From Hydrogenobaculum sp. 3684 (GTDB lineage: Bacteria > Aquificota > Aquificia > Aquificales > Aquificaceae), in contig NC_015557.1 of assembly GCF_000213785.1 (NCBI RefSeq), positions 620,001 to 684,000 of the forward strand: a DNA stretch of 64,000 nt, written 5' to 3'. Made by a program: the position numbers and the translations under genes. Numbering within the stretch: the stretch's first letter is position 1; the number at the start of each line of letters is the position of its first letter. Below, piece by piece: positions 1 to 64,000 of the stretch. A model generated the notes under the pieces. The model made no database searches, was not told the DNA's origin, and saw only the letters and a program-made list of their open reading frames with translations.

Positions 1-95
1 GTTCTTCTTTTGTGGTGTATAAAAAATATCTACTCCATCTCATTCTATTTATTATATCTTAAAAGCTATATACAAGAAGATATTTTATATTTATA

Positions 96-178
96 TGGGG
101 ATGGAGGGACTTGAACCCTCACGGGATTGCTCCCTGCGGATTTTAAGTCCGCTGCGTCTGCCATTTCGCCACATCCCC
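96..178 (-). tRNA. tRNA-Leu (anticodon UAA)
   Basis: On the minus strand a complete class II cloverleaf can be folded. The acceptor stem GGGGATG pairs with CATCCCC, the anticodon loop carries TAA, a short variable arm (GGGA...TCCC) marks a Leu-type tRNA, and the T-loop is TTCAAGT. CCA is not encoded. A TATAAT -10 box for this strand lies at 191-196, just upstream of the 5' end. The gene lies downstream of the large glycosyltransferase gene on the same strand. Confidence 0.95.
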
Positions 179-205
179 GCGACTAATTATATTATATCAC
201 AACAT

Positions 206-3184
206 TTAAACTTTTAACTGAGTTAAAACATACTCTATCATATCTATTCTAAAATCTTGTCTGTAGTAGTTTAATACTATATTTCTTAGTTCTTTTATCA
301 AGGATTCTCTTTCTTCTTCATGGGAAAGATAATAATCTATCTTTTTAATGGCATCTTCGATATTTTTATAAGTGATTTCTTTGTAATGCTCTTTGAATAG
401 TATCATCGCTTCTTCTTTGTAATCCACAATAGGCAAGCTATGATATATTGGTGGTTCGTATATCATATCATGCACAGCACTAAAACCTTGAGAGTGTATA
501 TAAAATGTGATCTTTGAAGAAGATACTATATATTTTAGCCTTGAATAGGGTATTTTTACAACATCTGTTGTGAAAAATCTATCCTTGTAATAATCTTTCA
601 ATGCGTTTGTAGCATAAGCCCTCACATAAGACATAACACTCGTTGATATATCAAAAAATTCTTGGTTAAAAAATCCGTCTTTTATACAAGGTATATCAAG
701 ACATTTTCTTATATCAGATACATCCTTTTTATAACACTCTATATAAGAAGCGTATTTTTTGTAAAAATCTTCATTTGGTTTATGAACACTGCCAGGGAAG
801 ATAACATCAAATATTTTTTTTTCTTTTGGTATATCATCATCTTGGGTGGATAAGTTTAGATTGCTCATAATAAAGCCGTTTGAGTTCCACCAATAGGCTT
901 TTATACCGAGGGTTCTAAAGCACTCTGTTAAAAATTTATCGTGATGGATTATGGCGAACTTATGCTTGTATTTTCTTAGTATCTCAAGCCCTTCTCTTGT
1001 TAGACTGTATCTATTTATGCTTGGTGTATCCACTTTTAAAGCTATTATCGGAACATCAAAGTTTTTAAACCAAAAATCTCTTGTCTTATAATCCCAAGAG
1101 GTTTCATTTCTCATGAAAAATAGATCACCGTAAAATCCAAAAAACATAAAATCTGGATTAAAAGCCTTTACTTCGTTTTTAAGCCTATCAAGGTTTAGAG
1201 GTATATCTTTTCTTAAAACCCCCACCGTATAGCCTTTTGATGCAAAAAGCTCCGGATAGTTTGATATAAGCTCCCAGTGATCCGTGATAAGCACCTTGCC
1301 TTTTGGACCTTTGGCGTAGATCTCTATGTAAGGTTCATTTTCTGAAAGCCTATTTGTCATATGAAACTTAAACACAGATTTTTCATACATATTCCACTTT
1401 GAGTAGTCTATTGACCTTTGGGAGTTTTGATGTATGGGAAAAGAGCTTCCATATATGTATGTGCCGTATTTGGCTTTTAGCTTATAAAAATTCTCATGCT
1501 CAAAAAGAGATAAGCTTATGCCGGTTGATAAAGTAAGTATATTTGAGAAAAACTCCCCAAAGTACTCGCTGTTTTGAGAAAGCTCATTGGAACTATATAA
1601 AAACAAATCCTTTCCAAGGTGTTTGAACAAGTTTATAAAAGCTTTTGGTGTAAGAGAAGATTTAAAAGATGATTTGTATCTTCCAAGCGTATTTAGGATG
1701 CTTTCTTTGTTTGGAGCACCTATTAGTATGTGTTTGTCTTTGAAGATTTTTAGCAATCCTGTATCGATAGTTCTTATATCTGGTATAAGCACAATATCTA
1801 TATCACTAAGTATATCTTCTATAGCCCCATCGTAATATTTTGTCCCAAAGAGCACAAAACCTATTTTCTTCAGTTCCTTATCTTCTTCAACATTTACAGT
1901 CTCATAACCAAGATAGTTTAAAAGATGGGATATCTCTCCGTTAAAAGCCCTGTAAACGAGGACACTCCCCTTTAGTTTTGAGGCTTTTAGTATATAAGCA
2001 ATATCAATATTGTGCATTTTATCAAGCATACTAAGAGCAATAGGATCTTTGTAAAAGCTAAAAAACCCCGGTATACCCCAATCCGATAAACCTTTTTCTA
2101 CAAAAAAAGGTTCTTTTTTAGAAAAGATGATGCTTTTACAAGCGCTACACTCTCTATATTCATCAGCATTTAATACATCCAAAAGGTACATAGGTGCTTT
2201 TTCAAGGCAGTATTTACAAGTATCTTCTTTTACAAGTTCTTTGTTTGATTTTTCTATGGCATCTTGTATAATTTGATCTGGTATAGATTCTATATCCATG
2301 CAAGGGTTTAGATTAGAACCTCTAACTTTTGCTTCAACGCAAACCCCTTCTGATATCCTCATGCAAGGACTTGAACACAAAGCCCCCACAAAGGGTATCT
2401 CCATACACTTCACATAAGAAATTTCACCAAAAACTTTTTTATCAAACCCACCCACCACAAAAACACAAGGGATTTTGTTTACATGGCACATATAAGCCAC
2501 CGCTGGATGCGTGGTAATGATAACTTTTGAGCTTTTAAGAGCATCAAAGATTTTATTTAAACTGGATTTGGTAAATATATTTTGAGGTATGGTGATAGAT
2601 TTTTCTATATTCGAAGTATTTTTTATATTGGCTTTATAAAAACCTTGAGAGTTTATAAAAGTGCTAAAAACACTTGGTTTATGCTCTAAAAATGGCTCTA
2701 AAGGGATAGCCTCCACATCAAAAAACCGTTCAAAATAAGATATCCTATTTGAAGTATCAAACTCATAAGAGGTCAAGTCTTCTTCAAAAAGCACATAAAA
2801 AACATCGTAAGAGAGTATATCATCTAAAGAAGGTATATCTTTTAAAGTGTTTATACCAAAACCCACATATATATCTTTGTTTGAAAACGGATAAACATCC
2901 ACCTGAGATTCTTTTTCTATAGCTTTTAGTATTGGCATTAAACATACACTGCTAAAAGCATCCAAATCAGCAAGCACCAAAACCTTTTTGGGCTTTTTAT
3001 CCAAGTAAGACAGATTAAGATGCTTAAGATAGCTTTTTCTTATAGACAAAAGCTCTTTTTCTTCTACAATCTCAAATAAAACCTTTGCAAGAAAATCGGG
3101 CACCAATACCGGATAATCTGGCATTTCGATAAACTCTTCTTTGTAATCTATATTTGTTCTTGAATGCAGTTTTATAGCTTTCAT
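206..3184 (-). CDS. Multidomain glycosyltransferase: GT9-like, methyltransferase-like and CgeB-like parts
   Basis: A 992-residue soluble protein with no signal peptide. Residues about 60-310 resemble the GT9 heptosyltransferase fold, including the late cysteine cluster (C270, C274, C282, then CMDI at 295) typical of that family. Residues 323-349 form a CxxC...CxxC zinc-ribbon-like element. Residues about 400-540 look like a degenerate methyltransferase domain of the kind that follows such ribbons. Residues about 640-992 resemble the CgeB/DUF3880-type glycosyltransferase, ending in the usual HDMIYEPP...SLPIV region. The role is probably glycosylation of a surface structure; the acceptor is unknown. 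It starts 58 nt downstream of tsaD on the same strand. A TATAAT box 8 nt before the ATG suggests its own, nearly leaderless, promoter. The domain assignments are by eye; a glycosyltransferase call is fairly secure and the subfamilies less so. Confidence 0.7.
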   Translation of the reverse strand: MKAIKLHSRTNIDYKEEFIEMPDYPVLVPDFLAKVLFEIVEEKELLSIRKSYLKHLNLSYLDKKPKKVLVLADLDAFSSVCLMPILKAIEKESQVDVYPFSNKDIYVGFGINTLKDIPSLDDILSYDVFYVLFEEDLTSYEFDTSNRISYFERFFDVEAIPLEPFLEHKPSVFSTFINSQGFYKANIKNTSNIEKSITIPQNIFTKSSLNKIFDALKSSKVIITTHPAVAYMCHVNKIPCVFVVGGFDKKVFGEISYVKCMEIPFVGALCSSPCMRISEGVCVEAKVRGSNLNPCMDIESIPDQIIQDAIEKSNKELVKEDTCKYCLEKAPMYLLDVLNADEYRECSACKSIIFSKKEPFFVEKGLSDWGIPGFFSFYKDPIALSMLDKMHNIDIAYILKASKLKGSVLVYRAFNGEISHLLNYLGYETVNVEEDKELKKIGFVLFGTKYYDGAIEDILSDIDIVLIPDIRTIDTGLLKIFKDKHILIGAPNKESILNTLGRYKSSFKSSLTPKAFINLFKHLGKDLFLYSSNELSQNSEYFGEFFSNILTLSTGISLSLFEHENFYKLKAKYGTYIYGSSFPIHQNSQRSIDYSKWNMYEKSVFKFHMTNRLSENEPYIEIYAKGPKGKVLITDHWELISNYPELFASKGYTVGVLRKDIPLNLDRLKNEVKAFNPDFMFFGFYGDLFFMRNETSWDYKTRDFWFKNFDVPIIALKVDTPSINRYSLTREGLEILRKYKHKFAIIHHDKFLTECFRTLGIKAYWWNSNGFIMSNLNLSTQDDDIPKEKKIFDVIFPGSVHKPNEDFYKKYASYIECYKKDVSDIRKCLDIPCIKDGFFNQEFFDISTSVMSYVRAYATNALKDYYKDRFFTTDVVKIPYSRLKYIVSSSKITFYIHSQGFSAVHDMIYEPPIYHSLPIVDYKEEAMILFKEHYKEITYKNIEDAIKKIDYYLSHEEERESLIKELRNIVLNYYRQDFRIDMIEYVLTQLKV

Positions 3185-3242
3185 GAAGATATATTATAAA
3201 TTAAGATAAAAAGGCAGATTCTTATCTTACATTTTGATTTAC

Positions 3243-4262
3243 TTAACAAATACTCCTTACAAAATCCTCAAGCCTCAAAGAGGGATCTGGATTTAACTTA
3301 TGTAAATCCGATTTTTTATAATATTTTCCTTTTAAAAATCTCATGTTGCCTACCAAGCTTACCATAGCTGCATTGTCTGTGCAGTATTTTATTGAGGGGA
3401 TATAACACTCTATATCAAGGGCGTTTAGCTTTTCTCTTAGGCGTTTGTTGGCAGCTACGCCACCCACCACCACAAGACGGTTGATACCGGTTTTTTTTAT
3501 GGCTTTTTGCAAGGTTCTTATAATGTGGTTTACTATAGCCTCTTGGTAGGAAAAAACAAGGGCATCTTTGGGGTATTTGTCTTTGTTTTCTCTTAAAAAC
3601 GTTTTTAAACCACTAAAAGAAAACGCTATCCTATCGTCTTTTATAGGTATTGGAAAGTCTATCGTTTCAGGATTTTCATATGAAGATAAAAACTTTTCTA
3701 TGGCAGGACCGCCAGGGTATTGAAGACCAAGAAGCACAGCCCCTTTGTCAAAGGCCTCGCCGGCTGCATCGTCAAGGGTTTTCCCTATTAGCTCATAATG
3801 TTCAAAGCCTTCTACGAGGTAAATCTCAGTGTGCCCTCCAGACACCACAAGGGCCAAAAATGGATATTCTACGTTGTATTCTAAAAACACCGAGTATATG
3901 TGAGCTTCTATATGATGGACTGGTACTATAGGTATATCCAAAGCATAAGATAAACCACTGGCAAAAGAAGCTCCAACCAAAAGAGATAATATAAGCCCAG
4001 GGGCTATCGTGACTGCCAAAAAATCTATATCAGAGGGTTTTATTTTATGTTTTTCTAAAAGCTCATAAAACAGTATATAAAGATTTTTTGTATGCTCTCT
4101 GGAGCAAAGCTCTGGGACTATGCCGTTGTATATCTTATGAGCATTTACTTGGGAGCTAAGGAGACTATCTATAAGACCTCTCTTACTACTATACAAAGCT
4201 AAAGCAGTATCGTCACAAGAGGTCTCAATGCCAAGACATAGCTTTTCTTCGTCGTGTTTCAT
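3243..4262 (-). CDS. tsaD: tRNA N6-threonylcarbamoyladenosine transferase TsaD
   Basis: TsaD (Gcp/Kae1 family, ASKHA fold) transfers the threonylcarbamoyl group to A37 of ANN-decoding tRNAs, working with TsaB and TsaE in the cytoplasm. The 339 residues are full length. Visible signatures are GIETSCDDTA at the N-terminus, the metal-binding HHIEAH motif near residue 110, the nucleotide-binding VSGGHTEIY, and LDDAAGEAFDKGA. It begins 3 nt after the ctpA stop on the same strand, so the two are almost certainly co-transcribed. No clear Shine-Dalgarno sequence precedes it, which fits translational coupling. Confidence 0.97.
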   Translation of the reverse strand: MKHDEEKLCLGIETSCDDTALALYSSKRGLIDSLLSSQVNAHKIYNGIVPELCSREHTKNLYILFYELLEKHKIKPSDIDFLAVTIAPGLILSLLVGASFASGLSYALDIPIVPVHHIEAHIYSVFLEYNVEYPFLALVVSGGHTEIYLVEGFEHYELIGKTLDDAAGEAFDKGAVLLGLQYPGGPAIEKFLSSYENPETIDFPIPIKDDRIAFSFSGLKTFLRENKDKYPKDALVFSYQEAIVNHIIRTLQKAIKKTGINRLVVVGGVAANKRLREKLNALDIECYIPSIKYCTDNAAMVSLVGNMRFLKGKYYKKSDLHKLNPDPSLRLEDFVRSIC

Positions 4263-4265
4263 CCA

Positions 4266-5522
4266 TTATGAGGCTTTTTCGTCTTCCTTTTCTTTTTCAG
4301 ACTTTACGGGTTTTCCTTCTAAATAGTCTATGGCAGCTTTTAGTTGAGGGTCTTTGTTGGGAAGAAGTATAACCTTTTGTTTATCGCCTTTTAGCCTCAT
4401 ATCCTCTATAGTTTTTATAAGTTCTTCTTGTTCTTTGGCCGGGAATTTTATCAGTATATCTGGCATAATGCCTTTTTTGTTTATACATATACCAGCTGGT
4501 GTATACCAATAGGCTATTGTTAGCTTTAGACCTGCTCCATTTTCTAAGGGTATAAGGTTTTGAACAGAGCCTTTACCGAAAGTCTTCTCGCCTATAACAG
4601 TGGCTCTCTTGTAATCTTTTAAAGCTCCAGTGACTATTTCAGCAGCACTTGCAGTACCACCGTTTACAAGGACCACAACCTTATCTTGCATAGGTATAAG
4701 TGGATTGTGCTTAGTATAATACTTATGTTCTCCTACAACTCTACCTTTCGTATAAACCACTAGTTTATCTTTTGGCAAAAATACGTTTGCTACTTTTATA
4801 GCCTGTGTTAAAAGGCCGCCTGGATCGTTTCTTAAGTCAAAAATAAACTCATTGGCACCTTTTGATTCAAGTTTTTTGACAGCTTTAGCAAGCTCACTGT
4901 AAGCGTTTTCTTGGAATTGCACAAGTTTTATATAGCCTATATGATTATCTACCATAGTGGCTTTTACGGCAGGTACTTTTATTATCTCTCTAGTTAGTTT
5001 GAAAGTAAGAGGATGATCTACGCCTTTTCTAAATATAGTAAGCGTGACAGTAGTGCCGGGCTTTCCTTTTATAAGCTTTATTACTTTGAATAAGCTTATA
5101 TTGGAAGTGTCTTTGCCGTTTATTTTTATGATAACATCTCCAGCCCTTATACCAGCTCTATAAGCAGGTGTCCCTTCTATAGGGGCTATTACTATAGGTC
5201 TTCCATCTTTTCTTGCTATCTCTATACCTATACCACCAAATTCACCTTCGGTATCTTGAGTAAACTCTTTAAACTCAGAGGGGGTAAAAAAGTCAGAAAA
5301 CGGGTCAAGAGATTGAAGCATGCCGTTTAAAGCGCCGTATATCATTTTCTTAGTACTTGGGTTTACCACGTAATTTTGCTTCGTAATTTCAAAAACATCC
5401 ATAAAAAGCCTTATATAGTCAGCATCAGACTGATGTTTTTTGTTTTGTTCTGCCTTTGCACCCACCAAAAATCCACCGACAAAAACTATCGGTATAGTTA
5501 AAGCTAAAGAAACTTTTTTCAT
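4266..5522 (-). CDS. ctpA: Carboxy-terminal processing protease (S41 family)
   Basis: A periplasmic serine protease of the CtpA/Prc family, which trims the C-termini of exported proteins. The N-terminus (MKKVSLALTIPIVFVGGFLVG) is a signal or anchor segment. A PDZ domain covers about residues 90-170 and the S41 catalytic domain follows, with the Ser in GGTASAAEIV and the Lys in GEKTFGKGSVQ forming the Ser/Lys dyad. I chose the ATG whose A is at 5522 because AGGAG lies 8 nt before it; an in-frame ATG 18 nt further up (5540) overlaps the preceding gene and has no such site. At 418 residues the length is normal. It sits in an operon with a secreted hypothetical upstream and tsaD downstream. Confidence 0.95.
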   Translation of the reverse strand: MKKVSLALTIPIVFVGGFLVGAKAEQNKKHQSDADYIRLFMDVFEITKQNYVVNPSTKKMIYGALNGMLQSLDPFSDFFTPSEFKEFTQDTEGEFGGIGIEIARKDGRPIVIAPIEGTPAYRAGIRAGDVIIKINGKDTSNISLFKVIKLIKGKPGTTVTLTIFRKGVDHPLTFKLTREIIKVPAVKATMVDNHIGYIKLVQFQENAYSELAKAVKKLESKGANEFIFDLRNDPGGLLTQAIKVANVFLPKDKLVVYTKGRVVGEHKYYTKHNPLIPMQDKVVVLVNGGTASAAEIVTGALKDYKRATVIGEKTFGKGSVQNLIPLENGAGLKLTIAYWYTPAGICINKKGIMPDILIKFPAKEQEELIKTIEDMRLKGDKQKVILLPNKDPQLKAAIDYLEGKPVKSEKEKEDEKAS

Positions 5523-5536
5523 TAAACGTTCTCCTG

Positions 5537-5953
5537 TCATGGTTTTAAAATATAAATACTTTTTATGTTTTTTATATAAAATTTTGCGTTTCCAAGACTA
5601 CCAAGACCATAGCATGTCATATCTTTAGAAAGTTCCACCAACTCTCCGCTTGGATTTGCATTTGTTTTTAAATATACCTCAACGTTGTTTGCTCTTAAAG
5701 CTTCAACGTCTATAGACCTTACTGTGTTTAAGTCTACAAAATAGCTTAAAGAACCATCTTTTACGTCTATATATGTCCTGCCATCGCAGTTGCAATTTTG
5801 TAAAATATGTGACTTACCAGTGTTATCTATAACCTTACACGTAATACCAGTGGGCACGCTCTGCATCGGCGTTGTTTCGCCCATACCATAACTTACGCCA
5901 AAAGCTAAAAAAACCCCCAACAACATTGAACTTCTTTTAAAAGCCTTCAACAT
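5537..5953 (-). CDS. Secreted hypothetical protein
   Basis: A 138-residue protein with an N-terminal signal peptide (basic MLKAFKRS, then a hydrophobic stretch, probably cut near GVSYG or MGE). The mature part has four cysteines, one pair as NCNC, and is predicted mostly beta. I do not recognise the family. Its stop lies 14 nt before the preferred ctpA start, so it is the first gene of a ctpA-tsaD operon and probably acts in the periplasm. Nothing in it shows a catalytic motif. Confidence 0.75.
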   Translation of the reverse strand: MLKAFKRSSMLLGVFLAFGVSYGMGETTPMQSVPTGITCKVIDNTGKSHILQNCNCDGRTYIDVKDGSLSYFVDLNTVRSIDVEALRANNVEVYLKTNANPSGELVELSKDMTCYGLGSLGNAKFYIKNIKSIYILKP

Positions 5954-6041
5954 ATTATTTTAATTATATCACATAACAATATATTTTTGTATTAACTCGC
6001 TTATAAACCAATTATAAAAAAATTCAACTTGTACAAAGCTC

Positions 6042-6069
6042 TTGCAAAATCTTAAAGATATGATATAAT
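6042..6069 (+). promoter_or_regulatory. Sigma-70-type promoter for tRNA-Lys
   Basis: TTGCAA at 6042-6047 and TATAAT at 6064-6069 are separated by 16 nt. The tRNA 5' end follows 11 nt after the -10 box, as expected for a short precursor. Confidence 0.7.
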
Positions 6070-6080
6070 ATTAATATTTA

Positions 6081-6153
6081 GAGCCACTAGCTCAGCAGGT
6101 AGAGCAACGGACTTTTAATCCGTGGGTCGGGGGTTCAAGTCCCCCGTGGCTCA
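6081..6153 (+). tRNA. tRNA-Lys (anticodon UUU)
   Basis: A full cloverleaf is visible. Acceptor GAGCCAC pairs with GTGGCTC, the D-arm is followed by the anticodon stem with loop ACTTTTAAT (anticodon TTT), and the T-arm is GGGGG-TTCAAGT-CCCCC. The discriminator base is A and CCA is not encoded. It stands alone between the ctpA operon, which points away, and the acyltransferase gene. Confidence 0.96.
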
Positions 6154-6187
6154 TATTTTCTTTATAATTCTTTGGAAGATATTATAA

Positions 6188-6298
6188 CTTCTAGTTAAAT
6201 TACTTACTTATATAGCAATTCCAAAACCAAAAGGAAAATCTTTGGAAGAAGTATCTCAAGAAGATACGACCATTTCAAAACCCTCACCTGCTACCTAA
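6188..6298 (+). pseudogene. Possible C-terminal remnant of a membrane transporter gene
   Basis: The stretch between tRNA-Lys and the terminator contains a short open frame with no start. It reads LTYIAIPKPKGKSLEEV, continues with about a dozen residues and stops at 6296-6298. The part PKPKGKSLEEV resembles the conserved PETKGKSLEE tail of sugar/phosphate porters of the major facilitator superfamily. If so, the rest of the gene has been lost. The match is short and could be chance. Confidence 0.25.
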
Positions 6299-6308
6299 CA
6301 TATAAAAT

Positions 6309-6328
6309 AGCCCCGTTTGGGGCTTTTA
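6309..6328 (+). terminator. Rho-independent terminator
   Basis: A perfect 6-bp stem AGCCCC/GGGGCT (6309-6314 with 6319-6324) with a GTTT loop, followed by TTTATT. It would stop the tRNA-Lys transcript before the acyltransferase promoter. Confidence 0.75.
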
Positions 6329-6360
6329 TTAACCAAAAATTAAAAATAAAAGTTTAATAT
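6329..6360 (+). promoter_or_regulatory. Degenerate Pho-box-like promoter before the acyltransferase gene
   Basis: TTAACC (6329) and TTAAAA (6340) are spaced 11 bp apart, and TAATAT (6355-6360) begins exactly 9 nt after the second. This is the same geometry as the clearer boxes at 7842, 11854, 14846, 17381 and 21714. The half-sites are the poorest of the set, so this call leans on spacing. The start codon is 6 nt after the -10 box, so the transcript would be leaderless. Confidence 0.4.
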
Positions 6361-6366
6361 AAAGAT

Positions 6367-7152
6367 ATGAAATATGTAAAGTTTTTTTACAAAATACTTG
6401 TTTTCCTAATGCTTTTTATAGCTTTTATTTTAAAATCTCTATATATAGATATCTTTGTTAAAGACCAAAAAGAAAAGAGAAAAGCTTTCTTAAAAAATGC
6501 TTCCTTTTTTTCTAGGCTAGTGATTAAACTCTTCAACATAAATATAAAACAAAACGGCATATATATAAAAGACCAAAATTATATAATAGTGTCAAACCAT
6601 CTTAGTTACATTGATATAGTGGTTCTGAGCGCTTTTATAGAGGCGGTGTTTTTATCCACAAAGGAAGTGCAAGAGACATTTTTGTTTGGACATATAGCAA
6701 AATATGGTGGTGCGATATTCATAGATAGAAAGAACAAAGCAAACATACTTTCTGATATGGAGCTTTTTAAATCTGTTTTAGAAGAGGGTTTTAATGTGGT
6801 GGTGTTTTTAGAGGGCACCACTTCAAACGGTGATGATGTGCTTCCTTTTAAAAGTAGTTTTGTAGAGATTATGCTAAAAGCCCAAAAACCAATATTGCCA
6901 ATATGTATAAAATATAAATCTATAAACGGTAAACCAATAGCCATATCCAATAGAGATTACGTATTTTACTATGGAGATATGGAACTTTTTGAGCATTTTT
7001 TAAGCTTTTTGCTAAATGTAGACAGTATGGAGATTGAGCTTTTCTTCTTAAACCCTTTGTATCAAACGTCTTATCTCAATAGAAAAGAACTAACAAAGAT
7101 ACTATATGAGGATATAAGATCTTGCTATTTGGAAAAACCTATAAGTTTTTAA
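6367..7152 (+). CDS. Lysophospholipid/lyso-ornithine-lipid acyltransferase (PlsC/OlsA family)
   Basis: A 261-residue membrane-associated acyltransferase. It has an N-terminal hydrophobic helix (about residues 8-28), the catalytic HX4D motif in NHLSYID (about residue 79) and an acceptor motif FLEGTTSNGDDVLPFKSSF. The EGTTS-G--VLPF-S form is common in OlsA-like enzymes, which add the second acyl chain to lyso-ornithine lipid, although ordinary PlsC (1-acyl-glycerol-3-phosphate acyltransferase) cannot be excluded. An OlsB-like partner lies at 26012 in the same island, and both have Pho-box-like promoters, which favours a role in phosphorus-free lipid synthesis. It overlaps the next gene by 31 nt. 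Confidence 0.85.
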   Translation: MKYVKFFYKILVFLMLFIAFILKSLYIDIFVKDQKEKRKAFLKNASFFSRLVIKLFNINIKQNGIYIKDQNYIIVSNHLSYIDIVVLSAFIEAVFLSTKEVQETFLFGHIAKYGGAIFIDRKNKANILSDMELFKSVLEEGFNVVVFLEGTTSNGDDVLPFKSSFVEIMLKAQKPILPICIKYKSINGKPIAISNRDYVFYYGDMELFEHFLSFLLNVDSMEIELFFLNPLYQTSYLNRKELTKILYEDIRSCYLEKPISF

Positions 7153-7856
7153 ATATATCAATTCACGATGTTTGCCCTTCAAACTTTGAAAACGTTTTAA
7201 GCTTAAGAAAACTCCTAATAGAAAACGGCATAACCAACATCACTTATCTTCTTATCCCTTTTTACCACGAAAAAGAAACGCTTTTAGATATTAAAAATGA
7301 GGTATTGGAGATTACAACAAACGCCGAGGTTATACTTCATGGATACACTCATATGTCAAGAGATTTTAAGAAATACGACTACCGCAGAATTTTTACCTAC
7401 AAAGAAGCAGAGTTTTTATTGGAAAACAATCTTTCTTATAGGCTTGATAAAGGAATTGAGATGTTGAAAAGCTTAGGTATAACACCAAAGGGTTTTATAG
7501 CACCCGCTTGGCTTTTCAAAAAAGAATTATTACAACTTTTAAAAGAAAAAGGATTTTTATTTACCACTGATAGAAGGTATATATACAATCTTCAAGAAAA
7601 CAAAAAGATATTTTCACCGGTTTTGGCCTTTGGTAGTAGAGGTTATGTAGAAGATATTTCTATTCTTTCTTTTGATAAGATGTTTTTTATGCTAAAAGCC
7701 CTGAACGTTGTAAGGATAGCCCTTCATCCAGTAGATATTAAAAATCCCTCTAAAATTTATAAACTCCTAAAAGTATTGGACTACACAAGAAAAGAACATT
7801 TTCAAATAACTAGTTTATATCATATCATAAAAGCAAAAAACTTAATAAAAAATTAA
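7122..7856 (+). CDS. Polysaccharide deacetylase-like protein (DUF2334 type)
   Basis: A 244-residue protein with a TIM-barrel-like NodB/DUF2334 signature. The conserved Asp lies in ISIHDVCPS near the N-terminus, the metal-ligand His in ILHGYTHMS, and GFIAPAWL and a late LHPVD motif follow. The reaction is probably metal-dependent removal of an acyl group from a sugar, but the substrate is unknown. It starts with TTG at 7122, inside the acyltransferase gene, preceded by GAGG about 10 nt upstream. Overlap with its neighbour suggests translational coupling, and the two flanking functions (acyltransferase, glycosyltransferases) suggest glycolipid metabolism. Confidence 0.75.
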   Translation: MLFGKTYKFLNISIHDVCPSNFENVLSLRKLLIENGITNITYLLIPFYHEKETLLDIKNEVLEITTNAEVILHGYTHMSRDFKKYDYRRIFTYKEAEFLLENNLSYRLDKGIEMLKSLGITPKGFIAPAWLFKKELLQLLKEKGFLFTTDRRYIYNLQENKKIFSPVLAFGSRGYVEDISILSFDKMFFMLKALNVVRIALHPVDIKNPSKIYKLLKVLDYTRKEHFQITSLYHIIKAKNLIKN

Positions 7857-7873
7857 CACATGTGTATTAAATT
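7842..7873 (+). promoter_or_regulatory. Pho-box-like direct repeat with -10 box
   Basis: TTAATA (7842-7847) and TTAACA (7853-7858) are 11 bp apart, and TAAATT (7868-7873) lies 9 nt after the second repeat. The box overlaps the stop of the deacetylase-like gene and precedes the Shine-Dalgarno AGGGAGG of the PHP-glycosyltransferase gene. The repeat takes the place of a -35 element, as in PhoB-activated promoters. Confidence 0.55.
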
Positions 7874-7897
7874 AGATAATAGCTATAGGGAGGTTTT

Positions 7898-10213
7898 ATG
7901 ATAAAAGTAGATTTACATCTTCACTCTCAAGCTTCAAACAGGCCAGGTGGCTACATTTCTGAAAAGCTAAAAATAGGCGAGAGTTACACCAAGCCCAAAA
8001 AGCTCTACGAGACCTTGTCAAATAGAGGGATGACGCTATTTACCATCACAGACCACGATACCATAGACGGATGCCTTGAAATAGCCCATCTTCCCGGTGT
8101 TTTCATATCGGAAGAGATCACTACATATTTTCCAGAGGATAGATGCAAAGTCCACGTTATAGCCATCGATATAAATCAAAAGTATCACGACGATATACAG
8201 CATATAAGAGGAAATATATATGAACTCGTAGATTATCTTCAGTTCAACAATATAATCCATATACTGGCTCACCCCCTTTACGATATGGATGGAAAACTAA
8301 ATAAAACTCATATAGAGAGATTTTTACTTTTATTTGACAACTGGGAAGTACTAAATGGCACAAGGTCAAAGACTTCTTCAATTATTACAAAAAAGATAGC
8401 AAAATCTTACACCAAAAAGGACTTAGAAGATCTTGCAAACAAATACGGCTTTTTTAAAAGAAAAAGAGATTTTATAGCTTTTACCGGCGGATCAGACGAC
8501 CATGGTGGGCTTGATCTTGGTTATGGATATACTATAGCAGAAGGCTCCAGTGTAGAGGATCTCAAGAAAGCCATAGAAAACGGCACCACAAAAGTAGATG
8601 GCTATCATGGAAATCCAAAAAGACTGACACACATGGTGATGAATATAGCAAAAGAGGGCATGAAAAAAAGGTATAACCTTGGAAACCTTGGCTATCTTTT
8701 AGATACACTTTTTGAACAAAAAGACACTACTAAGTATTCGTTTTTGGATTCTATATTGGGTAAAAGTTCTGTGGTTACATTCATAGAAAACGTCATCAAT
8801 TTTAAAGGTATGGTATCGGAAAATCCTCACGAAAACATCTTTCAATTTTTCTCAAACATGCTTCCTTACACGTTAAATCAAATAAAATCTATGAAATCCT
8901 TTGATTTTGATAAGCTAAGCGCTTACATAGGAAGAAGCGTTATATTTTTGGCTCCATATATAGCTTATCTATCTGTCTACAAACAAAGAGCCGATGAGAA
9001 AAACATATCCAAAAGATTTTACAAAGAATTTTTCAATGAAGAACACATTGACGGCAAAGTAGCATATTTTACCGATACATTTTTTGATATAAACGGCGTA
9101 GCTAAAACCACTCAAAAGCTTCTTGATTTGGCCAAAGAAGAGGAGCTAAACATCAAGTTTATAATCTCAGACGAAAGATGTATTGAAGATAGTCATATTA
9201 AAAACTTTAAACCAATGATTTCTTTTGCTTTACCAGAGTATGAGAATATCACCATAAATATACCAAATCTTTTAGAGCTTTTAGATTATGTAGAATCAGA
9301 AAATTTTGATATCGTGTATGCTGCCACCCCAGGGGTTATAGGTATCTACGCCCTTATAATAGCCAAAGTCCTTGGTATTCCTTTTGTATCTGCTTATCAT
9401 ACAGATTTTCCAGAATACGCCTATAGATATACCTCTGAGCCTTATTTTAAATACGCTGCTGAAATGCTTATGAAAACCTTCTACGGTTTGTCAGACAGAG
9501 TGTTGATCCCAAGTTTTTCTTACTATGAAAAGCTTAAAAACTACGGTATAAAAGAGGACAAGCTGGTAATTTTCAAAAGAGGTGTAAACAAGGAAAAATT
9601 TAACCCCATCTTTAGAGATAAGGATTTTTGGAAAAACTTTGACCCCACTTACAGAGGAGAAAGAGTAATTGTCTATATAGGAAGAGTTGCAAAAGAAAAA
9701 GATTTAGACGTGTTTATAGAGGTTTTTGAGCTTTTAAAAGAAGAGAGAAACCTAAAGTTTGCAATAGTAGGAGATGGACCATATAAGTATGAACTTGAAA
9801 AAGTTTATAAAGATAGGATTATGTTTACGGGATTTTTGGAGGGGGAGGATTTATCAAAAGCCTATGCCAGCGCAGATATATTTTTGTTTCCAAGCACCAC
9901 AGAAACCTTTGGAAACGTAGTGTTAGAAGCTATGGCTAGCGGGCTTGTGCCTTTGGTATCTGATAAAGGCGGTGCCAAAGAGCATATAACTCATGGGCAA
10001 AACGGCTTTATAATAAACCAAAACAATCCAGTAGAGTATGCAAACCTTGTAAAAAAACTTTTAGAAGATCATTTCTATTACAAAGAGATAAAACAAAGAG
10101 CTATAGATTATGCCCATAGCTTAGATGAGAGAGAGCTTTTATTGGAGATGATAAACTTGTTATCTTTTAACAAAGTAAGGAGTATAGAGTTTTCAGAAGA
10201 AAGCGTTGCATGA
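7898..10213 (+). CDS. PHP phosphoesterase-GT4 glycosyltransferase fusion
   Basis: A 771-residue fusion. Residues 1-240 are a PHP domain with the metal-binding motifs HLHSQAS, TITDHDTIDG, a His in ILAHPLYD and GSDDHGG. Residues about 390-760 are a GT4 (GT-B) glycosyltransferase with IGRVAKEKD, VGDGPYKYEL and the nucleotide-sugar motif STTETFGNVVLEAMASG, followed by GGAKEH. The GT part resembles enzymes that glycosylate lipids using GDP- or UDP-sugars. The PHP part could hydrolyse a phosphate ester of the substrate or product. The start ATG follows AGGGAGG. Its stop overlaps the next GT4 gene by ATGA, so the two enzymes are made together. The Pho-like box upstream suggests use under phosphate limitation, for example in phosphate-free glycolipid synthesis. 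Confidence 0.85.
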   Translation: MIKVDLHLHSQASNRPGGYISEKLKIGESYTKPKKLYETLSNRGMTLFTITDHDTIDGCLEIAHLPGVFISEEITTYFPEDRCKVHVIAIDINQKYHDDIQHIRGNIYELVDYLQFNNIIHILAHPLYDMDGKLNKTHIERFLLLFDNWEVLNGTRSKTSSIITKKIAKSYTKKDLEDLANKYGFFKRKRDFIAFTGGSDDHGGLDLGYGYTIAEGSSVEDLKKAIENGTTKVDGYHGNPKRLTHMVMNIAKEGMKKRYNLGNLGYLLDTLFEQKDTTKYSFLDSILGKSSVVTFIENVINFKGMVSENPHENIFQFFSNMLPYTLNQIKSMKSFDFDKLSAYIGRSVIFLAPYIAYLSVYKQRADEKNISKRFYKEFFNEEHIDGKVAYFTDTFFDINGVAKTTQKLLDLAKEEELNIKFIISDERCIEDSHIKNFKPMISFALPEYENITINIPNLLELLDYVESENFDIVYAATPGVIGIYALIIAKVLGIPFVSAYHTDFPEYAYRYTSEPYFKYAAEMLMKTFYGLSDRVLIPSFSYYEKLKNYGIKEDKLVIFKRGVNKEKFNPIFRDKDFWKNFDPTYRGERVIVYIGRVAKEKDLDVFIEVFELLKEERNLKFAIVGDGPYKYELEKVYKDRIMFTGFLEGEDLSKAYASADIFLFPSTTETFGNVVLEAMASGLVPLVSDKGGAKEHITHGQNGFIINQNNPVEYANLVKKLLEDHFYYKEIKQRAIDYAHSLDERELLLEMINLLSFNKVRSIEFSEESVA

Positions 10214-11346
10214 AACTTTTAGATATAACGCATTTTTATTCAGATAAAAGCGGTGGTATAAAAACCTATATAAACAACAAGATAGAGTATTTTAAGGACA
10301 AAGATATTGAGCATGTTCTGATAGTGCCTGGCAAAAAAGATAATATTAATTATATAAACCATAGCAAGATATATCAAATCAAATCCCCTTACATGTTGGT
10401 TTGGAAACAGTATAGGCTTCTTGTCAACCATCAAAAGATAGCAAACATTATCCAATACGAAAAACCAGATATCGTAGAAATAGGATCGTTATTTTTACTA
10501 CCATCTTTTATAAAAAAATTAAAAGAAAAGCTTAATTTTAGGATGATTGGTTTTTTTCATTCTAACTTGGAGAAAAGTCTATCAAACATTCTCAAACTAA
10601 ACAAAGAAGATAGTGTAGTATCAAAGATGACCAGAAAATATATCTACAAAGCCTACAGCGATATGGATTTGATAATAGCTCCTTCTTTTTATGTAAAAGA
10701 CTATCTAAATACTTTGGGCTTATACAACGTAGAGGTGGTTTATCATGGCATAGATGTTGGGTTTTTTGAAAACCAAGCACCAGATAAAGACCTTCAAAAC
10801 GCTTTAAAAGGTAAAATAGCGCTTATATATGTGGGAAGGTTTTCCAAAGATAAAAACTTTTTAGAGCTTTTAGATATATTTAAAACAGTATATAGCTTAG
10901 ATAACAGATTTCATCTAATTTTAGTAGGGGATGGACCAGACAAAAAGCATATAAACAAGATCCTTGATAGGGGTTTTACGGTTTTTGATTATATAAAAGA
11001 TAAAAAAACCCTGGCAGGGCTTTACAAGGCATCTGATATATTTGTCAGCGCTTCCAAATCCGATACCTTTGGTTATTCTATAATAGAAGCCCAGGCCTGC
11101 GGGCTTCCAGTGGTGGCTTACAAGGATGTATCGTTTCCAGAGATTGTTTATTATAAAAATTATCTTGCCTCTTCAAAAGAAGAGTTTATAAAAAATCTAC
11201 TCATTTTATCAAAAACATACCAACATCTTGATAAAAGCCAAATAAAAGACTTTGTAAAAGAGCGATTTTCTCTGGAAAAGAATATGGAGGAGCTGTTTTT
11301 CATATACAAGTCCTTAAGTGGTTTGTATCAAAAGCGCTTCGCTTGA
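10210..11346 (+). CDS. GT4 family glycosyltransferase
   Basis: A 378-residue GT-B fold glycosyltransferase. The N-terminal acceptor domain starts with DITHFYSDKSGGIKTYI, and the C-terminal donor domain contains YVGRFSKDKN, VGDGPDKKHI and the E-x7-E motif in SDTFGYSIIEAQACGLP. It begins within the ATGA overlap with the PHP-GT gene, so the two are probably sequential enzymes on one lipid- or saccharide-linked substrate. There is no signal peptide or membrane helix. The tail overlaps a decayed reading frame on the opposite strand. Confidence 0.9.
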   Translation: MKLLDITHFYSDKSGGIKTYINNKIEYFKDKDIEHVLIVPGKKDNINYINHSKIYQIKSPYMLVWKQYRLLVNHQKIANIIQYEKPDIVEIGSLFLLPSFIKKLKEKLNFRMIGFFHSNLEKSLSNILKLNKEDSVVSKMTRKYIYKAYSDMDLIIAPSFYVKDYLNTLGLYNVEVVYHGIDVGFFENQAPDKDLQNALKGKIALIYVGRFSKDKNFLELLDIFKTVYSLDNRFHLILVGDGPDKKHINKILDRGFTVFDYIKDKKTLAGLYKASDIFVSASKSDTFGYSIIEAQACGLPVVAYKDVSFPEIVYYKNYLASSKEEFIKNLLILSKTYQHLDKSQIKDFVKERFSLEKNMEELFFIYKSLSGLYQKRFA

Positions 11347-11452
11347 CTCTTCTATAACAGGTTTTAGAAGTTTTTTGGACTCTTTTTTAAGCTCTGCCAA
11401 CCTTTTTGATATCTCTTGAGAACTCTTGTACTAGGGCTTGTTCAAGTTGCAT
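11314..11452 (-). pseudogene. Frameshifted small coiled-coil protein gene
   Basis: On the minus strand an ATG at 11452 overlaps the stop of the gene at 11442-11729 and opens MQLEQALVQE. It then runs into a stop after 21 codons. If one T is removed just after the GAG codon, the frame continues as SQEISKRLAELKKESKK, then LLKPVIEESSEA, to a stop at 11314-11316. This looks like a short helical protein with a single-base insertion, lying partly inside the end of the glycosyltransferase gene. It could also be chance. Confidence 0.35.
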
Positions 11453-11729
11453 ACTGGCGATTATCTACAATCGTTTGCTCTAAAATCTCTATGGCTTTTG
11501 GGGCTAATATGTGTGAAAGCTTTTCCCTAATACTATTAGGTATAATAATTTCCTCGTATGCTCTTTGGTACTTTTGGTCTTTGCTAAACTTCTCGGCTTT
11601 AAAATAAAACAGTGTATTGTAATTTTTATTATAAGTGATCATATGGTACATCCCATTATCAAATATCGATAACAAAAGCTCTTCACCCTCTTCCAACAAA
11701 TGCTTAAGTTCATCCAAACTTTTAACCAT
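11442..11729 (-). CDS. Hypothetical protein
   Basis: A 95-residue soluble protein with an acidic helical N-terminus (MVKSLDELKHLLEEGEELLL), a central beta-rich stretch with several tyrosines, and a helical C-terminus. I do not recognise the family. The start ATG is preceded by AAGGAGG at good spacing, which supports it being real. It is transcribed opposite to its neighbours. Its stop overlaps the start of a small frameshifted coiled-coil frame, so the pair may be a decayed two-gene unit. Confidence 0.6.
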   Translation of the reverse strand: MVKSLDELKHLLEEGEELLLSIFDNGMYHMITYNKNYNTLFYFKAEKFSKDQKYQRAYEEIIIPNSIREKLSHILAPKAIEILEQTIVDNRQYAT

Positions 11730-11853
11730 GGCACTGCACCTCCTTTGAATTTTAAATTGGTAAAGTTAATTTTTGGTTAAGATGGCTAAAATATTTTGTG
11801 ATTGAGCCGATAAACATTGTTTTTGCTTTGCAAAATAAAGGTATAAAAATTTT

Positions 11854-11895
11854 TTAACAAATATTAATAAAAAATTAACATAATGAAAATAAAAT
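11854..11895 (+). promoter_or_regulatory. Pho-box-like triple repeat with -10 box
   Basis: Three half-sites, TTAACA (11854), TTAATA (11864) and TTAACA (11875), are spaced 10 and 11 bp apart. TAAAAT (11890-11895) begins 9 nt after the last. The AGGGAGG ribosome site and the start of the first TonB-dependent receptor follow. Confidence 0.6.
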
Positions 11896-11918
11896 GAAAT
11901 TATTAGGGAGGTAGATTT

Positions 11919-14108
11919 ATGAAGATTAGATTAGCTTGTACTTTTAGTTTAGCAATGGTAAGCTTTGCATTTGCAGAGACACCGCTTCTAAATGTAGAAG
12001 TCAATGCACATAAAACCAAAGAAAACACCCCAAGCAAATTAGTAAAAACTACAAAATATACAAAAGCCAAGGAAAAAGTGGAAAGACCTTTGATAAACAA
12101 GCTTACATCTTCTGGTGGTGGAAACGTTTTTCAAGCTCTTGAGCTTCTTCCTTCAGTAAACTTCCAAACTCAAGATCCTTACGGTTTATCTGGAGGAGAG
12201 ATAACTATAAGAGGTTTCAACAACAACCAAATAGGATTGACAATAGACGGCATGCCACTTATGGACTCAGGAAACTACGCTCTATATCCAAATGAATATA
12301 TGGATTTGGAAAACTTAGAAGCTGAAACTATCACAAGAGGTGGCACTGGAAAAGCAAGCCCACTCTACTCAGATTTAGGTGGTAGAATAGCTTTAAGAAC
12401 GATACCACCAAAAGATAAGCTTGGCTTAGAGTTAGAGCAAATATTTGGCTCTTATGCTTTTGAAAAATCTTTTGTAAGACTGGATAGCGGATTATTGCCC
12501 CTTATGAACTCAAAGTTTTTTATATCATTTTCTCATGCTCAAGCTGACAAGTGGAAAGGCCCAGGTCAAAATCCTAAGTTTAGAGACCACGTAACTTTTG
12601 GCTGGGTAGCAAATTTAAATAGACTACATATAGATTTTTACATGGACGAAAACGATCAGGTAAATTACTATTATAGAGGTCTTACCTACCAACAAGCCCA
12701 AAACTTGAGTGCTAACAAAGATTTTGATTACAACGGTAGTCTCACTGGTAATCCAGCCGTAGATGCATACTATTACAAATTTTTTCATAACCCATATCAA
12801 AACTATGAATTTAGAGGAGATATAAGCTTTGATGTAAGTAAAAATTTCTATGTCGATTTAAAGCCTTATTACTGGAGAGGTAGAGGGGGAGGATCTTCTG
12901 CATATTACAATAGCAGGGGTAACTACATAAATTACGGTATTTCATACAATTATACAAAAAGACCTGGTTTTATAGCCCAAGCGGTTTTCCATAAAAATCC
13001 TTTCAAAGTAACAGCTGGTTTTTGGTATGAAAGGGCAGATCTTGAAAACTTTAGCACAAACTTTAAGCTAAACAACTTCCAAAACGGCAATTACAACACA
13101 ACTTTTAACTACTACGGATATATAGATAAAGTGTACACCACCACTCAAACACCCTATGTTATATTTGATCTAAAAGATTTTCATCGTTTTGATGTTGAAC
13201 TAGGTTTAAAATACGCTCAAGTAAAAAGAGATTATAAAGAGTTTAATACCAACAACTTACCATATCTTCCAGACGATGATATATACAACTATCCTCTTAG
13301 TATAATCTCAGATGAATCTTATGTAAAAACTTATAGAAAATTTTTACCAAGTATCAACATAGGTTATAAGATAAATAGATACCTTTATCCATATTTCAAC
13401 TATGCAAAAAACTTCCAAGTTCCAGAAAGTTATCAAGGTTCACCACCAAAAGGAACCACTACACAAGAAATAATCAACAACTTATCACCAGAAGAAGCTG
13501 ATTCTTACGATGCTGGTGTTAATATAACACTTGGCAAATTTATAATAAAACCAGACATCTACTATGTAGATTACAAAAATAAGATCGAATACTTTCCAGA
13601 GCCAAACAACCCAAATATTACATATCCCCAAAACGTAGGTAAAGTAAAAGCCTACGGCGGTGAACTGGAAGTCTTAGGTAACCTTATAAAAAACCTAACT
13701 TTAATAAGCTCTTTTTCTTACAATAGGGCAAAATTTGACAACGGATACTATTCTGGCAAAACCTTTCTAAACGTGGCTGGAAACCAGCTTCCAAATACAC
13801 CTAAGTATATGGGAAAACTCGGCTTAGACTACAAGATTTATGGATTTGATATATTCCCTTATCTAATATATGAAGGCCCAAGATACGGCGATTCAATAAA
13901 TAATCAAGAAATCCCCCCATACGTAGTGGCAAATCTAAATGTATCAAGAGACTTTAATATATTTGGTAAAAAGTTTTACGGCTTTTTAAACGTATTAAAC
14001 CTTACCAACAAAACATATATAGGTTATATAGGCGCTGGTGATACTTCTGGTACTTACTATGTAGCGCCACCTATAACAGTATCTGCTGGTTTGAGGGCAT
14101 ACTTTTAA
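11919..14108 (+). CDS. TonB-dependent outer-membrane receptor
   Basis: A 729-residue outer-membrane gated channel. It has a signal peptide (MKIRLACTFSLAMVSFAFAE), a plug domain with the usual ITIRGFNNNQIGLTIDGMP and GGTGKASPLYSDLGGRI motifs (about residues 60-160), and then a beta-barrel ending in a C-terminal Phe (SAGLRAYF), as needed for BAM-mediated insertion. The ligand is not readable from sequence. Pho-like boxes here and before the tonB operon, plus a secreted phosphoesterase encoded nearby, make a phosphorus-containing ligand a reasonable guess. The start ATG follows AGGGAGG. Confidence 0.92.
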   Translation: MKIRLACTFSLAMVSFAFAETPLLNVEVNAHKTKENTPSKLVKTTKYTKAKEKVERPLINKLTSSGGGNVFQALELLPSVNFQTQDPYGLSGGEITIRGFNNNQIGLTIDGMPLMDSGNYALYPNEYMDLENLEAETITRGGTGKASPLYSDLGGRIALRTIPPKDKLGLELEQIFGSYAFEKSFVRLDSGLLPLMNSKFFISFSHAQADKWKGPGQNPKFRDHVTFGWVANLNRLHIDFYMDENDQVNYYYRGLTYQQAQNLSANKDFDYNGSLTGNPAVDAYYYKFFHNPYQNYEFRGDISFDVSKNFYVDLKPYYWRGRGGGSSAYYNSRGNYINYGISYNYTKRPGFIAQAVFHKNPFKVTAGFWYERADLENFSTNFKLNNFQNGNYNTTFNYYGYIDKVYTTTQTPYVIFDLKDFHRFDVELGLKYAQVKRDYKEFNTNNLPYLPDDDIYNYPLSIISDESYVKTYRKFLPSINIGYKINRYLYPYFNYAKNFQVPESYQGSPPKGTTTQEIINNLSPEEADSYDAGVNITLGKFIIKPDIYYVDYKNKIEYFPEPNNPNITYPQNVGKVKAYGGELEVLGNLIKNLTLISSFSYNRAKFDNGYYSGKTFLNVAGNQLPNTPKYMGKLGLDYKIYGFDIFPYLIYEGPRYGDSINNQEIPPYVVANLNVSRDFNIFGKKFYGFLNVLNLTNKTYIGYIGAGDTSGTYYVAPPITVSAGLRAYF

Positions 14109-14125
14109 AGGCTTCTTTTTCATGC
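14103..14125 (+). repeat. 23-bp direct repeat at the end of receptor gene 1 (copy 1)
   Basis: The last codon and stop of the receptor gene, followed by AGGCTTCTTTTTCATGC, recur exactly at 17328-17350 after the second receptor gene. The two copies bracket the mntA/hepT remnant and receptor 2. Both are followed by G-rich DNA. Confidence 0.85.
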
Positions 14126-14146
14126 GGGCTTAAGGGGAGGGGAGGG
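14126..14146 (+). other. Potential G-quadruplex
   Basis: Four G-runs on the + strand (GGG, GGGG, GGGG, GGG) with loops of 5, 1 and 1 nt sit directly after the 23-bp repeat. Such a tract is conspicuous in this AT-rich sequence. It could act as a 3' end or stability element for the receptor mRNA. No function is shown. Confidence 0.45.
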
Positions 14147-14173
14147 AAGATAAAATACTCAAAACGATTATAC

Positions 14174-14201
14174 TTGACATAAAAATATTTTTATTTAAAC
14201 T
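14174..14201 (+). promoter_or_regulatory. Promoter for mntA-like gene
   Basis: TTGACA at 14174-14179 and TAAACT at 14196-14201 with a 16-nt spacer. The ATG follows 7 nt after the -10 box, which implies a leaderless message. Confidence 0.5.
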
Positions 14202-14208
14202 ATTTTAT

Positions 14209-14538
14209 ATGCAAGCTATAAAAGAGCAAAATTTAAAAGAGCAAGTATTTGAGTTTTTAAAAACGCATAAAGATGAATTATATGAGAAATTTGGAGTATT
14301 GCATGGAGGGTTTTTTGGCTCTGTGGCAAAAGGAAAAGAGAAGGAAAACAGCGATATAGACATATATGTAGAGATTGAATACTCAAGGATAGATCTTAAT
14401 GCTTATTTAGAATTAATTGAGTATCTTGAAAAGGCTTTTAAAAGAAAAGTAGATATAATAACCAGCAACCAGTTAAAGCACATGAGGAATCATTATAAGC
14501 AAAACATCATTAAAAATGAAATAATTCATGTCTTCTGA
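14209..14538 (+). CDS. MNT-domain nucleotidyltransferase antitoxin (MntA-like)
   Basis: A 109-residue minimal nucleotidyltransferase. The catalytic motif GSVAKGKEKENSDIDIYV has the GS-x(n)-DxD arrangement that binds nucleotide and metal, and a third acidic residue lies in KVDIIT. In MntA/HepT pairs this protein AMPylates, and so neutralises, a HEPN RNase toxin. The partner HEPN gene follows with its ATG inside this gene, but it is broken, so this antitoxin is probably an orphan. Confidence 0.85.
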   Translation: MQAIKEQNLKEQVFEFLKTHKDELYEKFGVLHGGFFGSVAKGKEKENSDIDIYVEIEYSRIDLNAYLELIEYLEKAFKRKVDIITSNQLKHMRNHYKQNIIKNEIIHVF

Positions 14539-14813
14539 AAAAGAGAGGCTATCTAATAGACATTTTGCAAACCTGTGAGCTTATAGTAAAACATACACAA
14601 AATATTTCTTTTGATGCTTTTATGAAAAACCAAGAAAAACAAGCAGCCATAATATATTGGATTGAATGTAATAAAATGACTGGTATGAGAGACGTATTAA
14701 TTCACAACTATGCCGATGTAGATTATCATATAGTGTGGAAAGTAGCAACCGTTGATATCCCTGATTTAATGGAGCAGATAAAGCAAGTTTTAAACGATGA
14801 GTTTAAACATTAA
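14528..14813 (+). pseudogene. Broken HEPN toxin gene (HepT-like)
   Basis: The ATG at 14528 overlaps the end of the MNT gene and starts MSSEKERL, but the frame then shifts. Two bases appear to be missing, after which LIDILQTCELIVKHTQ continues in another frame to 14813. The HEPN RX4H motif survives in MRDVLIHNY. About 25 residues normally found between the AIIYWIE helix and the W-x-KMTGMR segment are also missing. Both lesions suggest loss of function. A downstream start at about 14565 could still yield an 82-residue fragment. Confidence 0.75.
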
Positions 14814-14845
14814 GCTCATTTTATACTTTAAACACAAGAAACTCC

Positions 14846-14899
14846 TTAACAGAAAATTAAACATTTCTTAATAATATTTTAACATTAATCAATTATAAT
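14846..14899 (+). promoter_or_regulatory. Pho-box-like array of four repeats with -10 box
   Basis: Half-sites TTAACA (14846), TTAAAC (14857), TTAATA (14868) and TTAACA (14879) are each exactly 11 bp apart. A perfect TATAAT (14894-14899) begins 9 nt after the last. This is the best example in the window of two tandem PhoB/PhoP-type boxes. It drives the second TonB-dependent receptor. Confidence 0.7.
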
Positions 14900-14933
14900 C
14901 TGTGCAGGTAAGAAATTGAATAGGAGGAAGAAT

Positions 14934-17333
14934 ATGCTTACCAAAAAGTTAAAAACTATACTGCTTAGCTTAGCTGTTTTTAGCGGTGGAGTATCTTTTG
15001 CTCAATCTAATTCAGCTCCAGTTTATAACATAGGACAGATCAACGTAGGAGCTCAACAAGCATCTTCTAAACAGAAGAAAATTGAAAAAAGATATCATAG
15101 AGCTACCTTAAAACTAAAAGATAAAACGATATTCGAATCTGCGCAAACTATAAAGGTTATAAAAAAAGACCAACTTAAAGTAGCTGGACCTACTGGTAGC
15201 GTTTCCCAGGTGTTATCTTACGCACCAGGTGTTACTATAAGTAGTTTTGGAGAAAATGGCTCTAGGAAATTTTCCATAGTTTTAAACGGCATAAGGCAAG
15301 GATGGGGAGGTTTTACTAACGCCACAAGTATAGACAATGGATCTTTAGGAGTCACTTTTGACGGTGTTCCACTAGTCAACCCTTCAACGGGCTTATGGCA
15401 ATCCAATCAAATACCGCAATTAGATTTAATCCAAGGTATAAGGGTTATCTATGGGCCAGGTAATCCAGAATCTAGATGGTACAACGATTTAGGGGGACAA
15501 ATACAGTTTATACCACTACAACCATCAAAATATATGGGTGGTTTCTTTGATTTATCGTACGGAAGCTTTAACTCAAGGAATTTATTTGTAGCTTTTAACA
15601 CTGGTGATATCAAAGGTTGGAGAACAGTTGTAGCAGCAGGCTGGGGAGCTGATAACAGCTATGTAACCTCTGTGGACGGATTTAGATATCCATCTCACAA
15701 CTACGCTTATTACATCAAAACTAAAAAAGTTTTTGCAGATGGAGACGGCGATTTTTCTATAGGTGCTTACGCAGCGCAGTCTTACTACTGGAGAAACCCA
15801 CCGATACCAGTATCTCCACAGCAAGGTCTTACAGCAGATGGAACACCAAACACACCCCTTTTAAGTCAAAGCACCACTGGTTTTTATAGTGCACCTGATT
15901 TTTCAGTGCTTCACAAGTTAGACCAAAACGGCTTAGATCTTGTATATTCAAAACTAAACCTAAATTTCGATAAAAATACAAAATTTCACAACATGATATG
16001 GTTTAGATATGGCTTTAGAAGACATAATCATTATAATGATTATCCTCTTGGTTCTAATCCAGGAAATCTATATGAGTATAATAATCCATACGATAAAGTA
16101 TTTGGCGATAAACTATGGTTTGAACTAAACAACATATACCATAACAATATAGCTTTTGGTGGATACTACTTAGTAAGTAATTATAACTCAAGAAACGCTT
16201 TTTGGAATCCTTCAGTAGAACTAGCACCAGGTATTTATGGAAGTGCCACTGTACCAAATGCAAAATATAGAAGTGACTATTGGAACCAAACAGATATAGC
16301 AAGCTTTGCAGAAGACACTATAAAATTTCACAAATTTAAATTTACTCCTGGTATAAGATGGGTAGATTTTATAACAGATTATAACAACGAAACCTGCACA
16401 GATTTTCCTTTAGCTTGCCAATTAAATCCTAAGAGAAACGAAGCTAAACTTCCTTCTGCTCACACAAACTTTACTAAATTAGAGCCTTCTTTTGATGCAA
16501 ATTATGAAATTATTGATGGTATATCAATATATGGAAACTATGCCGAGACATATAAAGTGCCAGAAAACGGAGGTGGTGGAGGCCCATATCAAAAAGTACC
16601 AGCTTCAGAACTACATCTAGAAAAATCACAGGAATATCAAATAGGTTTTAAGGTGTTAAAACAAAACTTAAAGTATGCTAATAAAATATTTGCAGGTGTC
16701 AACTATTTTCATATGATATTTTCACATTTATTTTTTCCCATATACGACTCTAATGGTAATTATCTAGGAGACGGTGCTGGTACATCAGTTTACAACGGTG
16801 TAAATCTATTTGCAGATTATTATCCTATAAAACATCTTTATCTATGGACAAACGCCACTTTTGAGGATGCCAAATTCCCAAATTACACATTCACAAACGC
16901 TAATGGTAATATTACATCTGCTAGTGACCTACCAGTTTCTTATGTACCACATACATTGTTTAATTTAGATGTAAGCTATTCTTATCTTATAAATTATCTA
17001 CATGGCATAATAACAAAGCCTTCTGTCTGGTTCCAATACGTAGGCTCTCAATCTATGTTTAACAACAACACCGGTCTTCCGGATACTCAGAAAATGCCAA
17101 GTTACAATACTTTGAATGCCTCTATATCTTTTGATATACTAAACACCGCAAGAAGCATTCCTTATTTTAAAGATATTCAGCTTACTCTAACGGCTTTAAA
17201 CATAACAAACAAAAAGTACAATGAATTTGAATACATATCAAGCGGTGGATATTACAACGTTAATGAAAGCTATATACAAGCTTATCCAGGAGCTCCATTT
17301 ACAGTTTATGGCTCTATAAAAGCAGATTTTTAA
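14934..17333 (+). CDS. TonB-dependent outer-membrane receptor
   Basis: A receptor of about 799 residues. It has a signal peptide (MLTKKLKTILLSLAVFSGG...SFAQ), a possible TonB box in VYNIGQINVGA, a plug with QVLSYAPGV, GVTFDGVPLV and VIYGPGNPESRW...GGQIQF, and a long barrel ending in a terminal Phe (GSIKADF). I placed the start at the ATG that follows AGGAGG by 6 nt; a TTG 18 nt upstream is in frame but is crossed by the ribosome site. The four-repeat Pho-like box upstream suggests strong regulation. It differs clearly from receptor 1, so the two probably take up different ligands. Confidence 0.92.
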   Translation: MLTKKLKTILLSLAVFSGGVSFAQSNSAPVYNIGQINVGAQQASSKQKKIEKRYHRATLKLKDKTIFESAQTIKVIKKDQLKVAGPTGSVSQVLSYAPGVTISSFGENGSRKFSIVLNGIRQGWGGFTNATSIDNGSLGVTFDGVPLVNPSTGLWQSNQIPQLDLIQGIRVIYGPGNPESRWYNDLGGQIQFIPLQPSKYMGGFFDLSYGSFNSRNLFVAFNTGDIKGWRTVVAAGWGADNSYVTSVDGFRYPSHNYAYYIKTKKVFADGDGDFSIGAYAAQSYYWRNPPIPVSPQQGLTADGTPNTPLLSQSTTGFYSAPDFSVLHKLDQNGLDLVYSKLNLNFDKNTKFHNMIWFRYGFRRHNHYNDYPLGSNPGNLYEYNNPYDKVFGDKLWFELNNIYHNNIAFGGYYLVSNYNSRNAFWNPSVELAPGIYGSATVPNAKYRSDYWNQTDIASFAEDTIKFHKFKFTPGIRWVDFITDYNNETCTDFPLACQLNPKRNEAKLPSAHTNFTKLEPSFDANYEIIDGISIYGNYAETYKVPENGGGGGPYQKVPASELHLEKSQEYQIGFKVLKQNLKYANKIFAGVNYFHMIFSHLFFPIYDSNGNYLGDGAGTSVYNGVNLFADYYPIKHLYLWTNATFEDAKFPNYTFTNANGNITSASDLPVSYVPHTLFNLDVSYSYLINYLHGIITKPSVWFQYVGSQSMFNNNTGLPDTQKMPSYNTLNASISFDILNTARSIPYFKDIQLTLTALNITNKKYNEFEYISSGGYYNVNESYIQAYPGAPFTVYGSIKADF

Positions 17334-17350
17334 AGGCTTCTTTTTCATGC
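17328..17350 (+). repeat. 23-bp direct repeat at the end of receptor gene 2 (copy 2)
   Basis: Identical to 14103-14125 and again including the last Phe codon and stop of a receptor gene. It is followed by a G-rich stretch with three GGG runs. Confidence 0.85.
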
Positions 17351-17380
17351 AAATATGAGGGATAAGAGGGATGGGATTTC

Positions 17381-17412
17381 TTAACAGAAAATTAACAATG
17401 AAAATGTATAAT
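17381..17412 (+). promoter_or_regulatory. Pho-box-like repeat with -10 box before exbB
   Basis: Two perfect TTAACA half-sites (17381, 17392) are 11 bp apart, and a perfect TATAAT (17407-17412) begins 9 nt later. The AAAGGAGG ribosome site of exbB follows. The repeat TTAACAGAAAATTAAACA-like core is shared with the box at 14846. Confidence 0.7.
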
Positions 17413-17430
17413 GTGGCAAAGGAGGTTTAG

Positions 17431-17868
17431 ATGGACTTAGAGATGTTTCATAAAGCGGTATTTGTTATAATGTTTGTGATATTTGTAATTTCTAATTATG
17501 TGATAGTTTATAAGTTTATTCAAATAAGTAAAATAAAAAAAGAGATAAACAGATCTTCAGAAAAAGAAGCTTACAAACTTATAACTAAGTTAAAAGATAG
17601 TATGTGGATATTAGATTTTGGAATTACATCAGGACCTTTGCTAGGGCTTCTTGGTAGTATATTGGCCCTTATAGAATCCTTTGCAAATTTAGCAGAAAGG
17701 GGTATTTCTAATCCAGTAGTTATAAGCAAATCCATAGGTTTTGCGCTTGTGGCTACAGCTTTTGGTATATGTTTAGCTCTTTGGGATTTGGTGTTTTATA
17801 AGATGTTAAACGATATGATAAGAAATATAAGAGAAGAGGCTAAACTAATCTTTGCAGGAGGTAATTGA
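17431..17868 (+). CDS. exbB: ExbB/TolQ-type proton channel subunit
   Basis: A 145-residue member of the MotA/TolQ/ExbB family with three membrane segments: about residues 9-30, then 62-85 (GPLLGLLGSILALIESF) and 100-125. The conserved GLLGS and the small-residue-rich third helix form the proton channel with ExbD. It is shorter than E. coli ExbB (about 244 residues), as is usual for compact ExbB proteins. It is the first gene of exbB-exbD-tonB-phosphoesterase and energises the nearby receptors. Confidence 0.9.
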   Translation: MDLEMFHKAVFVIMFVIFVISNYVIVYKFIQISKIKKEINRSSEKEAYKLITKLKDSMWILDFGITSGPLLGLLGSILALIESFANLAERGISNPVVISKSIGFALVATAFGICLALWDLVFYKMLNDMIRNIREEAKLIFAGGN

Positions 17869-17869
17869 C

Positions 17870-18295
17870 ATGGCCAATCTTTGGGAAGAAGAACATCAAG
17901 AGAAAGAAGAAATACATATAGTGCCAATGATAGATGTGATGTTGTTTTTGCTAACATTTTTTGTGCTTTTGACGATAAACTCTATATCTTTAAATGGAAA
18001 GCAATTAAGTGTACCAGCATCTAAATACACTGATCCATTACCAAGAGTAGAAAACGTAAAAATTTATCTGACAAAAAATAATCTAGTTTACGTGGGTTCA
18101 AACAAGTATCCATACAGCTTAAATGATTTAACATCTTATCTTCAAAATATCAAGAAGCAGGTCAAAGATTCTAAAGACATAAATGTATATATAGTTCCAG
18201 ATAAAGATGCAAATGTACAAACCTTAGTAAATGTAATGGATCACATTCAGCAGGCTGGTATCTCAAATATATCTGTTGTAAATAAGCAATCATGA
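17870..18295 (+). CDS. exbD: ExbD/TolR-type biopolymer transport protein
   Basis: About 141 residues. A short cytoplasmic N-terminus is followed by one helix with the essential Asp in IVPMIDVMLFLLTFFVLL, and then a periplasmic domain ending in VMDHIQQAGISNISVV, typical of ExbD. I chose the ATG at 17870, which has AGGAGG 8 nt before it; an in-frame TTG at 17852 lies inside exbB. It overlaps tonB by 4 nt. Confidence 0.92.
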   Translation: MANLWEEEHQEKEEIHIVPMIDVMLFLLTFFVLLTINSISLNGKQLSVPASKYTDPLPRVENVKIYLTKNNLVYVGSNKYPYSLNDLTSYLQNIKKQVKDSKDINVYIVPDKDANVQTLVNVMDHIQQAGISNISVVNKQS

Positions 18296-19062
18296 CTAGC
18301 GTTTATTTTGAAGATAGAAAGTATAAAATAATATCATTTATATTAGCGATTGTATTTTCTTCTATAACCATGTTTCTAATAACGTTTCTTAAAATAGATA
18401 TATATAAATACAAAATGCCTAAAGAAATAAAAATACATCTAGTAAACACAATTCGGTTAAACAAGGAAAAAAATGTAACAATAGAGCACAAAGCAGTTGA
18501 GAAAAAAATCGTAATGCCTAAAGAGAAAAAAATTATAAAACATCACATAGTTAAACATGTAGAAAAACCAAAACCTGTTGAAAAACCTCATGTTGAAAAA
18601 CCAATTGCTTCTAAAATACCACCACCAGAACCGCAACCTTATCAAATAAAAAAACCTGTCAAACAGAGAGTTACCACAAAAACTACCTATCAAAATATGA
18701 ATGAATCTAATAAAAAAATATCAAAAGCCCCTCAGCCAATACCTGAAAAAGCTGCAACTTCAACAAAACCTACAAAAAATCAGATAGCTTTATATCTTTC
18801 TAAGGTTTATGAAATAATAGAAGAACACAAGCATTATCCTTCCTTAGCAAAAGAAAGAGGAGATTCTGGCACAGTTTATATAAGAGTCAATATATCAGCT
18901 AGTGGTAAAGTAGATCATGTTAGCTTATTAAACTCCAGCGGTAGTTTTATATTAGATGAATATACAAAAGAACTAATAAAACATTTAAAATTTCCAGCCC
19001 CACCAAAAGGCCCTATAACGTTTGATTTAAAGGTACATTATAGACTCAACGAAGGAGATTAG
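18292..19062 (+). CDS. tonB: TonB energy-transducing protein
   Basis: A 256-residue protein that links the ExbBD motor to outer-membrane receptors. The N-terminal helix (about residues 14-32) anchors it in the inner membrane. Residues about 65-165 form a Lys/Pro-rich periplasm-spanning rod with repeated EKP and PPPEPQP elements. The C-terminal domain (about 175-256) has the TonB signature: YPSLAKERGDSGTVYIRV, a central VSLLNSSG and KFPAPP near the end. It starts in the ATGA overlap with exbD and is followed 2 nt later by the phosphoesterase gene. Confidence 0.93.
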   Translation: MTSVYFEDRKYKIISFILAIVFSSITMFLITFLKIDIYKYKMPKEIKIHLVNTIRLNKEKNVTIEHKAVEKKIVMPKEKKIIKHHIVKHVEKPKPVEKPHVEKPIASKIPPPEPQPYQIKKPVKQRVTTKTTYQNMNESNKKISKAPQPIPEKAATSTKPTKNQIALYLSKVYEIIEEHKHYPSLAKERGDSGTVYIRVNISASGKVDHVSLLNSSGSFILDEYTKELIKHLKFPAPPKGPITFDLKVHYRLNEGD

Positions 19063-19064
19063 GT

Positions 19065-21686
19065 ATGAAAAAGTTTTTGCTTGCTATTAGCTTGTTTGCT
19101 GGTGTAGGATTTGCAAAGGATGTAGGAAATCATCTTACCCCCTGGGGGTGGGAGATAAAACCAGTAGGGAAATATGTCTATACCTACAACTTTCCTACAA
19201 ACGTAGTAGTGTCTAAAAACCATATTTTTGTACTGACAAACGGCGCTACCTCTTATCAGACTATTACTATGTACAACAAAAATCTGCAAGAACTTTTTCA
19301 AGTAAAAGCCTGGAAAGACGAGGTAAATCCATCCAAAGATCCAAGGTATTTATTCTTACCCTATCAAAGTTTTTATCAAGGTATGTATTACAAAGACCAC
19401 AAGCTTTATGTAGCTGGCGGATTTTCTGACAATGTCTTGGTGTTTAATGTTTATCCTAAAAGCCTTAAACTGGAAAAAAAGATATACCTTCATTACAAAA
19501 GCTTTCCTAAAAATCAATATCCATACATATATCAAGGTTTTAGATACGATTTGAGACACTTTTATCCTGACGCTGTTGTAAAAGGAGATAAATATATATA
19601 CGCTACTGGGCTTTTATCAAATGCAATAGCAAGAATAGATGAAAACGATAAAATAAAATATTTAAACGTAGGTGCTTATCCATACGATATAGCGCTATCT
19701 CCAAAATATATATTTGTTAGCCTTTGGGGAGACAATGCCATAGCTGTAATAGATAGAAATACATTTCAATTTATCAAAAAAATATACGTAGGTAAAAAGC
19801 TTAGCAAATATAGTGAATCTGCCGGTGTTCATCCTACAAACTTATATTATAAAAACGATAAACTATATGTAAGCTTGGCAAATAGCGGCAAAATAGCAAT
19901 CATAGATACCAGAAACTTCAAGGTTTTGGGCTTTTTAAAAGATAAACTTTTTAAAGATCAAGAACCAGGTTCTTATCCAAACGCTTTGTTTGAAAAAGAT
20001 GGTAAGCTTTTTGTATCAAGCGCTGGCACAAACTCTATAAATATTTTTGATATTAAAAGCAAAAAACTAATAGGTGCCATACCAACAGGATGGTACCCAA
20101 GCGCTATGAAAGTAGGAGATAACAATATCTACGTTGTCTCAGCAAAAGGTCTTGGCTCTTTTCCAAACACAAAATATCAATGGGTTGGTATTTTGATGCC
20201 TGGTATATTGCAAAAAATCTCTTTAAAAGATATAGACAAAAACATTAAAAACTATACAAAAGATCTGTTTACATATGATAAGTTTGACGATATCAAAAAA
20301 CAAGATAAACTAGTTAAATTTTTAAGAAAGCATATAAAGTATGTGGTTTTTATACTAAGAGAAAACAAAACCTTTGACGAGGATCTTGGTACTTACAAAA
20401 GAGCTGGCAAATGGGCAGATCCAAATTTAGCTTTATACACTAAAAAAGAGCTTCCAAATTTGTTTAATTTTGCAGATCACTACGTTTTGATGGCAAACTT
20501 TTATGCGGACGGCGAAGTAACAGCCCAAGCACACCAATGGACTACTGGGGCAAGTGTATCTGATTTTGTAGAAAGAACATGGCAAGAGTATTACTCTGGA
20601 AGGGGTTTAGTTGAAAATCCAGGCTGGACACAAGCTCTTACCTTTGGCTACGCTACTGGCTGGGCTGGTATGCCAAACGGTGTAGACAATCCTTTTGCTA
20701 TATACGAAGATTTAGATAAGCTTGGGAAATGGGCAAATCCTTGGATATCTTACCCTTACAAGCTTTATCTATTTAACAATCTATTGGCTCATCATGTAAG
20801 TTTTGAAGATTTTGGAGAGTTTGTATCAAGAAATAGATGGGGTGATATACCAAAAGCTATGAAGCCACATATAGCTTACTCGTTCCCTGGGTGGAACCGC
20901 TTTATCTTAGACACGTTTAGAGCTGACGTTGCAATAAAATGGTTTAAAACCCACAAGATGCCAAAATTTTCCTACATATGGCTTCCAGATGATCACACTG
21001 CTGGGCTTCATCCATGCTATTACACACCCCAGTATTACGTAGCTAACAGCGACTATGCTACCGCAAAAATTGTAGAATATCTATCTCATACGCCTTACTG
21101 GAAGCATATGGCTATATTTATCAACGAAGACGATGCCCAATCTGGAGCAGATCACATAGACGCTCATAGAACTTTTGCAGTGGTCTTAAGCCCATGGGTA
21201 AAACAAGGTTATATATCCACAAAGCATTACTCTCAAATAAACATAATAAAAACAATAGAAAAAATACTTGGAATACCACCTATGTCTATTTTTGACCAAA
21301 CTACACCAGTTATATCTGGCATATGGACAGATAAACCAAACTTTAGCCCTATAAAAGCCATAAAACCAGATGTAAATGTGGCTTTCAATCCAGGATACTG
21401 CAACAACTATACGCTATTAAGACGAGAAGCTGGCGCTACAGGACATTACGTAAACAAAAAATGGTTAGAAAAACACATGAAAAAGGATTCCAAAGATAGC
21501 TCTTATATTCCATCTTCTAAAAATCTATATACACCAACATCTTTGTTAAAAGTGTCTGGTTTTGAGCAGTTTAAACAATCAGCCATTGCTACTAAAGGCT
21601 ATTCTGGTTATAAAAAGATGCTTAGGTATATAAAAACCCTTGCCAAAGAACAAAATAAAAGTATCTGGGCTTTTATAAGTAAATGA
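19065..21686 (+). CDS. Secreted beta-propeller/phosphoesterase fusion protein
   Basis: An 873-residue exported protein with a signal peptide (MKKFLLAISLFAGVGFAKD). The N-terminal half (about residues 30-390) is a YncE-like beta-propeller with repeated YDIALSPKYIFVSLWGDN-type blades. The C-terminal half (about 420-780) matches the phosphoesterase family that includes acid phosphatase and phospholipase C. It has the metal-binding ENKTFDEDLG near residue 434 and LPDDHTAGLHP, INEDDAQSGADHIDAHR and PWVKQGYIS further on. Such proteins are often annotated as bifunctional YncE/alkaline phosphatase-like. It probably releases phosphate from organic esters outside the inner membrane. It is the last gene of the Pho-box-driven exbB-exbD-tonB operon, which supports a phosphate-scavenging role. 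Confidence 0.85.
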   Translation: MKKFLLAISLFAGVGFAKDVGNHLTPWGWEIKPVGKYVYTYNFPTNVVVSKNHIFVLTNGATSYQTITMYNKNLQELFQVKAWKDEVNPSKDPRYLFLPYQSFYQGMYYKDHKLYVAGGFSDNVLVFNVYPKSLKLEKKIYLHYKSFPKNQYPYIYQGFRYDLRHFYPDAVVKGDKYIYATGLLSNAIARIDENDKIKYLNVGAYPYDIALSPKYIFVSLWGDNAIAVIDRNTFQFIKKIYVGKKLSKYSESAGVHPTNLYYKNDKLYVSLANSGKIAIIDTRNFKVLGFLKDKLFKDQEPGSYPNALFEKDGKLFVSSAGTNSINIFDIKSKKLIGAIPTGWYPSAMKVGDNNIYVVSAKGLGSFPNTKYQWVGILMPGILQKISLKDIDKNIKNYTKDLFTYDKFDDIKKQDKLVKFLRKHIKYVVFILRENKTFDEDLGTYKRAGKWADPNLALYTKKELPNLFNFADHYVLMANFYADGEVTAQAHQWTTGASVSDFVERTWQEYYSGRGLVENPGWTQALTFGYATGWAGMPNGVDNPFAIYEDLDKLGKWANPWISYPYKLYLFNNLLAHHVSFEDFGEFVSRNRWGDIPKAMKPHIAYSFPGWNRFILDTFRADVAIKWFKTHKMPKFSYIWLPDDHTAGLHPCYYTPQYYVANSDYATAKIVEYLSHTPYWKHMAIFINEDDAQSGADHIDAHRTFAVVLSPWVKQGYISTKHYSQINIIKTIEKILGIPPMSIFDQTTPVISGIWTDKPNFSPIKAIKPDVNVAFNPGYCNNYTLLRREAGATGHYVNKKWLEKHMKKDSKDSSYIPSSKNLYTPTSLLKVSGFEQFKQSAIATKGYSGYKKMLRYIKTLAKEQNKSIWAFISK

Positions 21687-21713
21687 TATATATCATAGTA
21701 AAAATCAAAAAAA

Positions 21714-21745
21714 TTAACGGAATCTTAACAAAAAACCTTTAAGAT
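21714..21745 (+). promoter_or_regulatory. Pho-box-like repeat with -10 box before the ATPase/OlsB operon
   Basis: TTAACG (21714) and TTAACA (21725) are 11 bp apart, and TAAGAT (21740-21745) begins 9 nt later. Transcription would then begin at about 21752, practically at the ATG at 21753. This is the only evident promoter for the six or seven closely packed genes that end with the OlsB-like gene. Confidence 0.6.
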
Positions 21746-21752
21746 GTTAGAT

Positions 21753-22130
21753 ATGAAAGATGTAGAGATAGTGAGCGCAAGAAACGGCAGGGTTAGGTTA
21801 AGAACAAGCTTTTTATATCAAAAAGAAGTGTGCAAAATTCTTGAGAACAATTTGAAAAACGCTTGTGTGGTCAGCAATCAAAACACCAACAGCATCACGA
21901 TAACCTGCAAAAGCGATTACTTCAATCAAAGCGATATAAAAAGCGCTATAACATCTTTGTTAAAAGAAAAAGGATTTAATGTAAAAGAAAGGGGCAACGA
22001 CATAAACGTTTTATTTGCCTTCCAGTTGATGTTAAATGTAGGAGGGGGACTGGAGGGCATCGCTTTTAATGTAGCCAAAGATGTTGTACTAGATAGGATG
22101 GGATTAGGAGCTATTTCATACTTCGTATGA
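21753..22130 (+). CDS. HMA-like small protein without CxxC
   Basis: About 125 residues. The N-terminal 75 residues have the beta-alpha-beta-beta-alpha-beta pattern of heavy-metal-associated (HMA_2-like) domains, opening with IVSARNGRVRLRTSFL, but have no CxxC metal site. A Gly-rich, weakly hydrophobic tail (LMLNVGGGLEGIAFNVA) follows. The same GR(I/V)R(L/V) opening recurs in the next protein and in the N-terminus of the P-type ATPase of this operon, so it may be a detached ATPase regulatory domain. I prefer the ATG at 21753 over 21744 because the latter overlaps the predicted -10 box. Its stop overlaps the next gene (ATGA). Confidence 0.65.
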   Translation: MKDVEIVSARNGRVRLRTSFLYQKEVCKILENNLKNACVVSNQNTNSITITCKSDYFNQSDIKSAITSLLKEKGFNVKERGNDINVLFAFQLMLNVGGGLEGIAFNVAKDVVLDRMGLGAISYFV

Positions 22131-22510
22131 AGATACAAGATATCTCATTTTCTAACCATAGGATAAGAATTAAAGGCGATATTGTTTACAACGAGGCTTT
22201 TGTAAAGATGCTTAAAGAGCTTTTTGGCGAAGATAACGTATTTTTAAATTACAAAACCAAAAGCATCAAGATAGAATCCGAGGAGATACTTCCCCAGGAT
22301 GAACTTCAAGAGTATTTGAAAAATCAAGAGATAATACCACTTGGCGAAACGGTTTGCCTCACAGATTTACACCCTTTTATATCAAGAACCATAAAATCCG
22401 ATGTCATGAAGCTTTTTTTATACACTATTGATTATGGTTTCAGGATAGGAGCCATAAGGTTTATATGGGTAAATATAATTTTTAATAGGATTATAACAAA
22501 TTTCTTATAG
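22127..22510 (+). CDS. HMA-like small protein, second copy
   Basis: A 127-residue protein that begins ISFSNHRIRIKGDIVYNEA and has the same predicted fold as the preceding one, again without CxxC. The C-terminal 40 residues contain a hydrophobic segment (about residues 88-127, FLYTIDYGFRIGAIRFIWV) that could sit in the membrane beside the ATPase. It starts in an ATGA overlap with the upstream gene, so the two are translationally coupled. I cannot assign a family with certainty. Confidence 0.6.
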   Translation: MKIQDISFSNHRIRIKGDIVYNEAFVKMLKELFGEDNVFLNYKTKSIKIESEEILPQDELQEYLKNQEIIPLGETVCLTDLHPFISRTIKSDVMKLFLYTIDYGFRIGAIRFIWVNIIFNRIITNFL

Positions 22511-22520
22511 GAGGTTATAC

Positions 22521-22820
22521 ATGTTTGAAAATCTTATCGGATGCTTCTCGAGAAGGTACTTCACCTGGGGTCTTGGCACCATTGGCGTGTTTTATGTACT
22601 TGGTAAGGCTTTGGAAGAGTTTAAGCCTGTGCTTGTAGGTATTACCAAAGAAAGCATAAGCTTTGGTCAGTGGTTAAACGCTTCAATAGAAGCCAAAAAA
22701 GAGGTTATGGAAGATATAGTCCATGAGGCAAAATCAGAACTCAAAAAAGAAATAGAGCTAAAGATTACACTTCTTCAAAAACAACAAGAGCTTTTAGAAA
22801 AGCTAAAATCATCTTTATAA
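22521..22820 (+). CDS. Small membrane/coiled-coil protein (PacL/DUF1490- or DUF5132-like)
   Basis: A 99-residue protein. A glycine-containing hydrophobic segment (residues 12-30, YFTWGLGTIGVFYVLGKAL) leads into KPVLVGITKESISFGQWL, then an acidic/basic helix EAKKEVMEDIVHEAKSE and a coiled coil to the end. This order resembles PacL/DUF1490 proteins that accompany P1B-type ATPases such as CtpC in mycobacteria, but the terminal metal-binding motif of PacL is not evident. RBS GGAGG is well placed. It probably scaffolds the ATPase encoded downstream. Confidence 0.6.
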   Translation: MFENLIGCFSRRYFTWGLGTIGVFYVLGKALEEFKPVLVGITKESISFGQWLNASIEAKKEVMEDIVHEAKSELKKEIELKITLLQKQQELLEKLKSSL

Positions 22821-22832
22821 GGAGGAATAGAC

Positions 22833-23030
22833 ATGTGGTCAAAGTTAGGTGATATAGTCTGCAGCAAGTATACATCTTTTGGACTTGGGATGTTTGCTGG
22901 AGTATTTGGCTTTTATATGATACATAAAATATCTGAGCATCAGGAACTTTTAAGGGTACAAGAAGAGATAAACGAGCTTATAAATAGGTTAAACCAAAAA
23001 ACATTGCAATCTCCAGAACAGCAATCATGA
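22833..23030 (+). CDS. Small single-helix membrane protein
   Basis: A 65-residue protein built like the previous one but shorter. It has the similar start MWSKLGDIVCSKYTSFGLG, one membrane helix (about residues 15-32), then an amphipathic coiled-coil tail (QEEINELINRLNQ). It has AAGGAGG upstream and overlaps the ATPase gene by 4 nt. The tandem arrangement of two related small proteins in front of a P-type ATPase suggests accessory subunits. No family is recognised. Confidence 0.6.
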   Translation: MWSKLGDIVCSKYTSFGLGMFAGVFGFYMIHKISEHQELLRVQEEINELINRLNQKTLQSPEQQS

Positions 23031-25138
23031 AAACACTTGATGTAAAGCATAAGACTTACGGTAGAATAAGGGTAAATTCTTTTTATCTAAAATACCTTGA
23101 TGTATCCAAGGAAACTATAGAAGAGTTTATAAAATCCCAAGATGGGATCATAGATGCCAAGTTAAACAAAACCACTGGTAGCCTATCGATATCTTACGAT
23201 CCAAACAAAATATATATAGAAGAGTTTTTAGAGCTTATAAACAACACTCCTATTGACGTTATACTTGGTATATTAAAATCTTACAAAACAAAACCAAAAC
23301 CAAAAGAAGAAAACCCGTCTAAACTTAGAATGTTATTGGGAGTGGTAGGAGGGTTGCTTTCTTTGACACCAATTTTCCCAAATCCATTTGTTAAAGCCAT
23401 TACCATATTTGGTTCAATACCCTCTTTTAAAAGCGCCATAACAAATCTTCTACAGGGTAGGCTTTCATATCAGCTTTTAGACTCTTTAGCCCTTGGAATC
23501 ACTATCCAAAGAAATATGCTTTTATCATCCAACATAATGAATCTCTTCATAGGATTAGGAGATTACCTTGAGGATAAATTAAATCAAAAAGCTAGAGCTT
23601 CTATAGAAGATTTACTAAATGTAGATGGTGAGACCGCTTATATAGAGAAAGATGGCACAAAGATAGAGGTGCCTATAGAAGAGATATCTATAGGAGATAT
23701 AGTAGTTGTCTACGCTGGTGGTAGAATACCAGTAGACGGCATAGTGAATGAAGGCAAAGCGGTTGTAAACGAATCAGTGCTAACCGGAGAAGATAAACCT
23801 GTTTTAAAAGAGGTTGGTGCTAAAGTATATGCTGGCACAAACGTTGTAGACGGAAAAATATATATAAGAGTGGAACAAAAAGGCGCAGATACTGTCATAT
23901 CAAAAATTGCCCATATGGTAGAGTCCTATATGGATCAAAAACCAGCCATCTACGATAGGTTCAACAAACTAGCCGATGCCACTGTACTACCTATATTGAG
24001 CATAGGCTTAGCAAACCAGCTTATAACAAGAAACTTAGCCAAGACCTCCAGCATACTTACCATAGATTACAACACAAACTTAAGAGTATCTATACCTATA
24101 GCCATAGCTTCTTCTATATCAAAAGCCTCTACCCATGGTATCCTCATAAAAGGAGGGAGATCCTTAGAGGCTATGTCTAAGATTCAGTATATAGTTATGG
24201 ATAAAACCGGCACTATTACAAAAGGAGAGCCCGTTATAACAGATTTAATACCTTTAGAAGATAGCCTAAACCAAGAAGAGCTTCTTAGAATAGCTGCTTC
24301 ATTGGAGCAAAGACTAAAGCACCCAATAGCTGAGGCTATAGTTAATTTGGCAAAAGAGAAAAGCTTAGAGCTTTATGAAAGAGAAGATTCTGATTACGAT
24401 ATAGGACTTGGTATATCTGCAAAGCTATTACAGGGGCAAGATACTTTACACGAGTATAAGTTTGGGTCCTCTCGTTATATGGCAAATCACAAGATATCTA
24501 TAACAAAACACATAAAAGATATAGCAAGACAGAAGCACGATGAGGGTAAAACGGTTTTATACCTTGCCAAAGATAAGAAAATCATAGGTCTTATAGCTTT
24601 TAAAGATATGATAAGAGAAGAAGCTAAAGACGTGATAAAAAAATTAAAAGATATCGGCATAAAACTCATGATGCTTACCGGAGACAACGAAGAAGTGGCT
24701 CAAGCTATAGCTAAAGAAGTAGGCATAGAAGAGTTCCGAGCAAGAGTATCTCCAGAAGAAAAGGCCAAATACGTTGAAAAGCTCAAGAAAGAAGGATACA
24801 AGGTAGCCATGGTGGGAGATGGGGTAAACGATTCTGTGGCATTATCGGCAGCGGATGTTGGTATTGCTATGGGAGATGGCTCTCAAGTGGCCATAGATGT
24901 GGCTGATGTGGTGCTTGTGAAAGAAGATTTAAATCTCATCTACAAAGCTATAAAACTATCAAAAGACACTATGAGGGTAGTGGACAACAACATAAAGTTT
25001 AATTTTACTGTAAATACCCTTGGTATGGCTATGGCTATATTAGGTAGCGGGAATCCAGCTTTCTCAGTAATGATAAATAACGGCTCTACCATACTATCCG
25101 CTTTATACTCTATTACGCCGGATATAGAAAATGGATGA
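23027..25138 (+). CDS. P1B-like P-type ATPase with an atypical ion site
   Basis: A 703-residue cation-pumping ATPase. The core motifs are intact: SVLTGEDKP (A domain, about 250), the phosphorylated Asp in DKTGTITKG (about 391), the P1B-specific HP pair in RLKHPIAEA (about 428), MLTGDN, and GDGVNDSVAL (about 597). Residues 1-75 form an HMA-like domain with no CxxC. The helix that in P1B pumps carries CPC, or a Cys in DYSCxxKLxxPI-type enzymes, reads TIDYNTNLRVSIPIA and has no cysteine, so the substrate cannot be read by analogy. It follows two HMA-like and two small membrane proteins and overlaps a CDF-like gene by 8 nt. Mn, Mg, Co or another ion are possible. Confidence 0.88.
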   Translation: MKTLDVKHKTYGRIRVNSFYLKYLDVSKETIEEFIKSQDGIIDAKLNKTTGSLSISYDPNKIYIEEFLELINNTPIDVILGILKSYKTKPKPKEENPSKLRMLLGVVGGLLSLTPIFPNPFVKAITIFGSIPSFKSAITNLLQGRLSYQLLDSLALGITIQRNMLLSSNIMNLFIGLGDYLEDKLNQKARASIEDLLNVDGETAYIEKDGTKIEVPIEEISIGDIVVVYAGGRIPVDGIVNEGKAVVNESVLTGEDKPVLKEVGAKVYAGTNVVDGKIYIRVEQKGADTVISKIAHMVESYMDQKPAIYDRFNKLADATVLPILSIGLANQLITRNLAKTSSILTIDYNTNLRVSIPIAIASSISKASTHGILIKGGRSLEAMSKIQYIVMDKTGTITKGEPVITDLIPLEDSLNQEELLRIAASLEQRLKHPIAEAIVNLAKEKSLELYEREDSDYDIGLGISAKLLQGQDTLHEYKFGSSRYMANHKISITKHIKDIARQKHDEGKTVLYLAKDKKIIGLIAFKDMIREEAKDVIKKLKDIGIKLMMLTGDNEEVAQAIAKEVGIEEFRARVSPEEKAKYVEKLKKEGYKVAMVGDGVNDSVALSAADVGIAMGDGSQVAIDVADVVLVKEDLNLIYKAIKLSKDTMRVVDNNIKFNFTVNTLGMAMAILGSGNPAFSVMINNGSTILSALYSITPDIENG

Positions 25139-25991
25139 AAAAAATCTTGGGAGAGGGCTTTATTTTGTCTTTACTATAACGTTTTTAGATTTTCTTTTAG
25201 AAGTTTATTATGGTTATGCTTTTAACAGCTTAGCGCTTCTTTCTGATGCAGTTTATATGTTTATGGATCTATCGGGGCAGGCTTTGGCGATTTTTGCTAT
25301 GTATTTGTCCAAAAAGCCTCCGAATCCCAAAAGGACCTTTGGATACTATAGAGTTGAGATACTATCGGCTTTATTTAACGGCATAACTGCGGGATTTTTC
25401 CTAATAATGATATTTCTACACGCGTTCAAAAGGCTTTTGCATCCTGAGCCTGTAAACGCTGGAGGCGTTTTCTGGATATCTATTTTGGGTCTTATAGTAA
25501 ACATAATTGGTATAGTGATACTTTATATTGGCTCAAGACACAGTCTTAATATAGCGGGGGCTTTTTTAAGGGTATTGATGGACGGGCTTAGTTCTGTGGG
25601 TGTTATAGCATCGTCTGTTTTAATAGAGCTTACTGGAAATTACATATTTGACCCAATAATGAGTATATTGGTAGGTCTTAGTGTTATATATCCTATCTAC
25701 AAAGTATTGGCTAAATCTATAGATATTTTAATGGAATCTTCCCCAGAGTACGTAAATTTAGAAGAGTTAGAAAGCTTTATAAGAAAGCATTTCCCAGAGA
25801 TAATGATTAAATCTATACACGTTTGGAGTCTTGTGCCCGGTAAAAATATAATGTATGCTAGATTAAGAGAACAAGACTTGGAAGCTTTAGAAAATACACC
25901 TTTAAAAGAGATAAGAGAGAAGATAAGGACTATGAAAAAAGAGCTAAAAGAAAAGTTTGGTTTTGAGAGGGTGGTGATAGAGCTTTACTAA
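25131..25991 (+). CDS. Cation diffusion facilitator family protein with altered metal site
   Basis: A 286-residue CDF/CzcD-type protein with six predicted helices and a C-terminal cytoplasmic domain (from about residue 200) of the usual alpha-beta fold. The family motifs LLSDAVYMFMD and FGYYRVEILSALFNG are clear. In zinc-type CDFs the transport site is two HxxxD pairs. Here the positions read YMFMD and RVLMD, so both histidines are replaced, by Tyr and Arg. It may carry another ion, or act as a regulator of the adjacent ATPase. It overlaps the ATPase gene by 8 nt and precedes the OlsB-like gene by 20 nt. Confidence 0.85.
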   Translation: MDEKNLGRGLYFVFTITFLDFLLEVYYGYAFNSLALLSDAVYMFMDLSGQALAIFAMYLSKKPPNPKRTFGYYRVEILSALFNGITAGFFLIMIFLHAFKRLLHPEPVNAGGVFWISILGLIVNIIGIVILYIGSRHSLNIAGAFLRVLMDGLSSVGVIASSVLIELTGNYIFDPIMSILVGLSVIYPIYKVLAKSIDILMESSPEYVNLEELESFIRKHFPEIMIKSIHVWSLVPGKNIMYARLREQDLEALENTPLKEIREKIRTMKKELKEKFGFERVVIELY

Positions 25992-26011
25992 AGGCACCAA
26001 AGGAGGTTGGT

Positions 26012-26812
26012 ATGATAGGGACACTATCGCAAAAAACTTATGGTTTTCGTTTAAAAGCTTTTAAACCAAAAATTAGCTTTAGATTTGAAGTAGGAAGTTT
26101 TACTGTAAAGACTGCCCAAAACTCTAGAGAGTTAAGAAAAGCCCTTGAGTTAAGACATAGAGTATTTTATCAAGAGCTTCTAAACAAAAGCAAACTCTTT
26201 AGAATAGATATAGACAAATTTGACTTTATAGCAGACCACATTATCATAATAGACAACAAAACCCAAGACGTTGTAGGTACTTATAGGATTATATCCTCTA
26301 GTTTTAGCAACAAGTTTTATTCGGAAACCGAATTTGATATATCTAGTTTAAAGCTTTTAAAAGCCACAAAATTAGAAATAGGAAGAGCAAGCGTACATAA
26401 AGACTATAGAAGCGGTGCCATCATAGCCCTTCTTTGGAAAGGCATAGCATATTATGCTAAATTAGTGGATGCTAAGTATGTATTTGGATGTTCAAGTGTC
26501 CAAACAGAAAATATATTTGAGATAGTGTTTGCCTACAAATATTTAAAACAGTTTGAAAACAAAATGGTATTTCCGTTGCCAGATTTTCGCATAAAAAACT
26601 TTGAAAACTATGTAAAGACTGTTGATGCTGTAAATATGGATATAAACAGCTTAAAAACGTTTGTACCTTCTCTTATTCAAAGCTATTTGAAAGCTGGTGC
26701 TGTTATATGCGGTGAACCTGCTTTTGATAGGCATTTTAAGTGTGCTGATTTTATAACTCTCCTTGATGCTGACAATCTCAATATTTCTTTCAACAGAAGA
26801 TTCAAATCATAA
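26012..26812 (+). CDS. olsB: OlsB-like ornithine N-acyltransferase (GNAT fold)
   Basis: A 266-residue GNAT-type acyltransferase. The order of motifs fits OlsB: LELRHRVFYQELL, DIDKFDFIADHIIIID, VVGTYRI, FYSETEFDIS, LEIGRASVHKDYR, ALLWKGIAYYAK, YVFGCSSV, and then LIQSYLKAGAVICGEPAFD. OlsB joins a 3-hydroxyacyl-ACP to ornithine to make lyso-ornithine lipid, the first step of a phosphorus-free membrane lipid that many bacteria make under phosphate limitation. It is the last intact gene of a Pho-box-driven operon, with AAAGGAGG before its start. An OlsA-like acyltransferase lies at 6367. A related long-chain N-acyl amino acid synthase is the main alternative. Confidence 0.8.
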   Translation: MIGTLSQKTYGFRLKAFKPKISFRFEVGSFTVKTAQNSRELRKALELRHRVFYQELLNKSKLFRIDIDKFDFIADHIIIIDNKTQDVVGTYRIISSSFSNKFYSETEFDISSLKLLKATKLEIGRASVHKDYRSGAIIALLWKGIAYYAKLVDAKYVFGCSSVQTENIFEIVFAYKYLKQFENKMVFPLPDFRIKNFENYVKTVDAVNMDINSLKTFVPSLIQSYLKAGAVICGEPAFDRHFKCADFITLLDADNLNISFNRRFKS

Positions 26813-26859
26813 ATTAAACACAAAAATAGCTTTAGGCTACATCTTGTGGAGGTTTAACA

Positions 26860-27126
26860 ATGAATATATTTTTAGATATCTTTAGCTTTATCTTGTTTTT
26901 CGGTATACTAACCATCATCTCTCCCCTTCTAGGAAAATATATGGCAGATATATATGAAGGTCGTTTGTATCTGTTTTTAAAACCTATAAGATATGTAGAA
27001 AAAACTATCTATAAAATACTTGGTATAGATGAATCCAAAGAGATGAACTGGAAAGAGTATCTTTATGCTTTGTTATCCTTGAGACTTGTCAATAATTTTG
27101 TGTCTCATAACAGAATCTCCTGTTGA
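26860..27126 (+). pseudogene. kdpA: Truncated kdpA (N-terminal fragment)
   Basis: An 88-codon frame with a good ribosome site (GGAGG). It starts like the K+-translocating subunit KdpA: a first membrane helix, then LLGKYMADIYEGR, VEKTIYKILGIDESKEMNWK and EYLYALLSL. Intact KdpA has about 550-600 residues; here the similarity ends near residue 77, followed by a short unrelated tail and a stop. None of the selectivity-filter loops remain, so this cannot be a working transporter. Confidence 0.8.
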
Positions 27127-27387
27127 ATATTTGCAAAACTTCATATGAGGACCCTTTGAATGTAGGAACGGGCTTATTCCACTTATTGTTCTTTAAAACA
27201 TCTCTCTGAACAAGGATATTTATCTCAAGAATCTCAACAGAGCGGTTGGACCGCATTTTACTATGGCGTGGCAGATTTGATAAAGTGTTTAAGTTTAAGA
27301 CACATAAATATTTTAACTACCTAGCTTAGCAGAAAACTGCTTAGAATAAACTCAAAAGAAGAATGTATATCTATTACCATAAGATAC
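27127..27387 (+). other. Degenerate DNA between kdpA and kdpD fragments
   Basis: No complete gene is visible. One short frame reads SEQGYLSQESQQSGWTAFYY, continues with GVADLIKCLSL and soon stops. It does not match KdpA, KdpB, KdpC or KdpD that I can recognise, so it may be a piece of another decayed gene captured when the kdp locus was deleted. No inverted repeats or transposase motifs are obvious. Confidence 0.4.
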
Positions 27388-27711
27388 GTGAAGATGTTCG
27401 TAGAAGATATGGCGATATTTTTAAAAGCCAAAGATAGCATACATATGGAAGCTTTAACAAAGAATATAGACATAAACGACCGGGTTAAAACAATAGTCCA
27501 ATGGTGTATAAAAAATAAAAAACCAGCTGGGTTTTCTACACAAACGTTTTCCGAAGATCCTTATTTTTACATACCGCTCATTTATAAAGATGATGTATAC
27601 GGCGTAATGATTTTTGATATGTCTAAAAGCAAAGAAACAAATTATGAAACCATATCTATCTTAGAAACCATAGCAGACTTATTTACCGCCAGTATAGTAA
27701 AATATGTGTAA
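27388..27711 (+). pseudogene. kdpD: KdpD fragment (GAF-like sensor region only)
   Basis: A 107-residue frame starting at GTG. The segment IVQWCIKNKKPAGFSTQTF followed by FYIPLIYKDDVYGVMIFD corresponds to the GAF-like region of the sensor kinase KdpD (consensus AVAxWxxxxGxPAGxGTxTL...YxPL...GVL). The N-terminal UspA-like part, the four membrane helices and the C-terminal histidine kinase are all missing. With the kdpA fragment upstream it marks a deleted kdp operon. The reading frame is still open, so a small cytoplasmic protein might persist, but it could not signal as KdpD does. Confidence 0.7.
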
Positions 27712-27713
27712 AA

Positions 27714-28427
27714 CTATTGGTTTAAAGCTGTTAGTGTAGTAGGTACGTTGTTGACAGTACAACTAAGATAACTGTAATCACCGCCAGTACTTGATACTGT
27801 GCACAAAAGACCTAAAGAGTTAAAAGCGTTTGATACAGCTTGAACATATTCATTTGGTATTTGGCTTGTAAGAATTGTAAAAGATGTACTATTAGAAATA
27901 TAAGACCATGTGGCAGCCCAAGGTCCTATAAAATGGAGCAAAGCGCAACAATTGGCAGGGTTTGATGGAGGATGTGAGTTCCAATCACATGTAGTCTGTG
28001 GCATACTTGTGCCTTGAGCGCCGTTTAAACTTGACCATGAGTTTCCGTCCGTACAACTAATCTGCGGATATGCCCCCAATACATCATAATAATCTTTTAA
28101 GCCTAAAACAAAAGTCCTTGCTTTGTAAGCATAATTTTGCTCGTTAGTAGTAGCGTGTATAGTCCTATATCCTATAAACACTGCTCCCAAAAATATACTA
28201 ACTATAGTAAGCACCAACAAAAGCTCTATGATAGAAAAGGCCAGTGGCCTGAAAGGCTTATTCAGATGCATATCCTTTGAAAGCAAAAGTGGCCTCGCGA
28301 GAGGCTTATTAGGATGCATTTTAGTTGAACCAGATAATGGCCTCGCAAGAGGCTTATTCAGATGCATGTAATCTGAAGAAGATAGTGGCCTCGCGAGAGA
28401 TTTAACTCCTAGTTTATAGCTTTTCAT
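27714..28427 (-). CDS. Type IV pilin-like protein with a repeat-expanded leader
   Basis: A 237-residue prepilin. The processing region is RPLAFSIIELLLVLTIVSIF, with a likely cut between Ala and Phe and the conserved Glu at mature position 5, followed by a globular domain with several cysteine pairs. Before this motif lie about 64 residues made of 16-residue repeats of the form LARPLxxSxxMHxNKP, encoded by 48-bp tandem units. The first ATG is preceded by TATAAT 9 nt upstream with no Shine-Dalgarno sequence. A shorter product from the last repeat Met (MHLNKPFRPLA) would have a normal 11-residue leader. It is divergent from the secretion cluster and probably provides its major pilin. Confidence 0.8.
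   Translation of the reverse strand: MKSYKLGVKSLARPLSSSDYMHLNKPLARPLSGSTKMHPNKPLARPLLLSKDMHLNKPFRPLAFSIIELLLVLTIVSIFLGAVFIGYRTIHATTNEQNYAYKARTFVLGLKDYYDVLGAYPQISCTDGNSWSSLNGAQGTSMPQTTCDWNSHPPSNPANCCALLHFIGPWAATWSYISNSTSFTILTSQIPNEYVQAVSNAFNSLGLLCTVSSTGGDYSYLSCTVNNVPTTLTALNQ
28246..28400 (-). repeat. 48-bp tandem repeats inside the pilin leader
   Basis: The element GGCCTCGCGAGAGGCTTATT or close variants starts at 28291, 28339 and 28387, exactly 48 bp apart, with a more diverged copy at 28246. Each unit carries a palindrome (GCCTCGCGAGAGGC) and encodes 16 residues including one Met. The period is a multiple of 3, so expansion keeps the frame. Confidence 0.85.
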
Positions 28428-28482
28428 ACAAATAATATTATAAGCCTGAAAAAAAATTTTGTTGTGTGCGATAATATAATAT

Positions 28483-29166
28483 ATGAAATTTGGGAGATAT
28501 TATTTTATATTGTTATGTTTGATATTTGCCTCTTCCATCTCATACTCTCTTGATATAAACTCTCTTGATAGTGTAAGTAGGAATATATTCAAAAAAGGCT
28601 TTTTCCTGGGATGGCAAATGAGAAAAAGAGAAAATATATGCGGATCTTATGTAATTCCATCTGGATGGTGGGTTTACATGGATTCATCAGATCTAAGTTC
28701 ATATAAAATAGGCTATTATAAGTTTATAGCTATGAGAAATGGCCTTACACCTCTTGATGGTATAGGTGATGTTGTATTTGGAGTTTTTGATAGCCAAGAA
28801 GATGCTGATCATGCAAAAGAACTGCTTCAAAAAGATGGAGTAAAAGGTGTTATACGGGTAGATTATAAACCCGCGGAAGCTGTCATAAACCCATGTGTAA
28901 ATTCTGATTTAAACTACGGCAAGACGCATCTTGACAAAACGCTTTATTTTATGAAGATGGCTTTGTATGAAGCTAAAAGCATAGTAAATCCATCCGTAAA
29001 CAAGAAGGCACTCATACACGATATAACTACAGTAATTTTAGGTCTTGAAAAAGTAGGGGCTAAAACAGAAACCCAAGATATATATAAAAAGGAAAACTTA
29101 AACACCATAAAAGTGCCATACGATTATCAAAATCTTATAGAACAAGCGAAGTCATGGGCAAAATAA
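28483..29166 (+). CDS. Secreted hypothetical protein, first gene of pilus/secretion cluster
   Basis: A 227-residue exported protein with a signal peptide (MKFGRYYFILLCLIFASSISYS). A central part (about residues 45-130) with a YKFIAMRN...VVFGVFDSQEDADHAKELL pattern resembles SPOR-like beta-alpha repeats. The C-terminal part is helical. It overlaps the next gene by 13 nt and heads the secretin operon, so it is likely a periplasmic accessory, in the position PilL takes in some type IVb pilus operons. No Shine-Dalgarno sequence is seen; a GATAAT box 7 nt before the ATG suggests a leaderless message. Confidence 0.7.
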   Translation: MKFGRYYFILLCLIFASSISYSLDINSLDSVSRNIFKKGFFLGWQMRKRENICGSYVIPSGWWVYMDSSDLSSYKIGYYKFIAMRNGLTPLDGIGDVVFGVFDSQEDADHAKELLQKDGVKGVIRVDYKPAEAVINPCVNSDLNYGKTHLDKTLYFMKMALYEAKSIVNPSVNKKALIHDITTVILGLEKVGAKTETQDIYKKENLNTIKVPYDYQNLIEQAKSWAK

Positions 29167-29780
29167 TATTTTTACTTTTGGTATTTATATTCCCTTGCTT
29201 AACTATGGCAGAAAATGAATACCAACACAAAATTACATTTAAAGATATAATAGAATCTCAAATAGGTATTATAAAAAAGGTGGTAGATTTGAACAAAAAA
29301 ACAAAGGAACTAAGTCAAAATCTAGAAGAAGAAAAAAAGAAGGTAAGAAACTTAGAGCAAAATGTTAGAAAATTACAAGAACAACAACAACTACTTTCTA
29401 AAAATCTTGAAAAATTAAAACAAGAAGTAAAAGCTATAAAGCTTGAAAATTCTATAAATGGTCTTGTGGTAGAAAATGAAAACACTAAAAAATCCGTAGG
29501 TTTTGACAAACCTCAAAGAAGAAAAACAGCCAAAGAGTTTATCACAAATGGGACTGAAAACGTATATTTTTGCGTAGACTCGGTGTCTTATATTCATAAA
29601 TATCCATCTATAAAATCTGTCGCTATAGGCGCTTCTTATAAAGGAGATACGTTGCAGTGTCTCACACCTTGTGGTCTTGAAAGGCATAAATTTTATTGGC
29701 TTCATATACTAAATCTTAGAACGGGTTACAAAGGTTACAGCATATTAAACAGCTCTATAAAAGAAGGTAAGTGTAAATGA
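29154..29780 (+). CDS. Exported coiled-coil protein
   Basis: A 208-residue protein with a signal peptide (MGKIIFLLLVFIFPCLTMAE). A long coiled coil (about residues 35-105, rich in Glu, Lys, Leu and Gln) follows, and then a C-terminal domain of about 75 residues with four cysteines that has an SH3-like look (YIHKYPSIKSVAIGASYKGD). It overlaps both neighbours and is in the secretin operon. It probably spans the periplasm and binds peptidoglycan or the secretin, but the family is not recognised. Confidence 0.7.
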   Translation: MGKIIFLLLVFIFPCLTMAENEYQHKITFKDIIESQIGIIKKVVDLNKKTKELSQNLEEEKKKVRNLEQNVRKLQEQQQLLSKNLEKLKQEVKAIKLENSINGLVVENENTKKSVGFDKPQRRKTAKEFITNGTENVYFCVDSVSYIHKYPSIKSVAIGASYKGDTLQCLTPCGLERHKFYWLHILNLRTGYKGYSILNSSIKEGKCK

Positions 29781-31246
29781 AGAAGTTTTTAGTTTTTTTA
29801 ATCATGGTACTATATGCATATATAGCTTATCCTTATCATCTTATAGGAAATTATCAAGCTCCTCCTAAAAGCCAAAATAACCCTTCTTTACCTGGCTTTG
29901 TTGTAAATCCTCAAGATGCTTTTTTACTCAAGCCTGTTACCTTAAATGTAAAAGATACTCCAATACCACAAGTATTATCTTATCTTTCAGGCATAACACA
30001 AGTACCCATAGAACTAAAAGATAACGTACAAGATAGGGTTAGTTTTTATGGACAAGGCACTTTGAAAAGTATTTTGGATACGTTTTGTGCTTATAACAAT
30101 TTATATTACAAGGTTAAAAACGGGAAAATAATAGTAAGAAGGTACATAAGCGCTGTATTTCAGCTGAATGTGCCAATGACTACCACAAAAGCATACAATT
30201 ACAATATGACATTTGGTCAAAGCGTTACCAATAGCTCCTCTGGCGGTAGTGTACTAGGTGGTACTGCCATAAATCCTATACAAAACACAGGTACAAACAG
30301 CTCTAGTTCAACTTTTAATTTCAACGAAAATTTAGCTCAAAACATTGTGAATCTTATAACACCACTTCTACAAGACAAACGCTCCAAGATATCTTACGAT
30401 CCAAACACAGGCCTTCTTACGTTCTTTGGTTCTATAAACGATTATAAAACTGTAAAATCTATAGTAAATAAGTTAAACAAAGAACTATCAGAACCTATAA
30501 AAATAAGAATAAATATAATAGCTATAAACCTTTTAAACGAATACTCTACTGGTATTAATATTTCAGCTCTATTTCAGCATTTAAAAAACTTAAATCTGTC
30601 TTTAACCGCTCCTATAACACTTACAAATTCATCAAACTCTTTGTTTAAAGCTAGTCTAAGCGGGAGTAATTATAGCGCTCTTTTAAACGCTTTAGAACAA
30701 TATGGTAAAACAAAAAGCATAGATAGTGAAACCTACACCGTGTTACCAAATCAACCTATTGTTTATGCTCCTACCAATACTCAATCTTATATAAGTTCAT
30801 ACAATATATATATTCCTCCAACTGTAGCCGGGGTAGTATCTACTCCAGCTTATATACCAATAGTTTCTTATCTAAATACAGGTACAAGCATTACTATACT
30901 ACCAAGGCTTGCAAACAACAAAAAACTTATGGTAGATGTCTACTATTCTCAAAATACAGCTCAGAATCTAAACACTCAAAATATAACAATAAGTCAAGGA
31001 GTAACTGTTCCTATACAATTTCCTGAGGTTTCGTCTCAAAACTCTGTTTTAACATCTGTTTTAAAACCAGGGCAAACCATAGCCCTTATAAGCTCTGTAT
31101 ATGACCTTAAGAAAAACAATGAAGCTGGTATACCGTTTTTAATAAGAATACCTATTATAAAATACCTTTTTGGCAACACCGATAAATACTCAAATAAGGT
31201 GCAGTTTATTATAACAATAACCTACGAGGGTTTGGGTGAAAGATGA
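29777..31246 (+). CDS. Secretin (type II secretion / type IV pilus outer-membrane channel)
   Basis: A 489-residue secretin with a signal peptide. An N-terminal STN/N0-like domain (about residues 50-120: PVTLNVKDTPIPQVLSYLSG) and one N-domain with KISYDPNTGLLTFFGSINDY come first. The secretin core to the end contains SVLKPGQTIALISSVYDL and the conserved IPFLIRIPIIKYLFGNT, matching the VPxLGxIPxLGxLF motif. It forms the outer-membrane pore through which the pilus or substrates pass. Its size and the operon order fit PilN/BfpB-type (type IVb) secretins, but a T2SS assignment is also possible. Confidence 0.88.
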   Translation: MKKFLVFLIMVLYAYIAYPYHLIGNYQAPPKSQNNPSLPGFVVNPQDAFLLKPVTLNVKDTPIPQVLSYLSGITQVPIELKDNVQDRVSFYGQGTLKSILDTFCAYNNLYYKVKNGKIIVRRYISAVFQLNVPMTTTKAYNYNMTFGQSVTNSSSGGSVLGGTAINPIQNTGTNSSSSTFNFNENLAQNIVNLITPLLQDKRSKISYDPNTGLLTFFGSINDYKTVKSIVNKLNKELSEPIKIRINIIAINLLNEYSTGINISALFQHLKNLNLSLTAPITLTNSSNSLFKASLSGSNYSALLNALEQYGKTKSIDSETYTVLPNQPIVYAPTNTQSYISSYNIYIPPTVAGVVSTPAYIPIVSYLNTGTSITILPRLANNKKLMVDVYYSQNTAQNLNTQNITISQGVTVPIQFPEVSSQNSVLTSVLKPGQTIALISSVYDLKKNNEAGIPFLIRIPIIKYLFGNTDKYSNKVQFIITITYEGLGER

Positions 31247-31956
31247 GTACGGAACAAAATCAAATACCACCAGAAAAACCTTACAAAAAATATTTGGAAA
31301 AAATTAAGTCTTTTTTTAAAGATTTTAAAATAAAAAAGAAATTTGAAGCGCCCATCGCCACACAAAAAGAAAATGGAAAAAGAAATTTTGAAAAGATAAT
31401 TTTAGGTGTAATTGTAGGATTTGTTTTTGGGGCTTTAGCAAGCAGTTTTATACTGTACTTTAAGGTAAAAAAGATCCAAGAAGAATACAAAAAAGCTCAA
31501 ATAAGACTTCAGATGCTCTCTTCAAGATTAAAATCAAACCAACCCCCAAGTACGACCCAAAACCAAAATCTTAAAACCCAAAATCTCGCTACAGCTCAGA
31601 TTTTAAGTGTAATAAACAACTTACCACCTTCTAACGCTTTCGCCAGTTTTTATGTAAACAAACTTAACGAGGAAAAATACAAAACAACACAAGAACAGGA
31701 AATAGTTGTTAAAAAACCACCACCAACTTTACCACCTCTTAAAACATTAATAGGTAAAAATCAAACAAGCAACAATTTACCATCTATTTCCACATCTCCA
31801 CCAATACCTCAGGTATCTATGATAATATGCTCAAATAGCTGTTACGCTATTTCTTCAAACGGCCAGGTTTATACAAACGGTTTTGTGCAAGGAAATTATA
31901 GGCTTGTAGTGACTCAAAACCAGATTTATTGGGAAAAAATCGATGAAAAACGATAA
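31243..31956 (+). CDS. Single-span inner-membrane protein of the pilus cluster
   Basis: A 237-residue protein with a basic cytoplasmic N-terminus, one membrane helix (about residues 51-73, KIILGVIVGFVFGALASSF), a coiled-coil/linker rich in Gln and Pro, and a small C-terminal beta domain with two cysteines. The topology resembles PilP/GspC-type proteins that link the inner-membrane platform to the secretin. It starts in the ATGA overlap with the secretin gene. Assignment is by topology and context only. Confidence 0.65.
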   Translation: MSTEQNQIPPEKPYKKYLEKIKSFFKDFKIKKKFEAPIATQKENGKRNFEKIILGVIVGFVFGALASSFILYFKVKKIQEEYKKAQIRLQMLSSRLKSNQPPSTTQNQNLKTQNLATAQILSVINNLPPSNAFASFYVNKLNEEKYKTTQEQEIVVKKPPPTLPPLKTLIGKNQTSNNLPSISTSPPIPQVSMIICSNSCYAISSNGQVYTNGFVQGNYRLVVTQNQIYWEKIDEKR

Positions 31957-31962
31957 GTTGTT

Positions 31963-33060
31963 ATGGCAAACATAACTGTTTCAAGAAAACCAGAAAAAAA
32001 TAAAGCCTGTATACAAAAAAAAGAGGGAAGAAGAACAAGGTATTATTGTATAGAACAAAAAGAGCTTAAAGATTATCTTTACGATATCATATACATGCAA
32101 GAAAACAGCATAAACCTTGCCGTTAGAATAGTACCAGAAAAAAAGAAATACTATGAATACGTTATAGCTGGCGATAGAATACAAATAAATGAAAAAGAAC
32201 TTATGACAGATCAAGACCCGGAAAGCTACATAGCCACAGAGTATTTGGGAGAACCAATAGTTATAATAAAAGAACCTCTAAAAAAAATAAAAAAAATATA
32301 CGGTCCTCCTTGGTATCAAGACATCCAAATTATATCTCTTATTGCGATATGGATTATCATAATTTTTGGAGGTGCTGTATTTCTTTATCTTAAAAGCCAC
32401 AAAAATAAAGAGATAAACCTAAACGTCGGCAAACCAGCACCACCTGTTCCACATATTGGTAAAAGTTTGAGTTTAGCTCAAAAACAATCCGTCATGGAAT
32501 CTTTCACAAAAGACGCCCTTTATCAAATAGCTTATGCCATAGAACAGGTATCGTCTATTGGTTACCCTGCTTATATATCTAATATAACTTATTCTATAAA
32601 AGATGAAAAGGCTGCACCCGGCAAGGATGAAAAATTAAGCGGCGTTCTTAATATTACGTTTAGATTTGCTTATCCTGCCAAAGGCTCAAAACTCGTTAGC
32701 ACAAAACCAGTACCAATATACTCTAAAACCGTTAATATAGATTTGACACCAGATTTTCCCGTAAAAGTATCTTATATGGACCAAGAGACTTGCGGTATGA
32801 AGCTTTTAAAAGATGGATTAAATTTGTATGATGTTGACAATTTAGAGTTTAAAGGAGATATCAAAAATTACAAAGATTTTTATGATTTTATACAAACGAT
32901 GTTTTATTGCAAAGGTTACCTAGAGTCTTTAAATCTTACAAACCCAAACGATATATTGTCCCAAAAAACCAATAATCCTAATATAGTAAAGAAAAATGTT
33001 GATATAAATGCAGATATAGATTTATACCTAGTGAAAAACAATATACCATCAGGAAAATAA
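31963..33060 (+). CDS. Inner-membrane pilus assembly protein (PilO/GspL-like by position)
   Basis: A 365-residue bitopic protein. About 120 cytoplasmic residues with a beta-rich fold come first, then one membrane helix (about 125-147, IISLIAIWIIIIFGGAVFLY), and then a periplasmic domain of about 215 residues. The layout (cytoplasmic domain, helix, periplasmic domain) matches PilO of type IVb pili or GspL of T2SS, which recruit the ATPase. I see no diagnostic motif. It lies 6 nt after the previous gene and 1 nt before the platform protein. Confidence 0.65.
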   Translation: MANITVSRKPEKNKACIQKKEGRRTRYYCIEQKELKDYLYDIIYMQENSINLAVRIVPEKKKYYEYVIAGDRIQINEKELMTDQDPESYIATEYLGEPIVIIKEPLKKIKKIYGPPWYQDIQIISLIAIWIIIIFGGAVFLYLKSHKNKEINLNVGKPAPPVPHIGKSLSLAQKQSVMESFTKDALYQIAYAIEQVSSIGYPAYISNITYSIKDEKAAPGKDEKLSGVLNITFRFAYPAKGSKLVSTKPVPIYSKTVNIDLTPDFPVKVSYMDQETCGMKLLKDGLNLYDVDNLEFKGDIKNYKDFYDFIQTMFYCKGYLESLNLTNPNDILSQKTNNPNIVKKNVDINADIDLYLVKNNIPSGK

Positions 33061-33061
33061 T

Positions 33062-34042
33062 ATGCTTGATAAAATTAAATCAAGACTTAGGAAAAAGGAA
33101 ATAGAAAAAATTATATACGATGCAGAAGTGCAATCTGGATACGCCAATATTTCTGTGGAAGAAATATATGAAAGGGTAAACAAGTATCTAAACTGGCCAG
33201 AGTTAGAAGATATTATAGAAGATATACGTTCTGGTATGAAGAAATCTGAAGTTTACGAACCATACCTTTCCTATGAAGCAATCACTATAATTAGAAATGC
33301 CGAAGATAAATCTTTACCAGTTTATAGGATTTTAGAAGAATTAAAAAACATATCTGAGGCTATAGAAAAGGCGAAATCAAAGCTTACACAAATGATAATA
33401 ATGCCAATCTTTACATTTATAGCCACTGTCATCTTAGCAGATTACGTGCTTCACAAGATAGCCACCACTCTTTTGGCTACTAAGCTTATAAAAGCACCAC
33501 TCTATCTTCCTTTTCTTATGAAATTTTTTATACCTATAAACTTCTTATTTTTAGGACTTTTTATATTCTTTGTGGTGATAAAACCAGATCACACACCCAT
33601 TGTAAAAAACATTTTTAAGGAATTAGAAGGTGTTAGAATACTAAACACCACTAGGCTTTTTTATATGGCAAATATACCAATAGAAGATATCATTCTTTAT
33701 GTGGAAGAAACTTCAAAGGGAAGTATAAAAAAAGCTTTTTCTTCTGTGGATACCGATTTGGAAGGATTTTTAGAAGCTCTTGGGTCTATACTGAGGCTTA
33801 CAGAAATAGCATCTTTAGAAAGTGCCTTTTATACAGGCAAATTTAGAGACACGCTTTTTTCCTTGGCAGAAAGAAAACTAAGAGAGCTTGGTGTGTTTGT
33901 AGAAAGCGTAGCAGCTACCGCCAATATAGCAGCATTAGGACTTATAGTCATACCTCTTATACTTCTTATCATACCTTACTTCCAAATGGCTTTCGAGCTT
34001 ATAAACAAAGTTTCATCTTTTCTTATGAATGCCGGCGGTTAA
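33062..34042 (+). CDS. GspF/PilC/PilR-type inner-membrane platform protein
   Basis: A 326-residue protein with two cytoplasmic helical domains (about residues 10-100 and 190-280) and three predicted membrane segments (about 105-130, 150-178 and 290-315). The second half shows the GspF-like pattern SLAERKLRELGVFVESVA followed by a terminal hydrophobic segment. It forms the platform that turns under the ATPase to add or remove pilin subunits. Length is shorter than PilC (about 400) but fits PilR/BfpE-type proteins. Confidence 0.8.
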   Translation: MLDKIKSRLRKKEIEKIIYDAEVQSGYANISVEEIYERVNKYLNWPELEDIIEDIRSGMKKSEVYEPYLSYEAITIIRNAEDKSLPVYRILEELKNISEAIEKAKSKLTQMIIMPIFTFIATVILADYVLHKIATTLLATKLIKAPLYLPFLMKFFIPINFLFLGLFIFFVVIKPDHTPIVKNIFKELEGVRILNTTRLFYMANIPIEDIILYVEETSKGSIKKAFSSVDTDLEGFLEALGSILRLTEIASLESAFYTGKFRDTLFSLAERKLRELGVFVESVAATANIAALGLIVIPLILLIIPYFQMAFELINKVSSFLMNAGG

Positions 34043-34113
34043 ATATAATATGTCTATAAATTGTAGTAGACTTATCAGTGCATATATTCATATTTATGAT
34101 ATATTTTATTTAT

Positions 34114-34929
34114 ATGAGGTTTTATAAAAAGCCTAAAACATTTGTAAAAATGAAGACCATTATAAATTTGAGAGCACTTTTATCTGGGATGGGTATGATT
34201 TTCTTTATAAGTAAAAATGCTTATCCTGTCGTTTATGTGGTGCCTCCTGACATAGATATGTATATGCACCAAACCAACGATACTTACAAACTTCTTATAG
34301 ATAATTTATGTGGTGCTGGTAACAATGGCCAAGGTATTATAAAAGATTGCTTTAAATCCCTTACTGCTTATATAAACTCAGCCACTTCTTATAGTTTTAC
34401 ACCACTGGCAAACCCAAATATAAACAATCTATCCTCCAACATAGGAAATGCCAATATAACATCTTCCACCATAGCTTTTTCATCTATCACAAACTCTATT
34501 ATGGGTTCTAGTACTTATTGTTTTCCTATAGGAAATTCCTCTAAATGTTTTAGTATAGAAGATTACACAACAATGCAATATCAAACCATATTGCTATCGG
34601 CCAGCTATTCTAACGGACGGTTTGTTAGCGGCTCATCTGGTACTGTACTTATGCCATCTTGCACATACCATAGCGGTGGTGGCTCTCTTTACGCTGAATT
34701 TATAGTATTTGCACCCACTTCTTGCTCTTACGATTTTTCAAATCCCGGGTCTTCCAACAATGTAGTAGCCGGCAGAGTTTCTTGTCCACCGGGCGATAGT
34801 GCAAGTGCTTGTTATACAATAAGTGCATCGTGTTTTTTTGGCTCAAATACCAACTCTAGCACTGTAAGTGGGCTTTACTATACCAATCTACCAGTACTGA
34901 GTTTTTGTCCTACTTGGAGTGAATCATGA
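34114..34929 (+). CDS. Exported hypothetical protein of the pilus cluster
   Basis: About 271 residues. The start is uncertain: GTG at 34078, ATG at 34114 and ATG at 34150 are all in frame and none has a ribosome site. I prefer 34114 because a TATATT hexamer lies 8 nt before it. A hydrophobic N-terminal stretch (ALLSGMGMIFFISKNAYP) suggests export. The rest is Ser/Asn/Thr-rich with many cysteines, like the neighbouring pilin-like proteins. I do not recognise a family. The stop overlaps the ATG of a 28-codon frame. Confidence 0.65.
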   Translation: MRFYKKPKTFVKMKTIINLRALLSGMGMIFFISKNAYPVVYVVPPDIDMYMHQTNDTYKLLIDNLCGAGNNGQGIIKDCFKSLTAYINSATSYSFTPLANPNINNLSSNIGNANITSSTIAFSSITNSIMGSSTYCFPIGNSSKCFSIEDYTTMQYQTILLSASYSNGRFVSGSSGTVLMPSCTYHSGGGSLYAEFIVFAPTSCSYDFSNPGSSNNVVAGRVSCPPGDSASACYTISASCFFGSNTNSSTVSGLYYTNLPVLSFCPTWSES

Positions 34930-35012
34930 ATTATAATACATTTCTTGTTGAGCGCTTGTTTAATAAAAGCTTTTTTGAAACATGCTTGTCAGCACTCTGG
35001 AGTGAATCTTAA
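34926..35012 (+). CDS. 28-codon frame that looks like a detached prepilin leader
   Basis: It starts in an ATGA overlap with the upstream gene, with GGAG 6 nt before the ATG, and reads MNYNTFLVERLFNKSFFETC then LSALW before ending in SES and a stop. Its stop overlaps the ATG of the next gene (TAATG). If the 17 nt between the two TGG codons (34998-35014) were removed, its product would run straight into the pilin helix FIIEILLALSI of the next gene. It may be a leader peptide split off by a small insertion, or a coupling peptide. Confidence 0.4.
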   Translation: MNYNTFLVERLFNKSFFETCLSALWSES

Positions 35013-36157
35013 TGTGGTTTATAATAGAAATTCTTTTAGCCTTGTCCATCTTATCTACCGTCTTGACTGGTATTTATTATCTTATCCCAGCTTTTAATAG
35101 AAGCACAGATATAGCAAAATCTCAAGTAAAAAGTATAAATCTCAAAAATGCTCTTTTAAATATATATATGGATATTGCCAACGCCGAGCAAAACTGCGGT
35201 GGGTATAGTGTCTGTCCTGCTACGCCTTTACCTTGCAATATTTCTTATACAAACGGTGGGTTAAGTTTTAGCTATGTAGTAAGTCAAAGCTTAAATGTTG
35301 CAACGCCTACAAGTCTACCACGGTTTATCCAAAGCTCTTTTAATCAAGCTGGATGTTCTGTCAGCGTTGTTAATAGCAATACCATATCGGTATTTTGCCC
35401 AAGTGTTACGGCTTCTAGCATAGATTTTTGTTCCAATTCAAATTATGAATCTTATACGTTTGTAAACCCAAATCCACCAACAATGCCTAGTATAACTTTT
35501 TATACAATATTACAGCCAAACAACCCAGCAAGCCCATTGTCGGCTCCTTATGTAGTCGATTATACACCCATATACCAATATTACCAAAACCAGTCTCTTT
35601 CAAAATTTGAACAAATAGCTTCTGCTATGAAAAACTATGTACTAGAAAGAAGGACCTCCGAAATAGCAAACTCTTGCACATGGAATGGTTCCGATTGGAC
35701 AGGTGGTATGGAATCAAGCTACGATTTCTATGTACCATGGATTTTACAAGCGTGCTCTAGCTCTCCCAATTCACTATGTCAAAGCCCTCCAAACCCAAGC
35801 GTTTGTTCTAACTCTTGTACAAACATAAGCTTATCCCAAAACTGCAGCATAACTACACTTCTTACAAACGTAGGATTGGTCACAAGTATGCCACGGTCTA
35901 CAAGTATGCCACGATATAGTTCCACAGCTTCTAGCTTTTACTATGTGGATGGTTTTGGAAACTCTATTACGATAGTGCCTTATGCAAATTTACAAGGAAC
36001 TTTAGCCGATATACATCCATCTTCTTCATACATGACTCAATGTCAAAGCGGTACAAATTGTCCACCGTTTGCCGGAGTTATAGAACTAAGCAACATAAGT
36101 GCTACTTGTGTACAAGCAGGCGAACCTTATTGTTATCTTCAGTTTACGTACCCGTAG
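35012..36157 (+). CDS. Pilin-like protein lacking an in-frame leader
   Basis: A 381-residue protein that begins directly with a pilin-type hydrophobic helix, MWFIIEILLALSILSTVLTG, with a Glu in the place of pilin Glu5. No leader is possible in this frame because a stop lies three codons upstream. GGAG sits 9 nt before the ATG. The remainder is Ser/Asn/Cys-rich, as in exported minor pilins. Without a leader, prepilin peptidase could not process it normally, so either a frameshift joins it to the 28-codon frame before it or it stays unprocessed. Confidence 0.7.
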   Translation: MWFIIEILLALSILSTVLTGIYYLIPAFNRSTDIAKSQVKSINLKNALLNIYMDIANAEQNCGGYSVCPATPLPCNISYTNGGLSFSYVVSQSLNVATPTSLPRFIQSSFNQAGCSVSVVNSNTISVFCPSVTASSIDFCSNSNYESYTFVNPNPPTMPSITFYTILQPNNPASPLSAPYVVDYTPIYQYYQNQSLSKFEQIASAMKNYVLERRTSEIANSCTWNGSDWTGGMESSYDFYVPWILQACSSSPNSLCQSPPNPSVCSNSCTNISLSQNCSITTLLTNVGLVTSMPRSTSMPRYSSTASSFYYVDGFGNSITIVPYANLQGTLADIHPSSSYMTQCQSGTNCPPFAGVIELSNISATCVQAGEPYCYLQFTYP

Positions 36158-36195
36158 AGCGACTATGTCGCGTTTCGATTCTAAGGAACAGACAA

Positions 36196-36240
36196 ATGCA
36201 CTCAAGAGCTCTGAGAAATGCTCGGAACACACTAGCTTGA
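36196..36240 (+). CDS. 14-codon frame that looks like a second detached prepilin leader
   Basis: An ATG at 36196 with AAGGA 8 nt upstream encodes MHSRALRNARNTLA and a stop. One base later the frame of the next gene reads EVFMLFITVAFLI. Joined by a +1 shift at GCT-T-GAG, the product would have NTLAEVFMLFITVA, which fits the prepilin motif FTLIEVLxAL with the key Glu restored. The codon count is tiny, so this is suggested by pattern and ribosome site only. Confidence 0.4.
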   Translation: MHSRALRNARNTLA

Positions 36241-36247
36241 GGTTTTT

Positions 36248-36889
36248 ATGCTTTTTATAACTGTAGCGTTTCTTATAATAGCGATAATGAGTTACATACT
36301 TTATATGGTTTCAAGCTCAATACCTTTGTATCACGCCATAAACACGCCTCAAAATCCAAAATTAAACACTTATCATATTATTTCAAGCTTACCCAACAAG
36401 ACTATTACACTTATTCCGTGGCAGACTTGTAGCCAAACCTACAACGTCTCAACGATATCAAGCATTGTAAGCTTTTACAAAGATTCTTACGAACAGGCTT
36501 TTATAAATGCCTGTGAAAACGTAAGATGGCTTAGTATACAAAATAATTGCAACAATCCAAATGATTTCAATCAAGCTTGGAGTTTTTTGCCATCGCTAAC
36601 GGGAAATGTAAATAATATCACAGGTTCAAATATCGCTTTCTCTTGTAATACAAAAAGCGCTTTTGGCGAATATGTACTATACAACTCTATATCAAGATTG
36701 CAATCAAACACATGTGTATCTTGCTATTACAATCTTTCATCTAATACCTCTATCCCTTATTCAATGCCGCTTCCTTACAAAATCAACACCCCTTACGGCA
36801 CAAATACTACTCACTCCTTAACAAGCATGGGAGACCCTTGTGCTGTGGGAAGCTTTATAAGCTGTACTTACAATAACCAATGCAACTAA
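36248..36889 (+). CDS. Pilin-like protein, N-terminus separated from its leader
   Basis: A 213-residue protein that starts within a hydrophobic helix (MLFITVAFLIIAIMSYILYMV). It continues as an Asn/Ser/Thr-rich extracytoplasmic domain with at least eight cysteines. GAGG lies 5 nt before the ATG, so independent initiation is possible. The conserved Glu of a prepilin would be encoded just upstream (GAG at 36239) in the same frame but outside the gene. This makes an ancestral or programmed frameshift with the 14-codon frame likely. Confidence 0.65.
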   Translation: MLFITVAFLIIAIMSYILYMVSSSIPLYHAINTPQNPKLNTYHIISSLPNKTITLIPWQTCSQTYNVSTISSIVSFYKDSYEQAFINACENVRWLSIQNNCNNPNDFNQAWSFLPSLTGNVNNITGSNIAFSCNTKSAFGEYVLYNSISRLQSNTCVSCYYNLSSNTSIPYSMPLPYKINTPYGTNTTHSLTSMGDPCAVGSFISCTYNNQCN

Positions 36890-36904
36890 TTTTATGGTTT
36901 ATGT

Positions 36905-36910
36905 TATACT
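36905..36910 (+). promoter_or_regulatory. -10 box giving a leaderless message for the PilT-like gene
   Basis: TATACT lies exactly 6 nt before the ATG at 36917 and there is no Shine-Dalgarno sequence. Transcription should start at or next to the A of the ATG. Confidence 0.45.
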
Positions 36911-36916
36911 AAAATT

Positions 36917-37981
36917 ATGAAAACGCTGGATATAAAAAATATTCCATCAAAACTTGTGGATATATTTGAGAAGGGAAAGGAGCTTGGAGCTACTGACTTT
37001 CAGCTTATAGCAAACTACATACCAAGATATGGAATTGCCAAAAAGTATGCTGTTATACCAGGGATGCACAGACTTACAACGGACGACGTAGTAGAGATTA
37101 TAGAGCTCACATCCGACGAGAAAAATTGGCGCGATATAATGGCCGAATATTCTACGTTTGAATACTCTTTTGCTATTAAAAATTATGGTCTTTACAGGGT
37201 ATCGGTAGCAGAATCTTTGGAAGGGCTTGGCATGGCTATCAGAATACTATCCTATGAGCTCCCTTCCATTGAAATGGTGAGACTTCCAAAAGAAGTTGTT
37301 GACTTTATGAAAGATGCCAGAAGTGGTGCGATAATACATACAGGAGGTACTACCTCTGGTAAATCTACATCTATAGCTGCAGAAATTGGCTTTTTGTCCG
37401 ATCTTCACAACGTTGTTATACTTACATTTGAAAACCCAGTAGAATATAGATTTTTATATAGGAAAGCTACTGTTAAGCAGTTTAATATGCCTACGCAGGT
37501 AAAGAATTTTCAACATGCTCTTAAAATAGCGTTAAGAAGTGACCCATCCATCATACTATTCGGTGAAGTAAGATCTGAAGATGAAATAATATCTCTTCTT
37601 GATATGGCCGCTCGTGGCCACTTGGTGTTTTCCACGTTGCACACAAAAAGCGTAAGCGCTACATTCTCATTGCTAAATCAATTTGGTTCTAAAGAGCTTT
37701 TGGGCTTGTTTAGTTCACAGATAGTAGCTATTATTTCACAGTTTTTATACCGCTCAAAAGCAAAGAAATTTTTACCTATATACGATATATTGGTACCAAA
37801 CAAACCTATAAGGACTATGATAGCAGATGGAAATTTTAACGATATAGAAAGAATTAGACAAGAGGGAAAGATTCAAGGAGGATTTTCTATAACTTTTACT
37901 CAATGCGCAAAACAATATCTTATAAACAGAGAAATAGACGAAGAAGAGTTTAACTATATAAGATTAAGGGCTATGGAGTGA
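36917..37981 (+). CDS. PilT-like type IV pilus/secretion ATPase
   Basis: A 354-residue hexameric ATPase of the PilT/GspE superfamily. It has an N-terminal PAS-like domain (about residues 1-120), Walker A GGTTSGKST (about 140), an Asp-box FENPVEY, Walker B ILFGEVRSEDE and a His-box ARGHLVFSTLHTKS. The length matches PilT/PilU rather than the larger PilB/GspE. It is the only motor ATPase in the cluster, so it may power both extension and retraction, or a separate assembly ATPase lies elsewhere. The downstream 81-residue gene follows after 4 nt. Confidence 0.88.
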   Translation: MKTLDIKNIPSKLVDIFEKGKELGATDFQLIANYIPRYGIAKKYAVIPGMHRLTTDDVVEIIELTSDEKNWRDIMAEYSTFEYSFAIKNYGLYRVSVAESLEGLGMAIRILSYELPSIEMVRLPKEVVDFMKDARSGAIIHTGGTTSGKSTSIAAEIGFLSDLHNVVILTFENPVEYRFLYRKATVKQFNMPTQVKNFQHALKIALRSDPSIILFGEVRSEDEIISLLDMAARGHLVFSTLHTKSVSATFSLLNQFGSKELLGLFSSQIVAIISQFLYRSKAKKFLPIYDILVPNKPIRTMIADGNFNDIERIRQEGKIQGGFSITFTQCAKQYLINREIDEEEFNYIRLRAME

Positions 37982-37985
37982 TGTT

Positions 37986-38231
37986 ATGGAAGAGAAAATT
38001 TTTGTAAAGGGAAAATATACCACTATAGAAATTTCAAAAAATGAGCTTTTTGAGCTTTTAAGAGAACTAAAAGAAAAAACCAAAGGGACGGATTTGTTGG
38101 AAGCTTTTGAAATTATGCAAGATTTTCCTGATTTAGACAAGTTTAAAGTATTAAGAGATATATACATACTTGAGCTTAGCGGAGCTTTCAAAGAGCCAAT
38201 AAAAATAGAAGAGCTTTATAAAGAAGTTTAA
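37986..38231 (+). CDS. Small acidic hypothetical protein
   Basis: An 81-residue soluble, mostly helical and acidic protein (ISKNELFELLRELKEKTKG). It has GGAG 7 nt before the ATG and lies 4 nt after the PilT-like gene, so it is co-transcribed and may be a small partner of the ATPase. No family is recognised. It overlaps the convergent DedA gene by 4 nt. Confidence 0.6.
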   Translation: MEEKIFVKGKYTTIEISKNELFELLRELKEKTKGTDLLEAFEIMQDFPDLDKFKVLRDIYILELSGAFKEPIKIEELYKEV

Positions 38232-38683
38232 AAGATTCTTTGGAAAAAATGTCCTATAAATATATAGGCTATAGTGTGCAATGTTCTTGATATAAATGTA
38301 GCTATTATAAATCTATAAAAGGGGAATTTTAGTATTCCAGCCATCCAGCATATAGCTTTGTAAGGCTCTCCTATTAATATTGCAAAAATACCATATTTGT
38401 TGAAGAGAGCTTCTATTTTTATATAATGTTTCCTAGATATTATCTTTGAAGCAATTTTATCACCTAAAAAATATCCTAACCAATAAGACACAAAAGCCCC
38501 TAAGACATTTGATAGAACACCTACAACACCTATCATCCATGGATTTAAGCCTATTTTGTTGCTTATAAGTATAAAAGGTAAGACGGGAATAGGCTGTATA
38601 ATGCTTTGAGTAAAACCTATCAAAAAAACTCCAAAATATCCGTAATGCTTGACTAAACTTATAGCTATGTGTTGTATATCCAC
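38228..38683 (-). CDS. DedA/YqaA family membrane protein (VTT domain)
   Basis: A 151-residue integral membrane protein with four or five hydrophobic segments. It carries the family features: a proline-rich re-entrant loop (FTQSIIQPIPVLPFILI), an Asn/Gly-rich second segment (NVLGAFVSYWLGYFLGD), and a late R-T-x-H motif near FISRTLHTIAYIFIG. DedA-family proteins act in lipid-carrier recycling and membrane homeostasis. It is a short member, like YqaA. It stands alone, convergent with the PilT-like operon. Confidence 0.85.
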   Translation of the reverse strand: MDIQHIAISLVKHYGYFGVFLIGFTQSIIQPIPVLPFILISNKIGLNPWMIGVVGVLSNVLGAFVSYWLGYFLGDKIASKIISRKHYIKIEALFNKYGIFAILIGEPYKAICWMAGILKFPFYRFIIATFISRTLHTIAYIFIGHFFQRIF

Positions 38684-38787
38684 ATCTTTTATTATACTTA
38701 TCTTAAAAGCTTAATACTAAAAATATATTTTAGTATATCTCTATTAAATATTTGAGTATAACTATATCAAAGTTATTATCAAAACTC

Positions 38788-38815
38788 TTGACAAATTTTC
38801 TAAAGGTATTATATT
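38788..38815 (+). promoter_or_regulatory. Promoter for hsp20
   Basis: TTGACA (38788-38793) and TATATT (38810-38815) are separated by 16 nt. The message leader carries AGAAGGAGG before the gene. No CIRCE or other heat-shock operator is visible. Confidence 0.6.
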
Positions 38816-38849
38816 AATTTTTAGAAAACTTTAGAAGGAGGTAAGGCCT

Positions 38850-39287
38850 ATGAGAAGAGGTTTGGCAGTTTGGAATCCATTTAGTGAGTTGGAAAAGGTA
38901 AAAGCAGAGTTTGACAACCTTGTCCAAAACTTGTTACCTACCGTTTACAGCGGTGGCGAAGTTTCTCTGGCACCAGCAATAGACGTATATGAAACAGACA
39001 AAGAAGTGGTGATAAAAGCCGAAATACCTGGTGTCAAAAAAGAGGATTTGGAAGTAAGTGTAAAAGACAATGTCCTTTATATTAAGGGTGAAAAGAAAGA
39101 AGAAAAAGAAGAAAACACAGAAGCTATCCACAGAGTAGAACGCATATACGGTAAGTTTGAAAGGATGATATCCTTGCCACCAAATGTAAAAACCCAAGAG
39201 GCAAAGGCCGAATACAAGGACGGCATTCTAGAGATAAGATTTCCTAAAAAAGAAGAATCTCAAAGCACAAAGATTAACATAGGCTAA
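38850..39287 (+). CDS. hsp20: Small heat-shock protein, Hsp20/alpha-crystallin family
   Basis: A 145-residue ATP-independent holdase chaperone. The N-terminal arm (MRRGLAVWNPFSELEKV) precedes an alpha-crystallin domain at about residues 42-135. Inside it, IDVYETDKEVVIKAEIPGVK, VSVKDNVLYIKGEKK, YGKFERMISLP and YKDGILEIRFPKKEE are the usual strands, and the A-x-x-x-G-x-L motif is present. A ribosome site GGAGG and a strong downstream terminator make this a single-gene unit. Confidence 0.96.
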   Translation: MRRGLAVWNPFSELEKVKAEFDNLVQNLLPTVYSGGEVSLAPAIDVYETDKEVVIKAEIPGVKKEDLEVSVKDNVLYIKGEKKEEKEENTEAIHRVERIYGKFERMISLPPNVKTQEAKAEYKDGILEIRFPKKEESQSTKINIG

Positions 39288-39304
39288 AGCTTAGATATTC
39301 AAAC

Positions 39305-39327
39305 AAGGGGCCTTCCGGCCCTTTTTT
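39305..39327 (+). terminator. Rho-independent terminator after hsp20
   Basis: The stem GGGCC/GGCCC (39308-39312 with 39317-39321) with loop TTCC, extended by flanking A-T pairs, is followed by six T residues. Confidence 0.85.
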
Positions 39328-39372
39328 AATTTTTATCCACTCTTTCCGGTTTTGGTATATAATATATAGATA

Positions 39373-39456
39373 GCCGGAGTGGTGAAATTGGCAGACACGC
39401 TATCTTGAGGGGGTAGTCCTCGCAAGAGGGTGCGGGTTCGAGTCCCGCCTCCGGCA
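39373..39456 (+). tRNA. tRNA-Leu (anticodon GAG)
   Basis: A class II cloverleaf with acceptor GCCGGAG/CTCCGGC. The anticodon stem is CTATC/GGTAG with loop TTGAGGG (anticodon GAG), a long variable arm (TCCTCGCAAGAGGGT) follows, and the T-arm is GCGGG-TTCGAGT-CCCGC. CCA is not encoded. TATAAT at 39358-39363 is a plausible -10 box. Confidence 0.95.
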
Positions 39457-39490
39457 TTTAATTTTACTATCTGTTAAAGAGGTGATGGTG

Positions 39491-40126
39491 ATGAACTTTT
39501 CTAAAGAGGATATACTCAAAGCTTTTCATGAAAGACATGCTTGCAAGCTTTTTGACGATAAAAAGAAAATCCCTAAGGAAGATTTTGATTTCTTGCTAGA
39601 AATAGGTAGATTGTCACCATCTTCTTTTGGAATGGAGCATTGGAAGTTTCTAGTAATAACGTCACAAGACCTAAAAGAAAAGCTAAGACCAGTATGCTGG
39701 AATCAACCTCAAATAACAACTTGCAGCCATTTAGTAGCATATCTAGCCAAAAAATCTTTTCTAAAAAATCCGGATTACTATAGACCAATGTATGAGAGAA
39801 AAAGCGATATCTTTCCAGATGTAGAATTAAGAGAGAAAGCTATTAAGCGCTATGAAAACTTTGTAAATCAATTCGATGATAGAGGCCTAGCTTGTTGGAG
39901 TTCTAAACAATGTTATATAGCTGCTGCAAACATGATGAGCGTAGCTGCTATGATAGGCATAGATTCATGCCCAATAGAGGGCTTTGAAAAGGATAAAGTG
40001 GAGGAAATATTAGGTCTTGATACAAAAGATTATGAAATATCTATGTTTGTGGCTTTTGGTTATAGAGTAAATCCACCATCTAAAAAATATAGACTTCCGA
40101 TAGAGCAATTGGTAGAGTATAGATGA
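39491..40126 (+). CDS. Nitroreductase family protein
   Basis: An FMN-dependent NAD(P)H oxidoreductase of about 211 residues. The N-terminal RHACKLFDDKKKIP corresponds to the RRSxRxF FMN-phosphate motif, followed by RLSPSSFGMEHWKFLVI. The C-terminal part has DSCPIEGFEKDKVEEILGL and VAFGYR, both common in the family. I chose the ATG at 39491, which has AGAGG 8 nt before it; GTG 39482 and ATG 39485 are in-frame alternatives. The natural substrate (quinone, flavin or nitro compound) is unknown. Its stop overlaps the next gene's ATG. Confidence 0.88.
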   Translation: MNFSKEDILKAFHERHACKLFDDKKKIPKEDFDFLLEIGRLSPSSFGMEHWKFLVITSQDLKEKLRPVCWNQPQITTCSHLVAYLAKKSFLKNPDYYRPMYERKSDIFPDVELREKAIKRYENFVNQFDDRGLACWSSKQCYIAAANMMSVAAMIGIDSCPIEGFEKDKVEEILGLDTKDYEISMFVAFGYRVNPPSKKYRLPIEQLVEYR

Positions 40127-40602
40127 TAAACAGATTTCCTATCTTTCTAATAATGGAACGCCTAGAGCACAATCTAAAAGAGCAACAAAAGGCCATGAGC
40201 GTTCTGCTCATAAATCAAAATAAGATCACTTACGATTTTTTGAATGCAGTTTACGATCTTTTCATGGATACACTAGGACTTTCTTATACGCTTATAGGCA
40301 TGATAGATGAAAACATAGACAAATATACCAAAGAGCACATATTTCTCGTTTCTTCCGAAGCGCTTTCTATGTTTAGTTTATCAATACCTTATTTAGAAGC
40401 TGGTGTCCCGTTCTTTATAGAGGACACCTACATAGATAACTTATCTGTGCAAGAGTTTATTTTAAGACTTGCAAACTATATAGAAAGATCTATTTTAGAA
40501 GAGACTTTTTCAAGGGATTTTATTTTAGACTCTTTAGACAAACTGCTTAGACATCTCACATACTTTCAATATGTAAACGAAAAGATACCTCGTTATCTCT
40601 AG
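40123..40602 (+). CDS. Hypothetical helical protein
   Basis: A 159-residue, mostly helical soluble protein of unknown family. It starts at an ATG overlapping the nitroreductase stop (ATGATAA), so it is probably translated by coupling; an internal ATG at 40153 is an alternative start. It has no cysteines or obvious catalytic motif. Its last 47 nt overlap the end of nnr on the other strand, a convergent overlap. Confidence 0.6.
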   Translation: MINRFPIFLIMERLEHNLKEQQKAMSVLLINQNKITYDFLNAVYDLFMDTLGLSYTLIGMIDENIDKYTKEHIFLVSSEALSMFSLSIPYLEAGVPFFIEDTYIDNLSVQEFILRLANYIERSILEETFSRDFILDSLDKLLRHLTYFQYVNEKIPRYL

Positions 40603-42064
40603 CCGTTTCTATATATTTAAAAGCTTCTTTAATGTTTGCTATCATATCAATCGTACTAAAAGCCTCAATATGAGATTTTTTTGCAGTTATCTCACCGGCT
40701 ACACCATGTAAGAATACACCTAGTTTCAAAGCTTTTGATATAGGCATTTTTGATAAAAAAGCACTTAACATACCACTTAAGACATCTCCGGTGCCACCTT
40801 TTGCCATAGCTGGAGTGCCTCTTGTAGATACATAAATGTTATCTTCTGTAGCTATGGTAGTTATAGCACCTTTTAAAATCAAAGAACAGCCATACTTCTC
40901 ATGAAATTCATAAGATAAATCTATCTGATTTTCTATGATATTTTCTCTTGGTATATTGCTTAGTCTTGAGAATTCACCTATATGAGGTGTAATGACAATA
41001 TTTTCATTTTTTAAAAGCTCTAAAGCTTTGTATCTGGAGATAATGTTTAAAGCGTCCGCATCCAATAGTACGTGTTTATGAAAACGGTTTAGTATATACT
41101 CTATAATTTTAAAACCCTCTTCATAAATGCCAAGGCCCATTCCAATGGCTATAGTATCAAATTGCTCTAAGTCTATATCTTCTATAGACTCTATATAATA
41201 ATCTTTTGATGGAAGGGGTATTTTTATTTGCTCTATGAGATAGTTAGAAACGCTTGTCATATGCTCTTTTGGTATACCTACATAAACAAGTCCAGCCCCA
41301 GCCATAGTAGCTGCCTTTGCGCTCATACTAACAGCCCCTATGTATGGCCCGTTTCCACCTATTAAAAGCACTTTGCCTTCGTTACCTTTGTTGGTATCCA
41401 ACTCCCTTTTTGGTATAAGGGGCTTTACATCTTTTACGCTCAATAAAATCCTCGTTTTGTTTGGAACACAGGCACAAGGTATAGAAATATCCTTTACATA
41501 TATATCGCCTGCATATTTTGAGTAGGGATAAAGAATATGGTAAGTTTTTGGATAAGCAAATGTTATTGTATAATTGGCTTTTACAAACTTATCAGAAGGT
41601 ATACCAGATGGAATGTCTACAGAAACCACCACAGATGAAGAGCTGTTGATAAAATCTATATAAGGTACAAACTCTTCTTTTAGAGGCGGCCTAAAGCCTG
41701 TACCAAATAGCCCATCTATTATAACATCGTATTTTTCTTTAGGAAAATCTTCAAGAGCTTTTATATTTAGATTTTCCAAAATAGATTGCTGAATCCTAAA
41801 CTCTTCTGTGGTTTTTGAGCTTTTAGCAACTAGAAAATCACATTTAACACCTTTTTGCAAAAGCCACCTTAAACACGCCAAAGCATCGGCCCCATTGTTG
41901 CCTGTACTTACTACCGCTAAAACACTCCGGGGTTTTAAACTAAGTACAAAATCCGCTAAAGCCCTTGCAGCATTTTCCATTAAAACTAAAGAAGGTATAC
42001 CAATACTCTCTATGGTGCATTTGTCCGCAAGAGCCATCTCCTCAGGTGTAAGTATATATATCAT
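40556..42064 (-). CDS. nnr: Bifunctional NAD(P)H-hydrate epimerase/dehydratase
   Basis: A 502-residue fusion that repairs damaged NADH and NADPH hydrates. Residues 1-210 are the YjeF_N/NnrE epimerase domain (ALADKCTIESIGIPSLVLME, STGNNGADAL, DGLFGTGFRPPL). Residues about 220-490 are the NnrD ADP/ATP-dependent dehydratase domain (KGNEGKVLLIGGNGPYIGA, DADALN, ITPHIGEFSRL, KGGTGDVLSGMLSAFL). It starts in an ATGA overlap with pgk, so it is co-transcribed with it. Confidence 0.95.
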   Translation of the reverse strand: MIYILTPEEMALADKCTIESIGIPSLVLMENAARALADFVLSLKPRSVLAVVSTGNNGADALACLRWLLQKGVKCDFLVAKSSKTTEEFRIQQSILENLNIKALEDFPKEKYDVIIDGLFGTGFRPPLKEEFVPYIDFINSSSSVVVSVDIPSGIPSDKFVKANYTITFAYPKTYHILYPYSKYAGDIYVKDISIPCACVPNKTRILLSVKDVKPLIPKRELDTNKGNEGKVLLIGGNGPYIGAVSMSAKAATMAGAGLVYVGIPKEHMTSVSNYLIEQIKIPLPSKDYYIESIEDIDLEQFDTIAIGMGLGIYEEGFKIIEYILNRFHKHVLLDADALNIISRYKALELLKNENIVITPHIGEFSRLSNIPRENIIENQIDLSYEFHEKYGCSLILKGAITTIATEDNIYVSTRGTPAMAKGGTGDVLSGMLSAFLSKMPISKALKLGVFLHGVAGEITAKKSHIEAFSTIDMIANIKEAFKYIETARDNEVSFRLHIESM

Positions 42065-43248
42065 TTATCGTCTAAGACAGATATGCAAGGTAGTTCTTTT
42101 CCTTCCAAAAGCTCTAAAAATGCACCACCACCGGTGGATACAAAATCTATAGCATTTATAACTCCAGCCCTTATAATGGCATGGTCTGTGTCTCCGCCTC
42201 CAGCTATAGAAAGAGCTTGGGAATGAGCTATAGCTCTCGCCACTTCTAAAGTACCATCTTTAAATCTTTCATATTCAAAAGCTCCCATAGGTCCGTTCCA
42301 CACTATTGTTTGGGCTGTGCCTATAAGCTCTTTCGCTAAACTTATAGAAACAGGCCCTATATCTAGTCCCATATAGTCTTGAGGTATTTCTTGCCAAAGC
42401 ACTGTCTTTATAGGTGTATTATCAGATAACTCTTTACCCACTATAAAATCTACAGGAAGATAAAACTTCACACCAAGCTTCTTAGATATATCTATAATAT
42501 CTTTTGCAACATCTATAAGATCATTTTCTACAAGAGATTTACCGGTATCATATCCCATAGCTTTTATAAACGTAAAAGCCATCGCACCACCTATAAACAT
42601 CTTATCTACTCTTTTTAATAAGTTTTTTATAACATTTAACTTTGACGATACTTTAGCGCCTCCTAAAAATGCCACCACTGGCCTTTGGGGATTTACCATA
42701 GCTTTTTCAAAGTAAAGAAGTTCTTTTTCCAACAAAAAGCCCATGACCGCTGGTTTTAGGATCTCTGGCACGCAATAAACAGAAGCATGTTTTCTATGAC
42801 AAGTACCGAAGGCGTCTGATACATAAACTTCACCCAAGGAAGCAAGCTTTTTCGAAAACTCCTCATCACACTCTTCCTCTTCTTTGTGAAATCTTAAATT
42901 TTCAAGCATTATAACGTCTTCTGGTTTTGCGTTTTTAACAATATTTTCTACCTCTTTACCTACACAATCTGGAGCCATCACTACATCTTTGTGTATATAC
43001 CTTGAAAGACGCTTTGCTACAGGTTTTAGAGAATATTTTTCGTCAAAACCCTTTGGCCTTCCAAGGTGAGACATGAGTATCACGATGGCTTTAGCGTCAA
43101 GCAAGTATTCTATAGTTGGAATAGCTGCTTTTATCCTGGCATCGTCTTCTATATTACCTTGATTATCTATGGGTACGTTGAAATCTACCCTCACCAATAC
43201 CCTTTTACCTTTTAGATCAACATCCCTTATGGTTTTCTTGTTTGGCAT
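42061..43248 (-). CDS. pgk: Phosphoglycerate kinase
   Basis: A 395-residue glycolytic/gluconeogenic kinase that interconverts 1,3-bisphosphoglycerate and 3-phosphoglycerate. It carries RVDFNVPID, MSHLGRPKG, ENLRFHKEEE, FLGGAKVSSKL and the nucleotide-binding GGGDTDHAI followed by VSTGGGAFLELLEGKELP near the C-terminus. The start ATG has TAGGAGG upstream. TATAAT on this strand at about 43277-43282 is a likely -10 box, divergent from the fabD promoter. Confidence 0.98.
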   Translation of the reverse strand: MPNKKTIRDVDLKGKRVLVRVDFNVPIDNQGNIEDDARIKAAIPTIEYLLDAKAIVILMSHLGRPKGFDEKYSLKPVAKRLSRYIHKDVVMAPDCVGKEVENIVKNAKPEDVIMLENLRFHKEEEECDEEFSKKLASLGEVYVSDAFGTCHRKHASVYCVPEILKPAVMGFLLEKELLYFEKAMVNPQRPVVAFLGGAKVSSKLNVIKNLLKRVDKMFIGGAMAFTFIKAMGYDTGKSLVENDLIDVAKDIIDISKKLGVKFYLPVDFIVGKELSDNTPIKTVLWQEIPQDYMGLDIGPVSISLAKELIGTAQTIVWNGPMGAFEYERFKDGTLEVARAIAHSQALSIAGGGDTDHAIIRAGVINAIDFVSTGGGAFLELLEGKELPCISVLDDK

Positions 43249-43293
43249 AAAACACCTCCTACAATTTTATATAATCATTATAACTAAAATTTA

Positions 43294-43322
43294 TAGACAA
43301 AAGCCCTAAAACTTAATATAAT
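43294..43322 (+). promoter_or_regulatory. Promoter giving a leaderless fabD message
   Basis: TAGACA (43294-43299), a 17-nt spacer and a perfect TATAAT (43317-43322). The ATG of fabD follows after 6 nt and no Shine-Dalgarno sequence exists, so the mRNA should start at the start codon. Confidence 0.6.
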
Positions 43323-43328
43323 ATTGTC

Positions 43329-44252
43329 ATGATTGCTTACGTATTTCCAGGTCAAGGTTCTCAATACGTTGGAATGGGTTATGATTTTTACAAAGAGTTT
43401 TCCGAAGCTTCAAACGTATTTCATAGCGTAGAAGAAGCTCTTAGAAAAAATATAACAGATATAGTGTTTAGAGGTACAGAAGAAGAGCTTTCAAAAACTA
43501 TAAATACACAACCTTCTTTGCTTGCTTGTAGTTATGCTATATATGCATCTTTGAAAAAGATGGGTCTCAAAGATCCAGATTTTGTCGCAGGTCATAGTTT
43601 AGGAGAATACACAGCTCTCTTGGTTGCAAAAGGTATAGATCTTTACGAAGCTGCAAAGCTTACTTACTTAAGAGGAAAGTACATGCAAGAGGCTGTACCA
43701 GAAGGAAAAGGCGCTATGGCAGCCATACTAAAGCTTCCTCCAGAAAAAGTAGAAGAAGTTTGTAAAGAGGCTAAAGATGTTGGGGTAGTAGAGCCAGCAA
43801 ACTACAACTCAAAAGAGCAAACTGTAATATCTGGAGAAAAAGAAGCTGTGGAAAAAGCCATAGAAATTGCAAAATCCATGGGTGGTAAAGCCATAATGCT
43901 AAAGGTATCTGTGCCTTCTCATTGCTCTTTAATGAAACCAGCAGCCGATGCCTTTAGATTAAAACTTGCTCAAACACCTATCCAAAATATTACTATTCCA
44001 CTTGTTTCTAACGTTGATGCAAAAGCCCACACTATGGCGCATGAGATAAGAGACAATCTACACAAACAAATTTATTCGTCAGTAAAATGGTATCAATCGG
44101 TAGAATATATGATATCTCAAGGTGTAGATACTTTCGTAGAAATAGGACCTAAAAACGTACTATCAAAACTTATATCTCAAATAGATAGTAGGGTAAGAGT
44201 TTTCAATGTGGACAAACTCCAAGATGCCGAAAATGTATTAAAAGCTTTATGA
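43329..44252 (+). CDS. fabD: Malonyl-CoA:ACP transacylase
   Basis: A 307-residue enzyme that loads malonyl groups onto acyl carrier protein for fatty acid synthesis. It has PGQGSQYVGMG at the N-terminus, the catalytic Ser in GHSLGEYTALL (about residue 91), the Arg in YLRGKYMQ and a late catalytic His in VPSHCSLM. Its stop overlaps the start of the iron-sulfur protein gene (ATGA), although the two functions are not related. Confidence 0.97.
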   Translation: MIAYVFPGQGSQYVGMGYDFYKEFSEASNVFHSVEEALRKNITDIVFRGTEEELSKTINTQPSLLACSYAIYASLKKMGLKDPDFVAGHSLGEYTALLVAKGIDLYEAAKLTYLRGKYMQEAVPEGKGAMAAILKLPPEKVEEVCKEAKDVGVVEPANYNSKEQTVISGEKEAVEKAIEIAKSMGGKAIMLKVSVPSHCSLMKPAADAFRLKLAQTPIQNITIPLVSNVDAKAHTMAHEIRDNLHKQIYSSVKWYQSVEYMISQGVDTFVEIGPKNVLSKLISQIDSRVRVFNVDKLQDAENVLKAL

Positions 44253-44923
44253 TAGTTAGTATTAAAAGGCACGATACGTTTCAATCTTACGAGATAGATG
44301 CGCCAAGAGATATAACTGTTTTAGAGCTTTTACATAAAATAAAAGAGATAGACCCAACTCTTAGCTACAGGCATATGTGTAGGGCTGGCATATGTGGCAC
44401 CTGCACTTTAAAAGTGAACGGTAAAAATGTTTTAGCTTGTAAAACGAGGTTAAACAAACTTGAAGATGACACCATAGTGCTTGAGCCTTTGGATAACGCT
44501 GTAGTTGTAAAGGATTTAGTGGTAGAACACCAATTCTGGTTTGATATGTATAAAAATCTTAAAGTTGATTTTAAAAATTCAGATTATCAGTATTTTGATT
44601 TTAAAAGCATAGAAAATTCTAAAAACTGCATAGCTTGCTTTATATGCAACAGCGTATGTCCTGTTATGCCCATAGACAAAAAATTTGGTGGGCCCTTTGT
44701 GTTTGCAAGGATTTATGGTTTTCTTGAAGATAACAGAAATGCAAACAAAGATTATGTTAAACTTGTAGATGGAGCTATAAACCATTGCACTCACTGTAAA
44801 AACTGCAACTATGCTTGTCCTTTGTTTGTTATGCCAGAAACGCTTATAAAAAAGTTAGAAGATATACTAATATCCAAGGGGCTTATACAAGCCCCTCAAA
44901 ATGACTTATTTTTTGGATTTTAA
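44249..44923 (+). CDS. Succinate dehydrogenase/fumarate reductase iron-sulfur subunit-like protein
   Basis: A 224-residue FrdB/SdhB-like electron carrier. The N-terminal ferredoxin domain binds a 2Fe-2S cluster (MCRAGICGTCTLKVNGK then NVLAC). The C-terminal domain has two CxxCxxCxxxCP motifs, CIACFICNSVCPV and CTHCKNCNYACPL. The second motif has four cysteines, as in thiol:fumarate reductase TfrB or GlpC types, rather than the 3Fe-4S pattern of SdhB. No flavoprotein or membrane subunit gene lies nearby. In Aquificales it would fit the reductive TCA cycle. Start is by ATGA overlap with fabD. Confidence 0.85.
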   Translation: MIVSIKRHDTFQSYEIDAPRDITVLELLHKIKEIDPTLSYRHMCRAGICGTCTLKVNGKNVLACKTRLNKLEDDTIVLEPLDNAVVVKDLVVEHQFWFDMYKNLKVDFKNSDYQYFDFKSIENSKNCIACFICNSVCPVMPIDKKFGGPFVFARIYGFLEDNRNANKDYVKLVDGAINHCTHCKNCNYACPLFVMPETLIKKLEDILISKGLIQAPQNDLFFGF

Positions 44924-44938
44924 AATGGAGGTTAAAAT

Positions 44939-45271
44939 ATGTTTAAAGACATGATTGAAGTGACGGATAAAGACATATACCAGAAGGTTATGGCTTCTGA
45001 TACGCCAGCTATACTCATAGTAACATCCCCCGATAACCCTAGAAATCAGGAGTTCTACGAAGCCATTGCAAAATATATAAAACTTTATGGAGACAAGATA
45101 GGATTTTACTATCTTGATACTACAAAAAACGATTCTCAGCAAGACTTTGGACTCTGGGCAGAGCCTTCTATATTATGTTTTGCAGAAACTATGGAAATGG
45201 ACAGATATGAAAATCCACCCACCGACGAACAACTACAAGCTTCTATAAACAGGATGCTGAGGATAAAATAA
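44939..45271 (+). CDS. Thioredoxin-fold-like hypothetical protein
   Basis: A 110-residue soluble protein whose order of elements, TPAILIVTSPDNPRNQEF, KIGFYYLDTTKND and a cis-proline-like AEPSILCFAE, resembles a thioredoxin fold. The CxxC active site is absent, so it is probably not a disulfide reductase. RBS GGAGG is well placed. It lies between frdB-like and HIT genes and shares one base with the next start. Confidence 0.7.
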   Translation: MFKDMIEVTDKDIYQKVMASDTPAILIVTSPDNPRNQEFYEAIAKYIKLYGDKIGFYYLDTTKNDSQQDFGLWAEPSILCFAETMEMDRYENPPTDEQLQASINRMLRIK

Positions 45272-45777
45272 TGAAGCTCCTTTGGGCCCCTTGGAGAGGT
45301 TCTTACGTAGAAAATCTTGGCAAAGAGTGTAGTTGCTTTTTATGTGAGGCTGGAAATTCCGAACCCTCAATAGAAAATCTTGTTTTGGTTAAAAGCAAAA
45401 AAACCTTTGTGATAATGAACAAGTACCCTTACAACTCTGGACACCTTATGGTAGCACCTTTCCTTCATACAAACAGCTTAGAAGACCTTGACGAAGAAAC
45501 TGTGCAAGATATGTTTTATATGACAAAAATTTCTATAAAAGCCCTAACAGAGCTACTAAAGCCAGATGGTTTTAATATAGGATACAATTTAGGAAGGAGC
45601 GCCGGAGCTGGATTAGAAACCCATATACATCAGCATATAGTACCTCGCTGGAACGGAGATACGAACTTTATGCCTACAATATTTGGTACAAAAGTGCTAT
45701 CCCAAAGTTTAGAAGATCTTTATATTAGGCTTTCACCAATTTTTCACAAATTACTTGACAAAAGCATGGTGAGCTAA
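45271..45777 (+). CDS. HIT family hydrolase/Ap4A phosphorylase-like protein
   Basis: A 168-residue histidine-triad protein. It has an N-terminal zinc-like CSCFLC pair, the core SGHLMVAPFLHTNSLEDL, and the catalytic triad HIHQHIVPRW at about residues 111-120. Such proteins hydrolyse or phosphorolyse nucleoside 5'-phosphate conjugates such as Ap4A. The promoter for rpsU lies within its 3' end. Confidence 0.92.
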   Translation: MKLLWAPWRGSYVENLGKECSCFLCEAGNSEPSIENLVLVKSKKTFVIMNKYPYNSGHLMVAPFLHTNSLEDLDEETVQDMFYMTKISIKALTELLKPDGFNIGYNLGRSAGAGLETHIHQHIVPRWNGDTNFMPTIFGTKVLSQSLEDLYIRLSPIFHKLLDKSMVS

Positions 45778-45783
45778 TATAAT
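45755..45783 (+). promoter_or_regulatory. Consensus promoter for rpsU-metK-nuo
   Basis: A perfect TTGACA (45755-45760), a 17-nt spacer and a perfect TATAAT (45778-45783), overlapping the end of the HIT gene. It is the strongest sigma-70-type match in the window. The genes that follow are closely packed through the first nuo cluster, so this may drive a long operon. Confidence 0.8.
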
Positions 45784-45819
45784 GTTTAAACCAAAATTTT
45801 ATGTAAGGAGGTTATTGGC

Positions 45820-46023
45820 TTGGCTACAGTAATAGTTGGAGATTCTGAGTCTTTTGAAAAGGCTATGAAAAGATTCAAAAAGGTGGTGGAAAGAGAAGGT
45901 ATTTTGACCGAGTTAAAAAGACGTGAATTTTATGAAAAACCGAGTCAGAAAAAGAAGCGCAAAGAACGTGCAGCTAGAAAAAGGCTTTTAAAAGCGATGA
46001 AGAAAAAGAAGGTGGCTCTCTAA
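45820..46023 (+). CDS. rpsU: Ribosomal protein S21
   Basis: A 67-residue, strongly basic 30S subunit protein. The core [20 protein letters not shown] and [15 protein letters not shown] are typical of S21, and the C-terminus is a run of Arg/Lys. The start is TTG at 45820, supported by AAGGAGG at the correct distance. It shares its last base with the start of metK. Confidence 0.95.
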
Positions 46024-47222
46024 TGGACTTCATAGTAGTTTCTGAAATGACTTTTGATAAGGTCTCTTTGCAAGAAGCAGAGATCGTTGAAAGAAAAGGC
46101 ATTGGTCACCCAGATACGATATGCGATTCTTTAGCTGAAGAGCTTTCTGTTGAGCTTTCAAAATTATATATAAAAGAGTTAGGTGCTATAATGCACCACA
46201 ACGTAGACAAAGCCCTTTTAGTGGGTGGTAAAGCCCATTCAAAGTTTGGCGGTGGCGAAGTTGTATCTCCCATAGAGATATTCTTAGTAGGAAGAGCTTT
46301 AAGAGAAATAGATGGAAAAGAATTCCCAGTTGACGAGTTAGCTATAGACGTTGCTCACAACTGGCTTAAAAAACATATAAGAAATTTAGATTCTAGTAAA
46401 CATGTTATACTTCAAACACGTATAAAACCAGGAAGCAAAGATTTGGTAGAACTTTTTGATAGATTCCAAAAAAAAGGTGAAGTGCCTCTTTCAAACGACA
46501 CTTCTTTCGGGGTAGGGTTTGCACCGTTTTCTGAGCTTGAAAATATTGTATTTTACACTGAAAAGCTTTTAAACTCTGAAGAGATTAAAAATAAGCATCC
46601 AGAAGTAGGTGAAGATATAAAGGTAATGGGTGTTAGAATAAAAGATAACATAAGAATTACTGTTTCAGCAGCTTTTGTAGACAAATACGTGAAAAATATA
46701 AACCAATACAAAGAACAAAAAGAAGCTATAACCAACTTAGTTTTAGAAAATGCCAGAAAATATACCGATAAAAACGTTAACGTATTTGTAAATACCGCAG
46801 ATGATATCGAAAATGAATCTGTTTATATCACTGTAACCGGCACATCTTCAGAACAAGGGGATGATGGCCAAGTGGGAAGAGGCAATAGAGCCAATGGTTT
46901 AATAACCCCATATAGACCAATGTCGTTGGAAGCTGCTGCTGGTAAAAATCCAGTTTCTCACATTGGAAAAATATACAACGTAGTAGCAAATATAATAGCC
47001 AATAGAGTTGTAAAAGAAGTTGAAGGAGTCGAAGAAGCATATTGCTATATGGTATCTCAAATAGGTAAACCTATAAACGAGCCCCAAGTTTGCGATGTAA
47101 AAGTAAGAAAAAAAGGAAACAGCTTCGATAAAGAAGCTGTTAGAAAAATAGCCCAAGAAGAGCTCGAAAAAATGCCTAATACTTGGAAGCTTTTCTTGGA
47201 AAAAGAGTTTTCCGTAGCTTAA
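46023..47222 (+). CDS. metK: S-adenosylmethionine synthetase, archaeal type
   Basis: A 399-residue enzyme that makes AdoMet from ATP and methionine. It belongs to the archaeal-type family, not the usual bacterial MetK, as shown by [65 protein letters not shown]-like text (here [19 protein letters not shown]) and [19 protein letters not shown]. Aquificales are known to carry this archaeal form. It starts one base into the rpsU stop and ends 19 nt before nuoA. Confidence 0.96.
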
Positions 47223-47241
47223 AAACTTTTAGGGGTGGCTT

Positions 47242-47589
47242 ATGATAGGATTGGTGGCACTTCTTTTGATATCTTTAACTATAGCGTTTGTAATGACGTT
47301 TTTAAATGAGATTTTAAATTTTAAAAGGCGTAAAACCAACAGCTATCCATACGAATGCGGCGTACCCCTTTATGATGAATCCGCTAGACCAATTTTAAAG
47401 CAAGGTTATTATTTGTTTGGGCTTTTATTGATATTGTTTGATATAGAAGCGGCTTACTTATTTCCATGGGCTGTGGTGTTTAGAAAAATAGGCGCTTACG
47501 GCCTAGTGGAAGCTGTAGTGTTTTTAGGCGTTCTTATTATAGGGTTTTTGTATGCTCTTAAAAAGGGCGCTCTAAAATGGCAGATTTGA
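47242..47589 (+). CDS. nuoA: NADH-quinone oxidoreductase subunit A, cluster 1
   Basis: A 115-residue membrane subunit of complex I with three helices. The conserved loop YPYECGVPLYDESARP and the FDIEAAYLFPWAVVF helix are diagnostic. It helps shape the quinone cavity and the first proton path. It follows metK by 19 nt, so the nuo cluster probably shares the upstream promoter. A second nuoA at 57210 has the same motifs but a diverged sequence. Confidence 0.96.
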   Translation: MIGLVALLLISLTIAFVMTFLNEILNFKRRKTNSYPYECGVPLYDESARPILKQGYYLFGLLLILFDIEAAYLFPWAVVFRKIGAYGLVEAVVFLGVLIIGFLYALKKGALKWQI

Positions 47590-47613
47590 AAACTTCTGTT
47601 TGTGAGGTGAAGT

Positions 47614-48147
47614 ATGGCTTCTAGCATAAATGGCAACGGTTTTATTACCACTACGGTGGATGAGCTGCTCTCGTGGGGTAGACGCAATGCCCTATGGCCT
47701 GTAACAATAGGTTTGGCTTGCTGTGCTATAGAAATGATGCATGCCGCTGCGTCAAGGTTTGATATAGATAGGTTGGGAATGATATTTAGAGCCTCTCCAA
47801 GGCAAGCCGATGTTTTGATAGTAGCAGGTACTGTTGTGAATAAAGTAGCTCCTATGTTAAAACTAATATGGGATCAAATGCCAGAACCAAAATGGTGTAT
47901 ATCTATGGGTGGATGCGCTTCTGCAGGAGGACCATTCCCTACCTATTCTACGCTTCAGGGCGTTGATCGTATTATACCAGTAGATGTTTACATACCAGGA
48001 TGTCCACCTACTCCTCAAGGACTTATCTACGGACTTTTAGAATTACAAAGAAAAATTAGAGAGAAGAAAGTAACAAGATACGAAAAAGCTTTCGAAGAGT
48101 TTAAGAAGGATTTATCAACAGAGCTTTTAAAAGGCGTCGGAGTATAA
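47614..48147 (+). CDS. nuoB: NADH-quinone oxidoreductase subunit B (N2 cluster)
   Basis: A 177-residue peripheral subunit that binds the terminal 4Fe-4S cluster N2. All four ligands are visible: the tandem Cys in LACCAIEMM, then GGCASAGG and PGCPPTPQ. It is the only nuoB in the window; the second cluster passes directly from nuoA to nuoCD. RBS GAGGTGA precedes the ATG. Confidence 0.98.
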
Positions 48148-48148
48148 C

Positions 48149-49909
48149 ATGCCTTGGGCCTCTTCGCAGACATTGGATAGAATAAAGCATACTTTTAGAA
48201 AGATAAGTATAGATACTCAGCCAAACTTTGTTTGCATCAACGTAGAAGACACTCAGGAAATCACAAATATATTAAAACATTTAAAAGATGTTGAAGATTT
48301 TAGATATTTTATAGATTTTCATGTTATAGATTTTCCTAAAGAAAAAGATAGATTTTTAGGGCAATATGTACTTGTAAATCCCTATACGTTTGAAAGACTA
48401 GCTGTAAAAGTATGGTTCAAATCAAATAAACTTCCCACTGCAAAAGAAATATTTGCTGGTGCTAAATGGGCTGAAAGAGAAGCCTATGATATGTTTGGTG
48501 TAGAATTTGAAGGTCACGAAGATGTTAAAAGGATGTTTATGTGGGAAGATTATAAATACTTCCCGCTAAGAAAAGATTTTCCACTTGGTGGCATACCAGA
48601 ACAGAAGCTTCCTTCTCTAACAGAAGTTCTAGAAGGCAATACATTTCCACCTTCTCATGACTATGAGATAATGCATACTTATGTACCTACCATAAAAGAT
48701 ATAGAAAAAACAGAGAAATCAAGAATTACAAAAAAGGGTCAGTTGGTGTTAAATTGGGGGCCATTACACCCAGGGACTCACGGTACTATGTGGTTTTTGT
48801 TTGACCTCGAGGGCGAGCATATCATACAAACTGACGTTATATTGGGACAGCTTCACAGGGGCATGGAAAAGATAGCAGAAAATCTTCACTACTTCCAATT
48901 TTTGCCTTACACAGACAGAATGGATTATCTATCTGCAGTCTGCAACGAGCTTTCTTACGTACAAGCTGTAGAAAAACTTGCTAACATAGAGGTTCCTCTA
49001 AAAGCTAAATACATAAGAACAATGTTTGCCGAGCTTCAGCGTATAAATTCACACCTTTTATGGCTTGGTACCGGTGCTCTTGATCTTGGTGCTTTAACTG
49101 TATTCTTATACGCTTTTAGAGAAAGAGAAAAAATAATGGATATAATAGAAGGCAATGCAGGTTTTAGGTTAACATCTGCCTTTTTGAGGATAGGAGGAGT
49201 TCACTACGATTTGGCAAAAGGGACACTGGAAGTAGCAAAGCACTTTGTAAAAGACTTTTATTCAAAGCTAAAAGAGTATCATGGGCTTTTAACAAGAAAT
49301 AGAATATGGTTAAAGCGTACCAAAGACGTTGGAGTTATAACTCAAGAAGACGTTTATCAATACGGTCTTACTGGTCCAGTGGCTAGAGGATCTGGAGTAG
49401 CTTACGATATAAGAAAGATAGATCCATATGCCGCTTACGACTTGGTGGATTTTGATATACCAGTTGGTGATATTGGAGATGTTTACGATAGATATTTAGT
49501 AAGAATGGAAGAGATGTATCAAAGCGCTCGCATAGTAGAACAATGTATAGAAGCCTTAGAAAAGATGCCAGAAAACGAACCATACGTAAATAAAAAGCAT
49601 CCAGCAGTGATACCTCCAAAAGAAGATGTATTCAATGATTTAGAGGATATGGTGAAATCTTTTAGGATTGTGGTACACGGTGAAAATATACCAAAAGGAG
49701 AAGTTTATTCATCCGGGGAAAATCCCAGAGGTGAACTTGGATTTTATATATATTCAATAGGTAAATCATCCCCTTATAGACTTAGAATAAGGTCTTGCTC
49801 TTTTTACAACTTGTCAGTATTTCCAAAAGTTATATATAAACACACAATTTCTGATGCCGTAGCTCTTCTTGGTAGTATAGATCCTGTAGTAGGAGAGACC
49901 GACAGATGA
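48149..49909 (+). CDS. nuoCD: NADH-quinone oxidoreductase fused subunit C/D, cluster 1
   Basis: A 586-residue fusion of NuoC (about residues 1-165, ending AEREAYDMFGVEFEGHEDVKR... and LRKDFPLGG) and NuoD (about 190-586). The NuoD part keeps the quinone-pocket motif WGPLHPGTHGTM, QLHRGMEK, YTDRMDYL and the C-terminal SLDPVVGETDR-like end (here SIDPVVGETDR). It is full length and 1 nt after nuoB. It overlaps nuoH by 4 nt. Confidence 0.97.
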   Translation: MPWASSQTLDRIKHTFRKISIDTQPNFVCINVEDTQEITNILKHLKDVEDFRYFIDFHVIDFPKEKDRFLGQYVLVNPYTFERLAVKVWFKSNKLPTAKEIFAGAKWAEREAYDMFGVEFEGHEDVKRMFMWEDYKYFPLRKDFPLGGIPEQKLPSLTEVLEGNTFPPSHDYEIMHTYVPTIKDIEKTEKSRITKKGQLVLNWGPLHPGTHGTMWFLFDLEGEHIIQTDVILGQLHRGMEKIAENLHYFQFLPYTDRMDYLSAVCNELSYVQAVEKLANIEVPLKAKYIRTMFAELQRINSHLLWLGTGALDLGALTVFLYAFREREKIMDIIEGNAGFRLTSAFLRIGGVHYDLAKGTLEVAKHFVKDFYSKLKEYHGLLTRNRIWLKRTKDVGVITQEDVYQYGLTGPVARGSGVAYDIRKIDPYAAYDLVDFDIPVGDIGDVYDRYLVRMEEMYQSARIVEQCIEALEKMPENEPYVNKKHPAVIPPKEDVFNDLEDMVKSFRIVVHGENIPKGEVYSSGENPRGELGFYIYSIGKSSPYRLRIRSCSFYNLSVFPKVIYKHTISDAVALLGSIDPVVGETDR

Positions 49910-50919
49910 ATGATATTATTTTTACAGCAATAGTGACAGCTATAAAGATTTTAGTGGTATTGGCCGTTACGTTGGGGCTTGGGGCTTATCTTACGTGGTA
50001 TGAAAGAAAATTTGCAGGTCACTTGCAAGCAAGAAGAGGTCCTACCGTTGTGGGGCCTTTTGGTCTTTTGCAGCCTTTAGCGGATGGTCTTAAGCTTATG
50101 ACAAAAGCTCCAATAATCCCAAGAGGAGTAGACATAAAACTATACTATATGGCTATCATGATGGCTTTGGTGCCAGCTATTATGCTCTTTGCAGTGGTAC
50201 CTTTTGGCCCTTCTTTTAAAATCCTGGGACACGAAGTAAAACCGATAGTGGCAAATTTAAACATAGCAATTCTATATGTATTTGCTATGGGTTCTATGGC
50301 TGCTTACGGTACACTCTTTGCGGGGTGGGCTTCCAACAGCAAATACGCTTTCATAGGCTCTTTAAGAAAAGCTGCTCTAATAGTAAGCTATGAAGTGGTG
50401 CTTGGTTTTGCAGCTTTAAGCGTAATACTTCTTGCTGGTAGCATGAATGTGTTTGATATAGTAAACGCTCAGATAAAAAGCGGTGTATGGTATATAGTAT
50501 ATCAGCCTGTAAGTTTTATATTGTTTTTGTTTTGTCTTTTAGCGGAATCTGGTAGGGTGCCTTTTGATATCCAAGAAGCCGAAGCTGAGCTTGTGACGGG
50601 TTACAACGTAGAGTACGGTGGAATGAAATTTGGTATATTTCCTTTGGCTGAGTGGTATCTTAATGTATTGGCCCTTTGTGCTATAATGGCGGTGCTTTAT
50701 TTTGGAGGCTGGGCTGGACCACACATATTTGGTCCTTTCTCTGGCTTTATTTGGTTTTTAGCAAAAACCTTTGGCTTGTTGTTTTTCGTACTGTGGGTTC
50801 ACTGGACATTGCCTAGATATCAAGCAAAAGATGTGGTGGAATTTGCCTGGAAGTACCTTCTACCAATTTCTATAATAAACCTTATAGGAACTGCATTTTT
50901 TATTTACTTCAAAGGATGA
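49906..50919 (+). CDS. nuoH: NADH-quinone oxidoreductase subunit H, cluster 1
   Basis: A 337-residue membrane subunit with eight or so helices that forms the quinone entry and first proton channel. Signatures are YERKFAGHLQARRGPTVVGP, LQPLADGLKLMTK, ASNSKYAFIGSLRKAA, AESGRVPFDIQEAEAELVTG and WTLPRY. It starts inside the nuoCD stop (ATGA). Confidence 0.98.
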   Translation: MNDIIFTAIVTAIKILVVLAVTLGLGAYLTWYERKFAGHLQARRGPTVVGPFGLLQPLADGLKLMTKAPIIPRGVDIKLYYMAIMMALVPAIMLFAVVPFGPSFKILGHEVKPIVANLNIAILYVFAMGSMAAYGTLFAGWASNSKYAFIGSLRKAALIVSYEVVLGFAALSVILLAGSMNVFDIVNAQIKSGVWYIVYQPVSFILFLFCLLAESGRVPFDIQEAEAELVTGYNVEYGGMKFGIFPLAEWYLNVLALCAIMAVLYFGGWAGPHIFGPFSGFIWFLAKTFGLLFFVLWVHWTLPRYQAKDVVEFAWKYLLPISIINLIGTAFFIYFKG

Positions 50920-50929
50920 GGTTAGTTTT

Positions 50930-51538
50930 ATGATAAAGATTAAGAGACTAAGAAGGGATGACAGTTTAGGACCTTTAGAAAGTGTTTTGTTTTTAGATTT
51001 TATAAAAGGTTTAACTATAACTATGAAAAATCTTTTAAGAAAACCTATCACTACCCAATATCCAAAAGAGAAGATAACTCCACCAAAAAGGTTTAGAGGT
51101 AAGCATGGGCATTTTGTTTATGATGGACAAGAACCACCTTCTTTAAAAGCTATAGAAGGATTCATGTCTTTTGAAAAGGGCAAATCAAGATGTGTAGCCT
51201 GCTACATGTGTCAGACCGCATGTCCTATGCCTACTCTTTTTAGGATAGAGGCAGTGCAAATGCCAGATGGCACAAAGAAAGTGGTAAGATTTGACATGAA
51301 TCTCTTAAACTGCCTATTTTGCGGATTATGCGTGGATGCTTGCCCGGTGGAATGTCTTACGATGTCGGATATCCATGAAATGGCTGTTTACAGAAGATCC
51401 CAAGCTGTCATTCATATAGATGATATGGAAAAAATAGGTGCTACAAATGCAACCGTAGTTAGAAACTTGCCGGATAGAATATGGCGAGACGATAAAGAAA
51501 GAGAAACTCTTTGGGGTAAGGTGAAATGGAACTTTTAG
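50930..51538 (+). CDS. nuoI: NADH-quinone oxidoreductase subunit I, cluster 1
   Basis: A 202-residue ferredoxin-like subunit that carries clusters N6a and N6b. Both 4Fe-4S motifs are intact: CVACYMCQTACP (about residue 86) and CLFCGLCVDACP (about 124). The N-terminal TPPKRFRGKHG segment is typical. It overlaps nuoJ by 13 nt. Confidence 0.97.
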   Translation: MIKIKRLRRDDSLGPLESVLFLDFIKGLTITMKNLLRKPITTQYPKEKITPPKRFRGKHGHFVYDGQEPPSLKAIEGFMSFEKGKSRCVACYMCQTACPMPTLFRIEAVQMPDGTKKVVRFDMNLLNCLFCGLCVDACPVECLTMSDIHEMAVYRRSQAVIHIDDMEKIGATNATVVRNLPDRIWRDDKERETLWGKVKWNF

Positions 51539-52023
51539 TGTTCGTAGTTATTTCCATTATAGCTATTGTGAGTGCCTTGGGGGCTATTCTTGTTAAAAGC
51601 CCAATACACGTTATGGTATGGTTTCTTGGATTTATTTTGTCTGTAGCGGCATCTTTTTTTGCCCTCAAAGCAGACTTGCTCGCTGGTTTGCAGCTTGTCA
51701 TATACGCAGTAGCTATAGTGGTTTTTTACGTATTAGTTATAACTACTATACCTTGGGAAAAGGTTAAAATGTTTGAAGGCTTTTATAAAAAAGAGTTTGT
51801 ATTTGCATTACCAGCTTTTTTATTTATGATAGGAGCTTCAACTTACCTTGTTATAAGCTCAAGGTTTTCTAATTTAAGACAGCCTTTACCAAAAGACAAT
51901 GTAAGCGCTCTTGGAACAGTACTTTTCACAAAGTATATAGCGCCTTTTGAATTGGCATCATTTATTTTGTTAATAGCTATGATAGGTGCTATAATATTTG
52001 GCAAGGAGAAAGCCAATGGATAA
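51526..52023 (+). CDS. nuoJ: NADH-quinone oxidoreductase subunit J, cluster 1
   Basis: A 165-residue membrane subunit with five predicted helices. The segment LAGLQLVIYAVAIVVFYVLV carries the pi-bulge helix of this subunit. It starts inside nuoI and ends 8 nt into nuoK. Confidence 0.95.
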   Translation: MELLVFVVISIIAIVSALGAILVKSPIHVMVWFLGFILSVAASFFALKADLLAGLQLVIYAVAIVVFYVLVITTIPWEKVKMFEGFYKKEFVFALPAFLFMIGASTYLVISSRFSNLRQPLPKDNVSALGTVLFTKYIAPFELASFILLIAMIGAIIFGKEKANG

Positions 52024-52312
52024 ATACTATTTGCTTCTTGGTATAGTGCTTGTATTCATTGGTATTTTTGGTATCATAATAAGGAAAAATCTAATCACTA
52101 TGCTAGTAGCCACTGAAATTATGCTAAACGGCGTAAACATATCTTTAGTATCGGTGTCTCATTTTTTAGGAAAAGTTGATGCTCAGGTCATGAGTATAAT
52201 AGTTTTAACTGTAGCAGCCTCAGAGGTGGCTATAGGTCTTGGTTTGATAGTATCTATTTTTAGATTAAAAGGTTATGAAGCTTCTGAAGAAATAACGGAG
52301 TTGAGGGATTGA
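52016..52312 (+). CDS. nuoK: NADH-quinone oxidoreductase subunit K, cluster 1
   Basis: A 98-residue subunit with three helices. The conserved glutamates lie in LVATEIMLNGVN and AASEVAIGLGLIV. I chose the ATG at 52016 because AAGGAG lies 7 nt before it; an upstream in-frame start at 51998 lies in nuoJ and would cross that site. Its TGA overlaps the nuoL ATG. Confidence 0.96.
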   Translation: MDKYYLLLGIVLVFIGIFGIIIRKNLITMLVATEIMLNGVNISLVSVSHFLGKVDAQVMSIIVLTVAASEVAIGLGLIVSIFRLKGYEASEEITELRD

Positions 52313-54004
52313 TGCAATCTCTAATACTTCTTTTCCCGCTGTTATCTTTTATAACGATAGGACTATTTGGAAGACGCATAGGTGATTTTGCCTCAGGTGT
52401 AATAAACGCTGGTGCTGGTATACTGAGCTTTATAGTGGCTCTTATCACCATGCTTTCTATGAAAGGCCCTGAAGATATAGTATTTTACAAATTCTTACCT
52501 TTATCAAATACATCTGTAGATATAGGTATATATATAGATAAGCTATCTATTAGCACTACAGTTACGGTTACTTTCGTAGCCAGTGTTATATTTGTATACG
52601 CAATAGGCTATATGAGATATCTTTTTGGCAACTGGACGTTTAAATTCTTTGCATACTTTAGCTTGTTCTTGTTCTCCATGCTTCTTATACTTTTAGGAGA
52701 TTCTCTTATACTTATGTTCTTTGGATGGGAAGGCGTTGGTCTTGCATCTTATCTTTTGATAGGATACTTTCATGAAGAGAAGTTTGCTACAAAGGCAAGC
52801 TTAGAAGCCTTTGTGATGAATAGAATAGGAGACTGGTCTTTTATTTTAGGCATCATATATACTTTTTGGTTGTTTGGGACATTATCCTTACCAAAGCTTT
52901 TTGAGAATGCCAGTTATGTTCCTGGTATTACATTAGCAACACTTCTTCTTTTTGGTGGTGCTGTGGGTAAATCAGGGCAAATACCTCTTCATACTTGGCT
53001 TCCTAATGCAATGGCTGGTCCAACTCCTGTATCAGCTCTTCTACACGCTGCTACAATGGTGGCTGCAGGTGTTTATATGGTGGCAAGACTTTATCCAATA
53101 TTTTCTTTATCTTCAACAACGCTTAGCTACATAACAATAACAGGTGTTGTTACAATGCTTTTTGCCGCCTTGGTAGCTACAGTACACGATGATATAAAAA
53201 AGATAATAGCTTTTTCTACCATGAGCCAGCTGGCAATCATGTTTACAGCCCTTGGTATGGGATTTCCAACAGCAGCTATGTTTCATCTTACAACACACGC
53301 TTTCTTTAAAGCTCTTTTATTCTTAGCCGCTGGTGCTGTAATAACAGGGCTTCATCATCACACCCAAAACATATTTGAAATGGGTGGACTCAAGAAATAC
53401 ATGCCTGTTACCTTTGGAGCTTTTATGATAGGTGCATTGGCACTTTCTGGTTTCCCTCCATTTGCCGGTTATTTTTCAAAAGATGCCATAGTATCTTCAA
53501 TAATGGATAAAAATACACTTGTAGCTACTTTAATACTCATTGCATCCTTGCTTACAGCTTATTACATAACCAGAGAAGCCTTTGTGGTGTTCTTAGGAGA
53601 AGGACATTACCATGAAGAACCTCATGAAGTGGAACCCGTAATGAGCTTTCCAATGCTTATACTAAGCTTTTTATCCCTTATGGGTGGATTTTTGCTTTGG
53701 AATTATTTCTCCTATATGAATAGTCCTATAGAAGCACCTTCTTCTTTCATAGCACATTCTATTTACGGTATCATAGTGGCCATATTAGGCATATCCCTTT
53801 CTTATCTTTTGTATGTCAAAAAGTTTGTGGATCCAAACACCCTTTATGAACTATTTAAACCTATACATACTCTTATGAAGTCCCAGTTTTACACAGAATA
53901 TATCTATCACAACATAATAGCAAAAGGCTATCTTGTCATATCAAGGCTTGTATATAAAGCAGTAGATCGTATAATAATAGATGGATTTGTGAATGGGGTG
54001 GCAA
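52311..54004 (+). repeat. 1.69-kb perfect repeat, copy 1 (5' part of nuoL-1)
   Basis: This block is the same, as far as reading both copies line by line shows, as 61799-63492 (offset 9488). It begins at the base before the nuoL ATG and ends in codon 564. Beyond either end the two loci have no recent similarity at the DNA level. The identity also holds in the other frames. Confidence 0.9.
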
Positions 54005-54213
54005 AAGTATTTATGATTTTAGTAAGATTTGTTTGGGAATTTATAGATATAAGGTTTATAGATATCATATTACATAAAATTGTCATATGGACTTTTTCTT
54101 TTGGAAGAAAGCTAAAAATTATTCAAAGCGGGTATTTAAATCAATATATATTTGTCATCCTATTAGGAATTGTGATAATATTAGGACTTATCATAAAAGG
54201 CATGAGGTTATAG
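52312..54213 (+). CDS. nuoL: NADH-quinone oxidoreductase subunit L, cluster 1
   Basis: A 634-residue antiporter-like proton-pumping subunit. It has the expected motifs: FFGWEGVGLASYLLIGYF, VGKSGQIPLHTWLPNAMAGP, TPVSALLHAATMV and HDDIKKIIAFSTMSQL. The C-terminal arm extends to the HL amphipathic helix and a last membrane anchor. The first 564 residues equal those of nuoL-2; the last 70 are unrelated (AKVFMILVRFVWEF...). I place the start at the ATG at 52312, in the TGATG overlap with nuoK. Confidence 0.97.
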   Translation: MQSLILLFPLLSFITIGLFGRRIGDFASGVINAGAGILSFIVALITMLSMKGPEDIVFYKFLPLSNTSVDIGIYIDKLSISTTVTVTFVASVIFVYAIGYMRYLFGNWTFKFFAYFSLFLFSMLLILLGDSLILMFFGWEGVGLASYLLIGYFHEEKFATKASLEAFVMNRIGDWSFILGIIYTFWLFGTLSLPKLFENASYVPGITLATLLLFGGAVGKSGQIPLHTWLPNAMAGPTPVSALLHAATMVAAGVYMVARLYPIFSLSSTTLSYITITGVVTMLFAALVATVHDDIKKIIAFSTMSQLAIMFTALGMGFPTAAMFHLTTHAFFKALLFLAAGAVITGLHHHTQNIFEMGGLKKYMPVTFGAFMIGALALSGFPPFAGYFSKDAIVSSIMDKNTLVATLILIASLLTAYYITREAFVVFLGEGHYHEEPHEVEPVMSFPMLILSFLSLMGGFLLWNYFSYMNSPIEAPSSFIAHSIYGIIVAILGISLSYLLYVKKFVDPNTLYELFKPIHTLMKSQFYTEYIYHNIIAKGYLVISRLVYKAVDRIIIDGFVNGVAKVFMILVRFVWEFIDIRFIDIILHKIVIWTFSFGRKLKIIQSGYLNQYIFVILLGIVIILGLIIKGMRL

Positions 54214-55719
54214 ATGGAATATATTACCAATGGCTCTGGGCTTATAAGTATTTCGATGTTGGTACCTATCGCAACTACTATTCTAATAGTGTTTTTACCT
54301 GAAAAGTTTACAAAACCAATAGCTTTTATTGGTTCTTTGATCACATTTCTTATTTCTTTGTATACTCTTAAGTTTCTTGATTTCTCTCATTTGTCAAATA
54401 TATATCTATATGAGAATTATCCTATAATAAAAGAACTTGGTATTTCTTATGCTGTTGGTGTAGATGGACTATCAGAGGTATTTTACATACTCTCTACATT
54501 CATATCTTTTTTAGCAATAGCTTGGTCGGTAAAAGATATTCAAATTAAAAACAGATTAAAAGAATACTATTCCATGTTTTTGTTAACTACCACGTTCCTA
54601 ATAGGGGTTTTTACAGCTTGGGATTTGATATTATTTTATATATTTTATGAGCTTACGCTAGTACCTATGATATTTGTAATAGGAGTTTGGGGATATAAGT
54701 TAAGACTTTATTCTGCTTACAAATTTTTCATATACATATTTATTTCTAGTTTGTTTTTGTTGTTTGGTATAATGATTTTATCCGCCGATAGCTTTAAGCA
54801 AACTGGTCATTTTGATGCTTTTTATCCACATCTTATACATTTAAATTTACCTCTTAGCCAGCAGATATTTTTGTTTTGGCTGTTTTTCATAGCTTTTGCA
54901 GTAAAAACACCTCTGGTACCATTTCACACATGGCTTCCAGATGCACACGGCGAGGCTCCTACAGCTGGGTCTGTGGTGTTGGCGGCTATACTTCTTAAGA
55001 TGGGTTCTTACGCCTTTTTGAGATTTAATATAGGTCTTTTCCCCGACGCATCAAAAGATCTTTGGCTTGTGATGGTGTTTATAGGTATTCTAACAATAAT
55101 CTACGCCTCTTGGATGACCATAGCTCAAAACAACATAAAGCGCTTTGTAGCTTATTCCTCCGTTAGTCATATGGGTTTTATAGTGGCAGCTATGTTCATG
55201 TTAAACTTCCAAGGTTTTAGGGCATCTGTGTTAGAGATGGTGGCTCATGGATTTTCTAGCGCATCTTTGTTTATGATAGCTGGATTTATATACAATAGAC
55301 TGCACTCTTTTAATACAAGGACTATAGCTGGTTCTGTTAGATATATGCCTATTTTTTCAATACTTGTAGCCCTTACAGGTTTTTCTGCTATGGGACTACC
55401 TGGTGGTTCTTCTTTTTGGGGTAAATTTTTAACCATAGTATCTGCAAAAGAGCATAGTTTAGATTTAGCTTTGATAGTTATAGTTAGCGCATTCTTTAGC
55501 GCCATATATATGCTTTATTTTCTTAGAAACTTATTCTTGGAAGGCAAAACCGAAGGTTCTTTTCTCATATTTACAGATATAAGAGGCATAAAACTAACAG
55601 TTATACTTAGTCTTGTGGTGCTGATGTTTACAATAGGGCTTTTCCCGTTTTTATTTTTTAACATCTTTGATGCTTCTATATCAAATATACTTCATATTGT
55701 TGGAACGGTTAAGAGGTAG
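54214..55719 (+). CDS. nuoM: NADH-quinone oxidoreductase subunit M, cluster 1
   Basis: A 501-residue antiporter-like membrane subunit with about 14 helices. The key Glu lies in FYELTLVPMIFVIGVWG, followed by KTPLVPFHTWLPDAHGEAPT and NNIKRFVAYSSVSHMGF. The gene directly abuts nuoL. It lies 3 nt before nuoN. Confidence 0.97.
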   Translation: MEYITNGSGLISISMLVPIATTILIVFLPEKFTKPIAFIGSLITFLISLYTLKFLDFSHLSNIYLYENYPIIKELGISYAVGVDGLSEVFYILSTFISFLAIAWSVKDIQIKNRLKEYYSMFLLTTTFLIGVFTAWDLILFYIFYELTLVPMIFVIGVWGYKLRLYSAYKFFIYIFISSLFLLFGIMILSADSFKQTGHFDAFYPHLIHLNLPLSQQIFLFWLFFIAFAVKTPLVPFHTWLPDAHGEAPTAGSVVLAAILLKMGSYAFLRFNIGLFPDASKDLWLVMVFIGILTIIYASWMTIAQNNIKRFVAYSSVSHMGFIVAAMFMLNFQGFRASVLEMVAHGFSSASLFMIAGFIYNRLHSFNTRTIAGSVRYMPIFSILVALTGFSAMGLPGGSSFWGKFLTIVSAKEHSLDLALIVIVSAFFSAIYMLYFLRNLFLEGKTEGSFLIFTDIRGIKLTVILSLVVLMFTIGLFPFLFFNIFDASISNILHIVGTVKR

Positions 55720-55722
55720 TCT

Positions 55723-57204
55723 ATGGATATAAGGCTTCTACTGGGTTCTACAAACTTATACGAGTTTAAATACTTGCTTCCAGAGATAACGGTGTTCATT
55801 GGTGCATTTGTCTTGTTTTTATTAGATATTGTTATGAAAAACTCAGAAACAAAGAAGAGGATTTTCTTATGGATATCCATTTTGTTTTTGGCTTTATCGA
55901 TGCTTAGTTTTTCATTTAAAAATGCATTTTTTAAAGATGTTTTCTCTGGTACTTATACTATAGATGCTCTTGGTATGTTTTCTAAAATTTTTGAGATAGT
56001 TCTCACGCTTATGGTATTACCATTTTTACACACTTACATGAACAAAAAAAATACATTTTATTACGAAGTTTATTACATAACTTTTCTTAGTTTGCTAGGT
56101 ATGATGACACTTTCTTCTTCTTACAATCTTATTGTAATATACGTATCACTTGAGATGGTATCCATCAGTTTTTATATAATGACAGCTCTTTTTAGGGGGT
56201 CTTTTATATCAAAAGAAGGTGCTTATAAGTATCTTATAATAGGTGGTATAAGCATAATAATAGCTCTTTATGGTGCAGCCTTCATGTACGGGGCTTCTAA
56301 ATCCTTGGACATAAGAGCCATCATGTCTTCTTACAACGACACCAATTCAGTTTATCTTATAGTAGGTATGATCTTGTTTTTGTTGGCTTTTGCTATAAAA
56401 ATCGGCATAATACCCTTTCACTTTTGGCTTCCGGACGCTTACACCGCAGCTCCCACTCCTATAACAGGTTTTATGGCCTCCGCTGGTAAGCTGGCGTTTT
56501 TTATACCTTTATTAAGATTAGTGCCTTACGTAAATCAATATTTATATTCTTCTTGGATGATATCTGTAAGTATATTGGCTGCTATAACCATGATAGTTGG
56601 TAATGCTTTGGCCTTAGTACAAAGCGATTTAAAAAGACTCCTGGCTTACTCTTCAATAGCCCATAGCGGATACATATTATCTGTACTGTCTTCTAACTCT
56701 AGTATGGGTTTAAAAGCGGCGATATATTTTGTATTTGTTTATAGTATAATGGGGCTTGGTGCTTTCTTAGTATTAAGTGTACTAGAACAAACTGAGGAAT
56801 GGGACAATCAACTTCCTAAAATAGGTGGATTGTATAGAAACACTGGTTTTTTGAGTATAAGTTTTGCAGTATTCATATTTGCATTACTAGGAATTCCACC
56901 AACAGTAGGCTTTGTAGGTAAAGCTTTGGTATTTTTGGGGCTTGCTATTAAAAATATATATTGGCTTGGTTTTGTTTTAATATTGGCTACAGCTATATCT
57001 ACTGGTTATTATGTAAGGATTGTGGTACTTATGTTTATGAAAGATGTAGAGATTCGCTTTAAGCCACATTATGATGTATTAGAAAATGTATCCATAGGTC
57101 TTTTGGTTTTTCTTACTTTTATACTTGGAATTTTTCCATTTGTACTATGGAATGGTATTAGCAATATTTCAGAATTTTTATTTAAAATAGCTAACATGAG
57201 GTGA
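55723..57204 (+). CDS. nuoN: NADH-quinone oxidoreductase subunit N
   Basis: A 493-residue antiporter-like subunit with the usual [38 protein letters not shown] and [19 protein letters not shown] motifs. It ends the first cluster. Its stop is followed at once by the second nuoA, so transcription probably continues through both clusters. Confidence 0.97.
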
Positions 57205-57209
57205 TTTGT

Positions 57210-57581
57210 ATGGCTTATATAGGTCTTTTATCACTTTTGGCGGTTATGCTTGGATTAAGTGTTGTGCTTATATCGTTGAATTGGCTTTTAGGGCCTAAGA
57301 AAAAAGAGCCTTACAAAACCTATCCGTACGAATGCGGTGTTCCTCTTTACGACGATACTGCTCAGACTACGTTCCATCAAGGGTATTATATATTAGGACT
57401 TCTTCTGTTGTTATTTGATATAGAAGTGGCTTATTTATTTCCTTGGGCTGTTGTTTATAATTACCTTGGTATATTTGGATTTATAGAAGTGTTTTTGTTC
57501 CTTTTGATTTTAACCTTTGGTTTGGTGTACGCTTGGAAAAAAGAGGCTCTTGATTGGCAGTTTGATTTGGAGAGTTTGTGA
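57210..57581 (+). CDS. nuoA: NADH-quinone oxidoreductase subunit A, cluster 2
   Basis: About 123 residues. It has YPYECGVPLYDDTAQTTFHQ and FDIEVAYLFPWAVVY as in cluster 1, with clear divergence elsewhere. The ATG at 57210 has GAGG 8 nt upstream; an in-frame GTG at 57201 is less likely. Its TGA overlaps the nuoCD-2 ATG (TGATG). No nuoB follows. Confidence 0.95.
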   Translation: MAYIGLLSLLAVMLGLSVVLISLNWLLGPKKKEPYKTYPYECGVPLYDDTAQTTFHQGYYILGLLLLLFDIEVAYLFPWAVVYNYLGIFGFIEVFLFLLILTFGLVYAWKKEALDWQFDLESL

Positions 57582-59296
57582 TGCAAGCAAGTGAAAGGAC
57601 TTTAAACGAAATAAAAGCTAAGCTTCCTTATGTAGAAGTTAAAAAAGATAAATTATTATCTGTAGTTTATGTACAAAAAGAATTGCTTATCAATACTTTA
57701 AAAGCTATAAAAGAAGACTTTGGCTTTAAGCTTTTCATAGACCATTCTGTAGTAGACACATTAGAAGCTCAAAACCGTTTTGAGGCTTTTTATATACTAT
57801 ACAACGTCGATACAAAAGAACGTATAGTAGTAAAGACTAGAACTGAACACTCGTTGCCAAGCGCAGAAAAGCTATGGTTTGCAGCCAAATGGGCCGAAAG
57901 AGAATGCTACGACATGTTTGGTATAAACTATGAGGGTCACGAACATCTAGTTAGGGCTTTCATGTGGGATACTTATAGCTATCATCCATTAAGAAAAGAT
58001 TTTCCATTGCAAGGCTATGAAACAGTAGAGCTACCATCTTTGAATGAAACCGTTTTCGGAGACACTCTTTCTGGTACTATGAACTATAGACGCACGCACA
58101 CATATGTGCCTACCCTTAAAGATTTGGAGTATACAGAAAAAAATAGGATAAAAAAGAAAGCTCAGGTGGTGCTAAACTGGGGCCCTCTTCATCCGGGTAC
58201 TCATGGTACTATGTGGTTCTTGTTTGACCTTGAAGGAGAGCGTATAGTACAAACAGATGTTATACTAGGCCAGCTTCACAGAGGCGTAGAGAAGTTGGCA
58301 GAACACGAACCTTATCAACAATTTTTGGTATATACAGATAGAATGGACTATATATCTGCTCTTTGTAGCAATCAAGCTTGGACAGTGGCAGTAGAAAGGC
58401 TTCTTGGTATAGAAGACATTGTCCCGCTAAAAGCTAAATACATAAGAACTATGATGTCCGAGCTTCAGCGTATAAACTCACATCTTTTGTGGCTTGGAAC
58501 CTACGCTCTTGATTTGGGTGCTTTAACTATATTTTTATACGCCTTTAAAGAAAGAGAAAAAATAATGGATATAATAGAAGGTATAACAGGGGCAAGGCTT
58601 ACCATATCTTATACAAGAATAGGTGGCGTGAGAATGGACTTACCAGAAGGAGCCTTGGAGGTCATTGAATCTTTTATTAAATTTTTCCCTAAAGAACTAA
58701 AAGACTGGGAGAAAATACTTAGTAGAAACAGAATATGGGTTAAAAGAAACAAAGATGTAGGCGTTTTGTCTAAAGAAGATATATATTTTTATGGGCTTAC
58801 AGGTGCTGTTGCAAGAGGTTCTGGTGTATTTTACGATATAAGAAAGTTAGAACCCTACGATGCTTATAGTATGGTAGAATTTGATGTACCTTTGGGAGAA
58901 AACGGCGATTGTTACGATAGATACCTTGTCCGTATAGAAGAAATGAAACAAAGCATAAGAATAATAGAACAATGTGTGCAAAAGCTAAAAACCATGTCAC
59001 CAAACGAGCCTTTTATGGCAGAATCTCAAGATCCTAAAAAACTAAAACTTACTTTGGATGGCATAGGCTTGAAAGTGCCAGCTGGCGAGGTTTATTCCTC
59101 AGGAGAAAATCCAAGAGGTGAGCTTGGGTTTTATATAAACTCAAAAGGCGGTTTAAAACCTTACCGAGTAAAAATAAGACCTGGCTCCTTTTATAATCTT
59201 TGCGTATATCCTCATCTTATGGAAAATAGGTATGTGGCTGATGCCGTTACTATATTGGCAAGTCTTGATCCTGTAGTTGGAGAGGTAGACAGATGA
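57581..59296 (+). CDS. nuoCD: NADH-quinone oxidoreductase fused subunit C/D, cluster 2
   Basis: A fusion of about 571 residues, paralogous to the one at 48149. The NuoC part contains KWAERECYDMFGINYEGHE and the NuoD part WGPLHPGTHGTMWFLFDLEG, QLHRGVEKL, YTDRMDYI and ASLDPVVGEVDR at the end. The C-linker region differs most. The start is ATG 57581, not the in-frame GTG before it. It overlaps nuoH-2 by 4 nt. Confidence 0.96.
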   Translation: MQASERTLNEIKAKLPYVEVKKDKLLSVVYVQKELLINTLKAIKEDFGFKLFIDHSVVDTLEAQNRFEAFYILYNVDTKERIVVKTRTEHSLPSAEKLWFAAKWAERECYDMFGINYEGHEHLVRAFMWDTYSYHPLRKDFPLQGYETVELPSLNETVFGDTLSGTMNYRRTHTYVPTLKDLEYTEKNRIKKKAQVVLNWGPLHPGTHGTMWFLFDLEGERIVQTDVILGQLHRGVEKLAEHEPYQQFLVYTDRMDYISALCSNQAWTVAVERLLGIEDIVPLKAKYIRTMMSELQRINSHLLWLGTYALDLGALTIFLYAFKEREKIMDIIEGITGARLTISYTRIGGVRMDLPEGALEVIESFIKFFPKELKDWEKILSRNRIWVKRNKDVGVLSKEDIYFYGLTGAVARGSGVFYDIRKLEPYDAYSMVEFDVPLGENGDCYDRYLVRIEEMKQSIRIIEQCVQKLKTMSPNEPFMAESQDPKKLKLTLDGIGLKVPAGEVYSSGENPRGELGFYINSKGGLKPYRVKIRPGSFYNLCVYPHLMENRYVADAVTILASLDPVVGEVDR

Positions 59297-60339
59297 GCAT
59301 AGTAGCTTTAGCTATCATAATAGCTATAAAAGTAGTGGTTATACTTGCCATCATCCTTGGCATAGGTGCTTATCTTACGCTAGTGGAAAGAAAGGTTGCA
59401 GCTCATATTCAAAGACGCCCAGGCCCAATGGTGGTAGGTTGGCATGGACTTTTACAGCCTCTGGCAGACGGTATTAAGCTTTTAACCAAAGAAGATATAT
59501 TGCCCTCTTCTGCAAACCAAGTGCTTTATAACCTTGCTATCATTATGGCTTTGGTACCAGCCTCTTTAGTGTTTGCGGTGGTGCCTTTTGGACCAGAAAT
59601 ACATATCTTTGGTTACGATATAAAACCTATACTTACAGATGTAAATATAGGCATAATAATGGCGTTTGCTTTTGGGTCTTTGGCGGTTTACGGGGTAGCC
59701 CTCTCTGGATGGGCTTCAAATAGTAAATACGCTTTAATAGGTGCCCTTAGGAAAGCTGGCATTATCATATCCTATGAAGTAGTAATCACATTTGCAGCGT
59801 TAGGACCTATTATGCTTGCAAAGTCTCTTTCTACCTACGATATAGTAATGGCTCAAATCCATCAGAAAGTTTGGTACATTTTCTTACAACCTATATCTTT
59901 TGTAGTATTTGTTTTTGCGCTTTTAGCAGAAACCGGAAGAGTACCTTTTGATATCCAAGAAGCAGAGGCTGAGCTTGTAACTGGCTTTACCGTAGAGTAC
60001 GGTGGTATGAAATTTGGACTATTTCCTCTGGTGGAATGGTATGTAGAAGTGCTTTCTTTATCTTCTATACTAACAGTGCTTTACCTTGGTGGTTGGAGCC
60101 CTATAAATATACCTTTTATAGGGTTTATAGATCCTCTTTTCTTTTTGGGACCATGGTCTGGTTTTATTTGGTTTATAATAAAAGTTACAATTTTGTTTTT
60201 ACTTGTACTTTGGCTTCATTGGACGTTGCCAAGGTATAGGATAGACCAGATTACTACGATAGCGTGGAAAGTAATGTTGCCTTTGGCACTTTTTAATATA
60301 CTTATAACTGCTTTTATAGCACCTTTGTTGAGAGGTTAG
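59293..60339 (+). CDS. nuoH: NADH-quinone oxidoreductase subunit H, cluster 2
   Basis: A 348-residue paralogue of nuoH-1. It has VERKVAAHIQRRPGPMVVGW, LQPLADGIKLLTKED, ASNSKYALIGALRKAG, AETGRVPFDIQEAEAELVTG and LPRYRIDQ. An insertion near residues 255-290 makes it slightly longer than cluster 1. It is coupled to nuoCD-2 by an ATGA overlap. Confidence 0.97.
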   Translation: MSIVALAIIIAIKVVVILAIILGIGAYLTLVERKVAAHIQRRPGPMVVGWHGLLQPLADGIKLLTKEDILPSSANQVLYNLAIIMALVPASLVFAVVPFGPEIHIFGYDIKPILTDVNIGIIMAFAFGSLAVYGVALSGWASNSKYALIGALRKAGIIISYEVVITFAALGPIMLAKSLSTYDIVMAQIHQKVWYIFLQPISFVVFVFALLAETGRVPFDIQEAEAELVTGFTVEYGGMKFGLFPLVEWYVEVLSLSSILTVLYLGGWSPINIPFIGFIDPLFFLGPWSGFIWFIIKVTILFLLVLWLHWTLPRYRIDQITTIAWKVMLPLALFNILITAFIAPLLRG

Positions 60340-60343
60340 GATT

Positions 60344-60970
60344 ATGATTAAAAAGGTATTTGAGAAGCCTTTGAACCTTTTAGAAACAATATTTTTCTTA
60401 GATTTTATAAAGGGTATGTCTATCACCATCAAGCAAGCTTTTACAAAGACTATAACTACACATTATCCTTACGAAAAATTGACGCCTCCTAAAAGATTTA
60501 GGGGATTTTTTGGCCACAAGACGGTAAACGGTTTAGAACCGCAACCTGCTTTTGACGAGTGGGTAGAGAGAATGAAGATAGAGCCTCGTCCAGGCCAATC
60601 ACGTTGTGTTGTATGCTATTTATGTAAAAAAGCTTGTCCGGTACCAGATTTATTTGAGATAGATGGTCAAAAACTTGAAAATGGTAAAAAGGTTGTATCT
60701 GTATTCAATATGAACCTTATGCTTTGCACATTTTGTGGTTTGTGTGTGGATGCTTGTCCAGTAGATTGTTTATTCCAAAGCGATATACATGAAACAGCTT
60801 CTTTTTCAAGAAAAGATTCTATTTTAAACTTAGAAAAACTTGAAGCTATAGGTAAATCTTGGCAAGACAGAAGAGAGCATGAACCAGACCGTATATGGAT
60901 AGACGACGAGGCAAGAGAAAAACTCTGGAGAGAAAACAAATTAAATCTTAAAAAGGTGGACAATGCTTAA
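60344..60970 (+). CDS. nuoI: NADH-quinone oxidoreductase subunit I, cluster 2
   Basis: A 208-residue subunit with both 4Fe-4S motifs intact, CVVCYLCKKACP and CTFCGLCVDACP, and the LTPPKRFRGFFGH segment. It is a diverged paralogue of the cluster 1 gene and overlaps nuoJ-2 by 8 nt. Confidence 0.97.
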   Translation: MIKKVFEKPLNLLETIFFLDFIKGMSITIKQAFTKTITTHYPYEKLTPPKRFRGFFGHKTVNGLEPQPAFDEWVERMKIEPRPGQSRCVVCYLCKKACPVPDLFEIDGQKLENGKKVVSVFNMNLMLCTFCGLCVDACPVDCLFQSDIHETASFSRKDSILNLEKLEAIGKSWQDRREHEPDRIWIDDEAREKLWRENKLNLKKVDNA

Positions 60971-61484
60971 CCAAATTGCTTTTTATATATTTGGTGGTAT
61001 AAGCATAATATGCGGTTTAGGCGTCGTTAGTGCCTCAAATCCAATATACGTAGTTTTATGGCTTTTAGGAGCTTTAATAGCAATAAGCGGAATATTTTTT
61101 AGCGCTGGTGCTGAGCTTTTGGGAGCTCTTCAGCTAATGGTTTACGTTGTGGCTATAGCGGTTTTTTACATACTAATAATAACAGCAGTTCCCTGGAGAA
61201 AACTACATAAAAACGAACAGCACAATAGACTAATAGGCGTTACAGTGCTTCCTTTTATAGCCTTACTCTATGTAGAAGCTTTTATAGTAGGAATATCTGG
61301 TGTTTCTATAACTAAAAATAAAATTATAGAAACTATAACAAAAAACTATGGAAATGCAGAGGTGATTGGTATTAAACTATTTAGCACATATTTTTGGGCT
61401 TTTGAGCTCATGTCTGTGCTTTTACTTATTAGTATGATAGGGGCTATTTTACTTGGTAGAAAAGAGGAGAAAACGTATGATTGA
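60963..61484 (+). CDS. nuoJ: NADH-quinone oxidoreductase subunit J, cluster 2
   Basis: A 173-residue membrane subunit with the conserved ELLGALQLMVYVVAIAVFYI helix. It starts within nuoI-2 and overlaps nuoK-2 by 8 nt, the same arrangement as in cluster 1. Confidence 0.95.
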   Translation: MLNQIAFYIFGGISIICGLGVVSASNPIYVVLWLLGALIAISGIFFSAGAELLGALQLMVYVVAIAVFYILIITAVPWRKLHKNEQHNRLIGVTVLPFIALLYVEAFIVGISGVSITKNKIIETITKNYGNAEVIGIKLFSTYFWAFELMSVLLLISMIGAILLGRKEEKTYD

Positions 61485-61797
61485 GATACTTTTGACCCCA
61501 CATGTAGAGCAGTATTTTATCCTTGCTTTTATTTTGCTTGGTATCGGACTTTTTGGCATGATGGTTAGAAAAAACCTTATTACCATTCTAATGTCTTTGG
61601 AGTTAGCGTTAAACTCTGTAAATATAGCCTTTGTTGGCATAGATAGGCTAAATCATCTTATAGACGGAGAGATTTTTGCCCTTTTTACAATAGCTTTAGC
61701 AGCTGCTGAAGCAGCGGTTGGTCTTGGCATTATACTTTCTTTATTTAGATTAAGAAAAGCAGAAAACGTAAACGAAATTATAGATTTGAAGGGGTAA
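61477..61797 (+). CDS. nuoK: NADH-quinone oxidoreductase subunit K, cluster 2
   Basis: About 106 residues, with the conserved glutamates in LMSLELALNSVN and AAAEAAVGLGIIL. I placed the start at ATG 61477, with GAGGAG 7 nt before it; an in-frame start at 61453 lies further inside nuoJ-2. It ends 2 nt before nuoL-2. Confidence 0.95.
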   Translation: MIEILLTPHVEQYFILAFILLGIGLFGMMVRKNLITILMSLELALNSVNIAFVGIDRLNHLIDGEIFALFTIALAAAEAAVGLGIILSLFRLRKAENVNEIIDLKG

Positions 61798-61798
61798 A

Positions 61799-63492
61799 GA
61801 TGCAATCTCTAATACTTCTTTTCCCGCTGTTATCTTTTATAACGATAGGACTATTTGGAAGACGCATAGGTGATTTTGCCTCAGGTGTAATAAACGCTGG
61901 TGCTGGTATACTGAGCTTTATAGTGGCTCTTATCACCATGCTTTCTATGAAAGGCCCTGAAGATATAGTATTTTACAAATTCTTACCTTTATCAAATACA
62001 TCTGTAGATATAGGTATATATATAGATAAGCTATCTATTAGCACTACAGTTACGGTTACTTTCGTAGCCAGTGTTATATTTGTATACGCAATAGGCTATA
62101 TGAGATATCTTTTTGGCAACTGGACGTTTAAATTCTTTGCATACTTTAGCTTGTTCTTGTTCTCCATGCTTCTTATACTTTTAGGAGATTCTCTTATACT
62201 TATGTTCTTTGGATGGGAAGGCGTTGGTCTTGCATCTTATCTTTTGATAGGATACTTTCATGAAGAGAAGTTTGCTACAAAGGCAAGCTTAGAAGCCTTT
62301 GTGATGAATAGAATAGGAGACTGGTCTTTTATTTTAGGCATCATATATACTTTTTGGTTGTTTGGGACATTATCCTTACCAAAGCTTTTTGAGAATGCCA
62401 GTTATGTTCCTGGTATTACATTAGCAACACTTCTTCTTTTTGGTGGTGCTGTGGGTAAATCAGGGCAAATACCTCTTCATACTTGGCTTCCTAATGCAAT
62501 GGCTGGTCCAACTCCTGTATCAGCTCTTCTACACGCTGCTACAATGGTGGCTGCAGGTGTTTATATGGTGGCAAGACTTTATCCAATATTTTCTTTATCT
62601 TCAACAACGCTTAGCTACATAACAATAACAGGTGTTGTTACAATGCTTTTTGCCGCCTTGGTAGCTACAGTACACGATGATATAAAAAAGATAATAGCTT
62701 TTTCTACCATGAGCCAGCTGGCAATCATGTTTACAGCCCTTGGTATGGGATTTCCAACAGCAGCTATGTTTCATCTTACAACACACGCTTTCTTTAAAGC
62801 TCTTTTATTCTTAGCCGCTGGTGCTGTAATAACAGGGCTTCATCATCACACCCAAAACATATTTGAAATGGGTGGACTCAAGAAATACATGCCTGTTACC
62901 TTTGGAGCTTTTATGATAGGTGCATTGGCACTTTCTGGTTTCCCTCCATTTGCCGGTTATTTTTCAAAAGATGCCATAGTATCTTCAATAATGGATAAAA
63001 ATACACTTGTAGCTACTTTAATACTCATTGCATCCTTGCTTACAGCTTATTACATAACCAGAGAAGCCTTTGTGGTGTTCTTAGGAGAAGGACATTACCA
63101 TGAAGAACCTCATGAAGTGGAACCCGTAATGAGCTTTCCAATGCTTATACTAAGCTTTTTATCCCTTATGGGTGGATTTTTGCTTTGGAATTATTTCTCC
63201 TATATGAATAGTCCTATAGAAGCACCTTCTTCTTTCATAGCACATTCTATTTACGGTATCATAGTGGCCATATTAGGCATATCCCTTTCTTATCTTTTGT
63301 ATGTCAAAAAGTTTGTGGATCCAAACACCCTTTATGAACTATTTAAACCTATACATACTCTTATGAAGTCCCAGTTTTACACAGAATATATCTATCACAA
63401 CATAATAGCAAAAGGCTATCTTGTCATATCAAGGCTTGTATATAAAGCAGTAGATCGTATAATAATAGATGGATTTGTGAATGGGGTGGCAA
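61799..63492 (+). repeat. 1.69-kb perfect repeat, copy 2 (5' part of nuoL-2)
   Basis: The second copy of the block at 52311-54004. It again starts at the base before the start codon and ends within codon 564, where GGGGTGGCAA is followed by different sequence in the two loci. Confidence 0.9.
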
Positions 63493-63638
63493 GTGCTACG
63501 TCAAATTACGGTAAACCTATTAGTAGGCTTCAGAATGGTAAGTTAAATTACTACGCTTTGTATATGCTTTACGGTGTTGTTTTTGTATTTTTGCTTTTAA
63601 TCTTAGTAATCTTTAAAGGGGGTATCCTAAATGGCTAG
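61800..63638 (+). CDS. nuoL: NADH-quinone oxidoreductase subunit L, cluster 2
   Basis: A 612-residue proton-pumping subunit. Residues 1-564 are the same as in nuoL-1, with no synonymous change seen. The last 48 residues (from ASATSNYGKPISRLQNGKLN) are different and look like an ordinary NuoL C-terminus with one anchor helix. RBS AAGGGG precedes the ATG. It overlaps nuoM-2 by 8 nt. Confidence 0.97.
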   Translation: MQSLILLFPLLSFITIGLFGRRIGDFASGVINAGAGILSFIVALITMLSMKGPEDIVFYKFLPLSNTSVDIGIYIDKLSISTTVTVTFVASVIFVYAIGYMRYLFGNWTFKFFAYFSLFLFSMLLILLGDSLILMFFGWEGVGLASYLLIGYFHEEKFATKASLEAFVMNRIGDWSFILGIIYTFWLFGTLSLPKLFENASYVPGITLATLLLFGGAVGKSGQIPLHTWLPNAMAGPTPVSALLHAATMVAAGVYMVARLYPIFSLSSTTLSYITITGVVTMLFAALVATVHDDIKKIIAFSTMSQLAIMFTALGMGFPTAAMFHLTTHAFFKALLFLAAGAVITGLHHHTQNIFEMGGLKKYMPVTFGAFMIGALALSGFPPFAGYFSKDAIVSSIMDKNTLVATLILIASLLTAYYITREAFVVFLGEGHYHEEPHEVEPVMSFPMLILSFLSLMGGFLLWNYFSYMNSPIEAPSSFIAHSIYGIIVAILGISLSYLLYVKKFVDPNTLYELFKPIHTLMKSQFYTEYIYHNIIAKGYLVISRLVYKAVDRIIIDGFVNGVASATSNYGKPISRLQNGKLNYYALYMLYGVVFVFLLLILVIFKGGILNG

Positions 63639-64000
63639 TATTCTCAATATAGCTATATTTTTACCTTTGGTGGGCGCTTTTATAGTGTCTCTTTTCAGAA
63701 ATGAGTGGCTTACTAAGGTAGTATCTATAGCAATATCAGGGGTCGTTTTTGCCTTAAGCGTTATACTACTTGTTAACTTTAATCCAAATACTCACCATTT
63801 TCTTTATAGGACCACTGTACCATGGATATCATCCCTTGGCATAAATTACGATGTTGGCTTAGATGGGCTTGGCGTATCTTTGTTTACTCTCACCGCTCTT
63901 ATATTTTTTACAGTTTTTATATGGGCTATAAAAGTAAAGGAAAAGCCTACGCTTTTTTACGCTCTTTTTCTTATACTAGAAACCACTTGTCTTGGTACGT
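63631..64000 (+). CDS. nuoM: NADH-quinone oxidoreductase subunit M, cluster 2 (partial)
   Basis: The first 123 codons of a nuoM paralogue, cut by the window edge. It begins MASILNIAIFLPLVGAFIV and contains INYDVGLDGLGVSLFTLTAL, which matches the VGVDGLS region of NuoM. AAAGGGGG lies before the ATG at 63631, inside the end of nuoL-2. The reading frame is open to the last base. Confidence 0.9.
   Translation, partial: MASILNIAIFLPLVGAFIVSLFRNEWLTKVVSIAISGVVFALSVILLVNFNPNTHHFLYRTTVPWISSLGINYDVGLDGLGVSLFTLTALIFFTVFIWAIKVKEKPTLFYALFLILETTCLGT

Follow-up and report, generated by a model that had tools for sequence, protein, structure and literature searches.

The window that we analysed, a stretch of 64,000 nucleotides with a G+C content of about 35%, comprises bases 620001-684000 of the 1,552,775-base single-contig genome of Hydrogenobaculum sp. 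3684, a hot-spring member of the Aquificaceae, and carries genes for two TonB-dependent receptors, an ExbB-ExbD-TonB set, a phosphoesterase-family protein, glycosyltransferases, acyltransferases and metal transporters (Table 1). A first-pass annotation of this DNA had described six promoters in which TTAACA-like half-sites, repeated every 11 bp with a single 10-bp step, end 9 nt before a -10 hexamer, and all six are present where it had placed them, with the hexamers that it had named. The 10-bp step lies at the promoter of the 11919 gene, where two half-sites are accompanied by one more 10 bp further upstream; four half-sites stand in phase before 14934 (at 14846, 14857, 14868 and 14879), and the remaining promoters have two. 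The site before 6367, which had been called weaker than the others, is indeed degenerate (TTAACC-N5-TTAAAA). A seventh site (TTAACCAAAAATTAACTTTACCAATTTAAAAT), absent from the earlier list, occupies minus-strand positions 11749-11780, pointing away from the 11919 gene, and has a counterpart in a related genome (G003).

Table 1. Predicted PHO boxes and associated genes in the window (window coordinates), and related sites and genes elsewhere in the chromosome (marked "genome")
Feature	Position	Strand	Remarks
Degenerate PHO-box-like site, TTAACC-N5-TTAAAA-N9-TAATAT	6329-6360	+	-10 end 6 nt from ATG
OlsA/PlsC-like acyltransferase	6367-7152	+	behind degenerate site
DUF2334 protein	7122-7856	+	closest NCBIfam model GlcNAc-phosphatidylglycerol deacetylase, 112 bits (cut-off 280)
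Predicted PHO box and -10, TTAATA-N5-TTAACA-N9-TAAATT	7842-7873	+	before 7898
Glycosyltransferase (GT4), PHP-like N-terminal region	7898-10213	+	like gene order near pst in G014
Glycosyltransferase	10210-11346	+	closest NCBIfam model GlcNAc-phosphatidylglycerol synthase, 196 bits (cut-off 480)
95-aa ORF	11442-11729	-	behind divergent site 11749-11780
Divergent PHO-box-like site, TTAACC-N5-TTAACT-N9-TAAAAT	11749-11780	-	
Predicted PHO box and -10, TTAATA-N5-TTAACA-N9-TAAAAT	11864-11895	+	extra TTAACA 10 bp upstream
TonB-dependent receptor 1	11919-14108	+	boxed receptor in G018 has similar plug sequence
Predicted PHO box, four in-phase half-sites and TATAAT	14846-14899	+	longest in window
TonB-dependent receptor 2	14934-17333	+	
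Predicted PHO box and -10, TTAACA-N5-TTAACA-N9-TATAAT	17381-17412	+	
ExbB	17431-17868	+	
ExbD	17852-18295	+	
TonB	18292-19062	+	
Phosphoesterase-family protein (PF04185)	19065-21686	+	beta-propeller repeats, signal-peptide-like N-terminus
Predicted PHO box and -10, TTAACG-N5-TTAACA-N9-TAAGAT	21714-21745	+	-10 end 7 nt from ATG
Small protein, weak heavy-metal-associated-domain match	21753-22130	+	opens probable operon
P-type ATPase, HMA_2 domain	23027-25138	+	probable operon from 21753
Cation diffusion facilitator	25131-25991	+	probable operon from 21753
OlsB-like N-acyltransferase	26012-26812	+	last gene, probable operon from 21753
Predicted box of phoU	genome, site 11665		gene above PhoU cut-off
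Predicted box of pstS, TTAACG-AAAAA-TTAACA-N9-TATAAT	genome, site 1524632		gene above PstS cut-off
Predicted box of porin-like gene	genome 974100		
Predicted box of 91-aa ORF	genome 459997		ahead of Nramp transporter
Candidate PhoB-type response regulator, orphan	genome 1175219-1175905		between sucC-like and rimM-like genes
Candidate PhoR-like kinase, orphan	genome 733290-734204		best match to PAS-like kinases of pst neighbourhoods

The half-sites repeat directly every 11 nt and take the position of a -35 element, always the same few nucleotides before the -10 element; as computed from this spacing, the last half-site would lie at about -27 to -22 with respect to the expected start, and the preceding one at about -38 to -33. 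Within start-to-start distances of 6-30 bp, TTAA(C/T)(A/G)...TTAACA pairs occur in the window five times at 11 bp, once at 21 bp and at no other distance, and a TANNNT hexamer lies exactly 9 nt 3' of all six TTAA(C/T)-N6-TTAAC pairs found there. Given an AT-rich genome and a TTAA-like half-site, it was not unreasonable to consider that such repeats might reflect chance or base composition, without regulatory meaning. The strict pattern TTAAYNNNNNNTTAACANNNNNNNNNTANNNT, that is TTAA(C/T)N-N5-TTAACA-N9-TANNNT, has five matches in the window (at 7842, 11864, 14868, 17381 and 21714), however, against an expectation of 0.02 from dinucleotide shuffles, none of which reached five.

Across the genome the exact pattern has nine matches and its reversed control none, and with up to one mismatch allowed the counts are 18 and one; these numbers refute the chance reading. 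The four exact sites outside the window precede phoU, pstS, a porin-like gene and a 91-aa ORF before an Nramp transporter, and the boxed pstS is followed in order by pstC, pstA and pstB. The scan that the first-pass annotation had proposed, for the motif before pst or phoU genes, thus found a box before both the pstSCAB operon and phoU. We also searched the genome with a covariance model that used sequence only and was built from nothing but the five window sites. Its best non-training matches, interspersed with or immediately behind the training sites, were the porin (E=0.006), pstS (E=0.007) and phoU (E=0.04), after which came a gap up to E=0.65. One further match above this gap, at 201308, was taken as chance: its half-sites run into a Shine-Dalgarno sequence, and a -10 element is lacking.

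The porin and pstS promoters are near-copies of each other across 68 bp, from the box through the start codon. Neither a solved relative nor a phosphate-porin Pfam match was found for the porin at 974100, and its promoter is the one ground on which it may be given a phosphate role. At the boxed Nramp locus (459997 and 460492) a phosphate role is not obvious.

For the related genomes we used TTAACNNNNNNTTAACANNNNNNNNNTANNNT, a pattern slightly stricter than TTAAYNNNNNNTTAACANNNNNNNNNTANNNT. It has 51 matches in 41 relatives, with none for the reversed-pattern control, and when 13 half-site gap lengths were tried in the same 41 genomes, the 51 matches at the 11-bp phase compared with at most nine at each other spacing. 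The 136 genomes of the phylum gave about 160 matches, again with none for the control, the majority being in an Aquificaceae-level family (f1); genomes of a second family (f3) keep the regulator discussed below and mostly lack the strict form of the box. Most Aquificaceae genera examined have a TTAACA-N5-TTAACA pair upstream of pstS at about the same distance, while in G010 and G020 the pstS box lies at a greater distance upstream or is separated from pstS by a small gene; in G023, a 91% complete genome, the pstS box is present and a good regulator match was not found. The pstS boxes persist in relatives in which the DNA upstream of pstS reaches about 50% GC. By shuffles and reversed controls, in this genome and in its relatives, the motif therefore stands above chance frequency, and we give practically no credence to its being a product of chance or AT-rich composition.

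Directly 3' of the relatives' boxes that we examined are pstS, phoU, two PhoX alkaline phosphatases and a type I phosphodiesterase. Boxes in relatives also precede the genes of an MFS protein whose nearest matches are phosphate:H+ symporters and of a TonB receptor whose plug resembles the 11919 plug in sequence, as well as the counterpart of the small HMA-like gene at 21753; the Hydrogenobaculum gene has a promoter whose transcript is probably leaderless. An OlsB-like gene had been counted among the controlled genes of the window, a claim that stands in part: the box-adjoining gene at 6367 is closest to OlsA/1-acylglycerol-3-phosphate acyltransferases, and the OlsB-like gene is the one that ends the probable 21753 operon. 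A phosphate role for the 7122/7898/10210 cluster is supported by its counterparts in G014, where the deacetylase-like gene and both glycosyltransferases lie no more than about 10 kb from a boxed pst operon. The glycosyltransferases and acyltransferases may serve lipid remodelling or replacement under phosphate starvation; glucosaminyl-phosphatidylglycerol itself still contains phosphate.

The first-pass annotation had noted that the window holds no phoB or phoR, and a good candidate for the regulator is found elsewhere in the genome. There we found four full OmpR-family regulators, at 1175219, 312850, 1056919 and 1154639, the first of which has PhoB as its best NCBIfam match (243 bits; equivalog cut-off 296). 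In G024 and G009 its orthologues are immediate neighbours of pst, and in G038 the orthologue lies in the phoU-pst neighbourhood; it is the reciprocal best match of these three pst-linked regulators, and the recognition-helix stretch DRTVDVHIKHLRDKLG is identical in three of the four proteins. The three neighbourhoods also contain a soluble PAS-like histidine kinase, and the PhoR-like candidate in Table 1 is its Hydrogenobaculum counterpart by best match. For this protein the PnpS and PhoR models score best, at about 210 bits and below their cut-offs, and a Kyte-Doolittle scan found no hydrophobic segment in it. The kinase adjoining phoU (genome 12326-14122) was rejected as PhoR, and the orphan kinase preferred, because the former is a membrane protein with only distant similarity to the kinases beside pst. 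From these sequence relationships we infer that the box-binding regulator is probably the protein at 1175219-1175905 and its cognate kinase that at 733290-734204.

Were the boxes instead bound by one of the other OmpR-family regulators (312850, 1056919 or 1154639), the regulon would be real and its trigger would not be phosphate alone, but for example metal or envelope stress. The metal-transport genes behind boxes (P-type ATPase, CDF, Nramp) are consistent with this proposal, as is the use of tandem 11-bp sites by the OmpR family in general. On the other hand, pstS and phoU are boxed here, and pstS, phoU, PhoX and a phosphate symporter-like gene in relatives, and the pst-adjacent regulators find their best match in the 1175219 regulator only; we therefore consider another OmpR-family regulator unlikely.

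PHO boxes are defined by sequence as 11-nt direct repeat units (PMC4415409). In E. coli the box consists of at least two such repeats, one every 11 nt, and lies about 10 bp before the -10 element, on which PhoB, an OmpR-family regulator, binds head-to-tail to control pst and phosphate-scavenging genes (PMC1906773, PMC4415409). The Hydrogenobaculum sites are alike in their 11-nt repeats, their position before the -10 element and their pst and scavenging targets, but the half-site is TTAACA rather than CTGTCAT, and the candidate regulator and kinase genes are separate, with neither adjoining pst. The SphR box of Synechocystis, found at sphX, pst and phoA, is built of 8-bp tandem repeats CTTAACCT with 3-bp linkers (PMC1906773). 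The 11-bp phase is common to both, whereas SphR sites have been described with at least three repeats and Hydrogenobaculum usually has two, with four at 14934. In the Bacillus subtilis PhoP box, TTAACA-like half-sites are spaced by about 5 bp, so that half-site and spacing are both alike. Hydrogenobaculum differs from B. subtilis, which is without PhoU (PMC13170248), in having this protein, and no teichoic-acid genes were seen among its box targets. Judged by its letters, the TTAACA half-site is closest to cyanobacterial CTTAACCT together with Bacillus TTAACA, and less like that of E. coli.

The Caulobacter CtrA box, TTAA-N7-TTAA, which is the CtrA consensus in Alphaproteobacteria, has the same TTAA core spacing, and thus the same 11-bp phase, as well as the same -35 placement; in most promoters that CtrA activates, its sites are at the -35 position (PMC11264516). 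By geometry the Hydrogenobaculum repeats could be CtrA-type boxes. Regulator subfamily and targets differ, however: the candidate regulator scores 140 bits against the CtrA model (cut-off 350) compared with 243 against PhoB, and the targets are phosphate genes rather than genes of pili, flagella or the cell cycle. We regard CtrA-type boxes as very improbable.

It is thus highly probable, in our estimation, that the repeats are PHO boxes, predicted PhoB-type sites for a phosphate-starvation regulon of pst, phoU and scavenging genes. The DNA itself shows the motif with its geometry, how specific it is across the genome, that it is associated with pst and phoU, and that relatives conserve it; these features support the phosphate-starvation regulon that the first-pass annotation had suggested. 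The direction of control would be activation upon phosphate starvation. In the mechanism that we propose, phosphate scarcity would cause the PhoR-like kinase to phosphorylate the PhoB-type response regulator, a dimer of which, on tandem 11-bp sites, would replace the -35 element before a sigma-70-type -10 hexamer. The regulator would activate pstSCAB, phoU and the porin, two TonB receptors along with the ExbBD-TonB set that would energise them, the probably secreted phosphoesterase, and enzymes resembling those of glycolipid and ornithine-lipid synthesis.

A 2026 survey of 926 genomes counted Aquificales with several groups for which it identified neither PhoP nor PhoR, noting that it could have overlooked divergent homologues (PMC13170248), and our data suggest that divergent Aquificales copies of both were. 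Our searches of the open-access literature returned nothing relevant on PHO boxes of either Aquificales or Aquificota, although an earlier description elsewhere is possible; to the extent of these searches, the PHO-box regulon described here, which is coherent and belongs to a known kind of system, is newly predicted for Aquificota. It is conceivable, if somewhat doubtful, that the TTAACA-type PHO box is the older form of the phosphate switch of bacteria, common to Aquificota, Firmicutes and Cyanobacteria, which in Aquificota would have a soluble PhoR without membrane segments, in Hydrogenobaculum a regulator and kinase uncoupled from pst, and as added targets TonB-dependent uptake, metal transport and glycolipid/ornithine-lipid synthesis. 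With a box code, a set of predicted targets and a good candidate each for regulator and kinase now available, the question of the phosphate regulator of Aquificota becomes testable, and the boxes give an indication of what the uncharacterised TonB receptors, the phosphoesterase and the lipid enzymes may do.

At several places in the window, and at phoU, an ATG lies only 5-7 nt after the end of a -10-like hexamer; given this spacing, leaderless mRNAs are predicted, phoU and the HMA-like gene included. The short gap between hexamer and ATG was found again in related genomes.

-10-like hexamers close to an ATG
Sequence	Position	Gene
window	6355-6367	
window	21740-21753	HMA-like gene
window	28427-28483	
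window	43329	
genome	11691-11704	phoU

A leaderless arrangement was also predicted from sequence for the glyceraldehyde-3-phosphate dehydrogenase gene, which is preceded by a PHO box with one mismatch (genome 399184-399215, stretch L024). The promoters and leaders of a porin gene (genome 974100, L022) and pstS (1524632, L023) are near-identical over 68 bp; it looks as if one promoter was copied to the other gene. At genome 459997-460530 (L017, L025) a 91-aa ORF for which a family match was not found has a box-like site on either side, and the second of these sites immediately precedes an Nramp-type metal transporter.

The region that separates the TonB receptors (window 14209-14810) contains a nucleotidyltransferase-like ORF and, after it, a HEPN-like reading frame; judged by eye only, the two resemble an MntA/HepT toxin-antitoxin pair.

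Behind the divergent box, the related genome G003 carries approximately 3 kb (L141:2708-5826) absent from this genome at window 11350-11740; this segment encodes two proteins, one of EAL-GGDEF type and the other 406 aa long. In other genera, a PHO box stands ahead of an operon that encodes a small Ras/Arf-like GTPase together with an EAL-GGDEF protein (L144:9415-13848), and boxes precede similar small proteins without a recognised family in stretches L116 and L117. The Ras/Arf-like GTPase/EAL-GGDEF operon is an unexpected candidate for a phosphate target.
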